NCBI GenBank assembly: GCA_024516035.1
Contig: CM044956.1
Span: 27,625,101-27,689,100, forward strand
DNA from: Bactericera cockerelli
Taxonomy: Eukaryota > Arthropoda > Insecta > Hemiptera > Triozidae
DNA: 64,000 bases
Direction: 5' to 3'
Shown here in pieces: positions 1 through 64,000 of this stretch. The notes below the pieces were generated by a model. The model saw nothing but the letters and a program-made list of their open reading frames with translations, was not told the origin of the DNA and did not search any database. Position numbers and translations under genes: made by a program. Position 1 is the first letter of the stretch; each line of letters starts with the position of its first letter.

Positions 1-235
1 TGGGACTTTATGGACACCCTGTATTTTTTACTACAGACCTTATTATCCACATCATAAAATAGAACAAATCTAATTAATATTCATTAATCGTATTACTTTC
101 GAGATTTTCTTTTTTCCAGATAACTCGATATTTTTTTTCAGTTAAAACTTTCAACAACTGGTCGTCCAGCTGGTTGACAAAACCGACCAGAAACTAACAG
201 AAAAAGAATAAGTCGAGTTATAGCCTAGTGTTGCT
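1..235. repeat. Fragment of a long-hairpin (TACAGGG-type) element
   Basis: Bases 1-26 match the right end of the hairpin elements that close with ...gactttatggacaccctgta. Bases 130-235 match their central segment (gaccagaaactaac, gtcgagttata). The element is cut by the window edge. Confidence 0.55.
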
Positions 236-264
236 GGCGCAAAAATAGCGAAATAAATGCAAGT

Positions 265-1460
265 TTTGGTGTAGTTTTGATTTTTTGTACTTTAGTATAT
301 TTTGAGCTACTGAACACGAATCCGAGGTTTGAAAACAAAAAAAAATTTTACAGGCAAAAAATCGGACTAGTTTTTCTACAATATCTCCGAAACTATGTAT
401 TTAACGCTAACACTTGTTCTATACAAAGTTGTTCACAACTAAATTCCCTACATTTTATGTTTTACAAGAAAAATTGTGCAACCATCCTTTGAGCTTTGAG
501 GGTGCCCTCAAAATGCAAAAATGGTGAATTTTTGAAATTTTACTTCAAAATAACCCTCCTGACAATATTTTTGGTAGTCAAAGACGACATTGATGGCTTA
601 CAGGTGAGAGTTTGTGACTTTTTCAGCCTTTAAGAAGGACCTTTGCAGACTTTTGGAACGACCGTCATAGGGATCACAGTCACCTGTGTCTATCTAGGAC
701 CCTGGTTTTAAAACAAAAAGTTTTGGTGTAGTTGTGATTTTTGGTAATATAGTGTACTAGCGGGCTGTCGCCCGCTTTGCGGGCCGAGGCATGGCCGTGA
801 AAGCAAAAAATCCTTTTTCGCCAATGGCAGGTGTTGTAGTGGGAATTTCGAAAAATCCCGTCTTATTGCACATCTAGACTATAAGACAAAGCTACATACC
901 AAATTTCAGCTTCCTAGGACTTACGGTTTGGGCTGTAGAGCGATGATCAGTCAGTGGTCAGTGACTTTGACATTTATATATTAAGATTTATAGCTGCAAA
1001 GAATGGATCTAACGTTTGCCAACAAAAAAATTGCCGTCATTTTCTTTTAGCAGGCAAAAAACGGCCTGAATGCAGCTTTTTTCATTTTCTAACAATATCT
1101 CCGAAACTATGCATTTTAAAGCAACATTAATTGAATTCAAAGTTCAACATAACTAAATTTCCTACATTTTATGTTCAAAAACTTTTTTTGTGCAACCAAC
1201 CTTTGAGCTTTGAGGGCGTCCTCAAAGCTCAGGCAAAAAATCAAAAGCGGGCAAATTTTGGACTTTTTGAATTTTTACCTCGACATAACCTTCTTGGCAG
1301 TGTGAATGATGTTATTGATGGTTTAGTTTAGACTTTAAAGGTCCTTTAGAAGCTAAATTTTCTGACCTCGATCAGGATCACTTGCATCAATCTAGAGGAC
1401 CCTTCGTTGTTTTAAAACAATGTTGTGGTTTTCATTTTTGGTACAATAGAGTATTTGGAC
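265..1460. repeat. Two diverged direct copies of an unclassified repeat, separated by a mini-Helitron
   Basis: Segments at about 265-750 and 1,010-1,460 share stretches such as aatatctccgaaactatg, cctacattttatgtt and cctttgagctttgagggcg in the same order and orientation. A mini-Helitron (757-986) lies between them. Short open frames here are chance frames. Confidence 0.6.
757..986 (-). mobile_element. Mini-Helitron, non-autonomous (copy 1)
   Basis: Read on the minus strand, the element begins TCTTAATATATAAATGTC. It ends with a GCCCGC-AAA-GCGGGC hairpin nine bases before a terminal CTAG. It is flanked by A and T, as expected for Helitron insertion into AT. It is about 230 bp and has near-identical relatives at 11,701-11,932 and 50,422-50,656. 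Confidence 0.8.
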
Positions 1461-2069
1461 TGCTGAGTCCCGAATATTATGTTTACAAAAAAATAAACTG
1501 ACGGCAATCAAATTTACCGGACTCAGTCTGTACGAATAACTCTTTAGCACTTACATCATTGGCCTTTGAGGGGCACACCCACCCAATTGTACCCCATTTT
1601 CTACTATTCTTTCAAATTTCATCCAAAGTAAGTAATGTGGGTTTTACCGGTTCCACTGGGTGAGGTCGATGTGAGATAAATTGATTCTAATTATTACGGT
1701 GCTGGGTATTGCACCAGGTAGAATACACGGTTAGGTACTTCTTTTTTATGAGTTTTTTTTTGTCAACTAAGGGGGCGGGTTCCATTCCCTTTCTTGAGAG
1801 CAATATCTTGAGAGCTCGGGGTTTAGGTATTCAATATATCAGAAATAATAATTATGCTATATTTTAATATACAGGGTGGACCAAAAACACGTTTACACCC
1901 CTTAATGGTAGATTACTGACGACATTTCCAGCCCGGATCTGCAATCCGTTTTTTCAGATTCCCCTTCGTAACTGCACAAAGTGATTTTTTGCAACTTTCC
2001 GAAAAAATTTCCAGAAAAAAAAACTTTCAACTTTCCAGTTTAGAAAAATTCAAATGATAGTTTTCGTGC

Positions 2070-2155
2070 CAACCAGGTTGTCAGTGGTGTTAGCTAGATG
2101 TGGTAGTGCTAAGAGTGTTAGTCGCATGACCGAGGTTCAATTCTCGGCGGTCAAT
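2070..2155 (+). repeat. tRNA-like SINE fragment
   Basis: The stretch gtggtagtgctaagag resembles an A box and gaggttcaattctcgg a B box with its T-arm stem. No clean acceptor stem or CCA context was found, so it is a SINE head remnant rather than a tRNA gene. Confidence 0.5.
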
Positions 2156-2248
2156 ATTATTTTAATTATCAAAAAAATCTGACCTGTTGTAACACCTACA
2201 ACTTGTGGTATTTTTGGGGGTAATACCATCTGTAAATTGAGTTATAAC

Positions 2249-2791
2249 TAGGGTGACCATACGTCCCGCTTTCGGCGGGACGGTCCCGCTTTGGAGCCGT
2301 TCGTCCCGCTGTCCCGAGCGATCTCTTCGGGACGCTAAAATGTCCCGCTTTTGACCAAAATCATTAAAATGTACTTTCCTTACCTTATTATAAAGAAATA
2401 TTTTATAATTACCTAACGAAGATCGAGCATACTTCGTAAGCTAGTATTTTTTCTTTTTTTTTCAATGTAGGTCCAGACACACAGAGCGCAATTTCGTCTA
2501 TTAATTTTTGTGGTAGGTACCAGTGCACCGCCAGAAGCGCCGCCAAAAAGCGTACTTTTTGAACGTTATGAAAAAACTAACAAAAAAAAAATGGTTTTTT
2601 TTCTTCTTATTTTTTCTTTAAAAATTTCAAATCTCATTAATCCCATTTTTACCTACATGCTGATACTGAGTGACTGGGTCGCTATAGCTATAGACAATGC
2701 CTCTACAGCTACTCTATACCCCCCCCCCCCCCTCCGTAACGCGAAAACGGGCCGCGTCCCGCTTTGGCTTCAAAAAAATCTGGTCACCCTA
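2249..2791. mobile_element. hAT-type MITE with 8-bp target duplication
   Basis: The TIRs are TAGGGTGACCA and TGGTCACCCTA. A perfect 8-bp duplication gttataac lies at 2,241-2,248 and 2,792-2,799, which is diagnostic of hAT insertion. The ends are rich in repeated gtcccgct motifs. It is 543 bp with no transposase. Confidence 0.85.
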
Positions 2792-3177
2792 GTTATAACA
2801 GATACTATTGGTATCACAATACACATAATTATTATTCATGTAAGCCCCTGAGAGACTGCCTTGATAATGTAAGGATGGTTTTTCTTATGCTTCCCTAAGA
2901 GAAAAAAACTGGCGAATTTTCCTAACGAAAATAGAGTTTATAAAATAAAGCCAGGTAAATATGTAGGTAGGTTCTTCTATCATAAACAATACTAATTAAA
3001 TAACAAATATTTACCGATTACCAACTCTTAATAGAAATCTTAAAAAAAAGAAGATAATATTTTGTAAAATGAATAAACTTTTGCAGTCTTTATTATGTTT
3101 TATACTATTTTGGTATAAACAAAAAGGTATTTAAAAAAACATTTTGTGTTAGTATGTTCAATGTGAAACGATTAGAG

Positions 3178-3252
3178 GCGCACGATTATCTCAGTGGTAA
3201 GCTAGTCACTTGCCATGCGGAAGATGCCACCCGGGTCCGAACGCTAGAGCCA
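3178..3252 (+). repeat. tRNA-Gly-like SINE head
   Basis: The order atctcagtggtaag (A box), cttgccatgcgg (GCC anticodon arm) and cccgggtccgaacg (B box) resembles tRNA-Gly(GCC). Mismatched stems rule out a functional tRNA. Confidence 0.55.
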
Positions 3253-3291
3253 GCAAAAAATTCATGACTGCAAAATAAAGAAGACTGTTGT

Positions 3292-4013
3292 CATTTTACT
3301 TCCGAGAAATTTCTGAGATTAGAAATCGGAAGTATTGTGTTCGTTTTTGTAAAAAAAATATTTTTTTGCTCCGATTTCAATTTCTGGACGTTTCATAACC
3401 TACTGAGTAAATTTGGTTTTGTGTCCGTCTGTCGGTCTGTCTGTTAAAACGATTCCTTCTAACGCGCAAATCTCGGAAACTACTCGACCGATTTTGATGA
3501 AATTTTCCACACATCTAGGAGACATTCTGTAGATGGTCCCATTTTAAATTCATCGAATTCATACCAGCGGTTCTGGGTGAAAGAGACTAACTTTTTACTT
3601 AAACGCTTATAACTCGTGAACGGTACACCCGATTTTGATGAAATTTTGTAAGAGTATGCATATTATTGTTTTACATAGGTTATAAATTTGCAATTATATG
3701 CGTATTAGCTTTTTACTTAGTGCATTTTTAATTATTTTTTAAATTAATTATAATTTGACTCTGATATTTAAGAAAATCCGAAATTTTGGACAAAAAAGTA
3801 AAAAAATAAGGACCACGACTTTCCGATACAGAATTTTTTGTGGAACTTCGAATGTAGAAAAAACAATATTCTACCATATAAAACAAATTTGAAGAAAATC
3901 GGTTGAGCCGTTTTGGCGATACAAGTAATTTTCTATAAAAAATCTCAAAATTGGCACGTGTTTACAATGTGAAGCAATCACGAGGAAGTATTGTGTCCAT
4001 AATCGGCAGTGTT
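3292..4013 (+). repeat. Dispersed repeat family A, fullest copy
   Basis: The element begins near acttccgagaaatttctgag and ends near acgaggaagtattgtgtcc...ggcagtgtt. Recognisable internal blocks are gtccgtctgtcggtctgtc, cgattttgatgaaatttt and aagaaaatcggttgagccg. Relatives lie at about 5,769-5,925, 13,296-13,556, 19,420-19,590, 43,580-43,693, 45,985-46,347, 49,138-49,995, 52,590-52,942, 59,600-59,660, 60,640-61,025, 62,500-62,650 and 63,820-64,000. No protein or clear TIR is visible, so the class is unknown. Confidence 0.75.
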
Positions 4014-4257
4014 TTTTATTTAGCCATAGTACACACTATGTATTCTCCTCACACAAGTTTTTGAAACCAATGGTGACTTTAGTACCTTAGTTCTAACTCA
4101 GAACTGTGGAGTGGAGTTATTAATAGCTTTGCAGAGATAGTAAATTTGTCCGTAATCTGCTGTTTTTGGCATTGGGGTGCCATTGTGTTTTGATTAGTAA
4201 GCTTTTATTGGGAGCCAAGCGTTCTTACCTACGAGCTAATATTTCTCACATCCTCAT

Positions 4258-4372
4258 TCGCCTTTCTCTCCCTCTACCTTCTTGTCTCTCTCTCTCTCTC
4301 TCCCTCCCTCTATCCTTCTATCTCTCTCTCTTTCTCTCTCTCTCCCTCTCCCTCCCTCCCTTCTCAATTCCC
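4258..4372. repeat. CT-rich low-complexity tract
   Basis: An imperfect (CT)n/(CCCT)n tract. Serine/leucine- and arginine-rich open frames over it are artefacts. Confidence 0.9.
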
Positions 4373-4783
4373 TCAGAGGAACTGGCGTCAACCTTCCTGA
4401 ATGCAAAGGTTGAACCTCCTCATCATGTTCCGTCAAATATTGCGGAAGATTTCAGGTTTTTCTGTCAGGTCATCGAATGCCAACAGGATTCTTGCTACCA
4501 GATTCTGCTACTCTTGCGTCTCCACTGGTATTTCGTAAACTATGTTTTTCACGTGATCCCAAATGTTCCTGTTGGCAGCTCCATATGCTAAATGCATATC
4601 TGCCATTTCAGCATCCGAATAATAATAATTATGTACTTAAAAACTCAAGAAGTTAAAAGATAATATTTCACAGAATGCAGAAAAATATGTTTGAAAACTA
4701 TCAAACAATCATTCATTTGACTGGCTTTTAATTAATTCCAAGGAAAATAATTATCAGACATAACTTCCCAATTACTCTTAGAG

Positions 4784-5050
4784 AGATGCCAGCGTCGATG
4801 GCATGTTGAATACACCGGTTCCCTTCAGAACACCGAAGTTAAGCGACATCCAGCGAGGTTAAGACTTGGATGGGTGACCATTCAAATTCTAATTCTCGTG
4901 ACGCTGGCTTTTCCCGGCCCCACTCAGGCTGGGTGAGGTCAATGTGAGTAGCAGGTTTGTGAGTTTCCTGCGAATGGAGGGTAAAACCCCCGTCGTGATA
5001 TGACCATGGCAGTTGAAAGCGACGTTAAACCCCACTTAAAAAAAAAAAAA
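4784..5050 (+). mobile_element. 5S rRNA-derived SINE, copy 1
   Basis: The first 125 or so bases read like 5S rRNA: gttgaatacaccggttccc, caccgaagttaagcg and gacttggatgggtgacc, closing with gacgctggc. Box A and box C of the internal 5S promoter are therefore partly kept. A body follows (ccccactcaggctgggtgaggtcaatgtg) and then a poly(A) tail. A 10-bp duplication actcttagag lies at 4,774-4,783 and 5,051-5,060. This is a retroposed SINE, not a 5S gene. Confidence 0.85.
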
Positions 5051-5763
5051 ACTCTTAGAGTACAAGACGACCCTACACGGTCAACACTTTTAAGATTTTG
5101 AACATCATTTTTTGAGACTTACCTGGTTCGTTTTCCCAGAAAATCACGTGATAAAAAATCGTAAAATATTTTTTTATCATCCTTGTATTGGCCGCCAACT
5201 TTTAACAAACTTGCTAGTGTCTGTGCCAAAATTTGTTCGGGCAAATCTTGAGTGTTTCAAAGTGTAAAAAACTTACATGAGAATTTTTTTCTATTCAGGT
5301 GTAAAAAAAATGGCAAACCAAAACGTAAAAAACAAAGTAGTGTAGCTAGAAACATCGAAATTTTTTTGGCTTTCTGCAGAATTGTTCAGAATCAACTCAT
5401 CTTAAACAGGAACAAAGCACTGACCTAAAGAATAAGCCAAAGTCGGACTTTTTGGAAAGTTGCAAAAAATAACTTTGTGCAGTTACAAAAGCAAATCCGA
5501 AAGAACAGATTGCAGATCCGGGCTGGAAATGTCGTCAGTAATCTACCATTAACGTTTTTTTGGTCCACCTTGTATAAGCAATATAGTCTACGGCTGTAGA
5601 AGCAGCCATAACGGTAAAGAAATCTGACTAGTGTCCTTGGACCCTGCGTTGAATAAATCATACTACTGCAAATAGTCATCAGAGTCATGGCCGAAATTGT
5701 GGACTGCCTGGAACAAGGATAATTCTCAGAATTGTTCACCTTGGCTTAAAATTAGACACCCTG

Positions 5764-5817
5764 TATAATTTGAAGAAGATCAGTTAAGCTGTTTTAACTG
5801 ATCTTCTTCAAATTATA
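5764..5817. repeat. Perfect short palindrome, 24-bp arms
   Basis: The arms 5,764-5,787 and 5,794-5,817 are exact reverse complements around a 6-base loop. It sits where a TACAGGG-type end meets a family-A fragment. Confidence 0.85.
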
Positions 5818-6122
5818 GAGATACAAGTGATTTAGTATAAAATCTCAAAATTGCCTCGTGTATTTATGTATAATGTGAAACAATCACGAGGAAGTATTAT
5901 GTTTATATTTGGCAGTGTATATTATAAGCGTGTAATTAATTGAATTTTCTTGAAAATTGTTGAACACATGTTTTTCCATTTGAAAGAACTCAATTGTCAT
6001 GTCTTTTTCATACCATTAGCATTACGAGTTAAGGTGTTAACTTTTTTGAGTGAGAATTATCCTTGTTCCAGTAAAATCTGTAATAAATAAATTCAATGAC
6101 TCTTTTTGATAAAAAAAAAAAA

Positions 6123-6201
6123 AAAACAGGTCCGGAGTAACTTTAATTTAATGTGAAAAATGCTAAAACCCGCGTTCAGCCCTAGTCTCCGGACCTGTTT
6201 A
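6123..6201. repeat. Small inverted repeat after an A-tract
   Basis: aaacaggtccggag at the left and ctccggacctgttt at the right form 14-bp arms around about 50 bases. The left arm directly follows a run of A. It may be a truncated element; no class is assigned. Confidence 0.6.
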
Positions 6202-6530
6202 CAAGATATCTGAAATTTAGATTGAACTCTTTGCATTTATTAATCATAAATTTTATTCGAAAAACGATAGTTTTACATTTGTTTAACAAAAGTTGACCCT
6301 TTGACACCTCCCTTGGTAAAGCTAATGGTGTCAAAAAGACATGAAATTTTAATTATTTCAAACGAAAAAACATGTTTTCAACAATTTTTTCAAAATATAC
6401 AATTAATTTCTCGTAAAAATGTTACTGAATTCTCTGCTATAAAATGTAGGATTTCTCCAATTAAAAATCTCAATCTTGTCTTAAAATACTTTTGATGTCA
6501 AATACTTTTTAGAAATGTATTACAATTTTT

Positions 6531-6536
6531 TTTATT
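6531..6536 (-). promoter_or_regulatory. Candidate poly(A) signal for the collagen gene
   Basis: AATAAA is present on the minus strand about 196 nt beyond the stop codon, in AT-rich sequence with a T-rich downstream stretch. It is the nearest canonical hexamer I found after the stop. Confidence 0.55.
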
Positions 6537-6731
6537 ATTGTTATTGTTTACAAGTTCTAATCTGGTTTAAAAAAAGTCTTACATTTACAAGATTTTTTTC
6601 ATGTTTTTGATTTTTTATCTGTTCTTAAAATCTTGAAAGAAAATCTTTGGTAAATGACACAAATAATACTCTCAGCTGACCATTACTGGAGGTAGCATTC
6701 ATCTCATGTGTAGCACGACAGGCTGTACTAA

Positions 6732-8579
6732 TTAACTTCTGAGCTTGTTCCTGGTTCCATTGCCCCTCCTGCTGTACTTAGGCCTGTAGCTATACACGTC
6801 TGGCACACTATACTGAGCTCTCGCACTCAGCGGATCATAGTACGTCCGGTTGTATCTCTGATCATAGTTTGATACTTGCGGTTTTCGGTACTCGTGCGGA
6901 CTATAGCCGGCTCGGCTAATGGTTTGTTCAGGACTAGGTCGACTAGCCTCATAGTTGGTTCTGTTGGTTTCCGTGCCGGATCCAAAAGCTTCACTGCTTG
7001 AACCCGCAGTGGCTGCGTTAGACTCAGAACCAGATCTACTAGGGTCATATCCGGCTCGATTAGCTTCGTTACTTAATCTGAAAGGATCATATTGAGTTCT
7101 ACTCGCATCTAAGCCGGCTCTATTTGTATCATAATTAGAGCTACTTTGATCAGTGAAATTCCTGGTGGAATCATATTCAGCTCTACTTTGATCATAGCCT
7201 GGTCTACTTGAATCACTGCCGCTTCTATTAGGATCATATCCTGGACTACCTGATCTATTTTCACCTGTGGGAATCCTATTTGCATCATATTCTTGTCTAC
7301 TTGCGTCATATCCTGGTCTATTTATATCGTATCCAAGTCTATTTGGATCATAATCTGGTCTACCTGAATCACTGCCAGCTCTATTGGGATCATAACCGGA
7401 TCTACCCTCATTATAATCAGGTCTTCTAGGATCATACTCTGGTCTACTTGGATCATTACCAGGTCTACTTGCATCATATTCTGATCTACTTTCATTATAA
7501 CCTTGTCTGCTTGGATCATATCGTTGGCTACTTCCGTCGTATTCTGGTCTATTTGCATCATAGTCTGATCTACTTTCATTAAATCCTTGTCTACTTGGAT
7601 TATATCCAGGTCTACTTGCATCATAACCTGGTCTATTTGGATCACTACCGCCTCTGTTAGGATCATAACTAGATCTACTTGAATCATATCCAAGTCTATT
7701 AGCGTCATAGCCTGATCTACTCTCATTATAATTGGGTCTTCTAGGATCATATTCTGGTCTACTTGCATCATATCCTGGTCTACTTGCATCGTACCCTGGT
7801 CTACTTGCGTCATATCCTGGTCTACTTGCATCATACCCTGGTCTACTTGCATCATATCCTGGTCTACTTGCATCATATCCTGGTCTACTTGCGTCATATC
7901 CTGGTCTACTTGGATCATAACCTGGTCTCCTTGGATCATATCCTGGTCTACTTGCATCATATCCTGGTCTACTTGCGTCATATCCTGGTCTACTTGGATC
8001 GTATCCTGGTCTACTTGCGTCATATCCTGGTCTACTTGGATCGTATCCTGGTCTACTTGCGTCATATCCTGGTCTACTTGCGTCATATCCTGGTCTACTT
8101 GGATCGTATCCTGGTCTACTTGCGTCATATCCTGGTCTACTTGGATCGTATCCTGGTCTACTTGCATCATATCCTGGTCTACTCTCATTATATTCAGGTC
8201 TCTTAGGTTCATATCCCGATCGACTGTCGTCATATCCGGCTCTATTAGCACCTAGCCCGGAGCGGGATGGAGCAGTGTCCCCTCTGCTGGGGTCCCAAGG
8301 GGTAGGCTGGGGTCTGGTCTTGGACTGGGTGCGGCGAACACAGACGGAGCATCGGGAGATGCGAGTCTTGAGCTGACCAGCCTTCAGGGTCTGAGGTCGC
8401 GGTCTCCGCCACTGGTCCCGGTCGTCTATTGTGGCGAGCCAGAAGGAGGAAGCAGACGCGTAGTAGTTGCAGTGGCCCACCCCGTGGCACTGGATGAAGG
8501 GGGTGGGGCGGAACTCCTGGAGGCAGGAGCCGGGACTCACCAGGGACTGGCCACCTCCGTCTGAGCCAGAGTCCGTGTG
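6732..8579 (-). CDS. Collagen IV exon V30: second NC1 subdomain plus a 530-residue heptad-repeat tail
   Basis: This terminal exon has 615 codons and a TAA stop. The first 85 complete NC1: HTDSGSDGGGQSL, GSCLQEF, IQCHGVGHCNYY, TLKAGQL (the lysine equivalent to the sulfilimine-bonded hydroxylysine) and ISRCSVCVRRTQ. With V27-V29 this gives all 12 NC1 cysteines. Ordinary chains end within a few residues of this point. Here the frame continues for about 530 residues (coding 6,735-8,324). A basic/proline linker holding SRGD is followed by about 56 heptads of the GYDxSRP type, then a degenerate, Tyr-rich end (YDQRYNRTYYDP, YSYRPKYSRRGNGTRNKLRS). The tail has no cysteine and no obvious membrane segment. 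The open frame and the unbroken heptad register argue that it is translated; transcript evidence is lacking. Confidence 0.9.
   Translation of the reverse strand, partial: HTDSGSDGGGQSLVSPGSCLQEFRPTPFIQCHGVGHCNYYASASSFWLATIDDRDQWRRPRPQTLKAGQLKTRISRCSVCVRRTQSKTRPQPTPWDPSRGDTAPSRSGLGANRAGYDDSRSGYEPKRPEYNESRPGYDASRPGYDPSRPGYDASRPGYDPSRPGYDASRPGYDASRPGYDPSRPGYDASRPGYDPSRPGYDASRPGYDASRPGYDPRRPGYDPSRPGYDASRPGYDASRPGYDASRPGYDASRPGYDASRPGYDASRPGYDASRPEYDPRRPNYNESRSGYDANRLGYDSSRSSYDPNRGGSDPNRPGYDASRPGYNPSRQGFNESRSDYDANRPEYDGSSQRYDPSRQGYNESRSEYDASRPGNDPSRPEYDPRRPDYNEGRSGYDPNRAGSDSGRPDYDPNRLGYDINRPGYDASRQEYDANRIPTGENRSGSPGYDPNRSGSDSSRPGYDQSRAEYDSTRNFTDQSSSNYDTNRAGLDASRTQYDPFRLSNEANRAGYDPSRSGSESNAATAGSSSEAFGSGTETNRTNYEASRPSPEQTISRAGYSPHEYRKPQVSNYDQRYNRTYYDPLSARAQYSVPDVYSYRPKYSRRGNGTRNKLRS
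7032..8237 (-). repeat. In-frame 21-bp tandem array encoding about 56 GYDxSRP heptads
   Basis: The unit is 21 bp (7 codons), with consensus Gly-Tyr-Asp-Ala/Pro-Ser-Arg-Pro. Units 4-23 after NC1 (7,755-8,174) are nearly identical at the DNA level and alternate mainly between Ala and Pro versions. Units further from NC1 drift (EYDPRRP, NYNESRS, GSDSGRP) but keep the seven-residue register. One 10-residue irregular segment lies at 7,242-7,271. Each unit contributes about one Tyr, one Asp and one Arg, giving a hydrophilic, aromatic, near charge-neutral polymer. The homogeneous block suggests recent unequal exchange and likely length variation. Confidence 0.95.
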
Positions 8580-8851
8580 CTGTGAATAGGGCCAAATTAT
8601 AAAATAAAATTACTACTAAAATACTAAAATAAAAGGTAGAACTTCCCTCACGTCAGACTGATACACCTTATTTATTCGGCCCAAAAAGGAGTAAAGATAG
8701 AATGGAAGGGTTCCGGACCCGCGGATCCGTACACTGGAACCTTAACCAGTTAACCATGCTGGTGCCAAGTTGTGGGACATTTATGTCGAAAACACGTCCA
8801 TTTTCAAGACAGTAGTGTGAATTTAAAATAAAATATGGGAATCTTATTTAC

Positions 8852-8966
8852 CATGAGGAAACTATAGCCGGTCCATAGTTCATCCCAGCCATTGGGACAC
8901 GTAGGTATGGTAACGGACTGAGAGTGAACAGCTATCACCCGAGTAGTGGCCTCACAGACGTTGCAT
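8852..8966 (-). CDS. Collagen IV exon V29: NC1 subdomain junction
   Basis: It starts in phase 2 and completes [19 protein letters not shown]. It then begins the second C4 repeat with [19 protein letters not shown] and ends in phase 0 at gtaaat. The VIAVHSQ and CPNGW motifs are diagnostic of the second NC1 half. It is too short to appear as a long open frame by itself. Confidence 0.95.
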
Positions 8967-9328
8967 CTGCAATGGTAAGTACAATAAAAAGAAATCTATT
9001 AATTGATTTATTTCCCAGCCTTTTTATCATTCCCCACGTTGAGATCGTTAATCTAATTCGTTTTCAATGCTCTTTGAAAAGTTTAACCTCATTTATCAAA
9101 GCACAATACTGTCATAATTCTAACTAAAAAACTAGTAATGTATTCTCGATAATTTCAGCAACAACAAAATAAGATGCTCCTAATTCGAAATGAGTCGTTC
9201 ATTTATTTATTAAAGTAGGACATAACTATGTACCTACCTATTAATAAATGACGTGAAAAAATGGTATTATTTTTTTTCTTTATAACAATCTTTAGAACCT
9301 TTTTAGTACAATACTTTCAAACCATTAC

Positions 9329-9506
9329 CTGGAAATGTACTTCTTGAGTTGATCGGACGGGATGGGTGACATACTCATGGGCATGGGTTCAGAGGAGCTG
9401 AGCCAGTAGGAGTTGTCACTACGGGCCGCATAGTCGCAGGTCTGGGTGATGGAGCAGAACAGGAAAGGCATGACTGAGAAGCGGGGGAGACAGCTGCCCG
9501 GGGCTC
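9329..9506 (-). CDS. Collagen IV exon V28: first NC1 subdomain
   Basis: It starts in phase 1 with GAPGSCLPRFSVMPFLFCSI and reaches DQLKKYISR at gtaatg (phase 2). Cysteines of the first C4 repeat (GSC, LFC, QTC) are in place. The methionine-rich EPMPMSMSPI segment corresponds to the region holding the methionine used in the peroxidasin-made sulfilimine crosslink. It joins V27 as QDLG-APGSC. Confidence 0.96.
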
Positions 9507-9570
9507 CTGTCAAGTTAGGAGGTATTATTATTATTATTATTAAACATGTTGGATCAAGTTTTATTTACAA

Positions 9571-9898
9571 CTAGCGGGTTACACCCGCCGCTTCGCCAGC
9601 CCATCAAACACACACAACGCACACGCACACACACCCACACCACCCACACACACACACACCACCACACACACACACCACACCACACCACACACACACACCA
9701 CACACACCACACACACCACACACAAACACACCACACACAAAACACCACCACACCACACACCACCACACACACAAAGCACACACACACAAACACACACCAC
9801 ACACACAAACACACACCACACACACACAAACACACACCACACACACACCACACACCACACATACACACACACCACACACACACCACACACACACCACA

Positions 9899-9942
<44 letters not shown>

Positions 9943-10543
9943 TCATTTAGGTTTGAAAAAAAACCTGAATATTTTTTGTCGCCCATCTATTTTCTGGTCT
10001 TCCCCGGCGTAGCTCAAGAATGGCTCATCAGAATTTCGCGATCAATATGTCAAATGAAAGCCTAAACCCTTGCCTAAAACTTTCTCGCTCTGAGTTGATA
10101 GGTCGTCACTTCAAATTTCGAGAAAAAAATGTCATTTAGGTCAAAAAACGTGAATATTTTACATGTTACCCATCCATTTTTTTACCTTACCCGGCGTAGC
10201 TCAAGAACGGCTCATCAGAAATTCGCGATCGATATGTCAATTGAAAGCTCGAACCCTTGCCTAAAACTTTCTCGCTTTGAGTTGATAGGTCGTCGCGACA
10301 AATTTCGAGAAAAAAATGTCATTTATGTCAAAAAACGTGAATTTTTTTTGCGTCACCCATCCATTTTTATCCTTACTCATTGTAGCTTAACCTCAGGGAG
10401 ATATAATCTAGCCTAGAAGAATTTCCTGATCCAAAGGGACCTATGTGCAAAATTTCAGGTTTCTCGGTCAAACGGTGTGGATTTGTATAAAGAACATACA
10501 TACATACACACATACACACATACAGACAGCTTTCTTTTATAGA
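9571..10543 (-). mobile_element. Helitron-like element containing an AC microsatellite
   Basis: Read on the minus strand it begins TCTATAAAAGAAAGCTG and ends with the GCGGGTGTAACCCGC hairpin and CTAG, flanked by A and T. Inside are a (CA)n-rich tract of about 340 bp (9,600-9,938) and two tandem copies of a roughly 190-bp unit (gatatgtcaattgaaagc, ctttctcgct). Its 3' end is also seen alone at 15,126, 19,690, 19,729, 20,745 and 20,810. It lies in the V27-V28 intron. Confidence 0.7.
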
Positions 10544-10602
10544 TATAGATAAAGTAGGTACATAGAATATTTACATAGAAATTGAAATAAAACAAAACTT
10601 GA

Positions 10603-10650
10603 TCAAGGGCGGTGTTAATGCCAACGGTATTCTCTTCCAGTCAGTGTCAG
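10603..10650 (-). repeat. LINE 3'-end fragment
   Basis: The reverse complement reads ctggaagagaatacc...ggcattaacaccgccctt. This matches the conserved 3' segment of a LINE also seen at 16,085-16,272, 21,950-22,110 and 27,598-27,790. Confidence 0.5.
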
Positions 10651-10803
10651 AACATGTTGTGTAAAATATCGTTGTGGGGATTCATCCTTTCTTTGGTCAT
10701 AACTTTACTTACACAGTGAGAAAAAAAAATGCTGCGCAGGATTATCTCTTTAGCCATTTTTGAGCTACTAAGATTTGTATTTATGTATGTATGTATCTTA
10801 ATA

Positions 10804-11699
10804 TACAGGGTCTTCATAAAGTCTCACCCAGGCCTAGGTTTCTCGAAAACGACTCAGAATATCAAAAAACGCAAAAACCCGTATTCCTTTATATTTAGGG
10901 GGATTGATTTTCAGCCAAAAATTTTTTGCCTACACGGCCCCAGTCAGGCTGGGCATGGACCAACTTTAAAATCTTAAATAGAATGGTATGTCTTGTGGCA
11001 TATTGTTTTAAAGGTCTTATTAAGACAAGTTCATTACAACAAATTTTAGTGAGTTACGACTTACCGTTCTCGAGATACAGGGTCGAACGTCCTGCGTAAT
11101 ATCCATATATTTTGACCTATAACTCGTTAACCGTAAATTATGGAGAAAAAATTTCTTGTTAATAATAACTCCTTATGGCAAGAACTTTCGAACAAGTTAA
11201 AACTTGATTTGTTTTTTCGTTAAATTTTTTTCGACTGTTCGTCCGGCTGGCTGACGAAACCGACCAGAAACTAACATCAACAGAGTATGTCGAGTTATAA
11301 CTTGTTCGAAAGGTCTTGTCATAAGGAGTTATTACTAACAAGAAAAAAAATTCTCCATAATTTACGGTTAACGAGTTATAGGTCAAAATATATGGATATT
11401 ACGCAGGACGTCCGACCCGACCCTGTATCTCAAGAACGGTAAGTCGGAACTCACTAAAATTTGTTGTAATGAACTTCTCTCAATAAGATCTTTAAAACAA
11501 TATGCCACAAGACATACCATTCTATTTAAGATTTTAAAGTTGGTCCATGCCCAGCCTGACTGGGACCGTGTAGGCAAAAAAAATTTGGCTGAAAATCAAT
11601 GCCCTTATATATAAAGGAATACGGGTTTTTGCGTTTTTTGATATTCTGAGTCGTTTTCGAGAAACCTAGGCCTGGGTGAGACTTTATGAAGACCCTGTA
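10804..11699. mobile_element. Long-hairpin MITE with TA target duplication (copy 1)
   Basis: It starts TACAGGGTCTTCATAAAGTC, ends with the reverse complement, and is flanked by TA. Almost the whole 896 bp folds back on itself through a short central segment. The nearest relative is 25,451-26,340. Frames within it are not genes. Confidence 0.85.
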
Positions 11700-11700
11700 T

Positions 11701-11932
11701 AAATGTCAAAGTCACTGACTGACCACTGACTGATCATCGCTCTACAGCCCAAACCGTAAGTCCTAGGAAGCTGAAATTTGGTAGGTAGCTTTGCCTTATA
11801 CTCCTTATAGTCTAGATGTGCAATAAGACGGGATTTTTCGAAACTCCCACTTCAACACCTGCCATTGGCGAAAAAGGATTTTTTGCTTTCACGGCCATGC
11901 CTCGGCCCGCAAAGCGGGCGACAGCCCGCTAG
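11701..11932 (+). mobile_element. Mini-Helitron (copy 2), 5' end lost at a hairpin-MITE junction
   Basis: It matches 757-986 and 50,422-50,656, ending in the GCCCGC-AAA-GCGGGC hairpin and CTAG before T. Its TC start is replaced by the end of the hairpin MITE at 10,804-11,699. Confidence 0.75.
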
Positions 11933-12111
11933 TGTCATATAGTATCCAAAAACTGCAGATTCATGAGAGATGAGGAAAAGGTGGACTCGACGGATACCTA
12001 AACTATATTAGTCATACGCAATTTTGCGTATCACTAGTAAAAAAAAATAAAAATGTGTGTCTATTTGAAAACTGGTTTTCGTTATTTTTCTCTGTGTTGT
12101 AATAGACTTAC

Positions 12112-12315
12112 CAAGGTCCTGAGCATGCGCCTTGTTGTTGCCGGTGATGTGCAGCAGTGAGTAGCCGCCCCAGAGTCTAGACGTGTGCTCGGGACAGGCG
12201 GGCTCCAGGTCGGACTGGGAGTGGATGGTGAAGTGGAAGCCTCTGTTAGGAGGAGGGGGAGGGGGGGCAGCGGGCAGTCCTGGCATGCCGGGAATACCGC
12301 GGAACCCAGGATTGC
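12112..12315 (-). CDS. Collagen IV exon V27: end of helix, proline hinge, start of NC1
   Basis: It starts in phase 1 with [14 protein letters not shown] proline-rich hinge ([10 protein letters not shown]) follows, then NC1 begins with [19 protein letters not shown]. The rest, [10 protein letters not shown] and [11 protein letters not shown], is strongly conserved in collagen IV NC1 domains. The exon ends in phase 1 at gtaagt. Confidence 0.96.
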
Positions 12316-12643
12316 CTGGAAAACATTCAGAGGTAAAGCTTGTTATGCCCTGCAGATTGGACAGATAATTTCATTTTGAACAATCTCCGAACCAAAATTC
12401 ACCGCAATTCAGGGTGTCCCACCAAATCTGGACACCTCAAATTACTCGGCACCCGGCACCTTATGGAGTTATTGAAAATAAGATAACCAAAGTTATATTT
12501 CCTAATTATGTACTTTCAGTCATGATTTTTTTTTTATAAATACAGTGTGGTTTATAAGTCAGAAAAAGAAGTGTCAACTTTCGATTTCTAAAGAAGTCAA
12601 CCTGAATTTTATTTGGTAATTTTCTTTCTAAATGGTTCCTAAG

Positions 12644-13221
12644 TAGAGATGGGTAATACCGAGTATTACATAGAACCGGTACTTCAGTAATAGATTACAT
12701 AAAAGTACCGAGTATTTACCCAACTACTTTTATACTTGGTTTTTGAGGTTCTGAGAGCGGATGTAAATGAAATAATTTATTCGAGTAAGTACTCAAGAAC
12801 CAAGTACAAAAGGACCGGTTCTTTAATCATTCAGTACACTAACAGAAGTACCTCTCTCTACTGCGTGGAGACTGGAGCCGGGAGCTTGTCTTAAAGTGAG
12901 AGAGAGAGTAGGAGAGTACGAATTACGAATTTAGCCGAGTCAACAGTTCAACACGAGCACAAGCGCCACAAGCCTGTACCCAGTTCTTGAGATGGGTAAT
13001 AGTGTAATACCGAGTATTTCATAGAACCGGTACCCGGTCCCTTTACACGAGTAAAATACTCGGTTTTCGTACCATAGTACCATTATAATACGAAGTACCT
13101 ACGCCCTACGCAGTAACAAAACAGAGCTTTCGAGAATGCAATTACTTTTTTCATGTAATTCATTATTCTATAATAAGAACCGGTACTTTATGAGTAAAGT
13201 AATTACTCGTACCCATCTCTA
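12644..13221. mobile_element. hAT-type MITE with 8-bp target duplication and internal GAACCGGTAC motifs
   Basis: The TIRs are TAGAGATGGGTA and TACCCATCTCTA. A perfect 8-bp duplication ttcctaag lies at 12,636-12,643 and 13,222-13,229. The interior repeats gaaccggtac and its inverse several times, the kind of subterminal motif hAT transposases bind. It is 578 bp, non-coding, in the V26-V27 intron. Confidence 0.85.
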
Positions 13222-13668
13222 TTCCTAAGTAATTTTTAATACTAAAATTTTACATACGAAAAAAAAAAACCTCTCTTTTACCAACTTTTTTTCTAAGCTC
13301 TGATATTTAAGAAAAGCCGAAATTTGGGACAAAAAAGTCAAAAAATAAGGTCCACGACTTGCTGATTTTTTTGTAGAGTCTGGAATATAGGAAAAGCAGT
13401 ATTCTACCATATATAAATTAAATTGGGAGAACATAAGTTAAGCGGTTTTGGCGGTACAAGAGATTTAGTATAAATTTTCAAAATTGCCATGTGTATACTT
13501 ACAATGTGAAAAAATCACGAGGAAGTATTTTGTGATTTTGTCCATAATTGGCAGTGTTGTTTTTACCTCTTCTTTTTTTCCATTTACCACATATTTTACT
13601 CGAGATATTCAGCCGTATTTTTGCATTATTCTTTTCTTTCCCTAGGCAAGACAGCATAAGATACTCAC

Positions 13669-13821
13669 CTCTGATCCCTGGAGCACCATCGTGGCCAGCA
13701 CTGCCTATGGCTCCCACGCCTCCTCTACCTCCAGGCCTCCCCGGCCATCCCAAGTCTCCCGGCAGTCCCTTGTGCCCCTCCGTGCCAGGGAGACCATCGA
13801 ACCCGTCAGGCCCAGGCTCTC
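13669..13821 (-). CDS. Collagen IV exon V26: helix
   Basis: It starts in phase 1 with GEPGPDGFDG and ends in phase 1 (GIRG) at gtgagt. It is unbroken Gly-X-Y over 51 codons. Confidence 0.9.
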
Positions 13822-13846
13822 CTGAAGAGCAGACAGTAAATTATTA

Positions 13847-14404
13847 TACAGAGTGTTCCCGAAACGAATCAACTTATTTAAAGGGCACATCCGATAGTTC
13901 ATGAACTATCATTTTTTTTTAAGATGAGTGTTTCACAGCCGTTTTTATTTCGTAGCAATGCAACAGGAGCTATTGTAGACGCTTGTGGTCTGTGTTGTAG
14001 CCTACCCATCCCGTAGTATGCCTCCCCTCTGATGGGCGAGAAGTGACACAATACTTTACAATTAGGTGCTGGGTCAACACGAGCGCACCGGAAGGTATCC
14101 CTTACAAACAATTGTAATGAAATTAAGAATACAAAGAATACAAATTAAGAATACAAACAAACGACCGTTTCGGTTGATAATATTCATTTTGGGAAATAGG
14201 GATATGAATAATGTCAATTTGAGCTGGGAGGTTTTACAAATAAATCGAAGCAAATCAAATAAATCCACTTATAATCAAACCAAGCATCAAAAGAAATTCC
14301 ACTCCAAAGCAAAATGACCCATAGTAAGTTGAGCTTATATGATGGTGCATGAGGTGCCAGATGTGCCTTTTAAATAAGTTGATTCGTTCCGGAAACATCC
14401 TGTA
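13847..14404. mobile_element. Hairpin MITE, TACAGAG/CCTGTA ends
   Basis: The inverted arms share cgaatcaacttatttaaa at the left and its complement at the right. TA precedes the left end. A related single arm occurs at about 31,930-32,160. It lies in the V25-V26 intron. Confidence 0.7.
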
Positions 14405-14647
14405 TTGTTGTTGTAGGGGCGAGCACTTTCCAACTATGTTTAGAAGTAATAGTTTATTATCATTTTGGAAAAATGCTGATGACACAAGCTATTCCTAACT
14501 CGTCCTGGCCTACGATATATTTCTGAATCACCTAATGTGGTACCAGGTATTGGGAGGCTTTTATCTTGTTTCAACTGTATTTAAACCCAAGCTTGGGTTG
14601 GATTGTGAAAAATATAGGAGTTTAGTACAAAACCAGGCATGCATTAC

Positions 14648-14738
14648 CTGGTTCTCCAATGGTTCCTGGGTTACCGGCCATGCCTTTGATCCAGGTAATA
14701 TTGATCAAGGGAGTGAAGCCAGGCTCTCCCTTCATACC
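14648..14738 (-). CDS. Collagen IV exon V25: helix with an interruption
   Basis: It starts in phase 0 with GMKGEPG, passes through the interruption FTPLINITWIKG (which carries an NIT glycosylation sequon), and ends in phase 1 (GEPG) at gtaatg. Confidence 0.88.
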
Positions 14739-15125
14739 CTGAAAACATTAAGTCATAATACATATTCAACTCTTTTATTCAAAGTCATCTCACTCCTCGT
14801 CATACTCATAGTATTCTAGGATCTCGAATGTTCTATCGCCCAGGTGGAATGCAGCATCTATACGAGGTCGGCCTCTTCTTACTCAAGTAGTACTTCTGAA
14901 AATTTGTTAACACGACATTGGTCTAAATTATTTTCACACTAGGATGTTGATGATTATTTAATCAACGCTTCGGTTTAGTCACTTGTTAACTTCCAATAGC
15001 ATTTTTTTGTAGGATTCTCAAATTGCTAGAGCTCTTCCACAATGAAACACATCCCCTAATCTAATTATAAATACTTGGGGTGGTATCTTCTTCTCTGTTT
15101 CTTAATATATGCTATTATTATTATA

Positions 15126-15220
15126 CACTAGCGGGTTCACACACACACACACACACACACGCACACAACACAAACACCAGACACTCACCACACACATACA
15201 CCACACTCCACACACACCTG
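15126..15220. repeat. Truncated Helitron end with (CA)n tract
   Basis: ctagcgggtt is followed directly by (CA)n. It looks like the 3' end of the 9,571-10,543 family with expanded repeats. The short reading frame over it is an artefact. Confidence 0.55.
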
Positions 15221-15671
15221 TTACTAACGATCTTTAAAAAAAAGGTTAGCCTTTGACCTATTACAAAGGACTGCAGTACCAATGGCTGGCTCTGACACTT
15301 ACTGAAACGATAATGATGCATCAGAAGGACAATGTCAGACAGAATACCATCACTCTGAAAATCTCCCAGTGCTTGTCTTTTGGCATCATGACAAGGGTTG
15401 GAGACAACTGATGTGAAGTAGTCGTTAAGCTCATTTTTATCCAATTTGATTAATCAAAATGTCATTGATAAACACTCATATAGCAGTAATCAAATGATTA
15501 ATTGATAAACAAATACTTAAAGCTGTGTCAATATCTGATAAAAATGGCTGTGAAAAACACATAATAAAATACACCGCAATGATTATGGAGACAGCAATTC
15601 CTCGTAATGCTTGTGAATTCAATTTTCCATTATACACATAACAAATTAATGCAAACTTATAAGCGTCTCAC

Positions 15672-15849
15672 ATGAACTCCAGGACTACCATCCAGCCCCG
15701 GTCTGCCCTCGTTCCCTCTGTATCCTCTGTCGCCTTTGAATCCAGGTGGCCCTTGCATTCCCCAGAGTCCTTCCTCACCAGGCTCTCCAAAGTTACCGTC
15801 TAGTCCTGCCAGCCCTGTGAGCCCCACCATGCCTGGCTGACCTTTCGGA
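15672..15849 (-). CDS. Collagen IV exon V24: helix
   Basis: It starts in phase 2 (S)PKGQPGMVG and ends in phase 0 (GSPGVH) at gtgaga. The Gly-X-Y run is regular through GLDGNFGEPG and GRPGLDG. Confidence 0.88.
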
Positions 15850-16084
15850 CTGAAAGGGAAGGTAAGTTAAAATCAAGTAGAGGGAAAACGACAAAAGTAC
15901 AATGTGGGTAATTAAACCAACTTAGCAGCGTTTACATTCGTCTTTGAGAAGTTTTTGTCTTTACTGACTTTCTCTTTTGAGCCTTCGAAATCAGAAATAG
16001 GGCCAGAATTATAGGTAGATATAATGAATATCGAATTATCTACCTTTCATATATGCACTATATGCAGTATTAAATTTTATAAGT

Positions 16085-16272
16085 AACATTTTTTTTTTTT
16101 CAAAGCTTTATTAGGTAGAACAAAAAATATATACAGTAGAACACAATGAAATATAAAGAAAAACAAAAAGATTAAACAAATATACAAGAAGGAATAAAAG
16201 AGAGAAATGTCCTACCTAAAGGGCGGGGTTATTGCCTGTGGCAATCTCTTCCACCCAACCCTTTAGTTAGAG
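16085..16272 (-). repeat. LINE 3'-end fragment
   Basis: The minus strand reads gggttgggtggaagagattg, then ggcaataaccccgcccttta, ending in an A-rich tail after acctaataaagc. It is closely related to 21,950-22,110 and 27,598-27,790. The pattern resembles RTE-like LINE 3' ends, but no coding sequence is present. Confidence 0.6.
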
Positions 16273-16312
16273 CTCCAAGCATTAAAAGTAATAACCCGCC
16301 TCATGCACGCAC

Positions 16313-16466
16313 CTGCCCCGGGCGTAGCCTGGCTCTCCCCTCTCTCCCTTGAGTCCTCGCAGGCCTGGCTTGCCGTCGATTCCTGGAAGTCCATGCATTC
16401 CAGGAATCCCTGGAATTATTAAACCCGGAGCTCCTTGCCTTCCTGGATTGCCCTTCCTGCTAAAAC
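16313..16466 (-). CDS. Collagen IV exon V23: helix
   Basis: The phase-1 start after cccccacag gives [13 protein letters not shown] second AG six bases further in (ttttag) would break the phase with V22, so the outer acceptor was chosen. The exon ends in phase 2 (GYARG, codon AG/T) at gtgcgt. Together with V24 this makes a GYARGSPKG interruption. Confidence 0.85.
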
Positions 16467-16865
16467 CTGTGGGGGTTAAAATATTGGGGAAAAAATGTAT
16501 TAAAAAAACATATATTATATTTAATTAGGTAGGTGTACCTATTATGTAAGGGACTCATCGGAAAACCTTAAAAAAAAAAAAAACAACTTTCTACTTTTAC
16601 ATTAATTTACTTAAACTCAAGGCATTGACATTATTGCAATCGGTCAATGTTTTATACAGAGTAGGTAAGTGACGCAGTCGATTTTTTCGGCCCCTCTTGG
16701 AAAGACAAAAATGCTACACTGATATCATTCATGAGACCCTGTGGTTGATTTTGAATAAATGACGAGAGGTACACTCTTGAAGTATCCTAATGGATAGACA
16801 TCACGTGACTGTATACTACTGTATAGGCACGTGCCTGTATGGGGCATGGGTCCTTGTATTCTCAC

Positions 16866-17012
16866 CTGGTAGGCCCTGGGGCCCAGGAGGCCCGTTCAGT
16901 CCATAGTCGCCAGGATACCCTTTCATTCCTCCAACTCCTGGGCGTCCCGGAATGCCTGCGTATCCTTCCCTTCCTGTTTCTCCCTGCTCGGCATTCATCA
17001 TATCCGTCAAAC
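16866..17012 (-). CDS. Collagen IV exon V22: helix with an interruption
   Basis: It starts in phase 1 with GLTDMMNAEQG, a non-collagenous interruption, then continues in Gly-X-Y to GLPG at a gtgaga donor (phase 1). Confidence 0.9.
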
Positions 17013-17309
17013 CTGTTACATAAGATAATAATTAATTATACTGTCTTAATTATACTGCCCGACTAGCACTGATGAGTCCCATTATTCCAGCAGTAAGCCC
17101 AAGACGCATTATTATATGGTCAAAATCACAAATGGAAGATAACTTGTCATCTCCCGGCTATGTTTCGAAGGACGCACGCCAGTTCGCTGCCAAGATGAAA
17201 TTCCATCTATACTCACTCTAATCTGTATGTTACAAAGATTTTTAAATAGGTTATGAAATTGAGAAATAAAATGTGTGGATACACAGAAAAGTAAATGTAA
17301 TGTACTTAC

Positions 17310-17409
17310 CAGGAAGTCCTGGTGGTCCTCGATCCCCAACTAACCCTTTAGGTCCTTGGAATCCTGCATACCCAGGGTTTCCTCTGGGTCCACAGTCTCC
17401 TGGGAAACC
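17310..17409 (-). CDS. Collagen IV exon V21: helix with a lone cysteine
   Basis: It starts in phase 0 with GFPGDCGPRG and ends in phase 1 (GLPG) at gtaagt. A single cysteine in an X/Y position of an unbroken triplet run is unusual and could form an inter-chain bond. Confidence 0.9.
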
Positions 17410-18011
17410 CTGTAGAAGTGAAAATGTATCATTACACAATTTAAGTTTTGTGAAACTAACTGTTATAACAAATACCCCAAAGTTATAAAAGGAAGAACGC
17501 CTTCTCAAAAGAATGAGTACAAAAAGCTTAAAAATAAATCATAACAAATTGACAACACTTTTACCCCCTCTGTCACTATTTCTTTGCAATCTTTTCTGCA
17601 TTTATTCCTTTTATGTTATCTTTATTTTTCCTGTCATCCTAAACTTGATTCCTATTTAAGTTTTACTTGTTGAACGGTAATAAAAACTGGCGGTTATGAA
17701 ACTTTTCGTGTCTTTCACAATTGTTTGGCGGGTCTCAAAAATAGGGTTTCCGTTGGCCTAGCAAGTGAAACAAAAAGTCAAATCAATTACTTTTTCGATG
17801 TACAGTTTATTTGTATAAAAAAATCGCAAAAATACTCTTCATGTTGTGGTTTTCGTCAAGAAATGTTTTGATCAAAAAAGACTGATATCAGAGGACAGTC
17901 CTTGAAGTTTACTAGACGTAAACTTTCCTTGAGAATTCTAAGTAGATAGATTAATTTCACTATGGAAAAGAATGCGATATAATCATCTATGTAGAAGGTC
18001 CAAGCACTCAC

Positions 18012-18214
18012 TTTGGTTCCATTTCGGCCGGGCCAGCCGAGGTAGCCTCGGGGCCCAATTAGTCCTGGGAAGCCTTCCATTCCCGGCTCCCCCCGGTCCC
18101 CCCTAGTGGCGATGATGTTGATCTCTGTGAAGCCGGGATCCCCCTGAAGTCCTTTCTGTCCTGGGGCGCCTTGAAATCCTGGTAACCCGCGGAGACCACT
18201 GTCCCCGGGCAGAC
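18012..18214 (-). CDS. Collagen IV exon V20: helix with an interruption
   Basis: It starts in phase 1 with GLPGDSGLRG and ends in phase 0 (GTK) at gtgagt. The segment FTEINIIATRG is a hydrophobic interruption. Other open frames over this exon are shadows; the frame that joins V19 to V21 is the Gly-X-Y one. Confidence 0.9.
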
Positions 18215-18816
18215 CTGAGATGAGAGAGACAAAAGTTTGTTCATGAAATGACCAATTTATTCGACCGATTGAATAACACGGTAAGCATAAAATAATAACT
18301 AGTCATGACTCCTGGATAACTCATAGATATACAGAGTGAATGGAAAGTCCTGAGTGGAAAGACTGAGGTACAAATTTAAAAATATTTTATTTATTTTTAG
18401 CATAATATTTTAGCTTTCTCACTATCTCTCAAGTATCTCATTTGCGGAACCGATATCGTAAATTCGAATGACTTTTTTTTTTGTTGCTTCGCTGGATCGG
18501 AGCATACCTCTGAGAAGGACGAATCTATGTATAACAATCGGAAAGATAGGGTATTAGGCGGAATTGGATGCGCTATTAGAAATTCAATTGAACTTTTGAA
18601 TTTCTAAAAACTCATGAAACTTGATTGAAGATCTACGTAAAAATGGATTATTAATACCTCCTATTGAGGTGTTCAAAACTTCTATACAAGATCAAAACGC
18701 ATGCAGTTGGTTGTTGGAGGTCTTGAGCCCAAACGGTCTGTCAGAACCCCACAAGACATGACATTACTACCTATATTTCGAAAGCAACTCAGTTCATATT
18801 ACTCTTTAAAATTTAC

Positions 18817-19015
18817 CTGGTCGTCCCATTTTGCCTGGGTCTCCCTCCATGCCGACTTCACCTTTCGCTCCTGGTGTCCCCGGGTAGCCAGGAGGTCCCC
18901 GCCGCCCATTGCTACCAGCCACTCCCGGCATGCCAGTCACCCCTGCGTATCCTTTAGGTCCAGGCTCCCCGTCTTCTCCCTTGAATCCTACTAGACCAAG
19001 GTCTCCCATAGGGCC
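18817..19015 (-). CDS. Collagen IV exon V19: helix
   Basis: It starts in phase 0 with GPMGDLGLVG and ends in phase 1 (GRPG) at gtaaat. It is 199 nt of continuous Gly-X-Y. Only a 183-bp intron separates it from V18. Confidence 0.93.
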
Positions 19016-19198
19016 CTGTTCAAAAAAAGAAAGAAAAAAAAAGATGAGCCTTAAAAGGAGTAAATTTCGATTGGCAATTGGCTAGTTGTTAACCAAGCAG
19101 CCACGGCGCGGCGCTGCGATTCAGATTTATAATGTTATATGATATACTAAATGATTTTGATGAAGTAGGAGGTTATTTTAAGTGAGCAGTTCACTCAC

Positions 19199-19356
19199 CC
19201 TCTTGCCCGGAGAACCCGGTATTCCATTGTATGCATCTTGGCCCTTGAGTCCTTGGTACCCTGGATCACCGTCAATGCTTTCCCCGAGGTCTCCTAGGTC
19301 CCCGGGCGGACCAGGCATACCCGGCTGTCCCGGGTATCCTACTGGACCAACGTACC
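19199..19356 (-). CDS. Collagen IV exon V18: helix
   Basis: It starts in phase 1 with GYVGPVGYPG and ends in phase 0 (GKR) at gtgagt. Breaks occur at GESIDG and GQDAYNG. Confidence 0.9.
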
Positions 19357-19689
19357 CTGGAATTGAAGCAAAGTGAGTAAGATACCCTTTCTCCTAAATT
19401 CTAGATTCCTTCTACAAAAAAAAAAAAATGTATCGGTAAGTCGTAGGCCTTAATTTTGCACATTTTTGTTCAAAATTTTGGATTTTCTTAAATATCATAG
19501 CTAAATCATGTTTTATTGGAAAATAATTACAAATGGACTATGTAAAACACTAATATGTATGCATATTCATACAAAATGTCAAATTTCAATTCAATAATAT
19601 GAGACTAGGATTCATTGTCATCTGGACTAATTCATAGTCACAATATTTCTCAAAATGGCGGAACTTAACTTTGATAGCGTTTATATAAA

Positions 19690-19920
19690 AACTAGCGGGT
19701 TACACCCGCTAGTTTTTATATTTATAAAACTAGCGGGTTACACCCGCCGCTTCGCCAGCCCATCAGACACACACATACACCACACACACTCAAACACACT
19801 CACATACACCCACCCTCACACCACACACACACAACACCACACCACACACACACATACCCACACACCACACACACACTACGTCATCAAAGTCGAAAAACGT
19901 AAATATTTTTTGTCACCCAT
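19690..19920. repeat. Helitron-end cluster with (CA)n tract
   Basis: ctagcgggttacacccgc occurs twice, at 19,692 and 19,730. The second copy is followed by the (CA)n-rich tract and a short piece of the 9,571-10,543 element body. Confidence 0.6.
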
Positions 19921-20337
19921 CTAATGTTTGTCAATTCAAATTTTGAGAAAAAATGTTATTTAGGTCAAAAAAACGTAAAAAAAAATAATTGTGTCGCCCA
20001 TCTAATTTTTAGAAGTCGCTCTTTTTCCTTCGCGGCTAGCGCCCCAGTTGGAATATAATAAAATACTTTCTTATTGTACATCTAAAATATAAAGTCAACC
20101 TATATATACATATACATTTTTAGCCACCAGAAATTTACCGGTACCGAGAATCAGTGATGAAAAGGTGAAAAAGTGCGTTTTTTCATTTAAATTCGCCCCT
20201 TTTCCCCCGCGGCCGGCGACCCAGTGAGAATATTTCAAAATCCTTTCTTAGTACACATCTAAGACCTAAAGGTGACCTACATGCCAAATTTCAGCCTCCT
20301 AGGACATACCAGTGCTGAGAAATCGAAATATATGAAA

Positions 20338-20742
20338 TACAGGGTGTTTCAGAAAAGAGTGCATTAATTTTAACCACTTATTTTATGTACCATTTTAGGG
20401 GGGGTCAACTCTATAACAAAATGGGCGAAACCACGAAAAAAGTATGGCCTATTTTCTTTCAGTTAACCCCCCTGTGGCCGTCCCTGAAAGTGCAATGACC
20501 TCAATTCTCACATAAAAATAACGGCGTCATCTTGTATTGGGAGTCAATTTTTTTCCGCGTTTCAATAACTCTAAAAGGTAAGGCGTAATACAAAATCTAA
20601 TATTTTTTTTAAAGAACCTTTAGAGATGTGTATCTCCCTTATGAAGCACTTTCGCCCATTTTGTTATAGAGTTGACCCCCCCTAAAATGGTACATAAAAT
20701 ACGTGGTTAAAATTAATGCACACTTTTCTGAAACACCCTGTA
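20338..20742. mobile_element. Hairpin MITE, 405 bp, TACAGGGTG ends
   Basis: TACAGGGTGTTTCAGAAAAG at the left is mirrored at the right, and the arms extend through gagttgacccccc. The sequence folds nearly end to end. A TA flank is visible only on the right. Confidence 0.8.
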
Positions 20743-20809
20743 TACTAGCGGGTTACACCGTTTTTCAGCCTCCTAGGACATACCAGTGCTGAGAAATCGA
20801 AATGAATGA

Positions 20810-20900
20810 TACTAGCGGGTTACACCCGCCGCTTCGCCAGTCCATCAGACACACACACGCACGCCAGACACTCACCACACCACACACACACCACATACGC
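20810..20900. repeat. Helitron end with short (CA)n tract
   Basis: Another ctagcgggttacacccgccgcttcgcc-type end followed by CA-rich sequence, beside the hairpin MITE at 20,338-20,742. Confidence 0.55.
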
Positions 20901-21173
20901 CATTTTGTTTTCGTACATTTTATCAATCCAACTCAAAGAGATAAAATTTTAGATTTTGACCTCCATCTATTTTTGAAGAAGTTATGACATGAAACTTGTA
21001 TTTGGGCTTTTGTTCCGTACTTCCGAAAGAAAGGCCAAATACAAAATCACCTCATGTAAAAAATGACGACATATTAATAACATTGCAAAGGTGTGCATTT
21101 TATGTCAGAAACTCCTACATAACCTTGTACTGCCATTAATAACCGTCAATCCTCGGCTTCATGATTAACTTAC

Positions 21174-21264
21174 CTCCATCTCCTTTGTCTCCTTGTTCTC
21201 CACTGAAGGCAGATTCTCCTTTCGGCCCTGCAAATCCCATGGGTCCGAAATCTCCTGGTAATCC
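21174..21264 (-). CDS. Collagen IV exon V17: helix
   Basis: This 91-nt exon starts in phase 0 with GLPGDFGPMG and ends in phase 1 at gtaagt after GDKGDG. One interruption (GESAFSG) is present. Phases V16-V17-V18 agree. Confidence 0.88.
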
Positions 21265-21581
21265 CTAGAAAAAATCTAGGTGTAAGTAGTTACACAGTAC
21301 ATCCCAAACACTAAAGAATCTTAGATGTTTTAAAGCTTCAAAAAACTAGGTTGTCCCACAGTTACGATGAGGTCTTTCAAAGATTTATTTAAAGCGCCAA
21401 GCATAATACCTGTATTTTTCATAGTCTCTTACATCCATAGTCTTTTACCTATTTCCATAGTGTTCAATAAGTATGTTCATGTGCATATAATTAAAATTTG
21501 AAGCTCTCATTGTTTCCACGGCTTATTAGAGTTGAACTCTTTTGCCCACATATAACCTCGCTTTCGAAATAAATTTAAAGT

Positions 21582-21722
21582 TGTCATATTTGTGTTAATC
21601 ACAATCATCATAACACGATTAGTCAAACTAGATTAACAAAATTTTTGCTTAACTTGGAACATGAACCAGATTTCAAGCCCGCCGACTTATCGATCAATCG
21701 CCTATTGAGGTCACCATTGGTC
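21582..21722 (-). repeat. tRNA-derived SINE, degenerate copy
   Basis: It shares tcatatttgtgttaatcac...caaact and a tRNA-like tail (gacttatcgatc...gaggtc) with copies at 31,286-31,442 and 33,852-33,996. Confidence 0.5.
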
Positions 21723-21806
21723 GAATTTGGCAACTTCTTGGAGGAAAAGACTTGTGATGTTCACACTAGATTGACTAGATTATTTTTATTATTGTATCCT
21801 TGTTAC

Positions 21807-21922
21807 CTTCACTCCTGCCGCGCCATACAACCCGTCACGGCCCTGGGGACCGGGGAGGCCGCGAAGACCTTTGGGCCCCGGTGGCCCCTCCACCCCTCCT
21901 GGGCCTGGGAATCCTCGCAGTC
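21807..21922 (-). CDS. Collagen IV exon V16: helix
   Basis: It starts in phase 1 with GLRGFPGPGG and ends in phase 0 (GVK) at gtaaca. The Gly-X-Y run is unbroken. Confidence 0.9.
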
Positions 21923-21949
21923 CTGAAATAATAGTAAGGAACAGGTATG

Positions 21950-22110
21950 TTAAGATTGCCACAGGCAATAACCTCGCCATTTAGGTAGGACACTTCATTA
22001 TCTTTTTTTGTTCTTGTATTTCTTTGCTTAGTCTTTTTGTTTTTCTTTATAATTTCATTGTATTTTACTGTGTATATTTTTTGTTCTACCTAATAAAGCT
22101 TACTATAATA
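21950..22110 (+). repeat. LINE 3'-end fragment
   Basis: agattgccacaggcaataac...ttcattgtatttt...tacctaataaagc with a TAATAA-type tail. It is the same 3' end as 27,598-27,790. Confidence 0.6.
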
Positions 22111-22996
22111 ATCATAATAATATCTTTCATTTATTAGCTCTCTTTTCTCTATGGGGTAAGCTATTGTTCTTTACAAGTGTTCAAGTCAAAAGTTACCGAC
22201 GGGGGTGTGTTTTTCCATCATTTGGGGTCAATACATGATCATTCACTCTGGTTTAAAAAAAGGAAGAAAAACACGTAATTCTTTGATTTTTAAGGGGACT
22301 CCCAACCGGGAGCTCTTACTTCATAGGGGCTTTATTGAAGCCCTACAATAAAATCCACCACATCAGCCTCCTTTTGCCTTTAGATCCGAGATGTTTTTTC
22401 CTTGCAATTCAAAGGCTATAACTCAACTTATTTTTTCAAAACTTAATCGCCGCCCCTGGGCATCATAGACCGCCTGGGGATGCCGTTCAATAGTGCAAAA
22501 GTGTCATGTCGACGAGAACTACAAGTTCTATTCTCGCACATTACGTATCTCGAGCGGAAAGCCCAAAGCCAAGAAGGGTGACCAAGTGCCCCTTCAGTTA
22601 TGCAACCAGAAATGTCGATGACACTTTTCCTGGAATCTCCGTACCAGACACACACACACAAAACACAATCTAAATAGGACGCCAGCCTCAGAAAAAGATA
22701 TTATTATTTTTAGTTGGGCAGAGACAATTTCAACTTCTCTATGGGCAACTTCCTTTTCAGAAACAACATTGATGTTTTCTGCATTAGCCATAGTGCACTC
22801 AAATCCTCAATCGAAGAGGTATTATCTTAATACTTGTATAATGGATCTTTTTTCTTATCCAATTATACCTATTTACTATAATTTATAATAAAAATTATTA
22901 TATCTTTTATCTATTTCCCAAGGTCTACATTGTAATAGAGTACCAATAAACTTGTTATGTAAACCTTGTAAAAATAAATAAAATAGTTAGACTCAC
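22111..22996. other. Intron V15-V16, remaining part
   Basis: I see no exon or classifiable repeat in this stretch. The short frames on either strand have no recognisable domain and no Gly-X-Y pattern. Confidence 0.6.
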
Positions 22997-23282
22997 CCGG
23001 AAAGCCCACATCTCCTCTGTCTCCCTGGATGCCAGGTATTCCAGGGAAACCATTTTTGCCCATTCTTCCCGGGATGCCCTCCAGCCCAGGCTCCCCCAGC
23101 TGCCCCCTGGCTCCCAGCAGCCCGTAGCCGCCCCGCGTCCCTTTCTCTCCATCCTGTCCTGCATAGCCCACGGCGCCTGCCATGCCGCGGTCTCCCTGCA
23201 ACCCTTTCAGTCCAGGCAAGCCAGGAGCGCCGGGAATGCCAGGGCGGCCCGGCCTTGAAATGCCTTCTCTACCCTTCTCACC
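22997..23282 (-). CDS. Collagen IV exon V15: long helix exon
   Basis: It starts in phase 0 with GEKGREGISRPG after a gtccccag acceptor and ends in phase 1 (GFPG) at gtgagt. After one short interruption (ISRPG) it is continuous Gly-X-Y for more than 80 residues. It includes a GDRGDVG segment. Confidence 0.93.
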
Positions 23283-24961
23283 CTGGGGACGGTAAGCCAG
23301 AGTAGAATAAATTAGAATGTTCAACTTTTTTTTGGCAATCTGTATAAATAACCCCAACATAGACCCACAAAATGTTAAACTTGATAGTCTAATCTATTTA
23401 TTTCCACATAAATATATTGTAAGCTCCATTCGTTAACTCGTGGCGGGCGTATGAAAAATGTAAAATGGGCCCAATTCTTACGTCATCGAGTACAGGAATG
23501 AAACCAGTATCATATTACGTGGAAAGGTCCCCTGGGTTCAGATTTCCAAGGTCAGAGACGTGTTTTCTGGGACTAAACCCGAGTCAGACGGCTCTAAAGA
23601 CAACTCGGAGGGACCAAATTCTTTTATCATAAAGTACAAAAATGAAACTGGTAAATAAATAAAGAGAATGTTCCCCTGAATCCAAGAAATCTCAAGGTAA
23701 GACATTTTTTCTGGGGCAAAACCCTGCTCTACCCACCGCCAGCGCCAGTCAAATTTCATATCAAATTCAATGACTTTGAAGTGCTGATTACAAATTTGCA
23801 TTGATTTTTAGCTACCTGTAATTGTTGAGTCACCAGTGGCGGAATTCGACTCTTTTTTGGGGGATAAGGAAAGTCGTGTGATGTTTACACTAGATTTTTG
23901 TACTTTATGACGTAAGAAATCAAGGCCTAGCTCCCCTACTAACATTATCCTCGATGTATTTTAATAGATCTAATTAATGACATTTGTTATAAAAATGTAT
24001 CTTGTCTCTAGTTTACCTGGTCACTATAGTCCTGTGTTGTTTGTCAACTTACGGGAGGTCCTAGATCACCATTCAATCCGGGTGAGCCTTTCAATCCAGC
24101 CATTCCTTTGATTCCATCCCGACCTGGTATACCGCGATATCCTTCGAGACCTGAAAAAGAATCGTGCGTTAGTTGATTGTTTCCGATTTTTAAGTGCGTT
24201 CTTTGCGATAAAGTTAGTTATTCCGTAAAGTACCTTGCGATAGTGAAGTTTAGTGAATTAGTAAGCGGTTGTGAACAATTTAATTTTTTTTTCCTTTGTG
24301 ATTTAATAAAGTGAAATATTTATTTGTGCGATATTTGCGAGCTTTGTCTATCACAGACTAAACGAACCCAGCCATCCAGACATTTAACAATACCTTTGCG
24401 AATTTTATTGGCTTTAAATATCTATAAAAATGTATTTAAAGATGCATCGTTTGAAAGGTGAACTAAAAATTGTGGAAAATGAATCAAACTTGATGTCGCA
24501 AATTCACAGGACTCTTCTTCAGAACACATATTAGAAGGTATTAATTTTTTCCATTTTTGTAGGAAGTATTGCCATCGTTTTCTTGTTGTCTAATAAATTT
24601 GTTTTGTCAATTATTTTAGTACGAAAAAGTGCAAAACATTTCTTTTCTTAGAGCGAAGCAGTAGTTTGATCTACTGTTAAAAAAAAAACCAAGGTCGGCT
24701 ATGTTGCAACATCACAGTTGCCAAAGGTCAGACCAAGTTTCTTGCTAAGAGCAAAGTGTTCGTTTAGTGTATTTATCATTAGATGACCAAAAATAACTTC
24801 TACGTTTTCAAATTTTGACATTTTACTAGGTACATACTTGCTACTGTACTATGCCACCAAAATAACTTTATAACCAGATTGTGAGATTTTTTTTTACCAT
24901 TTAATCTAACATAGCTATATTATATAACATTATTTCACATCTGTAATCCATTATTTAGTAC
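23283..24961. other. Introns flanking exon V14
   Basis: Apart from V14 (24,053-24,150) I recognise nothing here. The AT-rich sequence has no visible repeat structure. Confidence 0.55.
24053..24150 (-). CDS. Collagen IV exon V14: helix
   Basis: It starts in phase 1 with GLEGYRGIPG and ends in phase 0 (GPP) at gtaagt. It is 98 nt of uninterrupted Gly-X-Y, too short to stand out as an open frame by itself. Confidence 0.9.
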
Positions 24962-25070
24962 CTTCTTCTCCCACCTCTCCTTTCAGTCCTGGCGTCCCGG
25001 GAAAACCATACTCGCCAGGGATAAGAGATTCACCGGGAGTTCCTCGCTCTCCTTTGCCGCCGTTGATACC
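24962..25070 (-). CDS. Collagen IV exon V13: helix
   Basis: It starts in phase 0 with GINGGKGERG and ends in phase 1 (GEEG) at a gtacta donor, which is weaker than its neighbours. GESLIPG is a short interruption. The phases of V12 and V14 require exactly this exon. Confidence 0.88.
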
Positions 25071-25450
25071 CTGAGGAAGTTATAATGCCGATATTAGGTT
25101 CAGATTAACACCAATTTGAGATCAATCTCACAAAGCAGGATTCTAGTAAGGATACATTTATGTGTATCAAGTGTAAAGAGAAGATAAAAAACAAAGAAGT
25201 GGGATACAAGAAAGTGGAGGAGGAAGTGAATTTAAGATTTTATTTTTTTTATTTAATTCTTAAATGAATAAGGTTTAAATTAAAAGAATGGTTAGATAAA
25301 GAAGAAGTCAAAAAGAAAATTGATGATATTATAATAAAATGAATAAAGAAGATAATAGATTTTTAGAGGAAATTAATTTAAATAAAATGGATAAATTAAA
25401 AAATAATATATACATATTATATACAAATGTATCAATAAATTATAATAATA

Positions 25451-26340
25451 TACAGGGTCTTTCATAAAGTCTCACCCAGGCCTAGGTTTCTCGAGAACGA
25501 CTCAGAATATCAAAAAACGCAAAAACCTGTATTCCTTTATATTTAGGGGCATTGATTTTCAGCCAAATTTTTTTTGCCTACACGGCCCCAGTCAGGCTGG
25601 GCATGGACCAACTTTAAAATCTTAAATAGAATGGTATGTCTTGTGGCATATTGTTTTAGAGGTCTTATTGAGAGAAGTTCATTACAACAAATTTTAGTGA
25701 GCTACGACTTACCGTTCTCGAGATACAGGGTCGGACGTCCTGCGTAATATCCATATATTATAACCTATAACTCGTTAACCGTAAGTTATGGAGAAAATTT
25801 TTCTTGTTAATAATAACTCCTTATGGCAAGAACTTTCGAACAAGTTAAAACTTGATTTGTTTTTTCTTTAAATTTTTTTCGACTGTTCGTCCGGCTGGTT
25901 GACGAAACCGAGCAGAAACTAACATCAATAGAGTATGTCGAGTTATAACTTGTTCGAAAGGTCTTGTCATAAGGAGTTATTATTAACAAGAAAAATTTTC
26001 TCCATAATTTATGGTTAACGAGTTATAGGTCAAAATACATGGATATTACGCAGGACGTCCGACCCTGTATCTTGAGAACGGTAAGTCGTAGCACACTGAA
26101 ATTTATTGTAATGAACTTCTCTCAATAAGACCTTTAAAACAATATGCCACAAGACATACCATTCTATTTAAGATTTTAAAGTTGGTCCATGCCCAGCCTG
26201 ACTGGGGCCGTACGCAAAAAAAAAATTGGCTGAAAATCAATCCTCCTAAATATAAAGGAATAGGGATTTTTGCGTTTTTTGATATTCTGAGTCGTTTTAG
26301 AGAAACCTAGGCCTGGGTGAGACTTTATGAAGACCCTGTA
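25451..26340. mobile_element. Long-hairpin MITE with TA target duplication (copy 2)
   Basis: This 890-bp element is a close relative of 10,804-11,699, with TACAGGG/CCCTGTA ends and TA on both flanks. Both arms carry the cacggccccagtcaggctgg and cgttaaccgtaa blocks. It lies in the V12-V13 intron. Confidence 0.85.
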
Positions 26341-26509
26341 TATAAATTATAATAATTTACGGTGTCGCGTAAATCAAAGGTTTTTCATTGTTTACGCATG
26401 CCTGTACCAGCTTAGGTAGCGTCCGGATACAGCGACCATCCGGATATAACGACGGGAAAGTCTGGTTGCTTGGGCGTCGTTATAAGTGAAATTCACTGTA
26501 TTTACTCAC

Positions 26510-26703
26510 CGGAAATCCAAGAGGTCCTACCCGCCCTGGTTCCCCCTCCCTTCCCTTCGGCCCTTCGTTTCCTCGCATGCCGGGCAGGCCCTTGAATCCT
26601 GGCGGCCCTTGGATAGCTAGGCCCTGCAGGCCCATGGGCCCGGACTCTCCAGGGATGCCCTTGTATCCCGTCACACCCGGGGCCCCAGTGAAACCGGCGG
26701 CAC
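26510..26703 (-). CDS. Collagen IV exon V12: helix
   Basis: It starts in phase 1 with [10 protein letters not shown] and ends in phase 0 (GFP) at gtgagt. The short break GLAIQG interrupts an otherwise regular helix. Confidence 0.92.
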
Positions 26704-26968
26704 CTAGGAAATAGATTAATGTGTAGAAAACGAGTCTCATTATTTTGTAATATTATTGGGGCTTGGAAAGCGGAAAAAACCCGTCGCTGGGAAACCCACC
26801 TTTAAACTGTGAATAGAGAACTCACACAGATACGACTCTAAATTTCACCTTCTTTTGCGGGGAAACTGTCCATTTTTGAAACCTGATTTTTGGTACAGCT
26901 ACTCTTTAATATAGAACACAACTGTCAGTCACACATTATCAAATTTGACAGGAATCAGTTTTACTTAC

Positions 26969-27218
26969 CCTTTTCTCCGGGCGTTCCCAAGAAGCCTTTC
27001 TCTCCCTTCATGTTGTATATGTTCTTACTGGAAGCTCCTCGTTCCCCCTTCGCTCCCATGTCCCCGGGGGCTCCCCTCTCCCCAGGAACACCTTGGTACC
27101 CGTCGTCACCTCTCAGATATTCCTTGGGAACTGACGCTGCGTCCCCTTTAGAGCCTGTGATTCCGTCGATGCCGTCAATGCCGTCTCTGCCTGGCTCTCC
27201 CGCCGCTCCGTACATACC
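26969..27218 (-). CDS. Collagen IV exon V11: helix, beside the minisatellite
   Basis: It starts in phase 0 with GMYGAAGEPG at a tatcaccag acceptor and ends in phase 1 at gtaagt. Interruptions include DAASVPKEYLRG and ASSKNIYNMKG. Its 3' splice site lies in the first unit of a 28-bp tandem array, so copies of the same acceptor sequence recur upstream about 51 times. The acceptor next to the open frame is used in this model. Confidence 0.92.
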
Positions 27219-28845
27219 CTGGTGATATTCATAACATAGTCATACCCTGGTGACATTCATAACATAGTCATACCCTGGTGATATTCATAACATAGTCATA
27301 CCCTGGTGATATTCATAACATAGTCATTCCGTGGTGATATTCATAACATAGTCATTCCCTGGTGATATTCATAACATAGTCATTCCCTGGTGATATTCAT
27401 AACATAGTCATACCCTGGTGATATTCATAACATAGTCATTCCGTGGTGATATTCATAACATAGTCATTCCCTGGTGATATTCATAACATAGTCATACCCT
27501 GGTGACATTCATAACATAGTCATACCCTGGTGATATTCATAACATAGTCATACCCTGGTGATATTCATAACATAGTCATACCCTGGTGATATTCATAACC
27601 AAAGGGTTGGGTGGAAGAGATTGCCATAGGCAATAACCCCGCCCTTTAGTTAGGACTTATGTTTTTATATATTAGATCTTTTTCATTTTCATTGTATATA
27701 TTGTTTCCATTTTTTTCATTGTTAAATTAATTATTTGTATGTACATAATGTCCATTTATACCTAGTAAGCGTTGTATAATAATAATAATAACATAGTCAT
27801 ACCCTGGTGATATTAATAACATAGTCATACCCTGGTGATATTCATAACATAATCATACCCTGGTGATATTCATAACATAGTCATACCCTGGTGATATTCA
27901 TAACATAGTCATACCCTGGTGATATTCATAACATAATCATACCCTGGTGATATTCATAACATAGTCATACACTGGTGACATTCATAACATAGTCATACCC
28001 TGGCGATATTCATAACATAGTCATTCCCTGGTGATATTCATAACATAGTCATACCCTGGTGATATTCATAACATAGTCATACCCTGGTGACATTCATAAC
28101 ATAGTCATTCCCTGGTGATATTCATAACATAGTCATTCCGTGGTGATATTCATAACATAGTCATACCCTGGTGACATTCATAACATAGTCATTCCCTGGT
28201 GATATTCATAACATAGTCATACCCTGGTGATATTCATAACATAGTCATTCCCTGGTGATATTCATAACATAGTCATACCCTGGTGATATTCATAACATAG
28301 TCATTCCCTGGTAATATTCATAACATAGTCATACCCTGGTGATATTCATAACATAGTCATTCCGTGGTGATATTCATAACATAGTCATACCCTGGTGACA
28401 TTCATAACATAGTCATTCCCTGGTGATATTCATAACATAGTCATACCCTGGTGATATTCATAACATAGTCATTCCCTGGTAATATTCATAACATAGTCAT
28501 ACCCTGGTGACATTCATAACATAGTCATACCCTGGTGACATTCATAACATAGTCATACCCTGGTGATATTCATAACATAGTCATTCCCTGGTCATATTCA
28601 TAACATAGTCATACCCTGGTGACATTCATAACATAGTCATACCCTGGTGATATTCATAACATAGTCATACCCTGGTGATTTTTATAACATAGTCATACCC
28701 TGGTGATATTCATAACATAGTCATACCCTGGTGATATTCATAACATAGTCATACCCTGGTGATATTCATAACATAGTCATACACTGGTGACATTCATAAC
28801 ATTATTATACCCTGGTGATATTCATAACATAGTCATATTCATAAC
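27213..28845. repeat. 28-bp minisatellite, about 51 copies, containing copies of the V11 splice acceptor
   Basis: The unit is ataccctggtgatattcat followed by aacatagtc. On the minus strand each unit reads ...tatgaatatcaccag/GGTAT, the same sequence that forms the 3' splice site and first codons of exon V11. About 14 units lie at 27,213-27,598 and about 38 at 27,791-28,845, split by a LINE fragment. Variants are mostly single-base (atacc/attcc, gatatt/gacatt). Confidence 0.95.
27598..27790 (+). repeat. LINE 3'-end fragment inserted in the minisatellite
   Basis: gggttgggtggaagagattg, ggcaataaccccgcccttta and a TAATAATAATAA tail interrupt the tandem array. The insertion must post-date part of the array's expansion. 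Confidence 0.65.
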
Positions 28846-29059
28846 ACCGTAGCCTCTAGCGTTTTGTTTTTTGTATGAATATAATTTTGAGTAGTTTTTT
28901 TAATTTCTTTTATTATTTTTTTTACACTCTGATTATTTTTTGAAAATTTTATTTTAAAAAAATGTATATTTTCCTATGTAAGTAAGTGCTTTTTACTTTT
29001 CGAAAAGGAAACCGAAACCTCTAATTCAACTGTACCAAGGTGAAATAAAGGAAACTTAC

Positions 29060-29256
29060 CTTCTCTCCTTTTCTCCCCGTCTGTCCGATAAATCCTTTTT
29101 CCCCCGCTAAGCCTGGGTATCCGGGTGGGCCCTCGCGGCCTGGATATCCCTTGGGCCCTGGTAGCCCAGGGTCCCCCCGCACCTGATCAACCACTACTCG
29201 ACTGACAGGTGCGAGTTTTCCAGGGGGACCTGGGGGTCCGGGCGGCCCTTGAATAC
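29060..29256 (-). CDS. Collagen IV exon V10: helix with an interruption
   Basis: It starts in phase 1 with [10 protein letters not shown] and ends in phase 0 (GEK) at gtaagt. The segment [15 protein letters not shown] is a non-collagenous interruption of about 15 residues, followed by regular GDPGLPG helix. Confidence 0.92.
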
Positions 29257-30092
29257 CTGTAGGGAACGCACAGGAGTGTAAAAATATTACAGGGAAAGTG
29301 ATCAAACACCTATACAAAGAAAGAGACAGAGCGACAGAGTGTATCAAACACCTTGGACGAGGTGTGAGAACGCCTATACAAAAAGAGCGACAGCGCGGCA
29401 GAGTGTAAGGTAACGGAAAACATAGTTCCCATGCATTTCATGTACTTTCAGCCAGCAAAAAGTTCAATACGACTTAAAAAAAACTGCAATTTTTACTGCA
29501 GACATGGAACTCTACGTCAAAAAAAATTAATTTGACTTTCTGTTTGACTCCCTAGGACAACGGGAATCTTATTTTCGGGAAACTCCAAACAATTCCCTGA
29601 TGAAATGCTCACGCGGTTCCAGGGCGATTTTCCTATACTGAGTGGTCATACATCAGGGAGGTTTTAGTTGGTAGGTGCTGGTAAGAAAATTACCAGCAAG
29701 TCCAACATAACCTGGCGAGATCCGAAATGGGTGTGCAAGGGTGGATAACCACACTTGCAAGTCTATTTTGAGGTATCGTTAGGTAAACATGAGCTTTCCT
29801 ACCTTGTTGTATGATTATCAGTTTAGTTTCTTTGTAAAAAAAAAAAAAAGTAACAAAAGGTAACACTCACTCTCGATGAATAAGATCTTGACACGGAAAA
29901 AAAAAATATTAGAAACTTCCAAAAATTAATTATTTCTGATTTTACTGATAAAACTATCGAGAATATTAACATAACTATCTAGGTCTACTTCGTATCATGT
30001 ATTCTTCTGATCCAGCACCTAAATAGGAAGTTCTGTGTCACTTCTCGCGCACTAGAAGGGATGCATACAGTAGATGCTGTTTCATGACTCAC

Positions 30093-30419
30093 CTGGTCTC
30101 CCGTGTCTCCCATCCTGTCCCACGTTCCCGGGCAGGCCCATTCTTCCATCCAGCCCTTTCACTCCCTGCTCCCCCGTAGGCCCGATATCTCCAGGACTCC
30201 CTGGCACACCATTCCGGCCCCCCTCCCCCGTCTCTCCTTTCAGTCCAGGCCGCCCCGGTGGACAAAACCCACAGGAGTCGCCCGTCAGGCCTTTCGATCC
30301 GTCACGACCAGGAATGCCGGGATATCCAACGTCACCAGGCAGACCGGGAAATCCGGGGGGCCCAAGCTCACCCGGGGGCCCTTTAATAGGCCGCCCCTGG
30401 CCCGCTAGACCTTTGGGAC
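30093..30419 (-). CDS. Collagen IV exon V9: longest helix exon, with a CxxC interruption
   Basis: At 327 nt this is the longest purely helical exon, phase 1 to phase 1 (GPKGLAG to GRPG). It contains GDSCGFCPPGRPG, in which two cysteines sit in an interruption as C-G-F-C. Cysteine pairs in helix interruptions also occur in other insect collagen IV chains and can form local or inter-chain disulfides. The donor is gtgagt. Confidence 0.93.
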
Positions 30420-30562
30420 CTGGAAACATGAACAAGGAGCTAAGTAATATCGAATTTTACTATTTCAATTGTTGACGTTGATTTCTATATAAGTTCATGA
30501 TGGTGTGACGTGATTGAGAGATAAATTCTTCATCAATTTTCGAACTATCATTACAATTATTA

Positions 30563-31153
30563 TACAAGGTGTCCATAAAGTCCCACCCCGTTCCCCCGTA
30601 TCTCAAAAACGGCCGAAAATATAGAAAAACTAAAAAACCCGAATTCCTAAATTAATAGTTTGGGGGATTATATTTCAGTAAAAAAAAGGAATGTTAAGTC
30701 TTGTTGCATATTGTTTTTAAGGGCCTCGTTCAGAGAAGTTAATTGCAAATAAATTTCAGTGAGCGACAACATACCGTTCTCGAGATACAGTTTCGGCCGT
30801 CCTGGCTAATATTCCTATGTTCTGACCTATAACTCATTACCCGTAAGTTTCAGAAGGATAAAATTGGTCGATATTTACTCCTTTCATTTAGAATTTTCGA
30901 GCAAGGTATTACTCGACCTATTCTGTTGATGTTAGTTTCTGGTCCGGCAAAAGTTTGAACTGAAACACATATCGAGACATACCTTGTTCGGAAGGCCTAC
31001 ACTGCCCCAGCGTGACTGTGGCAGTGTAGGCAATTTTCTTTGCTGAAACTAAATCCTCTAAAAAATGAAGGAATACCAGTTTTTGCGTTTTTCTATATTT
31101 TCAGCCGTTCTTGAGATACGAGGGGTGGGGTGGGACTCTACGGACACCTTGTA
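30563..31153. mobile_element. Hairpin MITE, TACAAGG/CCTTGTA ends
   Basis: TACAAGGTGTCCATAAAGTC at the left is mirrored by the right end. The arms share the ccgttctcgagatac and tttcggccgt type blocks with the TACAGGG hairpins. It is 591 bp, in the V8-V9 intron. Confidence 0.75.
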
Positions 31154-31285
31154 CATTCATAATATGATTGTTACATAGTTATTCAATTGTTACATATTAA
31201 ATGTCAAACAAGTTGAATTGAGACTATCATTACATTAAATAACATGTGTGTACCCAGAATTACACATATTTATAAGCATATTAAA

Positions 31286-31442
31286 CCAAAATAATAACTA
31301 TCATATTTGTGTTAATCAATTTTGTGATATCACAACTACTCAAACTCGCTTTACTAAATCTACGCTGAAACCGGGACTTGAACCACCGACCTCCAAGTTA
31401 CAAGTCCACCGCCTTATCGATCCAGCTACTGAGGTCGGTAAC
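31286..31442 (-). repeat. tRNA-derived SINE
   Basis: On the minus strand the head reads gacctcagtagctggatcga, then ggtggttcaagtcccggt as the B box and T-arm. A conserved body follows, ending near tcatatttgtgttaatc. Relatives are at 33,852-33,996 and 21,582-21,722, with a partial copy near 57,930. Confidence 0.6.
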
Positions 31443-31517
31443 TATTTTTAATTAATAAAATAATAACTATTTTTAATTTTATCGAAAAATAGATGGGATG
31501 GATAGATAAAAACTTAC

Positions 31518-31694
31518 CAATATCCCCTGGTTCACCCCGCTCTCCTGTTTCTCCCTTGAATCCATCTTGTCCGTGCAACCCATCTAGACCAGGAGGTCCT
31601 ATGATAGTCACCCCCGGCTGTCCCTTGGGCCCTGGGAACCCTACCTGTCCGGGGTACCCCACGAGTCCGGGAGTCCCAGGAGGGCCGGGAATAC
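31518..31694 (-). CDS. Collagen IV exon V8: helix
   Basis: Phase 1 to phase 1, [10 protein letters not shown] to GEPGDIG, donor gtaagt, acceptor gaaattccag. One interruption, GVTIIG, breaks the Gly-X-Y run. Confidence 0.92.
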
Positions 31695-32841
31695 CTGGAA
31701 TTTCAAACCATTTCACATACAGTAAGACTCTTTGGGTTTTGCTCAAGCAATCTCACAATTACCTACACACCAGTTTATTTAAAGAGGCGACTCGTCAACT
31801 TTCGTTGGGAAATTTACTGACAGTTTAAGGTTTTCCGAAAACACTTTGCTTTTAATTTAATGACTCTTTGGTTTTTTGATTTTTATCAATGTAAACAACT
31901 CTATGTAGGTATATGACAGGTTCGTCTCTTGGATTGCCCTAAAAATGTTACACATTACCAGCTGGTCATAAATGCTCAAAAACTGCTACAGAACGGACCA
32001 GGGTCTCGATCTGTGGGAAAAAGAGAGATTTGGCTTTATCAAAAGTTTGGCCATAAAAAGCAAAATGCCCTACTGCTAGTTGGGCTGGTATGATAATTCC
32101 TAATGTGCCAGATCTGCCCTTTAATTTTTTTTTATTCGTTCCGGAAAGACCCTGCATACGACTATTTTCGACCAATACAATACTTTCCTTAGGATAACGA
32201 AAGTAAAAATACCAACATAAATACCTCGTCGCCGAAGTGTTAAGAACACAATTTACAAAGTAAGAGACAGATACATGACGGCCAAAATAAAGGGTAGGTT
32301 TTTAGCCCCTAGGTATGATGCGGGATGGCCTAGAAACTAAGAAAAGCACAGTCTGCCCGCCTGCAGTCGTTAACTCGTGGTGGTTGTATGAAAAACGTAA
32401 GATGGGCCCGATTCTTACGTCATCGAGTACATGCATGAAACCAGTGCCATACCGAAAAGTGTATTTGGTGTACTTTGGTAAATTTTGGCGTTTTTGGGTA
32501 TATGATTGAAAATATCAAAAAATGTGTAAAGATGGACCTCCCACAATCTATTTATGAAACTCAGAATTCCAACCTATTTTTGTCATAGAAGTAATTATTC
32601 TGAAGCCACCAGTGGCGGTATTTCAACCGGTGGCGGAATTTCGGCTTTTAAATTCTCCCCTGAGGGGTTCCATCATGAGTTTTTATTTTTTTTTATAACT
32701 GATTATTAGGTTTACACACTCCTAACAATAGATTAACACTTTGAACTAAAGTTGTACTCTATTGTCTACCCAAATCCAATGGAACTAAAAACTTAGCGGC
32801 CTCATCATACAACAATGTTGAGGCTTATGACTTGTTCTTAC
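31695..32841. other. Intron V7-V8
   Basis: It contains a single-arm MITE fragment at about 31,930-32,160 (ttcgttccggaaagaccctg end, related to 13,847-14,404). Nothing else was recognised. Confidence 0.5.
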
Positions 32842-32991
32842 CGTCTAAGCCACGTTCACCCTTGATAGAAATGCCCTTCGGCCCGATGAGGCCTATCATT
32901 CCCGGGGGCCCAGGCTCCCCGGTGGGCCCCTGGAAACCTTGCGGCCCTGCTCTTCCATTGGCACCGTCCTCTCCCGGCACTCCAGGGGGCC
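32842..32991 (-). CDS. Collagen IV exon V7: helix
   Basis: Phase 1 to phase 1, from [10 protein letters not shown] to GERGLDG at a gtaaga donor. The single short break is GISIKG. The exon was found from the reverse-strand sequence, because the longest open frame here is its antisense shadow. Confidence 0.9.
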
Positions 32992-33087
32992 CTGAAGGGA
33001 AACAAATCCATTAGTGACACAATTCTTAACAAAAATTAGACAAATTGTGTCGAAAAGTTAAATCTACAAAGACAAGTAAGGAATTTT

Positions 33088-33301
33088 GTTTTTTTTTTTC
33101 GGTTGAACGTCGCTTTCAACTGCATGTTGAAAGCGACAGGGGGTGTTACCATCTATTCGCAAGAAAATCACAAACCTACTACCCACATTAACCTCATCCA
33201 GCCTGGGTTGGGCCGGAATGCTATTGTCATTAAGTCTTCACCCCGATGGACTTCGGTGATACTACGAGAACCGGTGCATTCAACGCTCCATCGACGCTGG
33301 C
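33088..33301 (-). mobile_element. 5S rRNA-derived SINE, copy 2
   Basis: On the minus strand it starts gccagcgtcgatgg, passes gttgaatgcaccggttctcg and the same body as copy 1 (acccaggctggatgaggtta, gttgaaagcgacgtt), and ends in poly(A). The 5S head is more degenerate than in 4,784-5,050. Confidence 0.75.
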
Positions 33302-33851
33302 TGGTTTGTTTCTTTATCTTTTAATAATAATAATCATAATTTCCGGTATACGGGTACATTTATTAATGGTACAATACCTTTGTACATGCCATAAAAACAT
33401 TAAATTCGAGAGGAATAAATCTTGAACAATTTAAATCAGTTGAAAACAAAGAAAAATAGAAAGTTATTAATCATTAGAAGCCAAATAAAAATGGCTTAGG
33501 ATGGGTCTAGTTTCCGCGGAATGTTTCCTAAAAAGAAGTGATATCACGGTTGAAAACGGCTCTTGTTTCATTGCTATGCAATGAATAAGTTTGTAAAACT
33601 CTTTTCATAAACATTATAAACAAGAAATAAAATTTAAGGCACACCTCATTTGTTCTCCTCGCTACCATATTATAACTTTTCCTATAATAAGGAAAATATT
33701 AGTTCATTTACTTATCTCTAATTACCCAACGTACTTTTTGTTTCCTCGATGATACAAGGAATAGTTACCTACTGTCTTTTCCTGGAGGCATACTCGGTTT
33801 GTGATAATCAGTTAAAAGGGGTAAATAAAAAAAGTTAATTAGTTAAGAAAG

Positions 33852-33996
33852 TTATCATATTTGTGTTGATCACTTTCGTGATGTCACAACTACTCAAACT
33901 CGCTTTACTAAATCTTTGCTCAACTTGGGACTTGAACCACCAACCTCCAGGTTACAAGTTCACCGTCTTATCGATCAAGCTACTGAGGTCGGTAAA
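33852..33996 (-). repeat. tRNA-derived SINE
   Basis: It is about 145 bp and closely related to 31,286-31,442: the same tcatatttgtgttgatcac body and gacctcagtagcttgatcga head on the minus strand. Confidence 0.6.
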
Positions 33997-34213
33997 AGGG
34001 GTAAATAAGCAAAGGAATGAGGTGTGCCTTAAATTTCTTCACAAGTTTGAATCAGTTCTTACATTTTCCCATTAAAACAGTACGGAAAAGTCTAGATTTG
34101 TCTCAGTATTATTACAAAATATCTATTGATTTCACGCTTTGACACAAAAATATGTACAAGGACTTTCATAATATGTAGTATTATCATTTTAAATTTATAT
34201 GAATTGGACTGAC

Positions 34214-34340
34214 CAATGTATCCTTGTGGTCCCATCACTCCCGGCTCAATCTTGTCCAGAGTTGGATCATACAGTCCCGGTATTCCTTCTAAACCTTGAA
34301 CTCCAGGCAAGCCAGGGCGGCCTTCATCCCCGAACTCTCC
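34214..34340 (-). CDS. Collagen IV exon V6: helix with an interruption
   Basis: It starts in phase 0 with GEFGDEGRPG directly after a gattccag acceptor and ends in phase 1 (GYIG) at a gtcagt donor. The segment GLYDPTLDKIEPGVMG interrupts the repeat. The exon lies just downstream, in gene sense, of the intron holding the retrotransposon. Confidence 0.9.
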
Positions 34341-34474
34341 CTGGAATCGAGGACACGGGGATTGAAAGGTTAATAATAGTAATTTGGTGGAAAAACACCA
34401 GGCGAGGTTAATGCTCAAAGTATTTTCTACCACCTAACCCCGAGAGTCTTATTATTATGTGGTTTCATCATCTC

Positions 34475-35062
34475 TGTTGAGGCCACATACTGTGAAAGGG
34501 CAAAAGCAAGTACCTAACTTGTTAAATTTGTCGATTTTCTTGTCTCCTTTTTGATTCGGTGAAATGCAATCTATGCTCACCGCGTCACTGTGTTTTTAGC
34601 CATCTTAAGAGGAACATCTAGTTTTCTTAATTTGCTGTACGTCTAGTACGATTTTTTGTGAAATAGCGTCAAGCTATTAAGTTCGCCTAGAACTATCTAA
34701 AACCAGTCCTTTGCAAGTGTGGTTTTATATTTTCCTCCAAAATTAATTATTAAATGGCACAAGGGGTTTAACTCTGATAGGGAACTTGTAGAATCTCATT
34801 CCTTTTTCCTTTACTACAAGTGGGGAGTAAGTATGGGGTTTTCAAAAGTAATAAATTAAATCAGCGAAGTCACCAGGTAAGACTCAACCATTTATTATTT
34901 CTGGTGTCAGTTCGTTTCTTATTCCATAATTATCTAAAACTTTGAACTTTACATTGACGGGATTCAAACCCTCCAAACCTAAGTGATACAGTCCACTCTC
35001 TAATTTTAATTTTCCCGTGCTACAGGGTTGGCAGCTTAACAAAAGCTCAAAACAACCCATCA
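34475..35062 (+). repeat. 5' LTR of the BEL/Pao element
   Basis: It runs from TGTTGAGGCC to ACCCATCA (TG...CA) and matches the 3' LTR at a constant offset of 6,750 bp. An AATAAA lies in its second half. It should contain the promoter and transcription start. Confidence 0.95.
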
Positions 35063-35069
35063 TATGTAG

Positions 35070-35087
35070 TGGTCCTAGCGGATCCGG
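35070..35087 (+). promoter_or_regulatory. Candidate primer-binding site
   Basis: tggtcctagcggatccgg begins seven bases after the 5' LTR. TGG at its start would pair with a tRNA CCA end. I could not identify the tRNA. Confidence 0.5.
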
Positions 35088-35677
35088 ATGATCTAGCCTT
35101 AAGCTAGGAGTCCATTAGTTTATCCGTGTAATATTCCTCAAATTTAGTTCAAGTTTAAAATGAATAGGTATATTGTGTTAATTAAATTTAAATTCATCCA
35201 AATAATTTTACCGTGTACCTATTGTGCTTAGTCTACTTTGACTTGGCGACCGTGTGCTTGAATAGGTAGTGTGAACACATTTTTCATAGGTATGAACATG
35301 TTATCGTGTGTACCATGCTTGCAAGTAAAGTCTGAGGCTCTGAGCACTCGCTAGAGTCGCTAGGCACGACGCCTTGTTGTTGCTTTCAAATGTCTTATCA
35401 GTTATTTTGAAATTTTCAGTGCATTTTAAAAATTGAATAATTGAATTTTATTTACTCTGTATTGTGATTAAAAAATTAATAAGTTGTTGTAGATTATTTT
35501 ACATGCATATTTATCTAATTCTCTTGTAGGTGTTAGCTATTTTTCATCCTCATAAACTGCAAATCTTGTGAATGAAGTACATTCAAGTTTTTAAAATAAC
35601 CTTATAACTTAACTTTAGTGACTCTCAAATTGTGTTTCTGTTATACTTCTATATTGTGTGAATAATTCAGTGAAAAA

Positions 35678-38600
35678 ATGGCAGATTTAACTGTACTTCA
35701 GGCCAAAAAAGACCATCTTCTTGCCACATTAAAAAAGGTTGCCACTAGTGGAAATAATTTTTATAAAAATCAACAAGACAAAAGTTTAAGATCAGAATTT
35801 TTAATAGGTACCCAAAGTACGGATAAAGTATACCAGGACTTTTGTACTGTGATTGACCAAGTGAATAAACTCCAACTTGAGGAGGATACTAGTTTTGTAC
35901 CTGATTATTCTGAAGTATCTACTGCATTGGCACATGTCAACACAATCAAATATGTCCAGGGTAAGCTAACTAGCATTGAAGCTTCAGAAAAGACAGTCGT
36001 CAAGGCTGCAATTAAATTAGCTCCATTAGACTTAGGCTCTTTCAATGGTGATGTACAAACCTTTCCTGTGTTCTACCACGCATTTAAATCCATGATTCAT
36101 GATAATGTCAATCTGACAAATGATCAAAGAGTTCAATATTTAGTTTCTAAGCTAAGTCACAAGGCACTTAGTGCAGTTAGTGGTTACCCTCCCATTGGGG
36201 CTAACTATAATCACATTTGGGATAGTCTTGTCAGTAAATATCTTGATCAAAGGGTAGTTTCAGCGTTCCACTTGGACCAGATTATCAATGCTAAACCTGT
36301 GAAATGTGATAGCTCAGTTCAGTTCAATGATTTTGTAGACAAATATTGTTCTTCTGTTGAATGTTTGAATGCACTTAACTTAAATAATTTAGGAGAGGTC
36401 ATCTTATGCCACCTTGGTATCTCTAAGATTGATCCAGAGGCTAGACGTATTTTTGAAATGTTACTAAAGGAAAATGAGGTTCCTACTGCTAAGACACTTA
36501 TGTCTTTCCTTAAAGAGCAGGGCAAAATATTTGCTCGTATCCAACCTATGGAAAAAGAGGCTAAATCTCAGCCACGTAGCAACAATGCTAGGGCTACAAC
36601 TCATTCCACCCATACTTTCATGTCTAATGAAAAATCCTTTGTTGGGTGTCATTTGTGCAAATCCTCCGATAAACACCCTCTCTACAAGTGTGAGAAATTT
36701 CAAAAAATGTCTGTAACAAATAGACATGAATTTGTTGGTCTAAAAAGATTGTGTTTTTCATGTTTGAGCTCTTATCACAGTCTCAAACAATGTACTTCAA
36801 AGGGTGCTTGTTTTAAATGTGGTGGCAAGCATCACACCCTTTTGCATTTTGAGAAGAACATAAATGTAGGTATGAGTCAAGCTGCTAAACCTTCTACCAG
36901 TGGTTCAGGTAAACAAACCCCTGCTGGTCAAGTGAATGATAGTGGTGTGACTCATTCATACTGTTCTCCTGGTGTGGAAAACAATTCCTTTTCCAGTGTG
37001 TTATTGTCAACCGTCAAGGTTGTGTCATGTGACCTTAAAGGAAATTCCTCAGAATTGAGACTCTTGTTAGATTCTGGGAGTGAGAGTAATTTTGTGACTG
37101 AACATGCAGTCAGAAAATTAGGTCTCACTGTAACTAAAGTGCCTACATCTGTGCAAGGTATCTGTGGTGCATCAAGCCCTGTCAAAGGCAAAGTCAATTT
37201 TAATTTTACATCAAGATTTGATGAAAATGTCAAATTTTCAGTCAAAGCTCTAGTTGTAAATAAGATTTCTGACAACCTTCCGGTTCAGCCTATGAACCTT
37301 GAGTGTCTTGCTCATTTAAAAAATGTGTTGCTCTCAGACAATGAGTTCAATGTGCCTAAACCAGTCGATGGTATTCTAGGTGCTTATATGTTTTCCATAT
37401 TGTTAGAATCAGGAAAAATCGTTGGTTGTAAAAACTGCCCAGTAGCAGTTAACACACTGCTTGGATATACTGTCATGGGTGGGAAGGCTAATGAAAATCT
37501 AGTGGAAAATAGTTTCTTCTGTGGTCTAATCAATAGTCAACAGGAGTGTAGCTTAGAACAATCTGTGAAAAAGTTCATGGAAATAGAAGATGTTCCTATG
37601 TCTACAGTGTGTAAACCTGAAGATGTAGAGTGTGAAAATATTTTTTTAGATACTTTTTCTAGAAAAGATAATGGTAAATTTGAGGTGTCCTTGCCATTTA
37701 AGGAACCTCCTGAATTGTGTCTAGGTGAATCATATCACATTGCTCATAAGAGATTTCTCAACTTAGAGAAAAAATTATTGTGCTCAGAAAATGCATCATT
37801 ACATGATCAATATTGTGATGTTATGTCAGAATTCTTGTCTAGTGGGTATATGTCTCTGGTCAACAGTGATAATACTAGTGATGGGTATTACATACCTCAA
37901 CATGTTGTAGTAAGACAAGATCATGCCTCATTTAAAGTTCGACCTGTGTTTGATGCTAGTTGTCCCACCACAAGTGGAAAATCAGTTAATGACATTCTTT
38001 ACACAGGGCCCAAACTTTATAATGATTTATTTAACATATTGTTATCTTTTAGGTTATTTCCCTATGTCATAACCACTGATATTAAAAAGATGTATTTACA
38101 AATTTTGGTGTCTGAAAACCAACGGAAGTATCAAAAAATATTATTTCGGTTTTCTCCTCAAGAGGAACTAAAAACATATACACTCAATACTGTGACCTTT
38201 GGTATGTCTTGCAGCCCTTACTTGGCCTTAAGATGTGTTAAAGAGCTAGCAAATAGTGAATGTGAAAAGTATCCTTTGGCTAGTGCCAGGGTACTAGAAG
38301 ATAGCTTCATGGATGATATTTGCTCTTCTGTCTCAAGTGAAAGTGAAGCATGTGAACTTCAGTCACAACTAGTGGCGATGTTCAAGTCAGGTGGATTTCA
38401 GTTATCAAAATGGGCATCCAATTCTAGACTATTGCTGAGTAAAATAGCTAACAGTGAAAAATTAGAGACATGTTTGAAGTGGGACGATTCTGCCTATAAA
38501 GTATTGGGTCTTTCATGGCACCCAGTGGCGGACGCGTTCTCCTTTGATGTTAATGTGAAACCCACTGAGTGTACTAAACGAAATGTACTCAAGTTAACTG

Positions 38601-40858
38601 CAGGCATATTTGATGTTTTGGGCCTCTTGGCCCCCGTGACCTTGCACGCTAAGTTGTTAATTAAACACCTGTGGAAACTAGGACTAGGGTGGGATCAGAA
38701 AGCTTCAGAAGAACTTCAAGAAGTTTGGTGTCAATTTCAACAGGAGCTATCTCTCCTATCGAAAATGTCTTTTCCTAGACATATTCATATAAATCTAGAC
38801 AGCGAAATTATTTTAGTGGGCTTTGGTGACGCCAGTGAAAAGGCGTACGCCTGTGCTATTTACAGTGTAGTCAAATCACCACGGGGTGAAGTGTTAACTA
38901 GTTTAGTTGCTTCTAAGAGCAAAGTTAGTCCCCTCAAATCTCTTACTATAGCGCGTCTAGAACTACTAGCCGCGCTACTACTTTCAAAACTAATGAAAGT
39001 GATTGTTGACACTTATAGTGTTCGTGTCAGGATAAGTAAAATATTCTGTCTTTCTGACTCCAAGGTTGTATTGGACTGGGTTCGATCCCCACCATACCGT
39101 TGGAATCAGTTTGTGTCAAATCGTGTTGCTAAGATTCAAGAAAATGTAGGTTCCGATTCATTTCATCATATTGCTGGCGTAGAAAACATCAGCGATTGTG
39201 TAAGTAGAGGTATGTTACCTAACCAACTTGTGGCTTATCCTATTTGGACAACAGGTCCAGAGTGGTTAAGACATCCAGTGGCGGAGTGGCCGCTTGATTT
39301 AGATACTTCTAGTATCAGTGCGGACGTTAATATGGAAGAGAAGAAGAGTGCATTTATAACAACTGGGCAATCTAAGCCTAGTGTATTACTTGAACTAGGC
39401 CAGCGACACTCCTCTTGGTTGGGGTTGCTGCGTGCTATCGTATATGTTCTCAAATTCTTAAAACTTTTGCCTAGAAGGATAAGTAAAAAAAGTATTTCAA
39501 CTAGTGAGCTTCAAGAGGCCGAGACTAGATTACTGAAATCTGTTCAACAAGAATGTTTCAGTAAGGAGATTGACAGCCTCAAGTCTAATGAATTGTGCTC
39601 TCCTTCAATTCAAAAGTTAAACCCTTTTCTTCAGAATGATTTGATCTTGGTGGGGGGTAGGTTATCTAACTCTTCTCTAGGTTATGAACAAAAACACCCT
39701 GTATTGCTTCCGAGTAAGCACCATGTAACTACTCTACTTATTGACTATCACCATAAAATGAACCTACATACTGGCCCACACTTGCTACTCAGTGTGTTGC
39801 GCCGAAAATATTGGATATTAGGTGGTCGCAATGTTGTAAGGCAACGTGTGCGAAAATGTAATCACTGTTTCAAGTTTAAACCTGAAGCCGCTAGTGCTTT
39901 AATGGGTGAACTCCCTAGAGCTCGTGTCAATGAATCTAAACCCTTTGTACACACCGGTACAGATTATACAGGTTTCGTCAAGATTACCTTGGGTAAACGA
40001 CGCGGTGTAGTGGCACAAAAGGCATACATTTGCCTATTTGTGTGTCTGTGTACAAAAGCAATTCATCTAGAATTGGCCGCAGACTTATCAACAGAAGCCT
40101 TCATGTCTGCTTTCAAGCGGTTTCTGTCTAGGCGTGGTTCGGTCAGTGTCATGTATTCAGATGGTGGCACCAATTTTCTAGGTGCAAAAAACCAATTAGA
40201 CGAGATTTACAACTTATTAGAATCTCAGAGTTTCAATGATACACTCTCTCGTGAATTACAAAGACATAAAATCAAGTGGTCATTCTTGCCTCCCCTGAGT
40301 CCTCACATGGGTGGACTTTGGGAAGGTAACATTCGTATGGTGAAACAACACCTATTTAAAGTTATAGGCTCTCAAATCCTTACCTACGAAGAGCTCTATA
40401 CCGTTCTCACTCAAGTTGAGTGCTTGTTGAACTCGAGACCTCTTTGTCCTCTGAGTTCAGATCCTAATGATGTGCAAGTCCTCACACCCGCACATTTCCT
40501 ACATGCCAATCCTTTAGATTATATCCCTGCAGTGAACGTGGCTGATAGACCCATGTCCGGGCTGCGTAGGTATCAGTTGCTTGATCATCTGGTCCAGACT
40601 TACTGGCGCAGATGGAGTCAAGAGTACCTCCATAATCTTCAGGTGCGCAACAAGTGGAACACACCTCAGAATCCTGTTTCTGTAGGACAGGTTGTGCTAT
40701 TAAAGGATGATCTTGCTCCTCCTTTGATGTGGCACTTAGGATTAATAACAGGAGTTTTTCCTGGTGTTGACGGTATTGTCCGTGTCGTTATGGTAAAAAC
40801 TAAGACAGGGTCTTACAAAAGACCTGTAGTCAAGGTGTGTCCTCTGCCATCTCAATAA
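35678..40858 (+). CDS. BEL/Pao gag-pol polyprotein, 1,726 aa
   Basis: A single frame with no stops starts MADLTVLQAKKDHLL. Gag-like region (DUF1759 type, LDLGSFNGDVQTFPVFYHAF) lies near residues 115-260. Cysteine-rich zinc-knuckle region (CHLCKSSDKHPLYKCEKF, CFKCGGKHHTLLH) lies near 322-392. Aspartic protease LLLDSGSESNFV is near 464. Reverse transcriptase has FMDD near 877 in the catalytic YxDD position. RNase H GFGDASEK lies near 1,047. The integrase has an HHCC zinc region near 1,356-1,400, aspartates in HTGTDYTG (about 1,426) and YSDGGTNF (about 1,493), and the glutamate in GGLWEGNIR (about 1,545). A C-terminal DUF5641-like segment follows. All catalytic motifs look intact, so the element may be active. 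Confidence 0.95.
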   Translation: MADLTVLQAKKDHLLATLKKVATSGNNFYKNQQDKSLRSEFLIGTQSTDKVYQDFCTVIDQVNKLQLEEDTSFVPDYSEVSTALAHVNTIKYVQGKLTSIEASEKTVVKAAIKLAPLDLGSFNGDVQTFPVFYHAFKSMIHDNVNLTNDQRVQYLVSKLSHKALSAVSGYPPIGANYNHIWDSLVSKYLDQRVVSAFHLDQIINAKPVKCDSSVQFNDFVDKYCSSVECLNALNLNNLGEVILCHLGISKIDPEARRIFEMLLKENEVPTAKTLMSFLKEQGKIFARIQPMEKEAKSQPRSNNARATTHSTHTFMSNEKSFVGCHLCKSSDKHPLYKCEKFQKMSVTNRHEFVGLKRLCFSCLSSYHSLKQCTSKGACFKCGGKHHTLLHFEKNINVGMSQAAKPSTSGSGKQTPAGQVNDSGVTHSYCSPGVENNSFSSVLLSTVKVVSCDLKGNSSELRLLLDSGSESNFVTEHAVRKLGLTVTKVPTSVQGICGASSPVKGKVNFNFTSRFDENVKFSVKALVVNKISDNLPVQPMNLECLAHLKNVLLSDNEFNVPKPVDGILGAYMFSILLESGKIVGCKNCPVAVNTLLGYTVMGGKANENLVENSFFCGLINSQQECSLEQSVKKFMEIEDVPMSTVCKPEDVECENIFLDTFSRKDNGKFEVSLPFKEPPELCLGESYHIAHKRFLNLEKKLLCSENASLHDQYCDVMSEFLSSGYMSLVNSDNTSDGYYIPQHVVVRQDHASFKVRPVFDASCPTTSGKSVNDILYTGPKLYNDLFNILLSFRLFPYVITTDIKKMYLQILVSENQRKYQKILFRFSPQEELKTYTLNTVTFGMSCSPYLALRCVKELANSECEKYPLASARVLEDSFMDDICSSVSSESEACELQSQLVAMFKSGGFQLSKWASNSRLLLSKIANSEKLETCLKWDDSAYKVLGLSWHPVADAFSFDVNVKPTECTKRNVLKLTAGIFDVLGLLAPVTLHAKLLIKHLWKLGLGWDQKASEELQEVWCQFQQELSLLSKMSFPRHIHINLDSEIILVGFGDASEKAYACAIYSVVKSPRGEVLTSLVASKSKVSPLKSLTIARLELLAALLLSKLMKVIVDTYSVRVRISKIFCLSDSKVVLDWVRSPPYRWNQFVSNRVAKIQENVGSDSFHHIAGVENISDCVSRGMLPNQLVAYPIWTTGPEWLRHPVAEWPLDLDTSSISADVNMEEKKSAFITTGQSKPSVLLELGQRHSSWLGLLRAIVYVLKFLKLLPRRISKKSISTSELQEAETRLLKSVQQECFSKEIDSLKSNELCSPSIQKLNPFLQNDLILVGGRLSNSSLGYEQKHPVLLPSKHHVTTLLIDYHHKMNLHTGPHLLLSVLRRKYWILGGRNVVRQRVRKCNHCFKFKPEAASALMGELPRARVNESKPFVHTGTDYTGFVKITLGKRRGVVAQKAYICLFVCLCTKAIHLELAADLSTEAFMSAFKRFLSRRGSVSVMYSDGGTNFLGAKNQLDEIYNLLESQSFNDTLSRELQRHKIKWSFLPPLSPHMGGLWEGNIRMVKQHLFKVIGSQILTYEELYTVLTQVECLLNSRPLCPLSSDPNDVQVLTPAHFLHANPLDYIPAVNVADRPMSGLRRYQLLDHLVQTYWRRWSQEYLHNLQVRNKWNTPQNPVSVGQVVLLKDDLAPPLMWHLGLITGVFPGVDGIVRVVMVKTKTGSYKRPVVKVCPLPSQ

Positions 40859-41209
40859 GTCTGTACTCAACTTCAGAACTTGTAAAATATTTTTTTTTAA
40901 ATACTTTTTTGCACTCTTGTTATTGATGTGTATTTTTTTTTTCAATCTGCTACTTGCAATTTTGCCACTTGTTTAGTGGTCATATTACTGTTGTTTTTAT
41001 GATTTTTTATATTTAAATTCTAATAATTTAAATTTTTGCCTTTCTTAATTATTTTTATACCACTAGGTATTTTCTAGGTCTTATTTATTATCCTTTTTTT
41101 GTAAATAGACATGTTAGTTTTTTTACTTTTTGTAGGTGGAGGCTCAGACTTTATTTGCAAGTGTTAACATGTTTATTTTTTTTTGAAGCCTTTGAAAGTT
41201 AACCCTTTC

Positions 41210-41224
41210 AAGGTGGGGGGAAAA
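41210..41224 (+). promoter_or_regulatory. Polypurine tract
   Basis: aaggtggggggaaaa lies directly against the 3' LTR and is the expected plus-strand primer. Confidence 0.85.
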
Positions 41225-41812
41225 TGTTGAGGCCACATACTGTGAAAGGGCAAAAGCAAGTACCTAACTTGTTAAATTTGTCGATTTTCTTGTCTCCTTT
41301 TTGATTCGGTGAAATGCAATCTATGCTCACCGCGTCACTGTGTTTTTAGCCATCTTAAGAGGAACATCTAGTTTTCTTAATTTGCTGTACGTCTAGTACG
41401 ATTTTTTGTGAAATAGCGTCAAGCTATTAAGTTCGCCTAGAACTATCTAAAACCAGTCCTTTGCAAGTGTGGTTTTATATTTTCCTCCAAAATTAATTAT
41501 TAAATGGCACAAGGGGTTTAACTCTGATAGGGAACTTGTAGAATCTCATTCCTTTTTCCTTTACTACAAGTGGGGAGTAAGTATGGGGTTTTCAAAAGTA
41601 ATAAATTAAATCAGCGAAGTCACCAGGTAAGACTCAACCATTTATTATTTCTGGTGTCAGTTCGTTTCTTATTCCATAATTATCTAAAACTTTGAACTTT
41701 ACATTGACGGGATTCAAACCCTCCAAACCTAAGTGATACAGTCCACTCTCTAATTTTAATTTTCCCGTGCTACAGGGTTGGCAGCTTAACAAAAGCTCAA
41801 AACAACCCATCA
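41225..41812 (+). repeat. 3' LTR of the BEL/Pao element
   Basis: 588 bp, same ends and same sequence by eye as the 5' LTR, followed by the target duplication atctc. Confidence 0.95.
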
Positions 41813-42414
41813 ATCTCTATGGTATATTATGTGGTATTTATAATTTCAGGAACAAGTGTTGGTATTTTTATAATTTTTATATAAAAAAAAATAATAATAA
41901 AAAAACAAAAACTCACTCAATTTTTTTTCTCAAAAACTAGAAAATTTAAAATAAATGTAAGATACCTACATGTGTGTGTGTGTGTTCATTTCTTAAAAGT
42001 TGAGCTTTTTCACATTCAAATCTGACCGTCCTAATTGATCTCTGAAATGAGTCACTTATGGATTGAACCTATTGCTATTGTAACGAAGAACATTGCTATT
42101 GAACACACACAAGCGAATCTTATATCATAAAGTGATTAAGAATTTCTTTAACCTTTTTTAAATGTTGTTTATCCTTCGCAAATTGGAACAATTAAAAAAA
42201 GAATTTTATTTTCTCTAATGAGGTATTGTTTGACAAGTCTATTGTAAGATTTTTTTTACCACATTTATCTTTTTGTGATTATCTTTAGTTGAACCTTTTC
42301 TGTAGTATCATAGAGAAGACTACATAATCATACATATTTGGGTATTTGATATTTTTGGATGGACATTGGTCAGAAGTGAGAAAAAGTAATCTATATTGTT
42401 TACTACTAATACAC

Positions 42415-42710
42415 GTAGTCACTGTGGCAGAGCGAGTTAGCGCGCTAGGCATTGCACACATGGTGACCTGGGTTCGATTCCCAGCGGGGGAGAATTTTTT
42501 CTGCTCTGTACTTGGATGTTCGGGGTCCACTCATACCTCGTGAGGAAAAATGAGTAGCTGCTTTAATGTGAAGCAGCGACCAGTGGCAGAATCTTAGGCA
42601 AAAAAAATAATACAAGATATTGTAAATTAATGTGGTAAAGTCCTATGATTCTGCGCTACCCACTAAAATTGTGACATAATAACACAAAGAAAAAGCATTA
42701 TTATTATTAT
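42415..42710 (+). mobile_element. tRNA-derived SINE with 23-bp target duplication
   Basis: The head has an A box in gtggcagagcgag and a B box in gggttcgattcc. A unique body and an (ATT)n tail follow. A perfect 23-bp duplication flanks it at 42,392-42,414 and 42,711-42,733, which marks a young LINE-mobilised insertion. Part of a related head is at about 44,180-44,275 on the minus strand. Confidence 0.85.
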
Positions 42711-42869
42711 TATATTGTTTACTACTAATACACAGCTACCTAATATTCTTATTTCACCAGCACGGCCATGCCTCGTTGAACACACCGAGCCGCACCGCGA
42801 CTATTTATTCCATATAAACCATATAATTGTATTGTAAAGAATGCATTTTTAAAAATGCAAAATTCTAAC

Positions 42870-43102
42870 CTTCTCTCCGGGTAGTCCATTAACTCCAGTG
42901 AAGCCAGGCGCGCCCTTCTCCCCTTTCGCTCCTGGGTCCCCTGGGCGCCCATCTTTACCCTCTTGACCTCTCCTTCCCTCGGACCCCTGCTCACCCTTGA
43001 TTCCCTTGAATCCTGGGAACCCGTCGACACCGGGCCGCCCATGGTCTCCCATTTCACCTTTCAGTCCGCGCGGCCCTGCATCACCATGTGACCCTTGCGG
43101 TC
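42870..43102 (-). CDS. Collagen IV exon V5: helix
   Basis: It starts in phase 1 with GPQGSHGDAG, runs as uninterrupted Gly-X-Y, and ends in phase 0 (GEK) at a weaker gttaga donor. The next intron (34,341-42,869) carries the BEL/Pao retrotransposon and a SINE. Confidence 0.92.
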
Positions 43103-43839
43103 CTGAGAACATAATGAATTGAGAAAGTTACAGATATTTAATCACTAAGTAAGAAAACTTGTTCTCTCTGACCTTTAAAAAACCCAAAAATTAGGGGTCA
43201 ATATACAACGTATACAAAATTAGAAAATTTGTGTATACAAAATTTTAAAAAGCTCTTCCTCTCTCCTACCCCCTCGCACTCACCCCCACCATCAGGAACT
43301 TCTGCTCCCCCCATTGTCAAGCACTAAGGAACAAAATATTCCAAATTGCAAGAGTTCATCTCTCTCGTCATTCTGTTGAGAGCAGAAAAAAGTGTACAGG
43401 TAGTTTGTTCTACAAAGTTTTGTATAGAATGCATCATTACTCCTCAATCGTCTATGGCAATCGAATGAAATTGAAATCTTAGGAGATTAACAATATCTTA
43501 GTCTTCTTTCGTGCAAAATTAAAAATAATTAATGTACTATTATGATACATGAATTATTCGTCGGAGGCCATTGGAGGTTGTGAAACGTCCAGATATGTGA
43601 AAAAATTGAAATCGGAGCAAAAAAATGTTTTCTATTACAAAAAGGAGCACAATACTTCCAATTTCTTATATTCGAAATTCATCGGAAGTAATATTCTTTT
43701 TTTTATAGTTTCCATTTATTTATTTGTTACATTAAACATCTTCTACAAACAATGAGGGTATACCCACCTTCAAAAGATAAAAAATCTTGTGCTGAATACC
43801 CACCTTCAAAAAGAATTCTGATAAAGTCTTGGAGCTTAC

Positions 43840-43983
43840 CTTTGGGTCCTTTCAGTGACGTGACCGTAGGATTGGTGCCATGCTCCCCATCGTCGTAGGA
43901 AAGTCCTGGTGCCCCCGGCTCCCCCCCATCCCCATCATCCCCCCGTATGCCAGGAGGTCCAAAGTTCTCTGCTCCATCGTCAC
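43840..43983 (-). CDS. Collagen IV exon V4: acidic helix with a long interruption
   Basis: Phase 1 to phase 1. It begins GDDGAENFGPPG and is rich in Asp/Glu. The Gly-X-Y pattern breaks at GLSYDDGEHGTNPTVTSLKG, an interruption of the sort that makes collagen IV flexible. The donor is gtaagc. Confidence 0.9.
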
Positions 43984-44247
43984 CTGGTGGGAGAGAAATT
44001 AAGAATTCAAGTATCCCGCCACCACACTTGTTCAATACATTTCATATTTATGTACCATGAACGCCCAATTTGAAACATTTGGATTAAAATCGCCAAGCCA
44101 ATAAAAATAAATTTATGTATCATATACCTACTAGACGATTTGGCTTTCGTTTATCTGTCTGTTTGTCTGTCTGTCTGTTCCATGATAACTCTGCCCCGCT
44201 GGCGGTCTAACCCACGGTCTAACTCACGTGCACTGCCTAGCGCGCTA

Positions 44248-44870
<623 letters not shown>

Positions 44871-44911
44871 TTATAATTTGGCCCTCAAGATTCTGGTGAT
44901 CCAGTGCTTAC

Positions 44912-45047
44912 CCTGTGGTCCATCTGGTCCGAACTCTCCCCTGGTTCCAGGTACCCCTGGGTAGCCCGGCACCCCTGGTCGCCCGTCTGTTCCGTTGCAC
45001 CCGTCGAGTCCTGCGGGCCCGGGTGCGCCCGCCGCTCCGGGGAACCC
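44912..45047 (-). CDS. Collagen IV exon V2: helix with GCNGT motif
   Basis: The exon starts in phase 0 with GFPGAAG and ends in phase 1 at gtaagc. It contains [16 protein letters not shown] motif shortly after the 7S region is characteristic of collagen IV and provides one cysteine and an NxT glycosylation site. This motif is good support for the family call. Confidence 0.93.
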
Positions 45048-45428
45048 CTGGGGATCAGTGCAAGCAATAATATGTGTTACTACAATACAATAGAATGTAT
45101 CAAGAAATTAAAAAGTATTGAAATACATAGTATTTTCTTCTACGGCTTTAGCTTTTAACATAGCTCTCTACTTGTTTTAAAGTCATTATATTCATCGTAA
45201 TTATACTATGATGTATAGAAGCTTCTTAATCCAAAAAATATCAATCGTCATTCAACGAGGAAATGCTTTGAGCATTGGGCACTATTCCTGTCTTCCTGAT
45301 GGCTTGCGTTTCGAAGAGCTCTTTTATACTCGTATTTAAATAAATAAATAATATAAAATACAATAAAAAACTTTACTATGTATAGATACTTAGATACTTG
45401 TATACATATAAAGTGTTGTCCAACTCAC

Positions 45429-45668
45429 CGGTAGCCCACTGCTCCCCGTGGGCCCAATGAAGCCAGAGTCCCCACGCAGTCCCTTGTCGCCCACCTCCCC
45501 CCACCCCCCCGCATAACCAGCATCCCCGGGTGGCCCTGGCGGCCCATCAGGTCCAGTGTCCCCCGGCTTGCCCTCGGGCCCCCGCAATCCAGCAAACCCT
45601 TTTTCTCCAGGTATGCCCTTGATTCCTGCGCAGTCACATTTGAATCCGTCAGCACACCCTTTGCAACC
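45429..45668 (-). CDS. Collagen IV exon V1: end of 7S domain and start of helix
   Basis: After a ttgattccag acceptor the exon opens in phase 0 with [18 protein letters not shown]. The four clustered cysteines leading into Gly-X-Y match the end of the 7S region, where four protomers are disulfide-bonded. The rest is regular helix and includes a GLRGDSG segment. It ends GLP at a gtgagt donor in phase 0. A preceding exon must supply the signal peptide and the rest of the N terminus. Confidence 0.93.
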
Positions 45669-46250
45669 CTGGAATCAAAAGATCAGATTATTGTTAACCC
45701 TTAAATTTAAGTAGAGTTCGTTGAGTTCTCTCAAAAAGTATTCAAATGTTCTATTATAAGAAGGGTTGTGGTTTAATTGAACTAAGAAACGTATTTCCTT
45801 TATGCTGTAAACCTTTATATTATTATGACTAATTTAAATTGTGATGTCATAAAATATGTATTTTCACCGTGATATCCCAATTCCGATGGGTTTTATCAGC
45901 TTAATAGCTACAAAAACACAAACATAATCTATGGGTACACTATCGATCATAGGTTTGCTAGTCAAATCAAAATTATTTGTACGCTAAAAGAAAATGCACT
46001 GCCAATCATTTTTCACATTCTGTACACTTGGTAATTTTCAGTTTTTCTACCAAATCACTTGTATCTAGTAAATTTCTTAACCAAACTCTACAAATTTGTT
46101 TAAGGTATATGGTATTATACCGTTTTGTGTATATTCTAGATTAAAAAAAAAAAAATCTGTATCGGTAAGACGTAGAACGTATTTTTGCACTTTACGGTCT
46201 AAATTTTTGCTGTTCATTAAAATCAAAGCTCAAATGTAAATTATACAGTA
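45669..46250. other. Start of the region upstream of exon V1
   Basis: This is intronic sequence upstream of V1. No exon was recognised; a decayed family-A copy occupies the distal part (about 45,985-46,250). Confidence 0.5.
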
Positions 46251-47033
46251 AAAAATAAAAAAAACACTGCCAATTATGGACACAATACTTCCTTGTGATT
46301 GTTTTACATTGTATACACGTACCAATTTTGAGATTTTATACTAAATCACTTCGCACCCTCAGAATTAGATGGTGATATGTCAAAAACACCAACTTTTGGG
46401 AAATCGCAAAAGAAAGTTTGACTTATCGCTGTATTAATACAATAAAAGCTACTGTTTTGATTTATATGTTCTTAAGTTGAGCATGTTCTTTTCTATAGTT
46501 CTATGTAAAAAAAATGTATTTTTCTTCAAAATAACTTACCTTTGTAACCGTTCGAAAAAAAGGCATTTTGACTTAAAACTTCATTATATGATTTTGCCTT
46601 TTTTCGAGAAAAAATCAATTTTTAATAAGGTGATATCGTATTATATTACCTTTTCTTCCATGAGAAGTGAACAAAACTGGGTATTATCTCGAAAAAAATT
46701 CGAGATAGCACCATCTATTTACAATTTTGAAATGATAGTACCTTGATAATTTAGTTTTATAGCACTATATTACCATATGAATCGAAGAATAAAAGACAAT
46801 TTGAAACTGGAGGTACATTAAAATCTATGCTTTTGGTATTAAGTCAGAAAAAAAAGAAAACTCATTCAGTTTTTAAAAGTGAAATGTAAAATACCCAATT
46901 GTTTTATTGCTAAGCAGTAAAAGGTAGGAAACAGGACAATGTGAGTATAAACTTTATTGTTTCTTGAGACTCAATCTCAAAGTTTCTAAAAAGAAATAAC
47001 TAAAAACAAATAATTATGAATTTCAAAAAATTG

Positions 47034-48640
47034 CTTGAGAGCAATAAATTCGGGACAGTAACTTTCTCAAAGTTTTTGATTTTTAAATTTTTTATTTTAC
47101 ATTGGATTTTCAAGTGTGAAGTATCCCAAGAAAGGAAATTTTGTTGGTTCATTGAGAGCATGTTTTTTAATATAATAAGTCAATTAACAAAAAGAGGTCT
47201 AAAGAGCATGAAAACACTGCAAATGATATCGGTGTTTTTTGTGTTATTTCTTCGAAGTCTTCATGGAAATTTGGCTGTTACTTACCTCTTAGTATCTGGT
47301 ATTACCTCCTCGAGCTTGTATGACAGCCTGCAATCGATTTCTCATGGACTTGATTAGGTTGGCAGCCGTTTCTTGAGGGATAGTCTCCCACTCCTCATAA
47401 AGCGCCTGTTTCAGGTCCCTGTGGTTCATTGGGGGCGGGTTTCGAGCATGGACACGTCTTTTAAGCTCGTCCCAGAGGTGTTCAATAAGATTAAGATCAG
47501 GATTGTTGGCTGGCCAGTTGAGGGTTCGAATACCGGCCTCTTGGAGAAAGTCACTTACAATACGTGCTGTACGAGGTCGGGCATTGTCTTGCATTAACAC
47601 GAATCCATCACCCACAAAACCTGCATATGGGACAACATGATCTTCAATGATGTCAGTGACATACCTCTCTGCAGTTAGGTTACCTCCTTGTTCTCCACAA
47701 TTGATGATAACGAGCTCTGTTTTAGTTTCCATAGAGATTCCACCCCAGAAGATACAAGATCCTAAACCAAAACTCACAGTTTCTTGAATATAACATTGAT
47801 TATACCGTTCACCTGGTCTTCTATACACCCTTTTACGTCTGTCATTGAAGAACAAGCAGGGTCGGCTCTCATCCGTGGACAGAACGTGCCCCCATTCCCC
47901 ATTTCCTCAATCAGCGTGTTCAAGGGCAAATTGTAAATGACGTTGTCGGTGTTGTCTGTTGAGTTTGGGTCCCGTAGCTTTTCTTCTTGGTATGAGACCT
48001 TTCTCTTTCAAGCGTCTCCTTACTGTCCAAGGGCTGACATCAACACCAGTGGCCATAACAAGCTGCTGTTGGACCTCAACACCAGACATGTCTCGATTTC
48101 TTAAGCTTGTCATGACAGCAAATCGGTCCTCCTGGGCAGTTGTCTTCTTTGGTCTGGCAGATCCTGGTCTCTGATCATAGCTACCTGTCTGCCAATACCT
48201 TTGGTAAATTCTGTTCACCTTAGACTTCGACAAATTTAGCTCCTTAGCTTAACACCTTGACTCACAAGTAAAACCACTTTCACAGCTATGGAGTGCGATG
48301 TCTCCATGATGAAAAGAAAAATTCAACTGAATTTCCTTCCTCATAGTGTTGCATTTAAGGAAATTCAATAATTTACTGGCCAAAAAAGCGTTATCACAAC
48401 AAAAAATCAAATTTAAAATACCCTCGGTGCACGTGTTTTCATCAACAAAATAAGGTGTTTCTGGAAAGTGGCCATTATTATTGTTGCATAGTACATAACC
48501 CGGACATATTGTGTATTTTCTGAAAGGTATGAGTACAAGCTTTTCAAATATATGCATACTTTAGCAACTTCATGCCACACAAATTGACCAGGACCAACTG
48601 AAACGGTGAAATGTCCTGTCCCGAATTTATTGCTCTCAAG
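47034..48640 (-). mobile_element. Tc1-like transposon, decayed
   Basis: Perfect 25-bp inverted repeats beginning CTTGAGAGCAATAAATTCGG (left 47,034-47,058, right 48,616-48,640) bracket 1.6 kb holding a Tc1-type transposase gene. This is the usual size of Tc1 elements. TA duplications are not seen at these borders, so the true ends may lie slightly outside. Confidence 0.8.
47289..48245 (-). pseudogene. Tc1-family transposase pseudogene
   Basis: Two consecutive segments in the same frame (48,233-47,907 and 47,855-47,289) are separated by an in-frame TGA. The first has a Tc1 helix-turn-helix region (LSKSKVNRIYQRYWQTGS, WTVRRRLKEKGL). After the stop come STDESR (first catalytic Asp), VLMQDNARPRTA (second Asp) and NPDLNLIEHLWDELKRR (Glu), the DDE triad of Tc1 transposases. 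The N-terminal region is cut short by a TAA at about 48,246. The premature stop would block full-length protein unless read through. Confidence 0.88.
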
Positions 48641-49679
48641 TGTATATCGAAAATACCGGGCCAGATTATTTTTAAGTCCAAAAAAAAATAATAATTTATA
48701 AAAGAAAGTAATATAACATAATCTTTTGTATTAGTAATTTCTACCTTGACAAAACACAAAAAAAATGTTCGACAAAGAGAGTGATATTTCAAAAAAATCA
48801 TGCACAATTCAGTTTTTATGTCAAATTACTGAAAATAAAATTTAATAAAGAGAGTGATAAATCAAAACTTACGCAAATATCACTATATTCCAATAACTGT
48901 ACGTCTCGATCCAAGGAGCTCTTGGTAACAACTGATCGTAATACCATCTTGTTCCAACCTCCCTCCACTTTTTCGACATAATCAATAAACAACACTAGCG
49001 CTATCTCGGGAACGGTAAGAGCTAGAATTATAATTCTTATACCAAACGAAAGGTCTCGTTTCGCTTATTTCGATAGAGTAATAAAAAAAAATTCATGATT
49101 TTTGACATATCACCATCTAATTCTGAGGGTGCGACTTGTATTTCCAAAACCGATGAACCGATTTTCTTCAAATTTGTTTTATATGGTAGAATATAAACTT
49201 TTTTGTCGAAAATTTCGGATTTTCCTAAATATCAGAGTTAAATTATAATTAATTTAAAAATAAATATTAATAGCCTATTTAAAACAATAATATGCATATA
49301 CGTACAAATTTTTATCAAAATTGGGTGTACCGTTCACGAGATATAAGCGTTTAAGTAAAAAGTTAGTGGTCAGACGCATGGTCTCTTTCACCCAGAACCA
49401 CTAGTACGAATTTTATGAATTTGAAATGGGACCATCTACAGACCGTCTCCTATATGTGTGCAAAATTTCATCAAAATTCGTCGAGTAGTTTCCAAGATTT
49501 GTGCGTTACAAGGAATATTTTTAATAGACCGACAGACGGACACAAAATCAAAGTTGTTCAGGAGGTTATGAAACAAAAAATTGAAATCGGAGCAAAAAAT
49601 TTTTTTTTATGCAAAAACGAACACAATATTTCCAATTTCTAATATTAGAAATTTCTCGGAAGTAATATACCATTTGAAA

Positions 49680-49995
49680 CGTCAATACGTTATATACAAA
49701 ATCGGGTGTACCGTTCACGAAATATAAGCGTTTGAAGGTGAGGTGAGCACATAATCTCTATCACCAAGAACCGCTAGTACAAAGATAATGAATTTTTGGA
49801 ACCATTTACAGAACGACTGCTCTATGTGTACGAAATTCCGTTGAAATCCGTTCAGTAGCTTCTGAGGTTGACAACCGACAGACAGTCACGAAACCAAAGT
49901 TGCTCCGGAAAAATTAAAATCGGAGCCATTTTTTATTTTTTTTTTTACAAAAGTTCTTCCGATTTCTAATACTAGAAATTTCTCGGAAGTAATTT
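49680..49995 (-). repeat. Second, tandem family-A fragment
   Basis: It repeats the block caaaatcgggtgtaccgttc through aatactagaaatttctcgg, directly following the family-A copy that ends near 49,672. Confidence 0.6.
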
Positions 49996-50421
49996 AATCA
50001 ACTCCACAAACTTTTTTGTAGTAACTTATTAGAGAAATGCTATGAAGATGAAGAATTTTCCTAAATAGTAATGATTGTGTCATATTTCTCAATCCAAAAT
50101 ACGATCTGAAATCTGAATGATGAAACAGCTCATGTGGAGGGATTTGGACAGGGGATTGACTTCCTTGTGAAACTGATAATACAGATAATGTGACTTCCGC
50201 CACAGAAGAACCAAGAGATAACAGACTGCCCACACCATCCGGTTTTCATTCATAAAGGAATGTGAGGCATTGAATGAATTTATTGTTAGTAAGTGTAGAT
50301 GGTTGTGAAATAAGCTGGCCGTTTCATGTCTTTGAGTGGATTACTGCCTAAGCATAGGAGTTAGGTACCACTAAAGTTCAGTATTGGTATTCAGTAGGTA
50401 TCACCAAATACTGTAATAACA

Positions 50422-50656
50422 TCTTAATATATAAATGTCAAAGTCACTGACTGACTGACTGACTGATCATCACTATTTTTCCGAACTGGTAAGTCCTAGG
50501 AAGCTGAAATTTGGTAGGTAGCTTTGTCTTATAGTCTAGATGTGCAATAAGACGGGATTTTTTGAAATTCCCACTACAACACCTGCCATTGGCGAAAAAG
50601 GACTTTTTGCTTTCACGGCCATGCCTCGGCCCGCAAAGCGGGCGACAGCCCGCTAG
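50422..50656 (+). mobile_element. Mini-Helitron (copy 3), complete
   Basis: It starts TCTTAATATATAAATGTC after A and ends with the GCCCGC-AAA-GCGGGC hairpin and CTAG before T. At 235 bp it is the reference copy for this family. It includes (GACT)n near the 5' end. Confidence 0.85.
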
Positions 50657-50924
50657 TTTATCATAATGACCAAAATTTTCGGATTATTCTAATTTTCATG
50701 TCAGAATTCCATCATCGGCCACGAGTGTTTCAATATTGACGACTGGGGCGGGTTGGGTCTGTCATTTTTATTTTTAACAACAATAGAGCCGATATGATTA
50801 GTCCAGCCACACACCGTACACATGAGTTGAAACGTTTCCGTCGTTTCATTTGAAATCTCTTGGCAAGTAACAAAGTGCCTATTTTATGTTTCCATTTGTC
50901 ACAGGCCTCATGAATTACTTCCGA

Positions 50925-52120
50925 TAAATTTCTAATATTAGATATCTGAATAGAACTGTTTTTTTTTTTTTTTTGGTATTCCTTTTATTTGCTCCTATTT
51001 CATTTTTTACTTTCCTTATCCTATAATAAGAAAAGTATTGTATTCGTCGAAAATTTGACCTGCCCAGTAGGTTAAAGTCCTGAAGTTTTTTATGGGAGGA
51101 AACGGAGTTAGGGGGGGGGGGTAAAAGTGTTTCAGAAGAGGTGAATCTCAAGAACGCTTATATCTCAAGAACGCTAAAATTTTGTAAAAGCTTTGTATCC
51201 AGTAAAATATAAGCAAATAAAATTTGAAAGAATTTTAATATTCTCCTACTTTGAAAATATGTCACTTTTTAATTCTAAACCGCAATTCTAAACACAAAAT
51301 CCAAGAGAAATTTGTCAAAAAAGTAATTAGTTGAGTCGCCAGTGGCGGAATTCCGATTGGCGGCTTGCGGACTTTGGCGTTAACTTAAAGAAATCGAAAA
51401 AGTATGGAAATGCACCTCATAGGTAAATCGACATTATCAATCATAATAAGTTGAAAAAGTAATTTTTGAAGCCCCGTAGGGTGGAATTAAAAAGTGACAA
51501 TTTTTAAAAAGTAGTTGCTTTTCTAGGAGCTTATATCTCAAAAACAACTAGTCATTTTTCAAAGTAGCATAGAATCAAAATTGTCCCGAATTTTGTTTGT
51601 TTTAATTGTACAAAAATGTAGCGTTCACAAAGCTTTTGTGATACAAGCGAAAATCCGAAAATGGGACCCCCCACCTTATTTAGTTTCTTCCCATCTTAGA
51701 CTTAAAAACTTTTAGTATCTACAACTTATTCCTTCAAACTGGCCTAATATGGGAACTAATCAATAAATATTGCCCTGTTTTTCTTGTTTTACAAACTGAA
51801 TACTAAGTGTAGATGCAGTAAAAAATAATAAACTTCCTGATTTGAGATAAATAATCAGGATAGTTCGCTGGGAATCGTACTAGTTACCCACATTAACCTC
51901 ACCAAGCCTGGGTTGGGCCGGAAATGCCATCCTTAAAAAATCATTTGCAACTTTCGACAACGGTTCACAACAGATTCAAATTCTGGGTATATCAGTTTTG
52001 ATAACCTTTCGAGGGATACCAATACATCTTGATAGATTTCGATTGTTCTTTTTCTGGGTTTCAATCACGTGTGCAATATTTAGCCAATATTGGTTAGGGA
52101 TGTGGAATCGTACAAGAACA

Positions 52121-52170
<50 letters not shown>

Positions 52171-52590
52171 TTGTTGATTAGGTACTTCTCAAAAAACGGC
52201 CATGCCTCAGTCTAGCTGCAACGCGCCTATTTGCTTCATAACTTCAAAATGATAAAGGAATGGTATGCATAGAACTCATTTAGTTTGGATCGGTCAATCA
52301 GCTCTTTGTAAAAAATTTATGTTTCCGAACCGATTCAGTAGCATTTTATCAATTGAAATATTGGAACAATACAATTCATTCAAAACAATAATATAGACAA
52401 TAGTTTCTTCTCTGAGAATTCTCAGAAAGGGCAATGACTATGTGTTAGAAATGTGTGTGTGAATTAACCCATTGAGTACTTACTCAAAAGCCAAGTAAAA
52501 CTTGCATGCTCATGAATCACATTATTGATTTGAAACATATCAAACCACTGTTCAAAATAATAAAAGCATCGTAAATATTGTGAGCATTGC
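50925..52590. other. Non-coding stretch with minor repeats
   Basis: It contains a family-A fragment at the start, a G-run near 51,112, a SINE-body fragment at about 51,884-51,945 (cacattaacctcaccaagcc) and a (GA)n tract at 52,123-52,168. No gene was recognised. Confidence 0.5.
52123..52168. repeat. (GA)n microsatellite
   Basis: About 22 nearly perfect GA dinucleotides. Confidence 0.95.
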
Positions 52591-52942
52591 GATTTTACTT
52601 CCGAGAAATTTCTAATATTAGAAATCGGATATATTGTGTTCGTTTTTGTAAACGAATATATTTATTTTTTAATTAATTATAATTTAACTCTGATATTTAA
52701 GAAAATCCGAAATTTTGGACAAAAAAATTCAAAAAACAAGGTCTACCACTTGCCGATACAGAATTTTTTGTAGAATCTAGAATGTAGGAAAAATAGCATT
52801 CTACCACATAACAATTTGAAGAAAATCGGTCTAGCGGTTTTGGAAATACAAGTGATTTAGTATAAAATCTCAAAATTGGCACGTGTATACAATGTGAAAC
52901 AATCACGAGAAAGTATTGTGTCCATAATTGGCAGTGTTTTTT
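52590..52942 (+). repeat. Family-A repeat, internally deleted copy
   Basis: Both ends of the family are present (acttccgagaaatttctaat and caatcacgagaaagtattgt), with the central block missing. Confidence 0.7.
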
Positions 52943-53199
52943 TTGTTTACGGTGCAGTGGCGGATAACTAAACTTCCTTAATTTTCACGTCAGATACCAA
53001 ATCTTATATTACTACATAATAAGTAGAAAATAAGGAAAGTAAAAGAGGAAGCAAAGACAAAAATAACTAATAGGTAAGTATGAAAACAGTAAAATATTAT
53101 TTTAGAAGAATTAGGTAGTTTAGGTACCCACTCCTTTGCGAGAGAAAAATTACTACAACTCCGGCACTGATTTTGAAATCAGCTGATGGTCCCTACTGG

Positions 53200-54780
53200 A
53201 CGCAAATCATCGGGTTCCCTTTATGTAATATGATCTCAGTACCTATAACTCATTAAGCGTAAGTTTCAGAAGAATACTTATTTTTGATGTTAACTCCTTT
53301 TATCGAGACCTTTAGAACAAGGTATAACTCAACCTATTCTGTTGATGTCAGTTTCGGGTCGGTTTCGTCAGCCAGCAAGACGACCAGCCAGCAAAAGTTT
53401 TAACTGAAAAACATATCAAACCTTGTTTGAAATGTCTCGATGAAAGAAGTTAGCCTTTTGCACTCTGCACCTGCAACAATATTTTCAACGACCTCAGATA
53501 AGGTTCATGTCATGTCTGAGATGACAACAATAAAACCAGATGTAACTCGTAAGGTAAGAAACTCCAAACCCCCATAAGGTCGTCGTGGTTATTGAAATGA
53601 TGTCTATTGTCTTTTTTTAAAAAAAATGATTGTTTTGTATACCAGGATGAAGTTGGCCATTGATTTATAGATAACATGTCTGTGAAGCTAACTAAATCAT
53701 TCATTTTAAAAATGTGAATCCAAAAAAGTGGGAGAAATCGTTAAACACAAAAATCAGTATTGTTATCTCAGACATGACATCGAACTTATGTGCGGTTGTA
53801 CTCTTGTCATGTAAGACATGACATCGACCTTATCTGAGGTCGAACTTTTTTTTTGCGACGAGTTTTAGGACGTTTCTTGTTTGTCATCTCACAGATGCTT
53901 TCGAGTGCTAAAGGGTTAACATCAATAAAATTTATCCTTCGGAAACTTACGGTTAACGAATTATTCAGAACATATTAGCCAGGACGGCCGACCCTGCATC
54001 TCGAGAACGGTATGTCGTAGCTCAATGATGTTTATTGTTGTGCTCAATATTGTTTTAAAGGTTTCTTCCTTTTTTTAGGGGGATTAATCTGTAGCAAAAA
54101 CAATTGCCTACACCCTTCACGGCCCCAGCCAGGCTGGGCAACTGGCCATGGACCAACTTTAAAATCTGAAATGGAATGGTACGTCGTGTGGCATAGAGGT
54201 CTCATCGAGTGAAATGCATTGCAACAAATTTCTGTGACCTACGACTTACCATTCTCGAGATAGAGGGTCGGACGTCCGGGGTAATATCCATATAATATTT
54301 TGACCTATAAATCGTTAACCGTAGGTTCCAGAATGATGAAATTTGTAGACATTCGAACAAGTTATAACTCGATTTATTTTTTCGTTAATACTTTTCCGGG
54401 CGGTCGTCCGACTGGCTGACGAAACCGACCAGAAATTAAAATCAACAGAATAAATCATAAGGAGTTAATTATGAAGATTTTTCATCCTTCTGGAACTGAC
54501 GATTAACGATTTATATTATAGGTCAAAATATATGGATATTACCCAGGACGTCCGACCCTGTATCTCAAGAACAGTAAGTCGTAGCTCACCAAAATTTGTT
54601 GCAATGAACTTCTCACAATAAGACCTTGAATACAATACGCCATGACGTACCATTCCATTTCAGATTTTAAAGTTGGTCCATGCCCAGATTGCCCAGCCTG
54701 ACTGGGACCGTGTAGGCAAAAAAATGGTGAAAATGAATCTCCCTAAGAGCCATTGCATAAGAGACTTTATCGAAGAACCA
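53200..54780. mobile_element. Overlapping hairpin elements related to the TACAGGG MITEs
   Basis: Arms at about 54,110-54,350 and 54,470-54,720 are inverted copies (cacggccccagccaggctgg, ggtaatatccatata). Arms at about 53,205-53,460 and 53,920-54,050 form a second pair. A separate palindrome (53,489-53,842) with cgacctcagataaggt/accttatctgaggtcg ends is inserted in its centre. Confidence 0.6.
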
Positions 54781-56370
54781 TGTATGTACATACGAACGGA
54801 CCATTTGATAAAAAATACTTTTTTGAAATCAGGAGAGTCTAATTTGTCCAGAAATGTTGTCAGCCCAAATTCGAAAAAATTGACCGAAAACAATACTTTC
54901 TATACCTACTTTATAGAAAGTAAAAAAAAAGTTTTTTAAAAAAAGTGGTTGGGCGTATGTACCTATGTATACATATACAACCCCTTTGTATACATATAAG
55001 CCTTCCATCGGATTACCATTCTTTAATATTCATCAGGGCCGGTTAGAATTTTTTTCTCAAGTCTCTCCTCGTCCATAAATGAGCGGCACTTAAAGGGTTA
55101 CGCCTTGAACGTTGTTTCCATATTCCTGGAATACGGCCGAGACCCTCACAAGATGATTATTTTCAATCAATCAGCTATTATTTGAAATAATAATAATTCT
55201 ACCGAGATGTTCAAAATGAAAAAATTGTCTTTGTGATATTTGCCGCATTTACATTTTTCTGAAATTTGATAACCTCTTCATTCTATAATTTTTTGCTAGG
55301 GTTATCAGGAGCGTCTCAATGTAGCGTATGGGTACATAAATCATAAAACACAAGTATCTATCTATAAATGTAACTATAGGCCTTACGACCTATCTCAACG
55401 GCATACATTTAGAATGAACAAATCTTGTATCTTATAAAATGATTCATTTTTTTTGTGTGAGTGTGTGCGAGTGTGTATTTTTTTTAAAAAACTATACCTC
55501 GAGAACCGCAAATTGGATTGATCTGAAATGTATGATTGGATTGATTTCACACTCAAATTTGGCCGTCCCAATAGATTTCTGGAATTCTGGAAACCTTTCT
55601 ATTTTCCAAAAGTTGAGCTTTTTCAAATACTACCATATCTGAGCGTATCTTGCAAAGTACAAGTCCTATTGACCTGAAATTCAGTAAGGTTCCTAATGGC
55701 TGTGTATAAGAGCTATTCAAAAAGTCCACTTTTGAAAAGTTGAGCTTCTTTACACTCAAATCTGGCCGTCCCAATAGATTTCTGGAAAGATAATTCCTTG
55801 AACTGAACCTTTCTACATTTTCAACCTTCCAAAAATGTTTTTTAACCTCGCGCACTACAATACAAAAGAAGGATCGATTTGTTTGACCATTTTTTTTATT
55901 GTTTTTATCCTTTGTAAATTAGAACAATACAAATGGGTCTCAATAAAAAATGTCTGGTGTGACACCACGCGACTTTACTTACCACCTGCTGGTGACTCCA
56001 CGGTAACATTTAGCTAAAAATCAATGTGAAGTTCGTAATCAGCACCTCAAAATCATTGGATTTGATACGTCACAAACCCCAACTAAAATTAATAATAAAA
56101 AGTTAGTCTAAGCGGGACCCTCAAAAATAACGGTAAATTTGGGTCGGGTTCCAAAAAGTTCTACATATTAAAAAAATAATCTCAGTAAAACCCTTTTATT
56201 TTTGCATTAAAAAAAAATTGATCTCTAACACGGCCCCACTCAGGCTGGACATGGACCAACTTTGAAATCTGAAATGGAATGGTACGTCTTGTGGCATAAG
56301 GGTGAGCTACGACTTAGCGTTCTCGAGATAGAGGTCGGACGTCCTGGGTTATCTTCTTTTACTCTGTCTT
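54781..56370. other. Non-coding stretch
   Basis: No gene was recognised. About 56,220-56,350 repeats one arm block of the hairpin family (gcccactcaggctggacatg). The segments near 55,550 and 55,740 share a repeated gttgagctt...caaatctggccgtcccaa block. Confidence 0.5.
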
Positions 56371-56373
56371 ATC

Positions 56374-56665
56374 CCGCTTGAGCAGGGTCGACGTTGTTCA
56401 ACCTCATGGTTGAGGTTAGTTGGTTTTGGCACATTTTTTACGGCTGGATGCCCTTCCTAACGCCAACGATTCTATTTGATTTAACGTCCTGGATTCGGAC
56501 GGGGGTTTTACCCTCCATTTGCTGGGAATTGTACCAGCTACCCACATTAACCTCACCCAGTCTGGGTAGGGCCGGAAATGCCAGCCTCACATGTACCGAG
56601 GGAATACAGAATTTTCTGTGTAAAAAATGTGCTCCGACCGGGGATCGAACACACACACACCCACA
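56374..56665 (-). repeat. tRNA-headed SINE sharing its body with the 5S-derived SINE
   Basis: On the minus strand the head ends gttcgatccccggtcggagc (B box and T-arm). The body then reads ccggccctacccagactggg and gaggttaatgtgggtagc, matching the 5S-headed SINEs at 4,784 and 33,088. The tail contains gttaggaagggcatccagcc. A (CA)n tract follows on the plus strand. Confidence 0.65.
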
Positions 56666-56759
56666 CACACGCATACTCATACGCACACACGCACACGCAT
56701 ACCCATACACACACACAATTTTATTGAGTAAATGATGGCCATAATTATGAAGTGAGATA

Positions 56760-58560
56760 GGTAACTACCACATATTTTTCTTTCGCCATTACGACCACGG
56801 CTATGGCTTGGTGAACACACCACGTGGTAGGCCTACAGCCACAACGCTGATAGTTCCTACTAATTGTGTAGGTATTACCTACTGTTACAAGTAGTAGCAA
56901 AGAGCTAGGTTAGCTGACGGTATATTAAGCATTAGCAAGCATATAAGTGACCTCATGTGATTTAATTACATAAACGTGCTTTGTTTAGTGAATCCATCGG
57001 TTCAGGAAAATATTTTGCAAAATGGCGCCTCTCTGTTAAAAATTACTGCCATGGCAAAATGAGTAGATTGAGCTTGGAAAGCCGTGGGAACAAGAATGTA
57101 GGTAGTCAAGGTGTTTAGAGTAGCTTAGACACTTAGGAATAACTTTGCTATTATTCATCCTGGATGTAACAATTCAGTGTTTTACATATGCTTACCAAAA
57201 AATCCAACAAAGCTGAAAATGTGGAAACATGTAGAATCCCTTCTGGGAGTCTCAAAGAAGTTGAGAAGTTATATGCTGACACTCCAAAAAATGCCCAAAT
57301 ATCAAAATTGACGAATTTTGTGCAGTAATTGTTGTGGAGTTGAGTCACTAGTGGCAGAATTCGACCGCTTTGATAAATACTTTTATTCCGAAGTCCATAC
57401 GGGGTTGATAAAAGATCAAAGCATCGAGTGAGGAATCAATTGTGTTTAAAATTTAACGTAGATTTAGGATATTGAATAAAAAACAGGGATTTTCATTTAA
57501 AAATCGAAAGTTGATGTCTGCTTTACTACTTTTGAGACAACCTGTGGAAATTTTGATTCCGCTAAAAAATGGGCTAACTTACGTAACTTCATGCAAAAAT
57601 TCAAGTCTCCTTAAACCGTTAAAAAGATATTCCCGAACTATTCCTTCATTTTGTAGTATGTTCTGCTGTCATTGATTGAACACGTGTCAATTTATTAATG
57701 CGGCGGATTTTCAACCAAAATCTGCAACTGACACAGTTTCTCTCCAGAAACAACATCATAATATATTGGATTGAAATAGAGCGAGTGTGACATTATCGTT
57801 TGAGTGGACCTCAGAGAGGCTGGAATCTGGACTGGATCCAAACAGATGGATGAGGGAGAACAAATTGGGATGAATTAGTTAGTACCTATATACATACAGG
57901 GTCTAAACTTCATCTTGCTCGGGACGCGAACCACAATCTGCAGGTCACACGTCCGCTACCTTATCGATCGAGCTACAGAGGTCGGAGGTTGATACTGATT
58001 ATTATGAGTATGAATTGGAATAGAATGTCGTAGGTATGATGTTCCCACCAGTATATTTAACTTTGAGCACTTTATACAGAGTGAATGAAAAGTCCCGGAA
58101 CGGATTTTTAGCTGAGCGCACGGCAGTGCGCCAGGCCAAGTTCCAGCAAGCACGGCAGTGTACGAGTATCTTTACACAAACCGATTCACCCGGTTTTTCA
58201 CTATTTTATATCTTTGGTTCTTTTGACCATAGAGCTATAAAATTAGGCACATATTTTTTTTCTTTTTACACTATAACAATGAAATTCAGAGTTATACAAA
58301 AAACAAAAAACGGATTGTGCGTATAGGGAGAATTGTCGAGTATGAAATTATATAACAAACTTGTTAGCATTAATATTGCGAGATTAGAGGTTATGCGAAA
58401 TAGAAGAAAAAATTACGATTTGAACTTAAAGTTAGACAGGCCGTATTGAATCGGTTTGGCAGTACATTCGGTCGAATAAAGAAGTAGGAGGTGAAGTATG
58501 ATGTTGTAGTAAGGGCAGTTCGTAGTGCAGATTAATCAAGTCTTATTTCCATATAGGTTT
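56760..58560. other. Non-coding stretch
   Basis: It contains a tRNA-like SINE fragment at about 57,925-57,990 and a possible MITE end at 58,076 (acagagtgaatgaaaagtcc). No coding exon was recognised. Confidence 0.5.
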
Positions 58561-58562
58561 GG

Positions 58563-59075
58563 CTACGAAGTGTCACTGCGACCATAAATAGACTTTATGA
58601 CATGCTGATATTCTATTAATGTGCTGAGATTCTTTAGGACGATTCGTACTCTTTGTGTTTGAATCAGCCTCGAGAAGTGTTTCAGTCGAGCGTGACAGGC
58701 TGCTCCACATTCACACAGAATGTGTTTTGCTGTCTCTGAGGCCTCTATACAGAGACTGCATTTTGGATCTTGAGCAATGTCCATTTGTTAAAGGTAGTTT
58801 AGGCTACATTGGCCTGATAAAAAGCCAGTAAGGATTCCTCTTTGCTTAGACAGAACATTTCTTTTGCTCGTTTGGGCGAATAAGTTATGAATATGTTCGC
58901 CTGTCTGTGGCCGGGACTCATTTGGGAAGTTCTTCAGAATTAATCCCACTTTCAAAGACTTCAGGGCGTTTTTAAAGCTATGAGAAACAGTTCGGGTTTC
59001 GAATGCCACCTCTGAACTATCTCTACAAGAGAGTATAGTTGAGGTTGTTGGTATCTTCTGCCTCTTCTGCTGCAT
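58563..59075 (-). pseudogene. Decayed LINE ORF2 C-terminal fragment
   Basis: Two segments in the same frame are separated by one TAA at 58,788-58,790. The segment RGILTGFLSGQCSLNYL, followed by CSLCIEASETAKHILCECG, matches the C-terminal end of non-LTR retrotransposon proteins, which carry a C-x2-C...H...C zinc motif. The upstream half is not recognisable as RNase H. The clade is not assigned. Confidence 0.5.
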
Positions 59076-59649
59076 TAGCTTCTCACCCTTCTTACTGGAA
59101 AGTGGCTCTTTGGCTTTTGCCCGGCCTCTTGTAGATTAAAGAATTGTATGAGCAGCCATTCGAACAGCTTAACACCAGCTCTTGACAATTTTATAAAGAT
59201 CTATTTCTTTTGAAGCTTTTCAACAGATTCAGTAAGATGTTCCTGTTAGCCGCTTTTTACGACAGGGGGAACAACCCGCGGTATTATTCTTAGTCCTGAG
59301 CCACACGGAATAATTTTCCATATACATTTACAAAAAATACTGATATTCCCCCAAAAAACTACCGTTGAAAAAAGTGCCAATTTCCAGAGCTTCTACCCAA
59401 TAAGTTTTTCCAATGAAGGAAGTCAAAGGTAGTTTGCGGCCAAGTTACCTTGATACTAAACCGTTTCTTGGTAATGAACCACTTGGTACTAAACCCCGTT
59501 TTCTGAGTTCCTCATTTTGTATGTTTTCAACTGCCAATTATACTCTAATTTTCCAGTTTAGAGGAATGCCGTTGGCATTAGCACATAATTATTTTTATTA
59601 TTTTTTTACAAAAACGAACACGATTTTCAATATTAGAAATTTCCGGAAG

Positions 59650-62500
59650 TAAAATTAATGTTGGTGACTGTTTACTTTTGGGAAACCTTGTAGAAATTTC
59701 GATCCCACCAAAAAATGGACAAACTTGGGTTGGATCGGTATAAAAAATTCATGTCTCTATCTTGAGCCGTTCACTCTGTATAAGTTCAACAAAGGTCAGG
59801 GTGGGGTATCCAACTTCGATATTCTTGGATTTCAGATTAAAAAACTTCTTGATAAAAAAGTATTCTGATTGGAATTCAAGGTACTTCCGGGTAGATTGAT
59901 TGATTATTTATACAACAATGAGTAGAGTTCCATGAGTTCAACCAAGTAATAATGCTGTGGACAGGCGGAATTTGACAGGTTTTCGCGGGACTAGGAAAGT
60001 TGTGTGATGTGTAATAAGTACGTACAGTTGTATACTATCCCCCCAAAAACACCACTTCGTGGTTACAAAAGGAAGAACACCCCACTCAATAGAACGAGCA
60101 TAGTTAGCTAAAAATAAATGATATCAAATTGATATAAATGATAACAAACACCTGAACCCCATCTTTCTATTTCTCTGGACTCCTCTCTCAATTTATTCCT
60201 CTTGTGTTTATCTTTCTTTTTACTTTCTTGGGGTCATCCCAAACTTCATTTCTCTTTAAATTTACTTGTTGAACGGCAATAAAAACTGGCGGTCGGAGTA
60301 TGATTTTTTTGAACTTGTTTGATTTGAATTGAGAAAATTACACCGCGACCGCCATTAGGTGGTATATTACATCATTAAAGGTTTAGACTCACAACTCAGA
60401 CAACGTGGAAATGTATGATAAGAAACATTTCATATAACAATTAGGCACCTATTTTTTAAACGAGAATGGTTAGCTTCATCTAAGATGAAAATAAGTATTA
60501 ACCTGATTTTTCTCATCGACTGTTGCCATATGTAAGGATACCTAAGATTGATGTGCTCACAACATGCCATTTTTCTCTCCTCAATAGAACCTGGATTTCG
60601 GGAACTGTGATCAAACACTTAGGCCGAGGTGTTTGATCACACAATACCTACTTCCTCATGATTGGTTTACATTGTGTATGCATGTGGCAATTTGAGATTA
60701 TATACTAAATCACTTGTATCTCCAAACCACTATGTATAACGATTTTCTTCGTTTCTAATATTAGAAATCCGAAGTATTGTGTTCGTTTTTGTGAAAAAAA
60801 AATATTTTTTTTGCTCCGATTTCAATTTTTTTCATATTTTTGGACGTTTCATAACCTCCTGAGCAACTTTCGTTTTGTGTCCGTCTGTCGTTCTGTCGGT
60901 CTGTTAAAACGATTCCTTGTAACGCGCAAATCTCGGAAATTATTGGAGCAATTTTTTATTCTTTTTTGCAAAAATAAACACAATACTTCCGATTTCTAAT
61001 ATTACAAATTCATCGAATGTAAAATTGCAATTTTTATTGCAGAAATGAGTTCTACGTAAAACTAGTTATTACTAAAAAATTGTGGAAATTTTGCCTTCTC
61101 TACGGTCAGGTTAGAAGTACTGTAAAATTATAAGTTCAAGGATGAATGGTTATTCACGAAATCATGTATGTATGTGATTACAGCAGATTAGTGTGGAGCA
61201 GACAGACGGGGTTTTTGAAGAAATGACACAAGCCCATTTATTACATTGAACTTTGTACAAATATCAAACTCTACAGAAGACTTGATTAAGTTTCAGCTTT
61301 GCATTACGCATGCGTTTCAATCATTCAATTCCAAACCTTTGATGTACCATGTTACCATGTACCCATCAGTTACATGAAAGTGAGTTGTTGAAATTAAAGC
61401 GAGGATTCGTGATGGGTGTTCGGATTGAGCAAATGTATAAACTCCCCCAAGTATTATGTTAAACTCTCTTATGGAAAATTCCCTCAACAGAAAAAAGGTG
61501 ACATGTAAACTCCCCCAATCAGAAAACAAGTATGGATTTTGCACTATTTTTATAAATATTTCAAAGTTCTGTCGCAATTTCCTGGATATAATGAGTGATT
61601 CTACTGACCACATCACTGTTGATATGTTCTACTTTGTTATCTTTTAGTTCATTTTTTATATTACAGTTGACCTCCTCTTTATCATTCCAAATGACCTCTT
61701 ATCTATCGACACACTTTGTTTCCACAGCCTTTCAAACAATATTTCTATCAATGAAATCTTGTAACACAACGCTAAGGCATAATATGTGTTCAATCCTTTA
61801 GGATGCTTCTTTTGCTTTGGACATTGGACCCCAAAATCTCTGAATAGATATGAATCAATAGTTTGTTGTTTGTTCTTGATTTGCCCAAGCAAGTTGTAAC
61901 TTTGATGATGCCCGCCAAGAATGCCGATGACGTCTAAACTTATTGCGTAACGGAACTTCGCATTATGTTCAGTCATTGACAGTTTTATGTAAAAAAGACA
62001 AACAAAGACTTCATACCTACAAGTTGTAGGTGTATGTGTATAGGAATAAGGATACGTCTATTCCATTTCTAAAGACGATCGATTAGAAATGGTACAAGAA
62101 ATTTTGCCTTTAAGTCTTCCTCCAATAGCCCAAATTTTCAACTATTTTTATTATCAAGGTATGACCATTTTATTTGACGGTCTACTGCAATTCCAGCATC
62201 CATGTTCATTGCAGCAGAATTCTTCAGAGTGTTCATGTTCACGGTACACCAAGTGAGCTAATTCCAGCAAGTTTTCTCACTCCTATAAAATCACCATATC
62301 TTTTTTCAATTTGGTTCGAATAACGCAAACTCTCAATTCATTGCTTAACCGAAGTTTTATGACTGAAAGGAAAATTTAGGGATTTTGAGAGTGCTTTTTG
62401 GAATTAGACCTATTAAGGGAAATGACATTCTCTCATTCTCTCTACTCCATACTCTTTCCTGTATTCTGTCTTACGCGGTTGTTCGAAACTCAGTTCATAT
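59650..62500. other. Non-coding stretch
   Basis: It holds a family-A copy at 60,640-61,025 and otherwise AT-rich sequence. Short open frames have no recognised domains, and none looks like a collagen signal-peptide exon with an adjacent donor in phase 0. Confidence 0.5.
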
Positions 62501-62651
62501 TACTTCCGCGAAATTTATAGTATTAGAAATCGGAAGTATTGTGTTCGTTTTTGTGTATAAAAAAACATTTTTTCGCTCCGATTTCAATATCTCGTGAACG
62601 GTACACCCGATTTTGATGAAATTTTGTATGTATTTGCGTATTAGCATTTTA

Positions 62652-63714
62652 TACAGGGTGATTCAGAAAAGTACCGTCAAACGTTAACCACATATTCTAT
62701 GGGCTAGTTAAGGAGGGGTCAACTCTATAAAAGAAAGTGCGCAAATGCCTCCTAACGGAGGAACACGCCCCTTAAGGTGTTTTTAAACAATCGAAATTTT
62801 CATTTTACGGCTTACCTATTTGGGATATCGCAATGTGGTAAAAAAATCACTCTCAATACTAAATAGCACCTTTCTTTTGGCACAAAATTTAACACCATTC
62901 CAATGTCAGGGGCGGTCTCAGGAGGGTCAGATGGTAGAAAAAAGGTTCTAACTTTTTAGTCGTTGCTTGTAATTGAATTTGGTTTTCACCTTATTAAAAC
63001 GTCTGTCATTGTCTACAAAAATGTTCTGAATAATTTTTTTCTCAAACCACCACAAACGCTTGGAAATTGAAATTGAAGATTTTAAAACCGCATTAAGTTT
63101 TGAAACCTATGCAACTAGCATACAATTTTAGAACAAGAATTTTCAGCCAATTCATTATTTAACAAAGAAATACACCTGGAATATTTGAACGTGTTCGTCA
63201 ATCTTTTCGAAGGCGTATGGAGGTCTGCATTGAAGCCAGAGGAGCCCATGTGGAACATTTGCTGTAAATCTTATTTCGGCTTAAGCCATTCAATTTCGAT
63301 TTTCAAACGTTTGTGTTGGTTTAAGAAAAAAATTATTCAGAACATTTTTGTAGACAATGACAGACGTTTTAATAGGGTGAAAACCAAATTCAATTACAAG
63401 CAACGACTAAAAAGTTAGAACCTTTTTTCTACCATCTGACCCTCCTGAGACCGCCCCTGACACTGGAATGGTGTTAAATTTTGTGCCAAAAGAAAGGTGC
63501 TATCTAGTATTGAGAGTGATTTTTTTACCACATAGCAATATCCCAAATAGGTAAGCCGTAAAATGAAAATTTCGATTGTTTAAAAACACCTTAAGGGGCG
63601 TGTACCTCCGTTAGGAGGCATTTGCGCACTTTCTTTTATAGAGTTGACCCCTCCTTAACTAGCCCATAGAATATGTGGTTAACGTTTGACGGTACTTTTC
63701 TGAATCACCCTGTA
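62652..63714. mobile_element. 1.06-kb hairpin transposon with TA target duplication
   Basis: TACAGGGTGATTCAGAAAAG and its mirror form the ends, with TA at 62,650-62,651 and 63,715-63,716. The arms of about 430 bp (62,652-63,080 and 63,285-63,714) are near-perfect reverse complements. The roughly 200-bp loop carries a transposase-tail remnant. Confidence 0.9.
63163..63267 (+). pseudogene. Transposase C-terminal tail remnant in the hairpin loop
   Basis: In the loop, an open stretch from just after a TAA to a TAA at 63,265 encodes NTPGIFERVRQSFRRRMEVC and ends IEARGAHVEHLL. This closely resembles the conserved C-terminal end of IS630/Tc1/mariner-type transposases common in insect genomes. It suggests the hairpin derives from an autonomous element whose gene ended here. 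The assignment rests on pattern memory. Confidence 0.6.
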
Positions 63715-64000
63715 TAGTGAATTTGTAATAATTATTTAAAAAAATACTGAAAATTAATCCTTGTAAAAATAAAAGAATACGGATTTTTGTTTTTTATATT
63801 TTCTAAAAAAAAAAAAATTGGGACCATCTCCAATACGTCTCCTACTTTCATGTGTACAAAATTTCTTCAAAATCAACTCAGTAGTTTCTGAGATTTGCCG
63901 ACAGACAGACAGACACAAAACCAAAGTTGCTCAGGAGGTTATGAAACGTCCAGAAAATTTGAAATCGGAGCAAAACATATTTTTGGTTTACAAAAACGAA

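What the first reader, a model, noticed from the sequence alone, without database searches (positions are those of the whole stretch)
6735..8324. A collagen IV chain with a 530-residue Tyr/Asp/Arg heptad-repeat tail after NC1
Seen: the NC1 frame runs past CSVCVRRTQ without a stop, through about 56 GYDxSRP heptads, to a TAA. Known: collagen IV chains normally end at or just after NC1, which drives trimer choice and network assembly. Inference: the tail would hang outside the NC1 hexamer in the basement membrane. It offers many regularly spaced tyrosines (possible dityrosine or sulfation sites) and alternating charge, and could act as an adhesive, crosslinking or spacer module.
Basis: partly seen in the sequence, partly recalled or inferred. 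Interest (0 to 1): 0.92.

Follow-up and report, generated by a model that had tools for sequence, protein, structure and literature searches.

The report
Giant tyrosine-rich tail on insect collagen
One of an insect's two basement-membrane collagen chains carries, by its gene sequence, an unusually long floppy tail made of a seven-residue tyrosine-rich motif repeated about 55 times; fruit flies have a tail of unknown function at the same place, and this giant version makes it easier to test what such tails do.

Summary
A 30-exon collagen IV gene model on the minus strand splices to 2262 aa without a stop (5' end not modelled). NC1 is intact and is followed, in the same exon and frame, by 531 residues: a linker, about 55 relaxed Y-D-x-x-R heptads (20 strict GYDxSRP) and a 92-aa Tyr-rich non-repeat cap, then TAA. 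The array is a 21-bp minisatellite, but translation is supported: no frame-changing indel over 46 copies at 76% match, and a stop-free, GC-rich cap beyond it. The chain falls in the Viking (Vkg) clade (100/99); its divergently placed partner groups with Cg25c and stops at NC1. New here are the size and the regular Tyr/Asp/Arg design. Most likely it is a disordered multivalent arm outside the NC1 hexamer, offering Tyr for weak contacts and perhaps peroxidase chemistry; an assembly-blocking tail and a merely tolerated minisatellite remain live rivals. Function and expression are inferred, not shown.

The parts
6732..8579 (-). Terminal exon (E30): most of the second C4 subdomain of NC1, whole tail and TAA stop (6732-6734)
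   Evidence: Open frame, acceptor attcacag|CAC, Pfam C4 profile positions 29-109 of 110
6735..8327 (-). 531-residue tail after NC1 (residues 1732-2262 of the model)
8238..8327 (-). Entry linker, 30 aa, holds one RGD (residues 1746-1748)
8175..8237 (-). Three diverged heptads before the homogeneous core
7755..8174 (-). Homogeneous core, 20 heptads GYD[A/P][S/R]RP; pN/pS 0.13, few independent changes
7011..7754 (-). Degenerate heptads; one break of the heptad register (10-residue stretch, residues 2084-2093), frame kept
6735..7010 (-). C-terminal cap, 92 aa as delimited here, Tyr-rich without heptad spacing; GC 0.51, 0 stops in frame against 5.1 in shuffles
8852..8966 (-). E29, NC1
9329..9506 (-). 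E28, NC1 (holds the Met93 equivalent)
12112..12315 (-). E27, end of the collagenous domain and start of NC1
13669..45668 (-). E1-E26, Gly-X-Y exons (first exon found 45429-45668; 5' end of the gene not modelled)
6236..6536 (-). Three AATAAA hexamers (first bases 6536, 6257, 6241), about 196, 475 and 491 nt after the stop; candidate polyadenylation signals

Best explanation
Identity (shown by sequence): this is the post-NC1 tail of the insect's Viking-type collagen IV chain, lengthened to 531 residues by in-frame growth of a 21-bp minisatellite. Mechanism (inferred): the tail is a disordered, charge-balanced arm hanging from the NC1 hexamer. In Drosophila protomers are two Cg25c plus one Vkg, so by analogy two arms would project from each hexamer. 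Regularly spaced Tyr and Arg act as weak repeated stickers between networks or to other matrix proteins, and the Tyr can be modified or joined by peroxidasin, which works at the adjoining NC1. The NC1 itself keeps its sulfilimine residues, so the arm would add to ordinary collagen IV assembly, not replace it.
For: Hand-built model of 30 exons with consistent phases, 2262 aa, 0 stops. Met93 and Lys211 equivalents kept. Tree of 19 rows: window chain, Dmel_Vkg and 7 other rows form a 100/99 clade; the partner chain groups with Dmel_Cg25c (92/86) and stops at CIKRR. Coding tests: 0% indels in 46 copies at 76% match; in the cap 0 stops against 5.1 expected, P(0)=0.0033, and over 6735-7330 none of 3000 shuffles was stop-free. 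Disorder: charge-hydropathy below the Uversky boundary (0.305 against 0.415), charged fraction 0.30, net charge +0.004 per residue; AlphaFold pLDDT blocks of 34-49 in the tail, no helix or strand there. Tyr 11.1% of the tail against 2.3% in the collagenous part and 3.1% in NC1; an isopod Vkg-clade tail has unrelated repeats, also with 10 Tyr in 84. [quoted passage not shown]
Against: No transcript or protein evidence. No relative with the same heptads was found, so conservation between species is untested. Fly tails evolve fast (PMC10694668). In the degenerate units pN/pS is 0.61 in frame and 0.53 in another frame, and third positions of the Tyr, Asp and Arg codons vary as little (9-18%) as their first and second positions, which fits shared descent of copies as well as selection. 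Apparently noncoding 21-bp minisatellites abound in this genome. Fly tail peptides were not detected in the purified hexamer, so a tail may be cut off. The structure model used half an NC1, itself modelled poorly, and 13 sequences. The beetle tail is not clearly Tyr-enriched and the five shorter tails have 0-2 Tyr.
Confidence: 0.4

Rival explanations
1. Latency tail: the arm covers the NC1 trimer face in the cell and hemolymph, preventing early hexamer formation, and is cut off at the site of assembly. This was proposed for Drosophila Vkg in PMC10694668.
For: Same clade and same position; fly tail peptides were missing from the purified hexamer, and low-confidence models put its C-terminal residues at the hexamer interface in about every other case (PMC10694668, passages). 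Here a distinct non-repeat cap sits at the end of the tail, formally like the partly conserved end of the fly tail.
Against: No RxKR/RxRR furin-type site in the tail, only six dibasic pairs. Latency by itself does not explain about 55 Tyr heptads. Whether the cap resembles the fly's last ~25 residues could not be tested (fly sequence not available here).
Confidence: 0.25
2. Tolerated minisatellite: Vkg ends need only some disordered sequence, and a 21-bp array grew there by slippage and unequal exchange, kept open only by selection against stops and frameshifts.
For: The genome holds many 21-bp arrays; core repeats are nearly identical, hence recent; tails of other Vkg-clade rows differ in sequence and length; degenerate-zone pN/pS is not decisive.
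Against: In the degenerate units first and second positions of the Tyr, Asp and Arg codons vary 0-21% while third positions of the Gly, variable and Pro codons vary 42-61% (but see the third positions of Tyr/Asp/Arg under the best explanation). Tyr-rich repeats of unrelated sequence recur in an isopod.
Confidence: 0.28
3. Not part of the mature product: the tail is spliced out, not transcribed, or an assembly error.
For: No RNA evidence here. Donor-like sites lie inside the tail (best 7264, scoring above 9 of 29 real donors of the gene) and in the NC1 part of the exon (8540, above 22 of 29). The partner gene shows a frame break that may be an assembly error.
Against: No acceptor downstream of 8517 in exon 30, or within 800 nt after it, reaches the third-weakest real acceptor of the gene (acceptors further away were not scored). 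The frame stays open through the array and the non-repeat cap, and a tail at this site is usual in the clade.
Confidence: 0.07

Closest known systems
Drosophila Viking (Vkg) tail after NC1 (PMC10694668)
   Same: Same NC1 clade, same position, absent from the partner chain, predicted poorly structured
   Different: The passages read mention no heptad array; some conservation only in its last ~25 residues within the genus; here 531 aa of Tyr/Asp/Arg heptads plus cap
Idotea (isopod) Vkg-clade chain P0012
   Same: Same clade; tail right after NC1; Tyr-rich tandem repeats
   Different: 15-residue GYGGxxYGSPGxxxx units, Gly 32 of 84; fewer charged residues (K+R 8, D+E 6); record is partial
Gonioctena (leaf beetle) Vkg-clade chain P0009
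   Same: Same clade; 107 residues past SRCAVC, with Pro 15, Arg 10, Tyr 7
   Different: No tandem repeat seen; Tyr excess not clear
Resilin and other dityrosine-forming insect matrix proteins (recalled)
   Same: Disordered Tyr-bearing repeats using much the same residues
   Different: Different repeat and domains; resilin is a cuticle protein; no homology is claimed
RNA polymerase II C-terminal heptads
   Same: Tyr every seven residues in a disordered tail (phmmer matches in the repeat region)
   Different: Intracellular, YSPTSPS (recalled); no homology claimed

Membership tests
Collagen IV | C-terminal NC1 made of two C4 subdomains | tested here: met
   Pfam C4 2.4e-24 in exon 30; four pieces of the window gene match C4 in the genome search; NC1 matches 13 distinct PDB sequences, best single-NC1 chain E 4.4e-98
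Collagen IV | Long interrupted Gly-X-Y domain | tested here: met
   about 1500 residues over exons E1-E27
Collagen IV | N-terminal 7S region and signal peptide | not tested
   5' exons not modelled; first exon found begins [13 protein letters not shown]
Collagen IV | Sulfilimine residues Met93 and Lys211 | tested here: met
   aligned residues are M and K (residue numbers recalled, positions counted on human alpha1); the bond itself was not testable
Viking (Vkg) orthologue | NC1 groups with Drosophila Vkg, not Cg25c | tested here: met
   100/99 clade of 9 of 19 rows; Dmel_Vkg is a long branch, so its exact place is unsure
Viking (Vkg) orthologue | Tail after NC1, absent in the partner chain | tested here: met
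   531 aa; partner stops at CIKRR
Viking (Vkg) orthologue | Conserved last ~25 residues of the Drosophila tail | not testable with these tools
   the fly tail alignment is in a supplement not open here
Resilin | Resilin repeats and chitin-binding domain (recalled) | tested here: not met
   Pfam finds only C4 in the 625-aa frame at E up to 0.1; the repeat differs from the recalled resilin unit
RNA polymerase II CTD | YSPTSPS heptads on RPB1 | tested here: not met
   matches start at query residue 121 or later, in the tail; the frame holds NC1 and no other Pfam domain

The most novel reading that the evidence does not exclude
The arthropod Viking tail is a fast-evolving, repeatedly re-invented Tyr-rich module that sits beside the peroxidasin-served NC1 and gives arthropod basement membranes a second, tyrosine-based bonding system besides the sulfilimine bond; this insect has taken it to an extreme, with 59 Tyr per arm.
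Probability: 0.2. Interest if true: 0.85.

Novelty: new variant of a known kind. Interest (0 to 1): 0.55.

Why it matters
The function of the Vkg tail is stated as unknown in PMC10694668. A 531-residue tail with a regular Tyr/Asp/Arg design sharpens the choice: latency needs only a blocker, whereas multivalent contact or Tyr chemistry predicts many regular Tyr. Its repeated peptides are good markers, so whether such tails stay in basement membranes could be settled by mass spectrometry in one species.

Tried and rejected
Other genomic sources of the heptads: 91 matches of the tail in the own genome, 81 of 944 candidates scored. Besides the tail itself, the loci L016-L022 (six places; L016 and L020 are the same array) are other minisatellites with 21-bp units or multiples, read through in several frames and unrelated in sequence; that they are noncoding is inferred, not tested. 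The remaining places were not opened.

Same-tail relatives: three protein searches (in 15 and 27 only about 8000 candidates were scored) gave no collagen with these heptads. P0001-P0004 look like unrelated low-complexity proteins (of P0002 only the last residues were seen). Few full-length insect collagens seem to be in that database, so absence means little. A scan of prokaryote genomes gave one Streptomyces match (not opened) and viral contigs none.

Stop-avoidance simulation: 0 stops against 8.1 expected, P(0)=0.0004, but a column shuffle gives only P=0.035, and the same simulation on the genome's other arrays reaches P<=0.003 in 4 of 21 frames, because copies are related. I do not use it as proof. 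The control arrays are younger (mean 0.2-2.0 differences per unit) than the degenerate tail units (5.5), so they are imperfect.

The indel argument also has an exception: an 8-copy, 15-bp array in L019 has 78% match and 0% indels. The limits of the cap were chosen after seeing the sequence, and the shuffles over 6735-7330 break up repeats, which makes that test less strict.

pN/pS in the degenerate zone (0.61 in frame, 0.53 in frame 2) is not decisive.

P0005 (duck) and P0021 (Polypterus) have odd ends past NC1; I took them for gene-model artefacts and did not count them as tails. The other 12 vertebrate-type rows (P0013-P0020, P0022-P0025) end 4 residues after the last CxVC.

Full report
CHECK. 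The minus-strand frame 6732-8609 is open for 625 codons. It contains the end of an NC1 domain (Pfam C4, E 2.4e-24) and runs on to TAA at 6732-6734. I built the gene by hand from Gly-X-Y open frames and splice sites: 30 exons, consistent phases, 2262 residues, no stop; the 5' end (signal peptide, 7S) is not modelled. NC1 is residues 1507-1731 and the tail residues 1732-2262, 531 aa, window 6735-8327. Strict GYDxSRP occurs 20 times, the relaxed heptad 55 times, Y[DNE]xxR 48 times.

ANATOMY OF THE TAIL. In order: a 30-residue linker with one RGD; three diverged heptads; 20 nearly identical heptads; a degenerate heptad zone with one break of register (residues 2084-2093); and a cap of 92 residues as delimited here, which starts with a Ser-rich stretch and is Tyr-rich (11 of 92) but has no pair of Tyr seven apart. 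Composition: Ser 79, Arg 75, Pro 65, Tyr 59, Asp 57, Gly 55; Lys+Arg 80 against Asp+Glu 78; ten N-glycosylation sequons. The homogeneous copies lie nearer NC1, the more diverged ones further out.

IS IT CODING? The array is a minisatellite, and such arrays are open in several frames by nature, so openness alone is weak. (a) 46 copies at 76% match carry 0% indels, while two long arrays of comparable divergence carry many: the 28-bp intronic array of this window (83% match, 3-4% indels) and L022 (77-79%, 9-10%). A short 15-bp array in L019 (8 copies, 78%) has none, and younger arrays show 0-1%. (b) The non-repeat cap has 0 stops in frame where dinucleotide shuffles give 5.1 (P(0)=0.0033), and GC 0.51 in a window of GC 0.38; over 6735-7330 no shuffle of 3000 was stop-free and all five other frames have stops. 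(c) In degenerate units the first and second positions of the Tyr, Asp and Arg codons vary 0-21%, against 42-61% at the third positions of the Gly, variable and Pro codons; but the third positions of the Tyr, Asp and Arg codons also vary little (9-18%), and first positions of the variable and Pro codons vary 52-58%. pN/pS there is 0.61 in frame and 0.53 in one other frame, so this alone decides nothing; in the young core it is 0.13, from few independent changes. (d) A stop-avoidance simulation gave P=0.0004, but it proved badly calibrated on other arrays of the genome (4 of 21 control frames at P<=0.003) and I set it aside. Splice scoring trained on the gene's own 29 introns finds donor-like sites at 7264 (above 9 of 29 real donors) and, inside the NC1 part, at 8540 (above 22 of 29), but no acceptor downstream of 8517, up to 800 nt past the exon, that reaches the third-weakest real one. 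AATAAA hexamers follow about 196, 475 and 491 nt after the stop.

WHICH CHAIN? The window's genome (565 Mb, 1032 contigs) gives eight C4 matches, four from this gene and four from one gene on the opposite strand of the same contig, 109 kb from NC1 to NC1. The two genes are divergent, 5' ends facing. The partner ends ...SRCQVCIKRR and a stop: no tail. In a tree of 19 NC1 sequences the window chain falls with Drosophila Vkg and seven database rows, three of named arthropods (leaf beetle, barnacle, isopod) and four unnamed (100/99); the partner falls with Drosophila Cg25c (92/86), in a 100/99 group with the vertebrate alpha2-type rows. Dmel_Vkg is a long branch, so its exact place is unsure. The NC1 keeps the Met93 and Lys211 equivalents of the sulfilimine bond (residue numbers recalled, positions counted on human alpha1).

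WHAT IS KNOWN. PMC10694668 (passages, section 4, first part of the Discussion) reports that Drosophila Vkg has a tail after NC1, absent from Cg25c and vertebrate chains, function unknown, with some conservation only in the last ~25 residues within the genus; tail peptides were not found in the purified hexamer; the authors suggest that it may block early assembly and be cut off. It also reports Cg25c-Vkg-Cg25c protomers. Ten literature searches (open-access papers, listings; one search showed 15 of 87) showed no other paper on such a tail. PMC10656227 was searched for 'tail', 'extension', 'insect' and 'hemipter' without a hit.

RELATED TAILS. Of the 20 proteins found with the exon 30 frame, seven fall in the Vkg clade (13 of the 20 were put in the tree); all seven run past the last SRCxVC, by 21, 25, 10, 107, 39, 15 and 84 residues (P0006-P0012), against 4 in 12 of the vertebrate-type rows. 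Some are fragments whose true ends are unknown, and P0008's excess is only six residues. The isopod tail (P0012, partial) is a different tandem repeat, GYGGxxYGSPGxxxx, with 10 Tyr in 84 (3.1% Tyr in the rest of its sequence); the beetle tail (P0009) has 7 Tyr in 107 (4.1% in the rest; not a clear excess); the five shorter tails have 0-2 Tyr. So two of the three long tails are clearly Tyr-rich, with unrelated repeats. This suggests repeated evolution towards Tyr, on a very small sample.

MECHANISM. Shown by sequence: position, chain, frame, composition. Predicted: disorder, by charge-hydropathy and by AlphaFold (tail blocks 34-49 pLDDT, no helix or strand in the tail; pTM 0.21; the half NC1 itself was modelled poorly, so this is weak). 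Inferred: a flexible arm, two per hexamer if protomers are built as in the fly, with Tyr/Arg as weak stickers and Tyr open to peroxidasin. [quoted passage not shown] Dityrosine by peroxidasin in this setting is my inference. Latency and tolerated repeat are the main rivals, and my evidence does not separate them well.

VERDICT. Present as described, coding by the weight of sequence evidence, and a new, extreme variant of the Vkg tail. My estimate for the identity alone is about 0.9; for identity plus the favoured mechanism 0.4. Interest 0.55.

Noticed in passing
window 27213-28837: A 28-bp minisatellite of about 57 copies sits in an intron of this gene and runs right up to the acceptor of exon 11 (27218): the unit contains CACCAG|GGTATG, so the acceptor itself is repeated (32 exact copies of CACCAGGGTATG, the used one included). 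The frame of exon 11 runs into stops within the array.
   Followed up: partly
L009:1222-1392 (G000:C2, about 27,741,200-27,741,400): The partner Cg25c-like chain has an apparent frame break inside an otherwise normal NC1 exon (a TGA inside the C4 match); either an assembly error or a real lesion.
   Followed up: partly
window 47280-48330: A Tc1/mariner-like transposase frame (named by recall, no search) with two stops before its apparent end, upstream of the first collagen exon found.
   Followed up: no
own genome, e.g. L016-L022: The genome holds many minisatellites with 21-bp units (or multiples) that read as heptad repeats in several frames; a trap for anyone annotating repeats as proteins.
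   Followed up: partly
P0012 (Idotea baltica, partial): An isopod Vkg-clade collagen IV chain carries a Tyr-rich tandem-repeat tail after NC1, unrelated in sequence to the window's.
   Followed up: partly
window 8277-8285: An RGD triplet starts at the 15th residue after NC1, at the base of the tail; could be chance.
   Followed up: no
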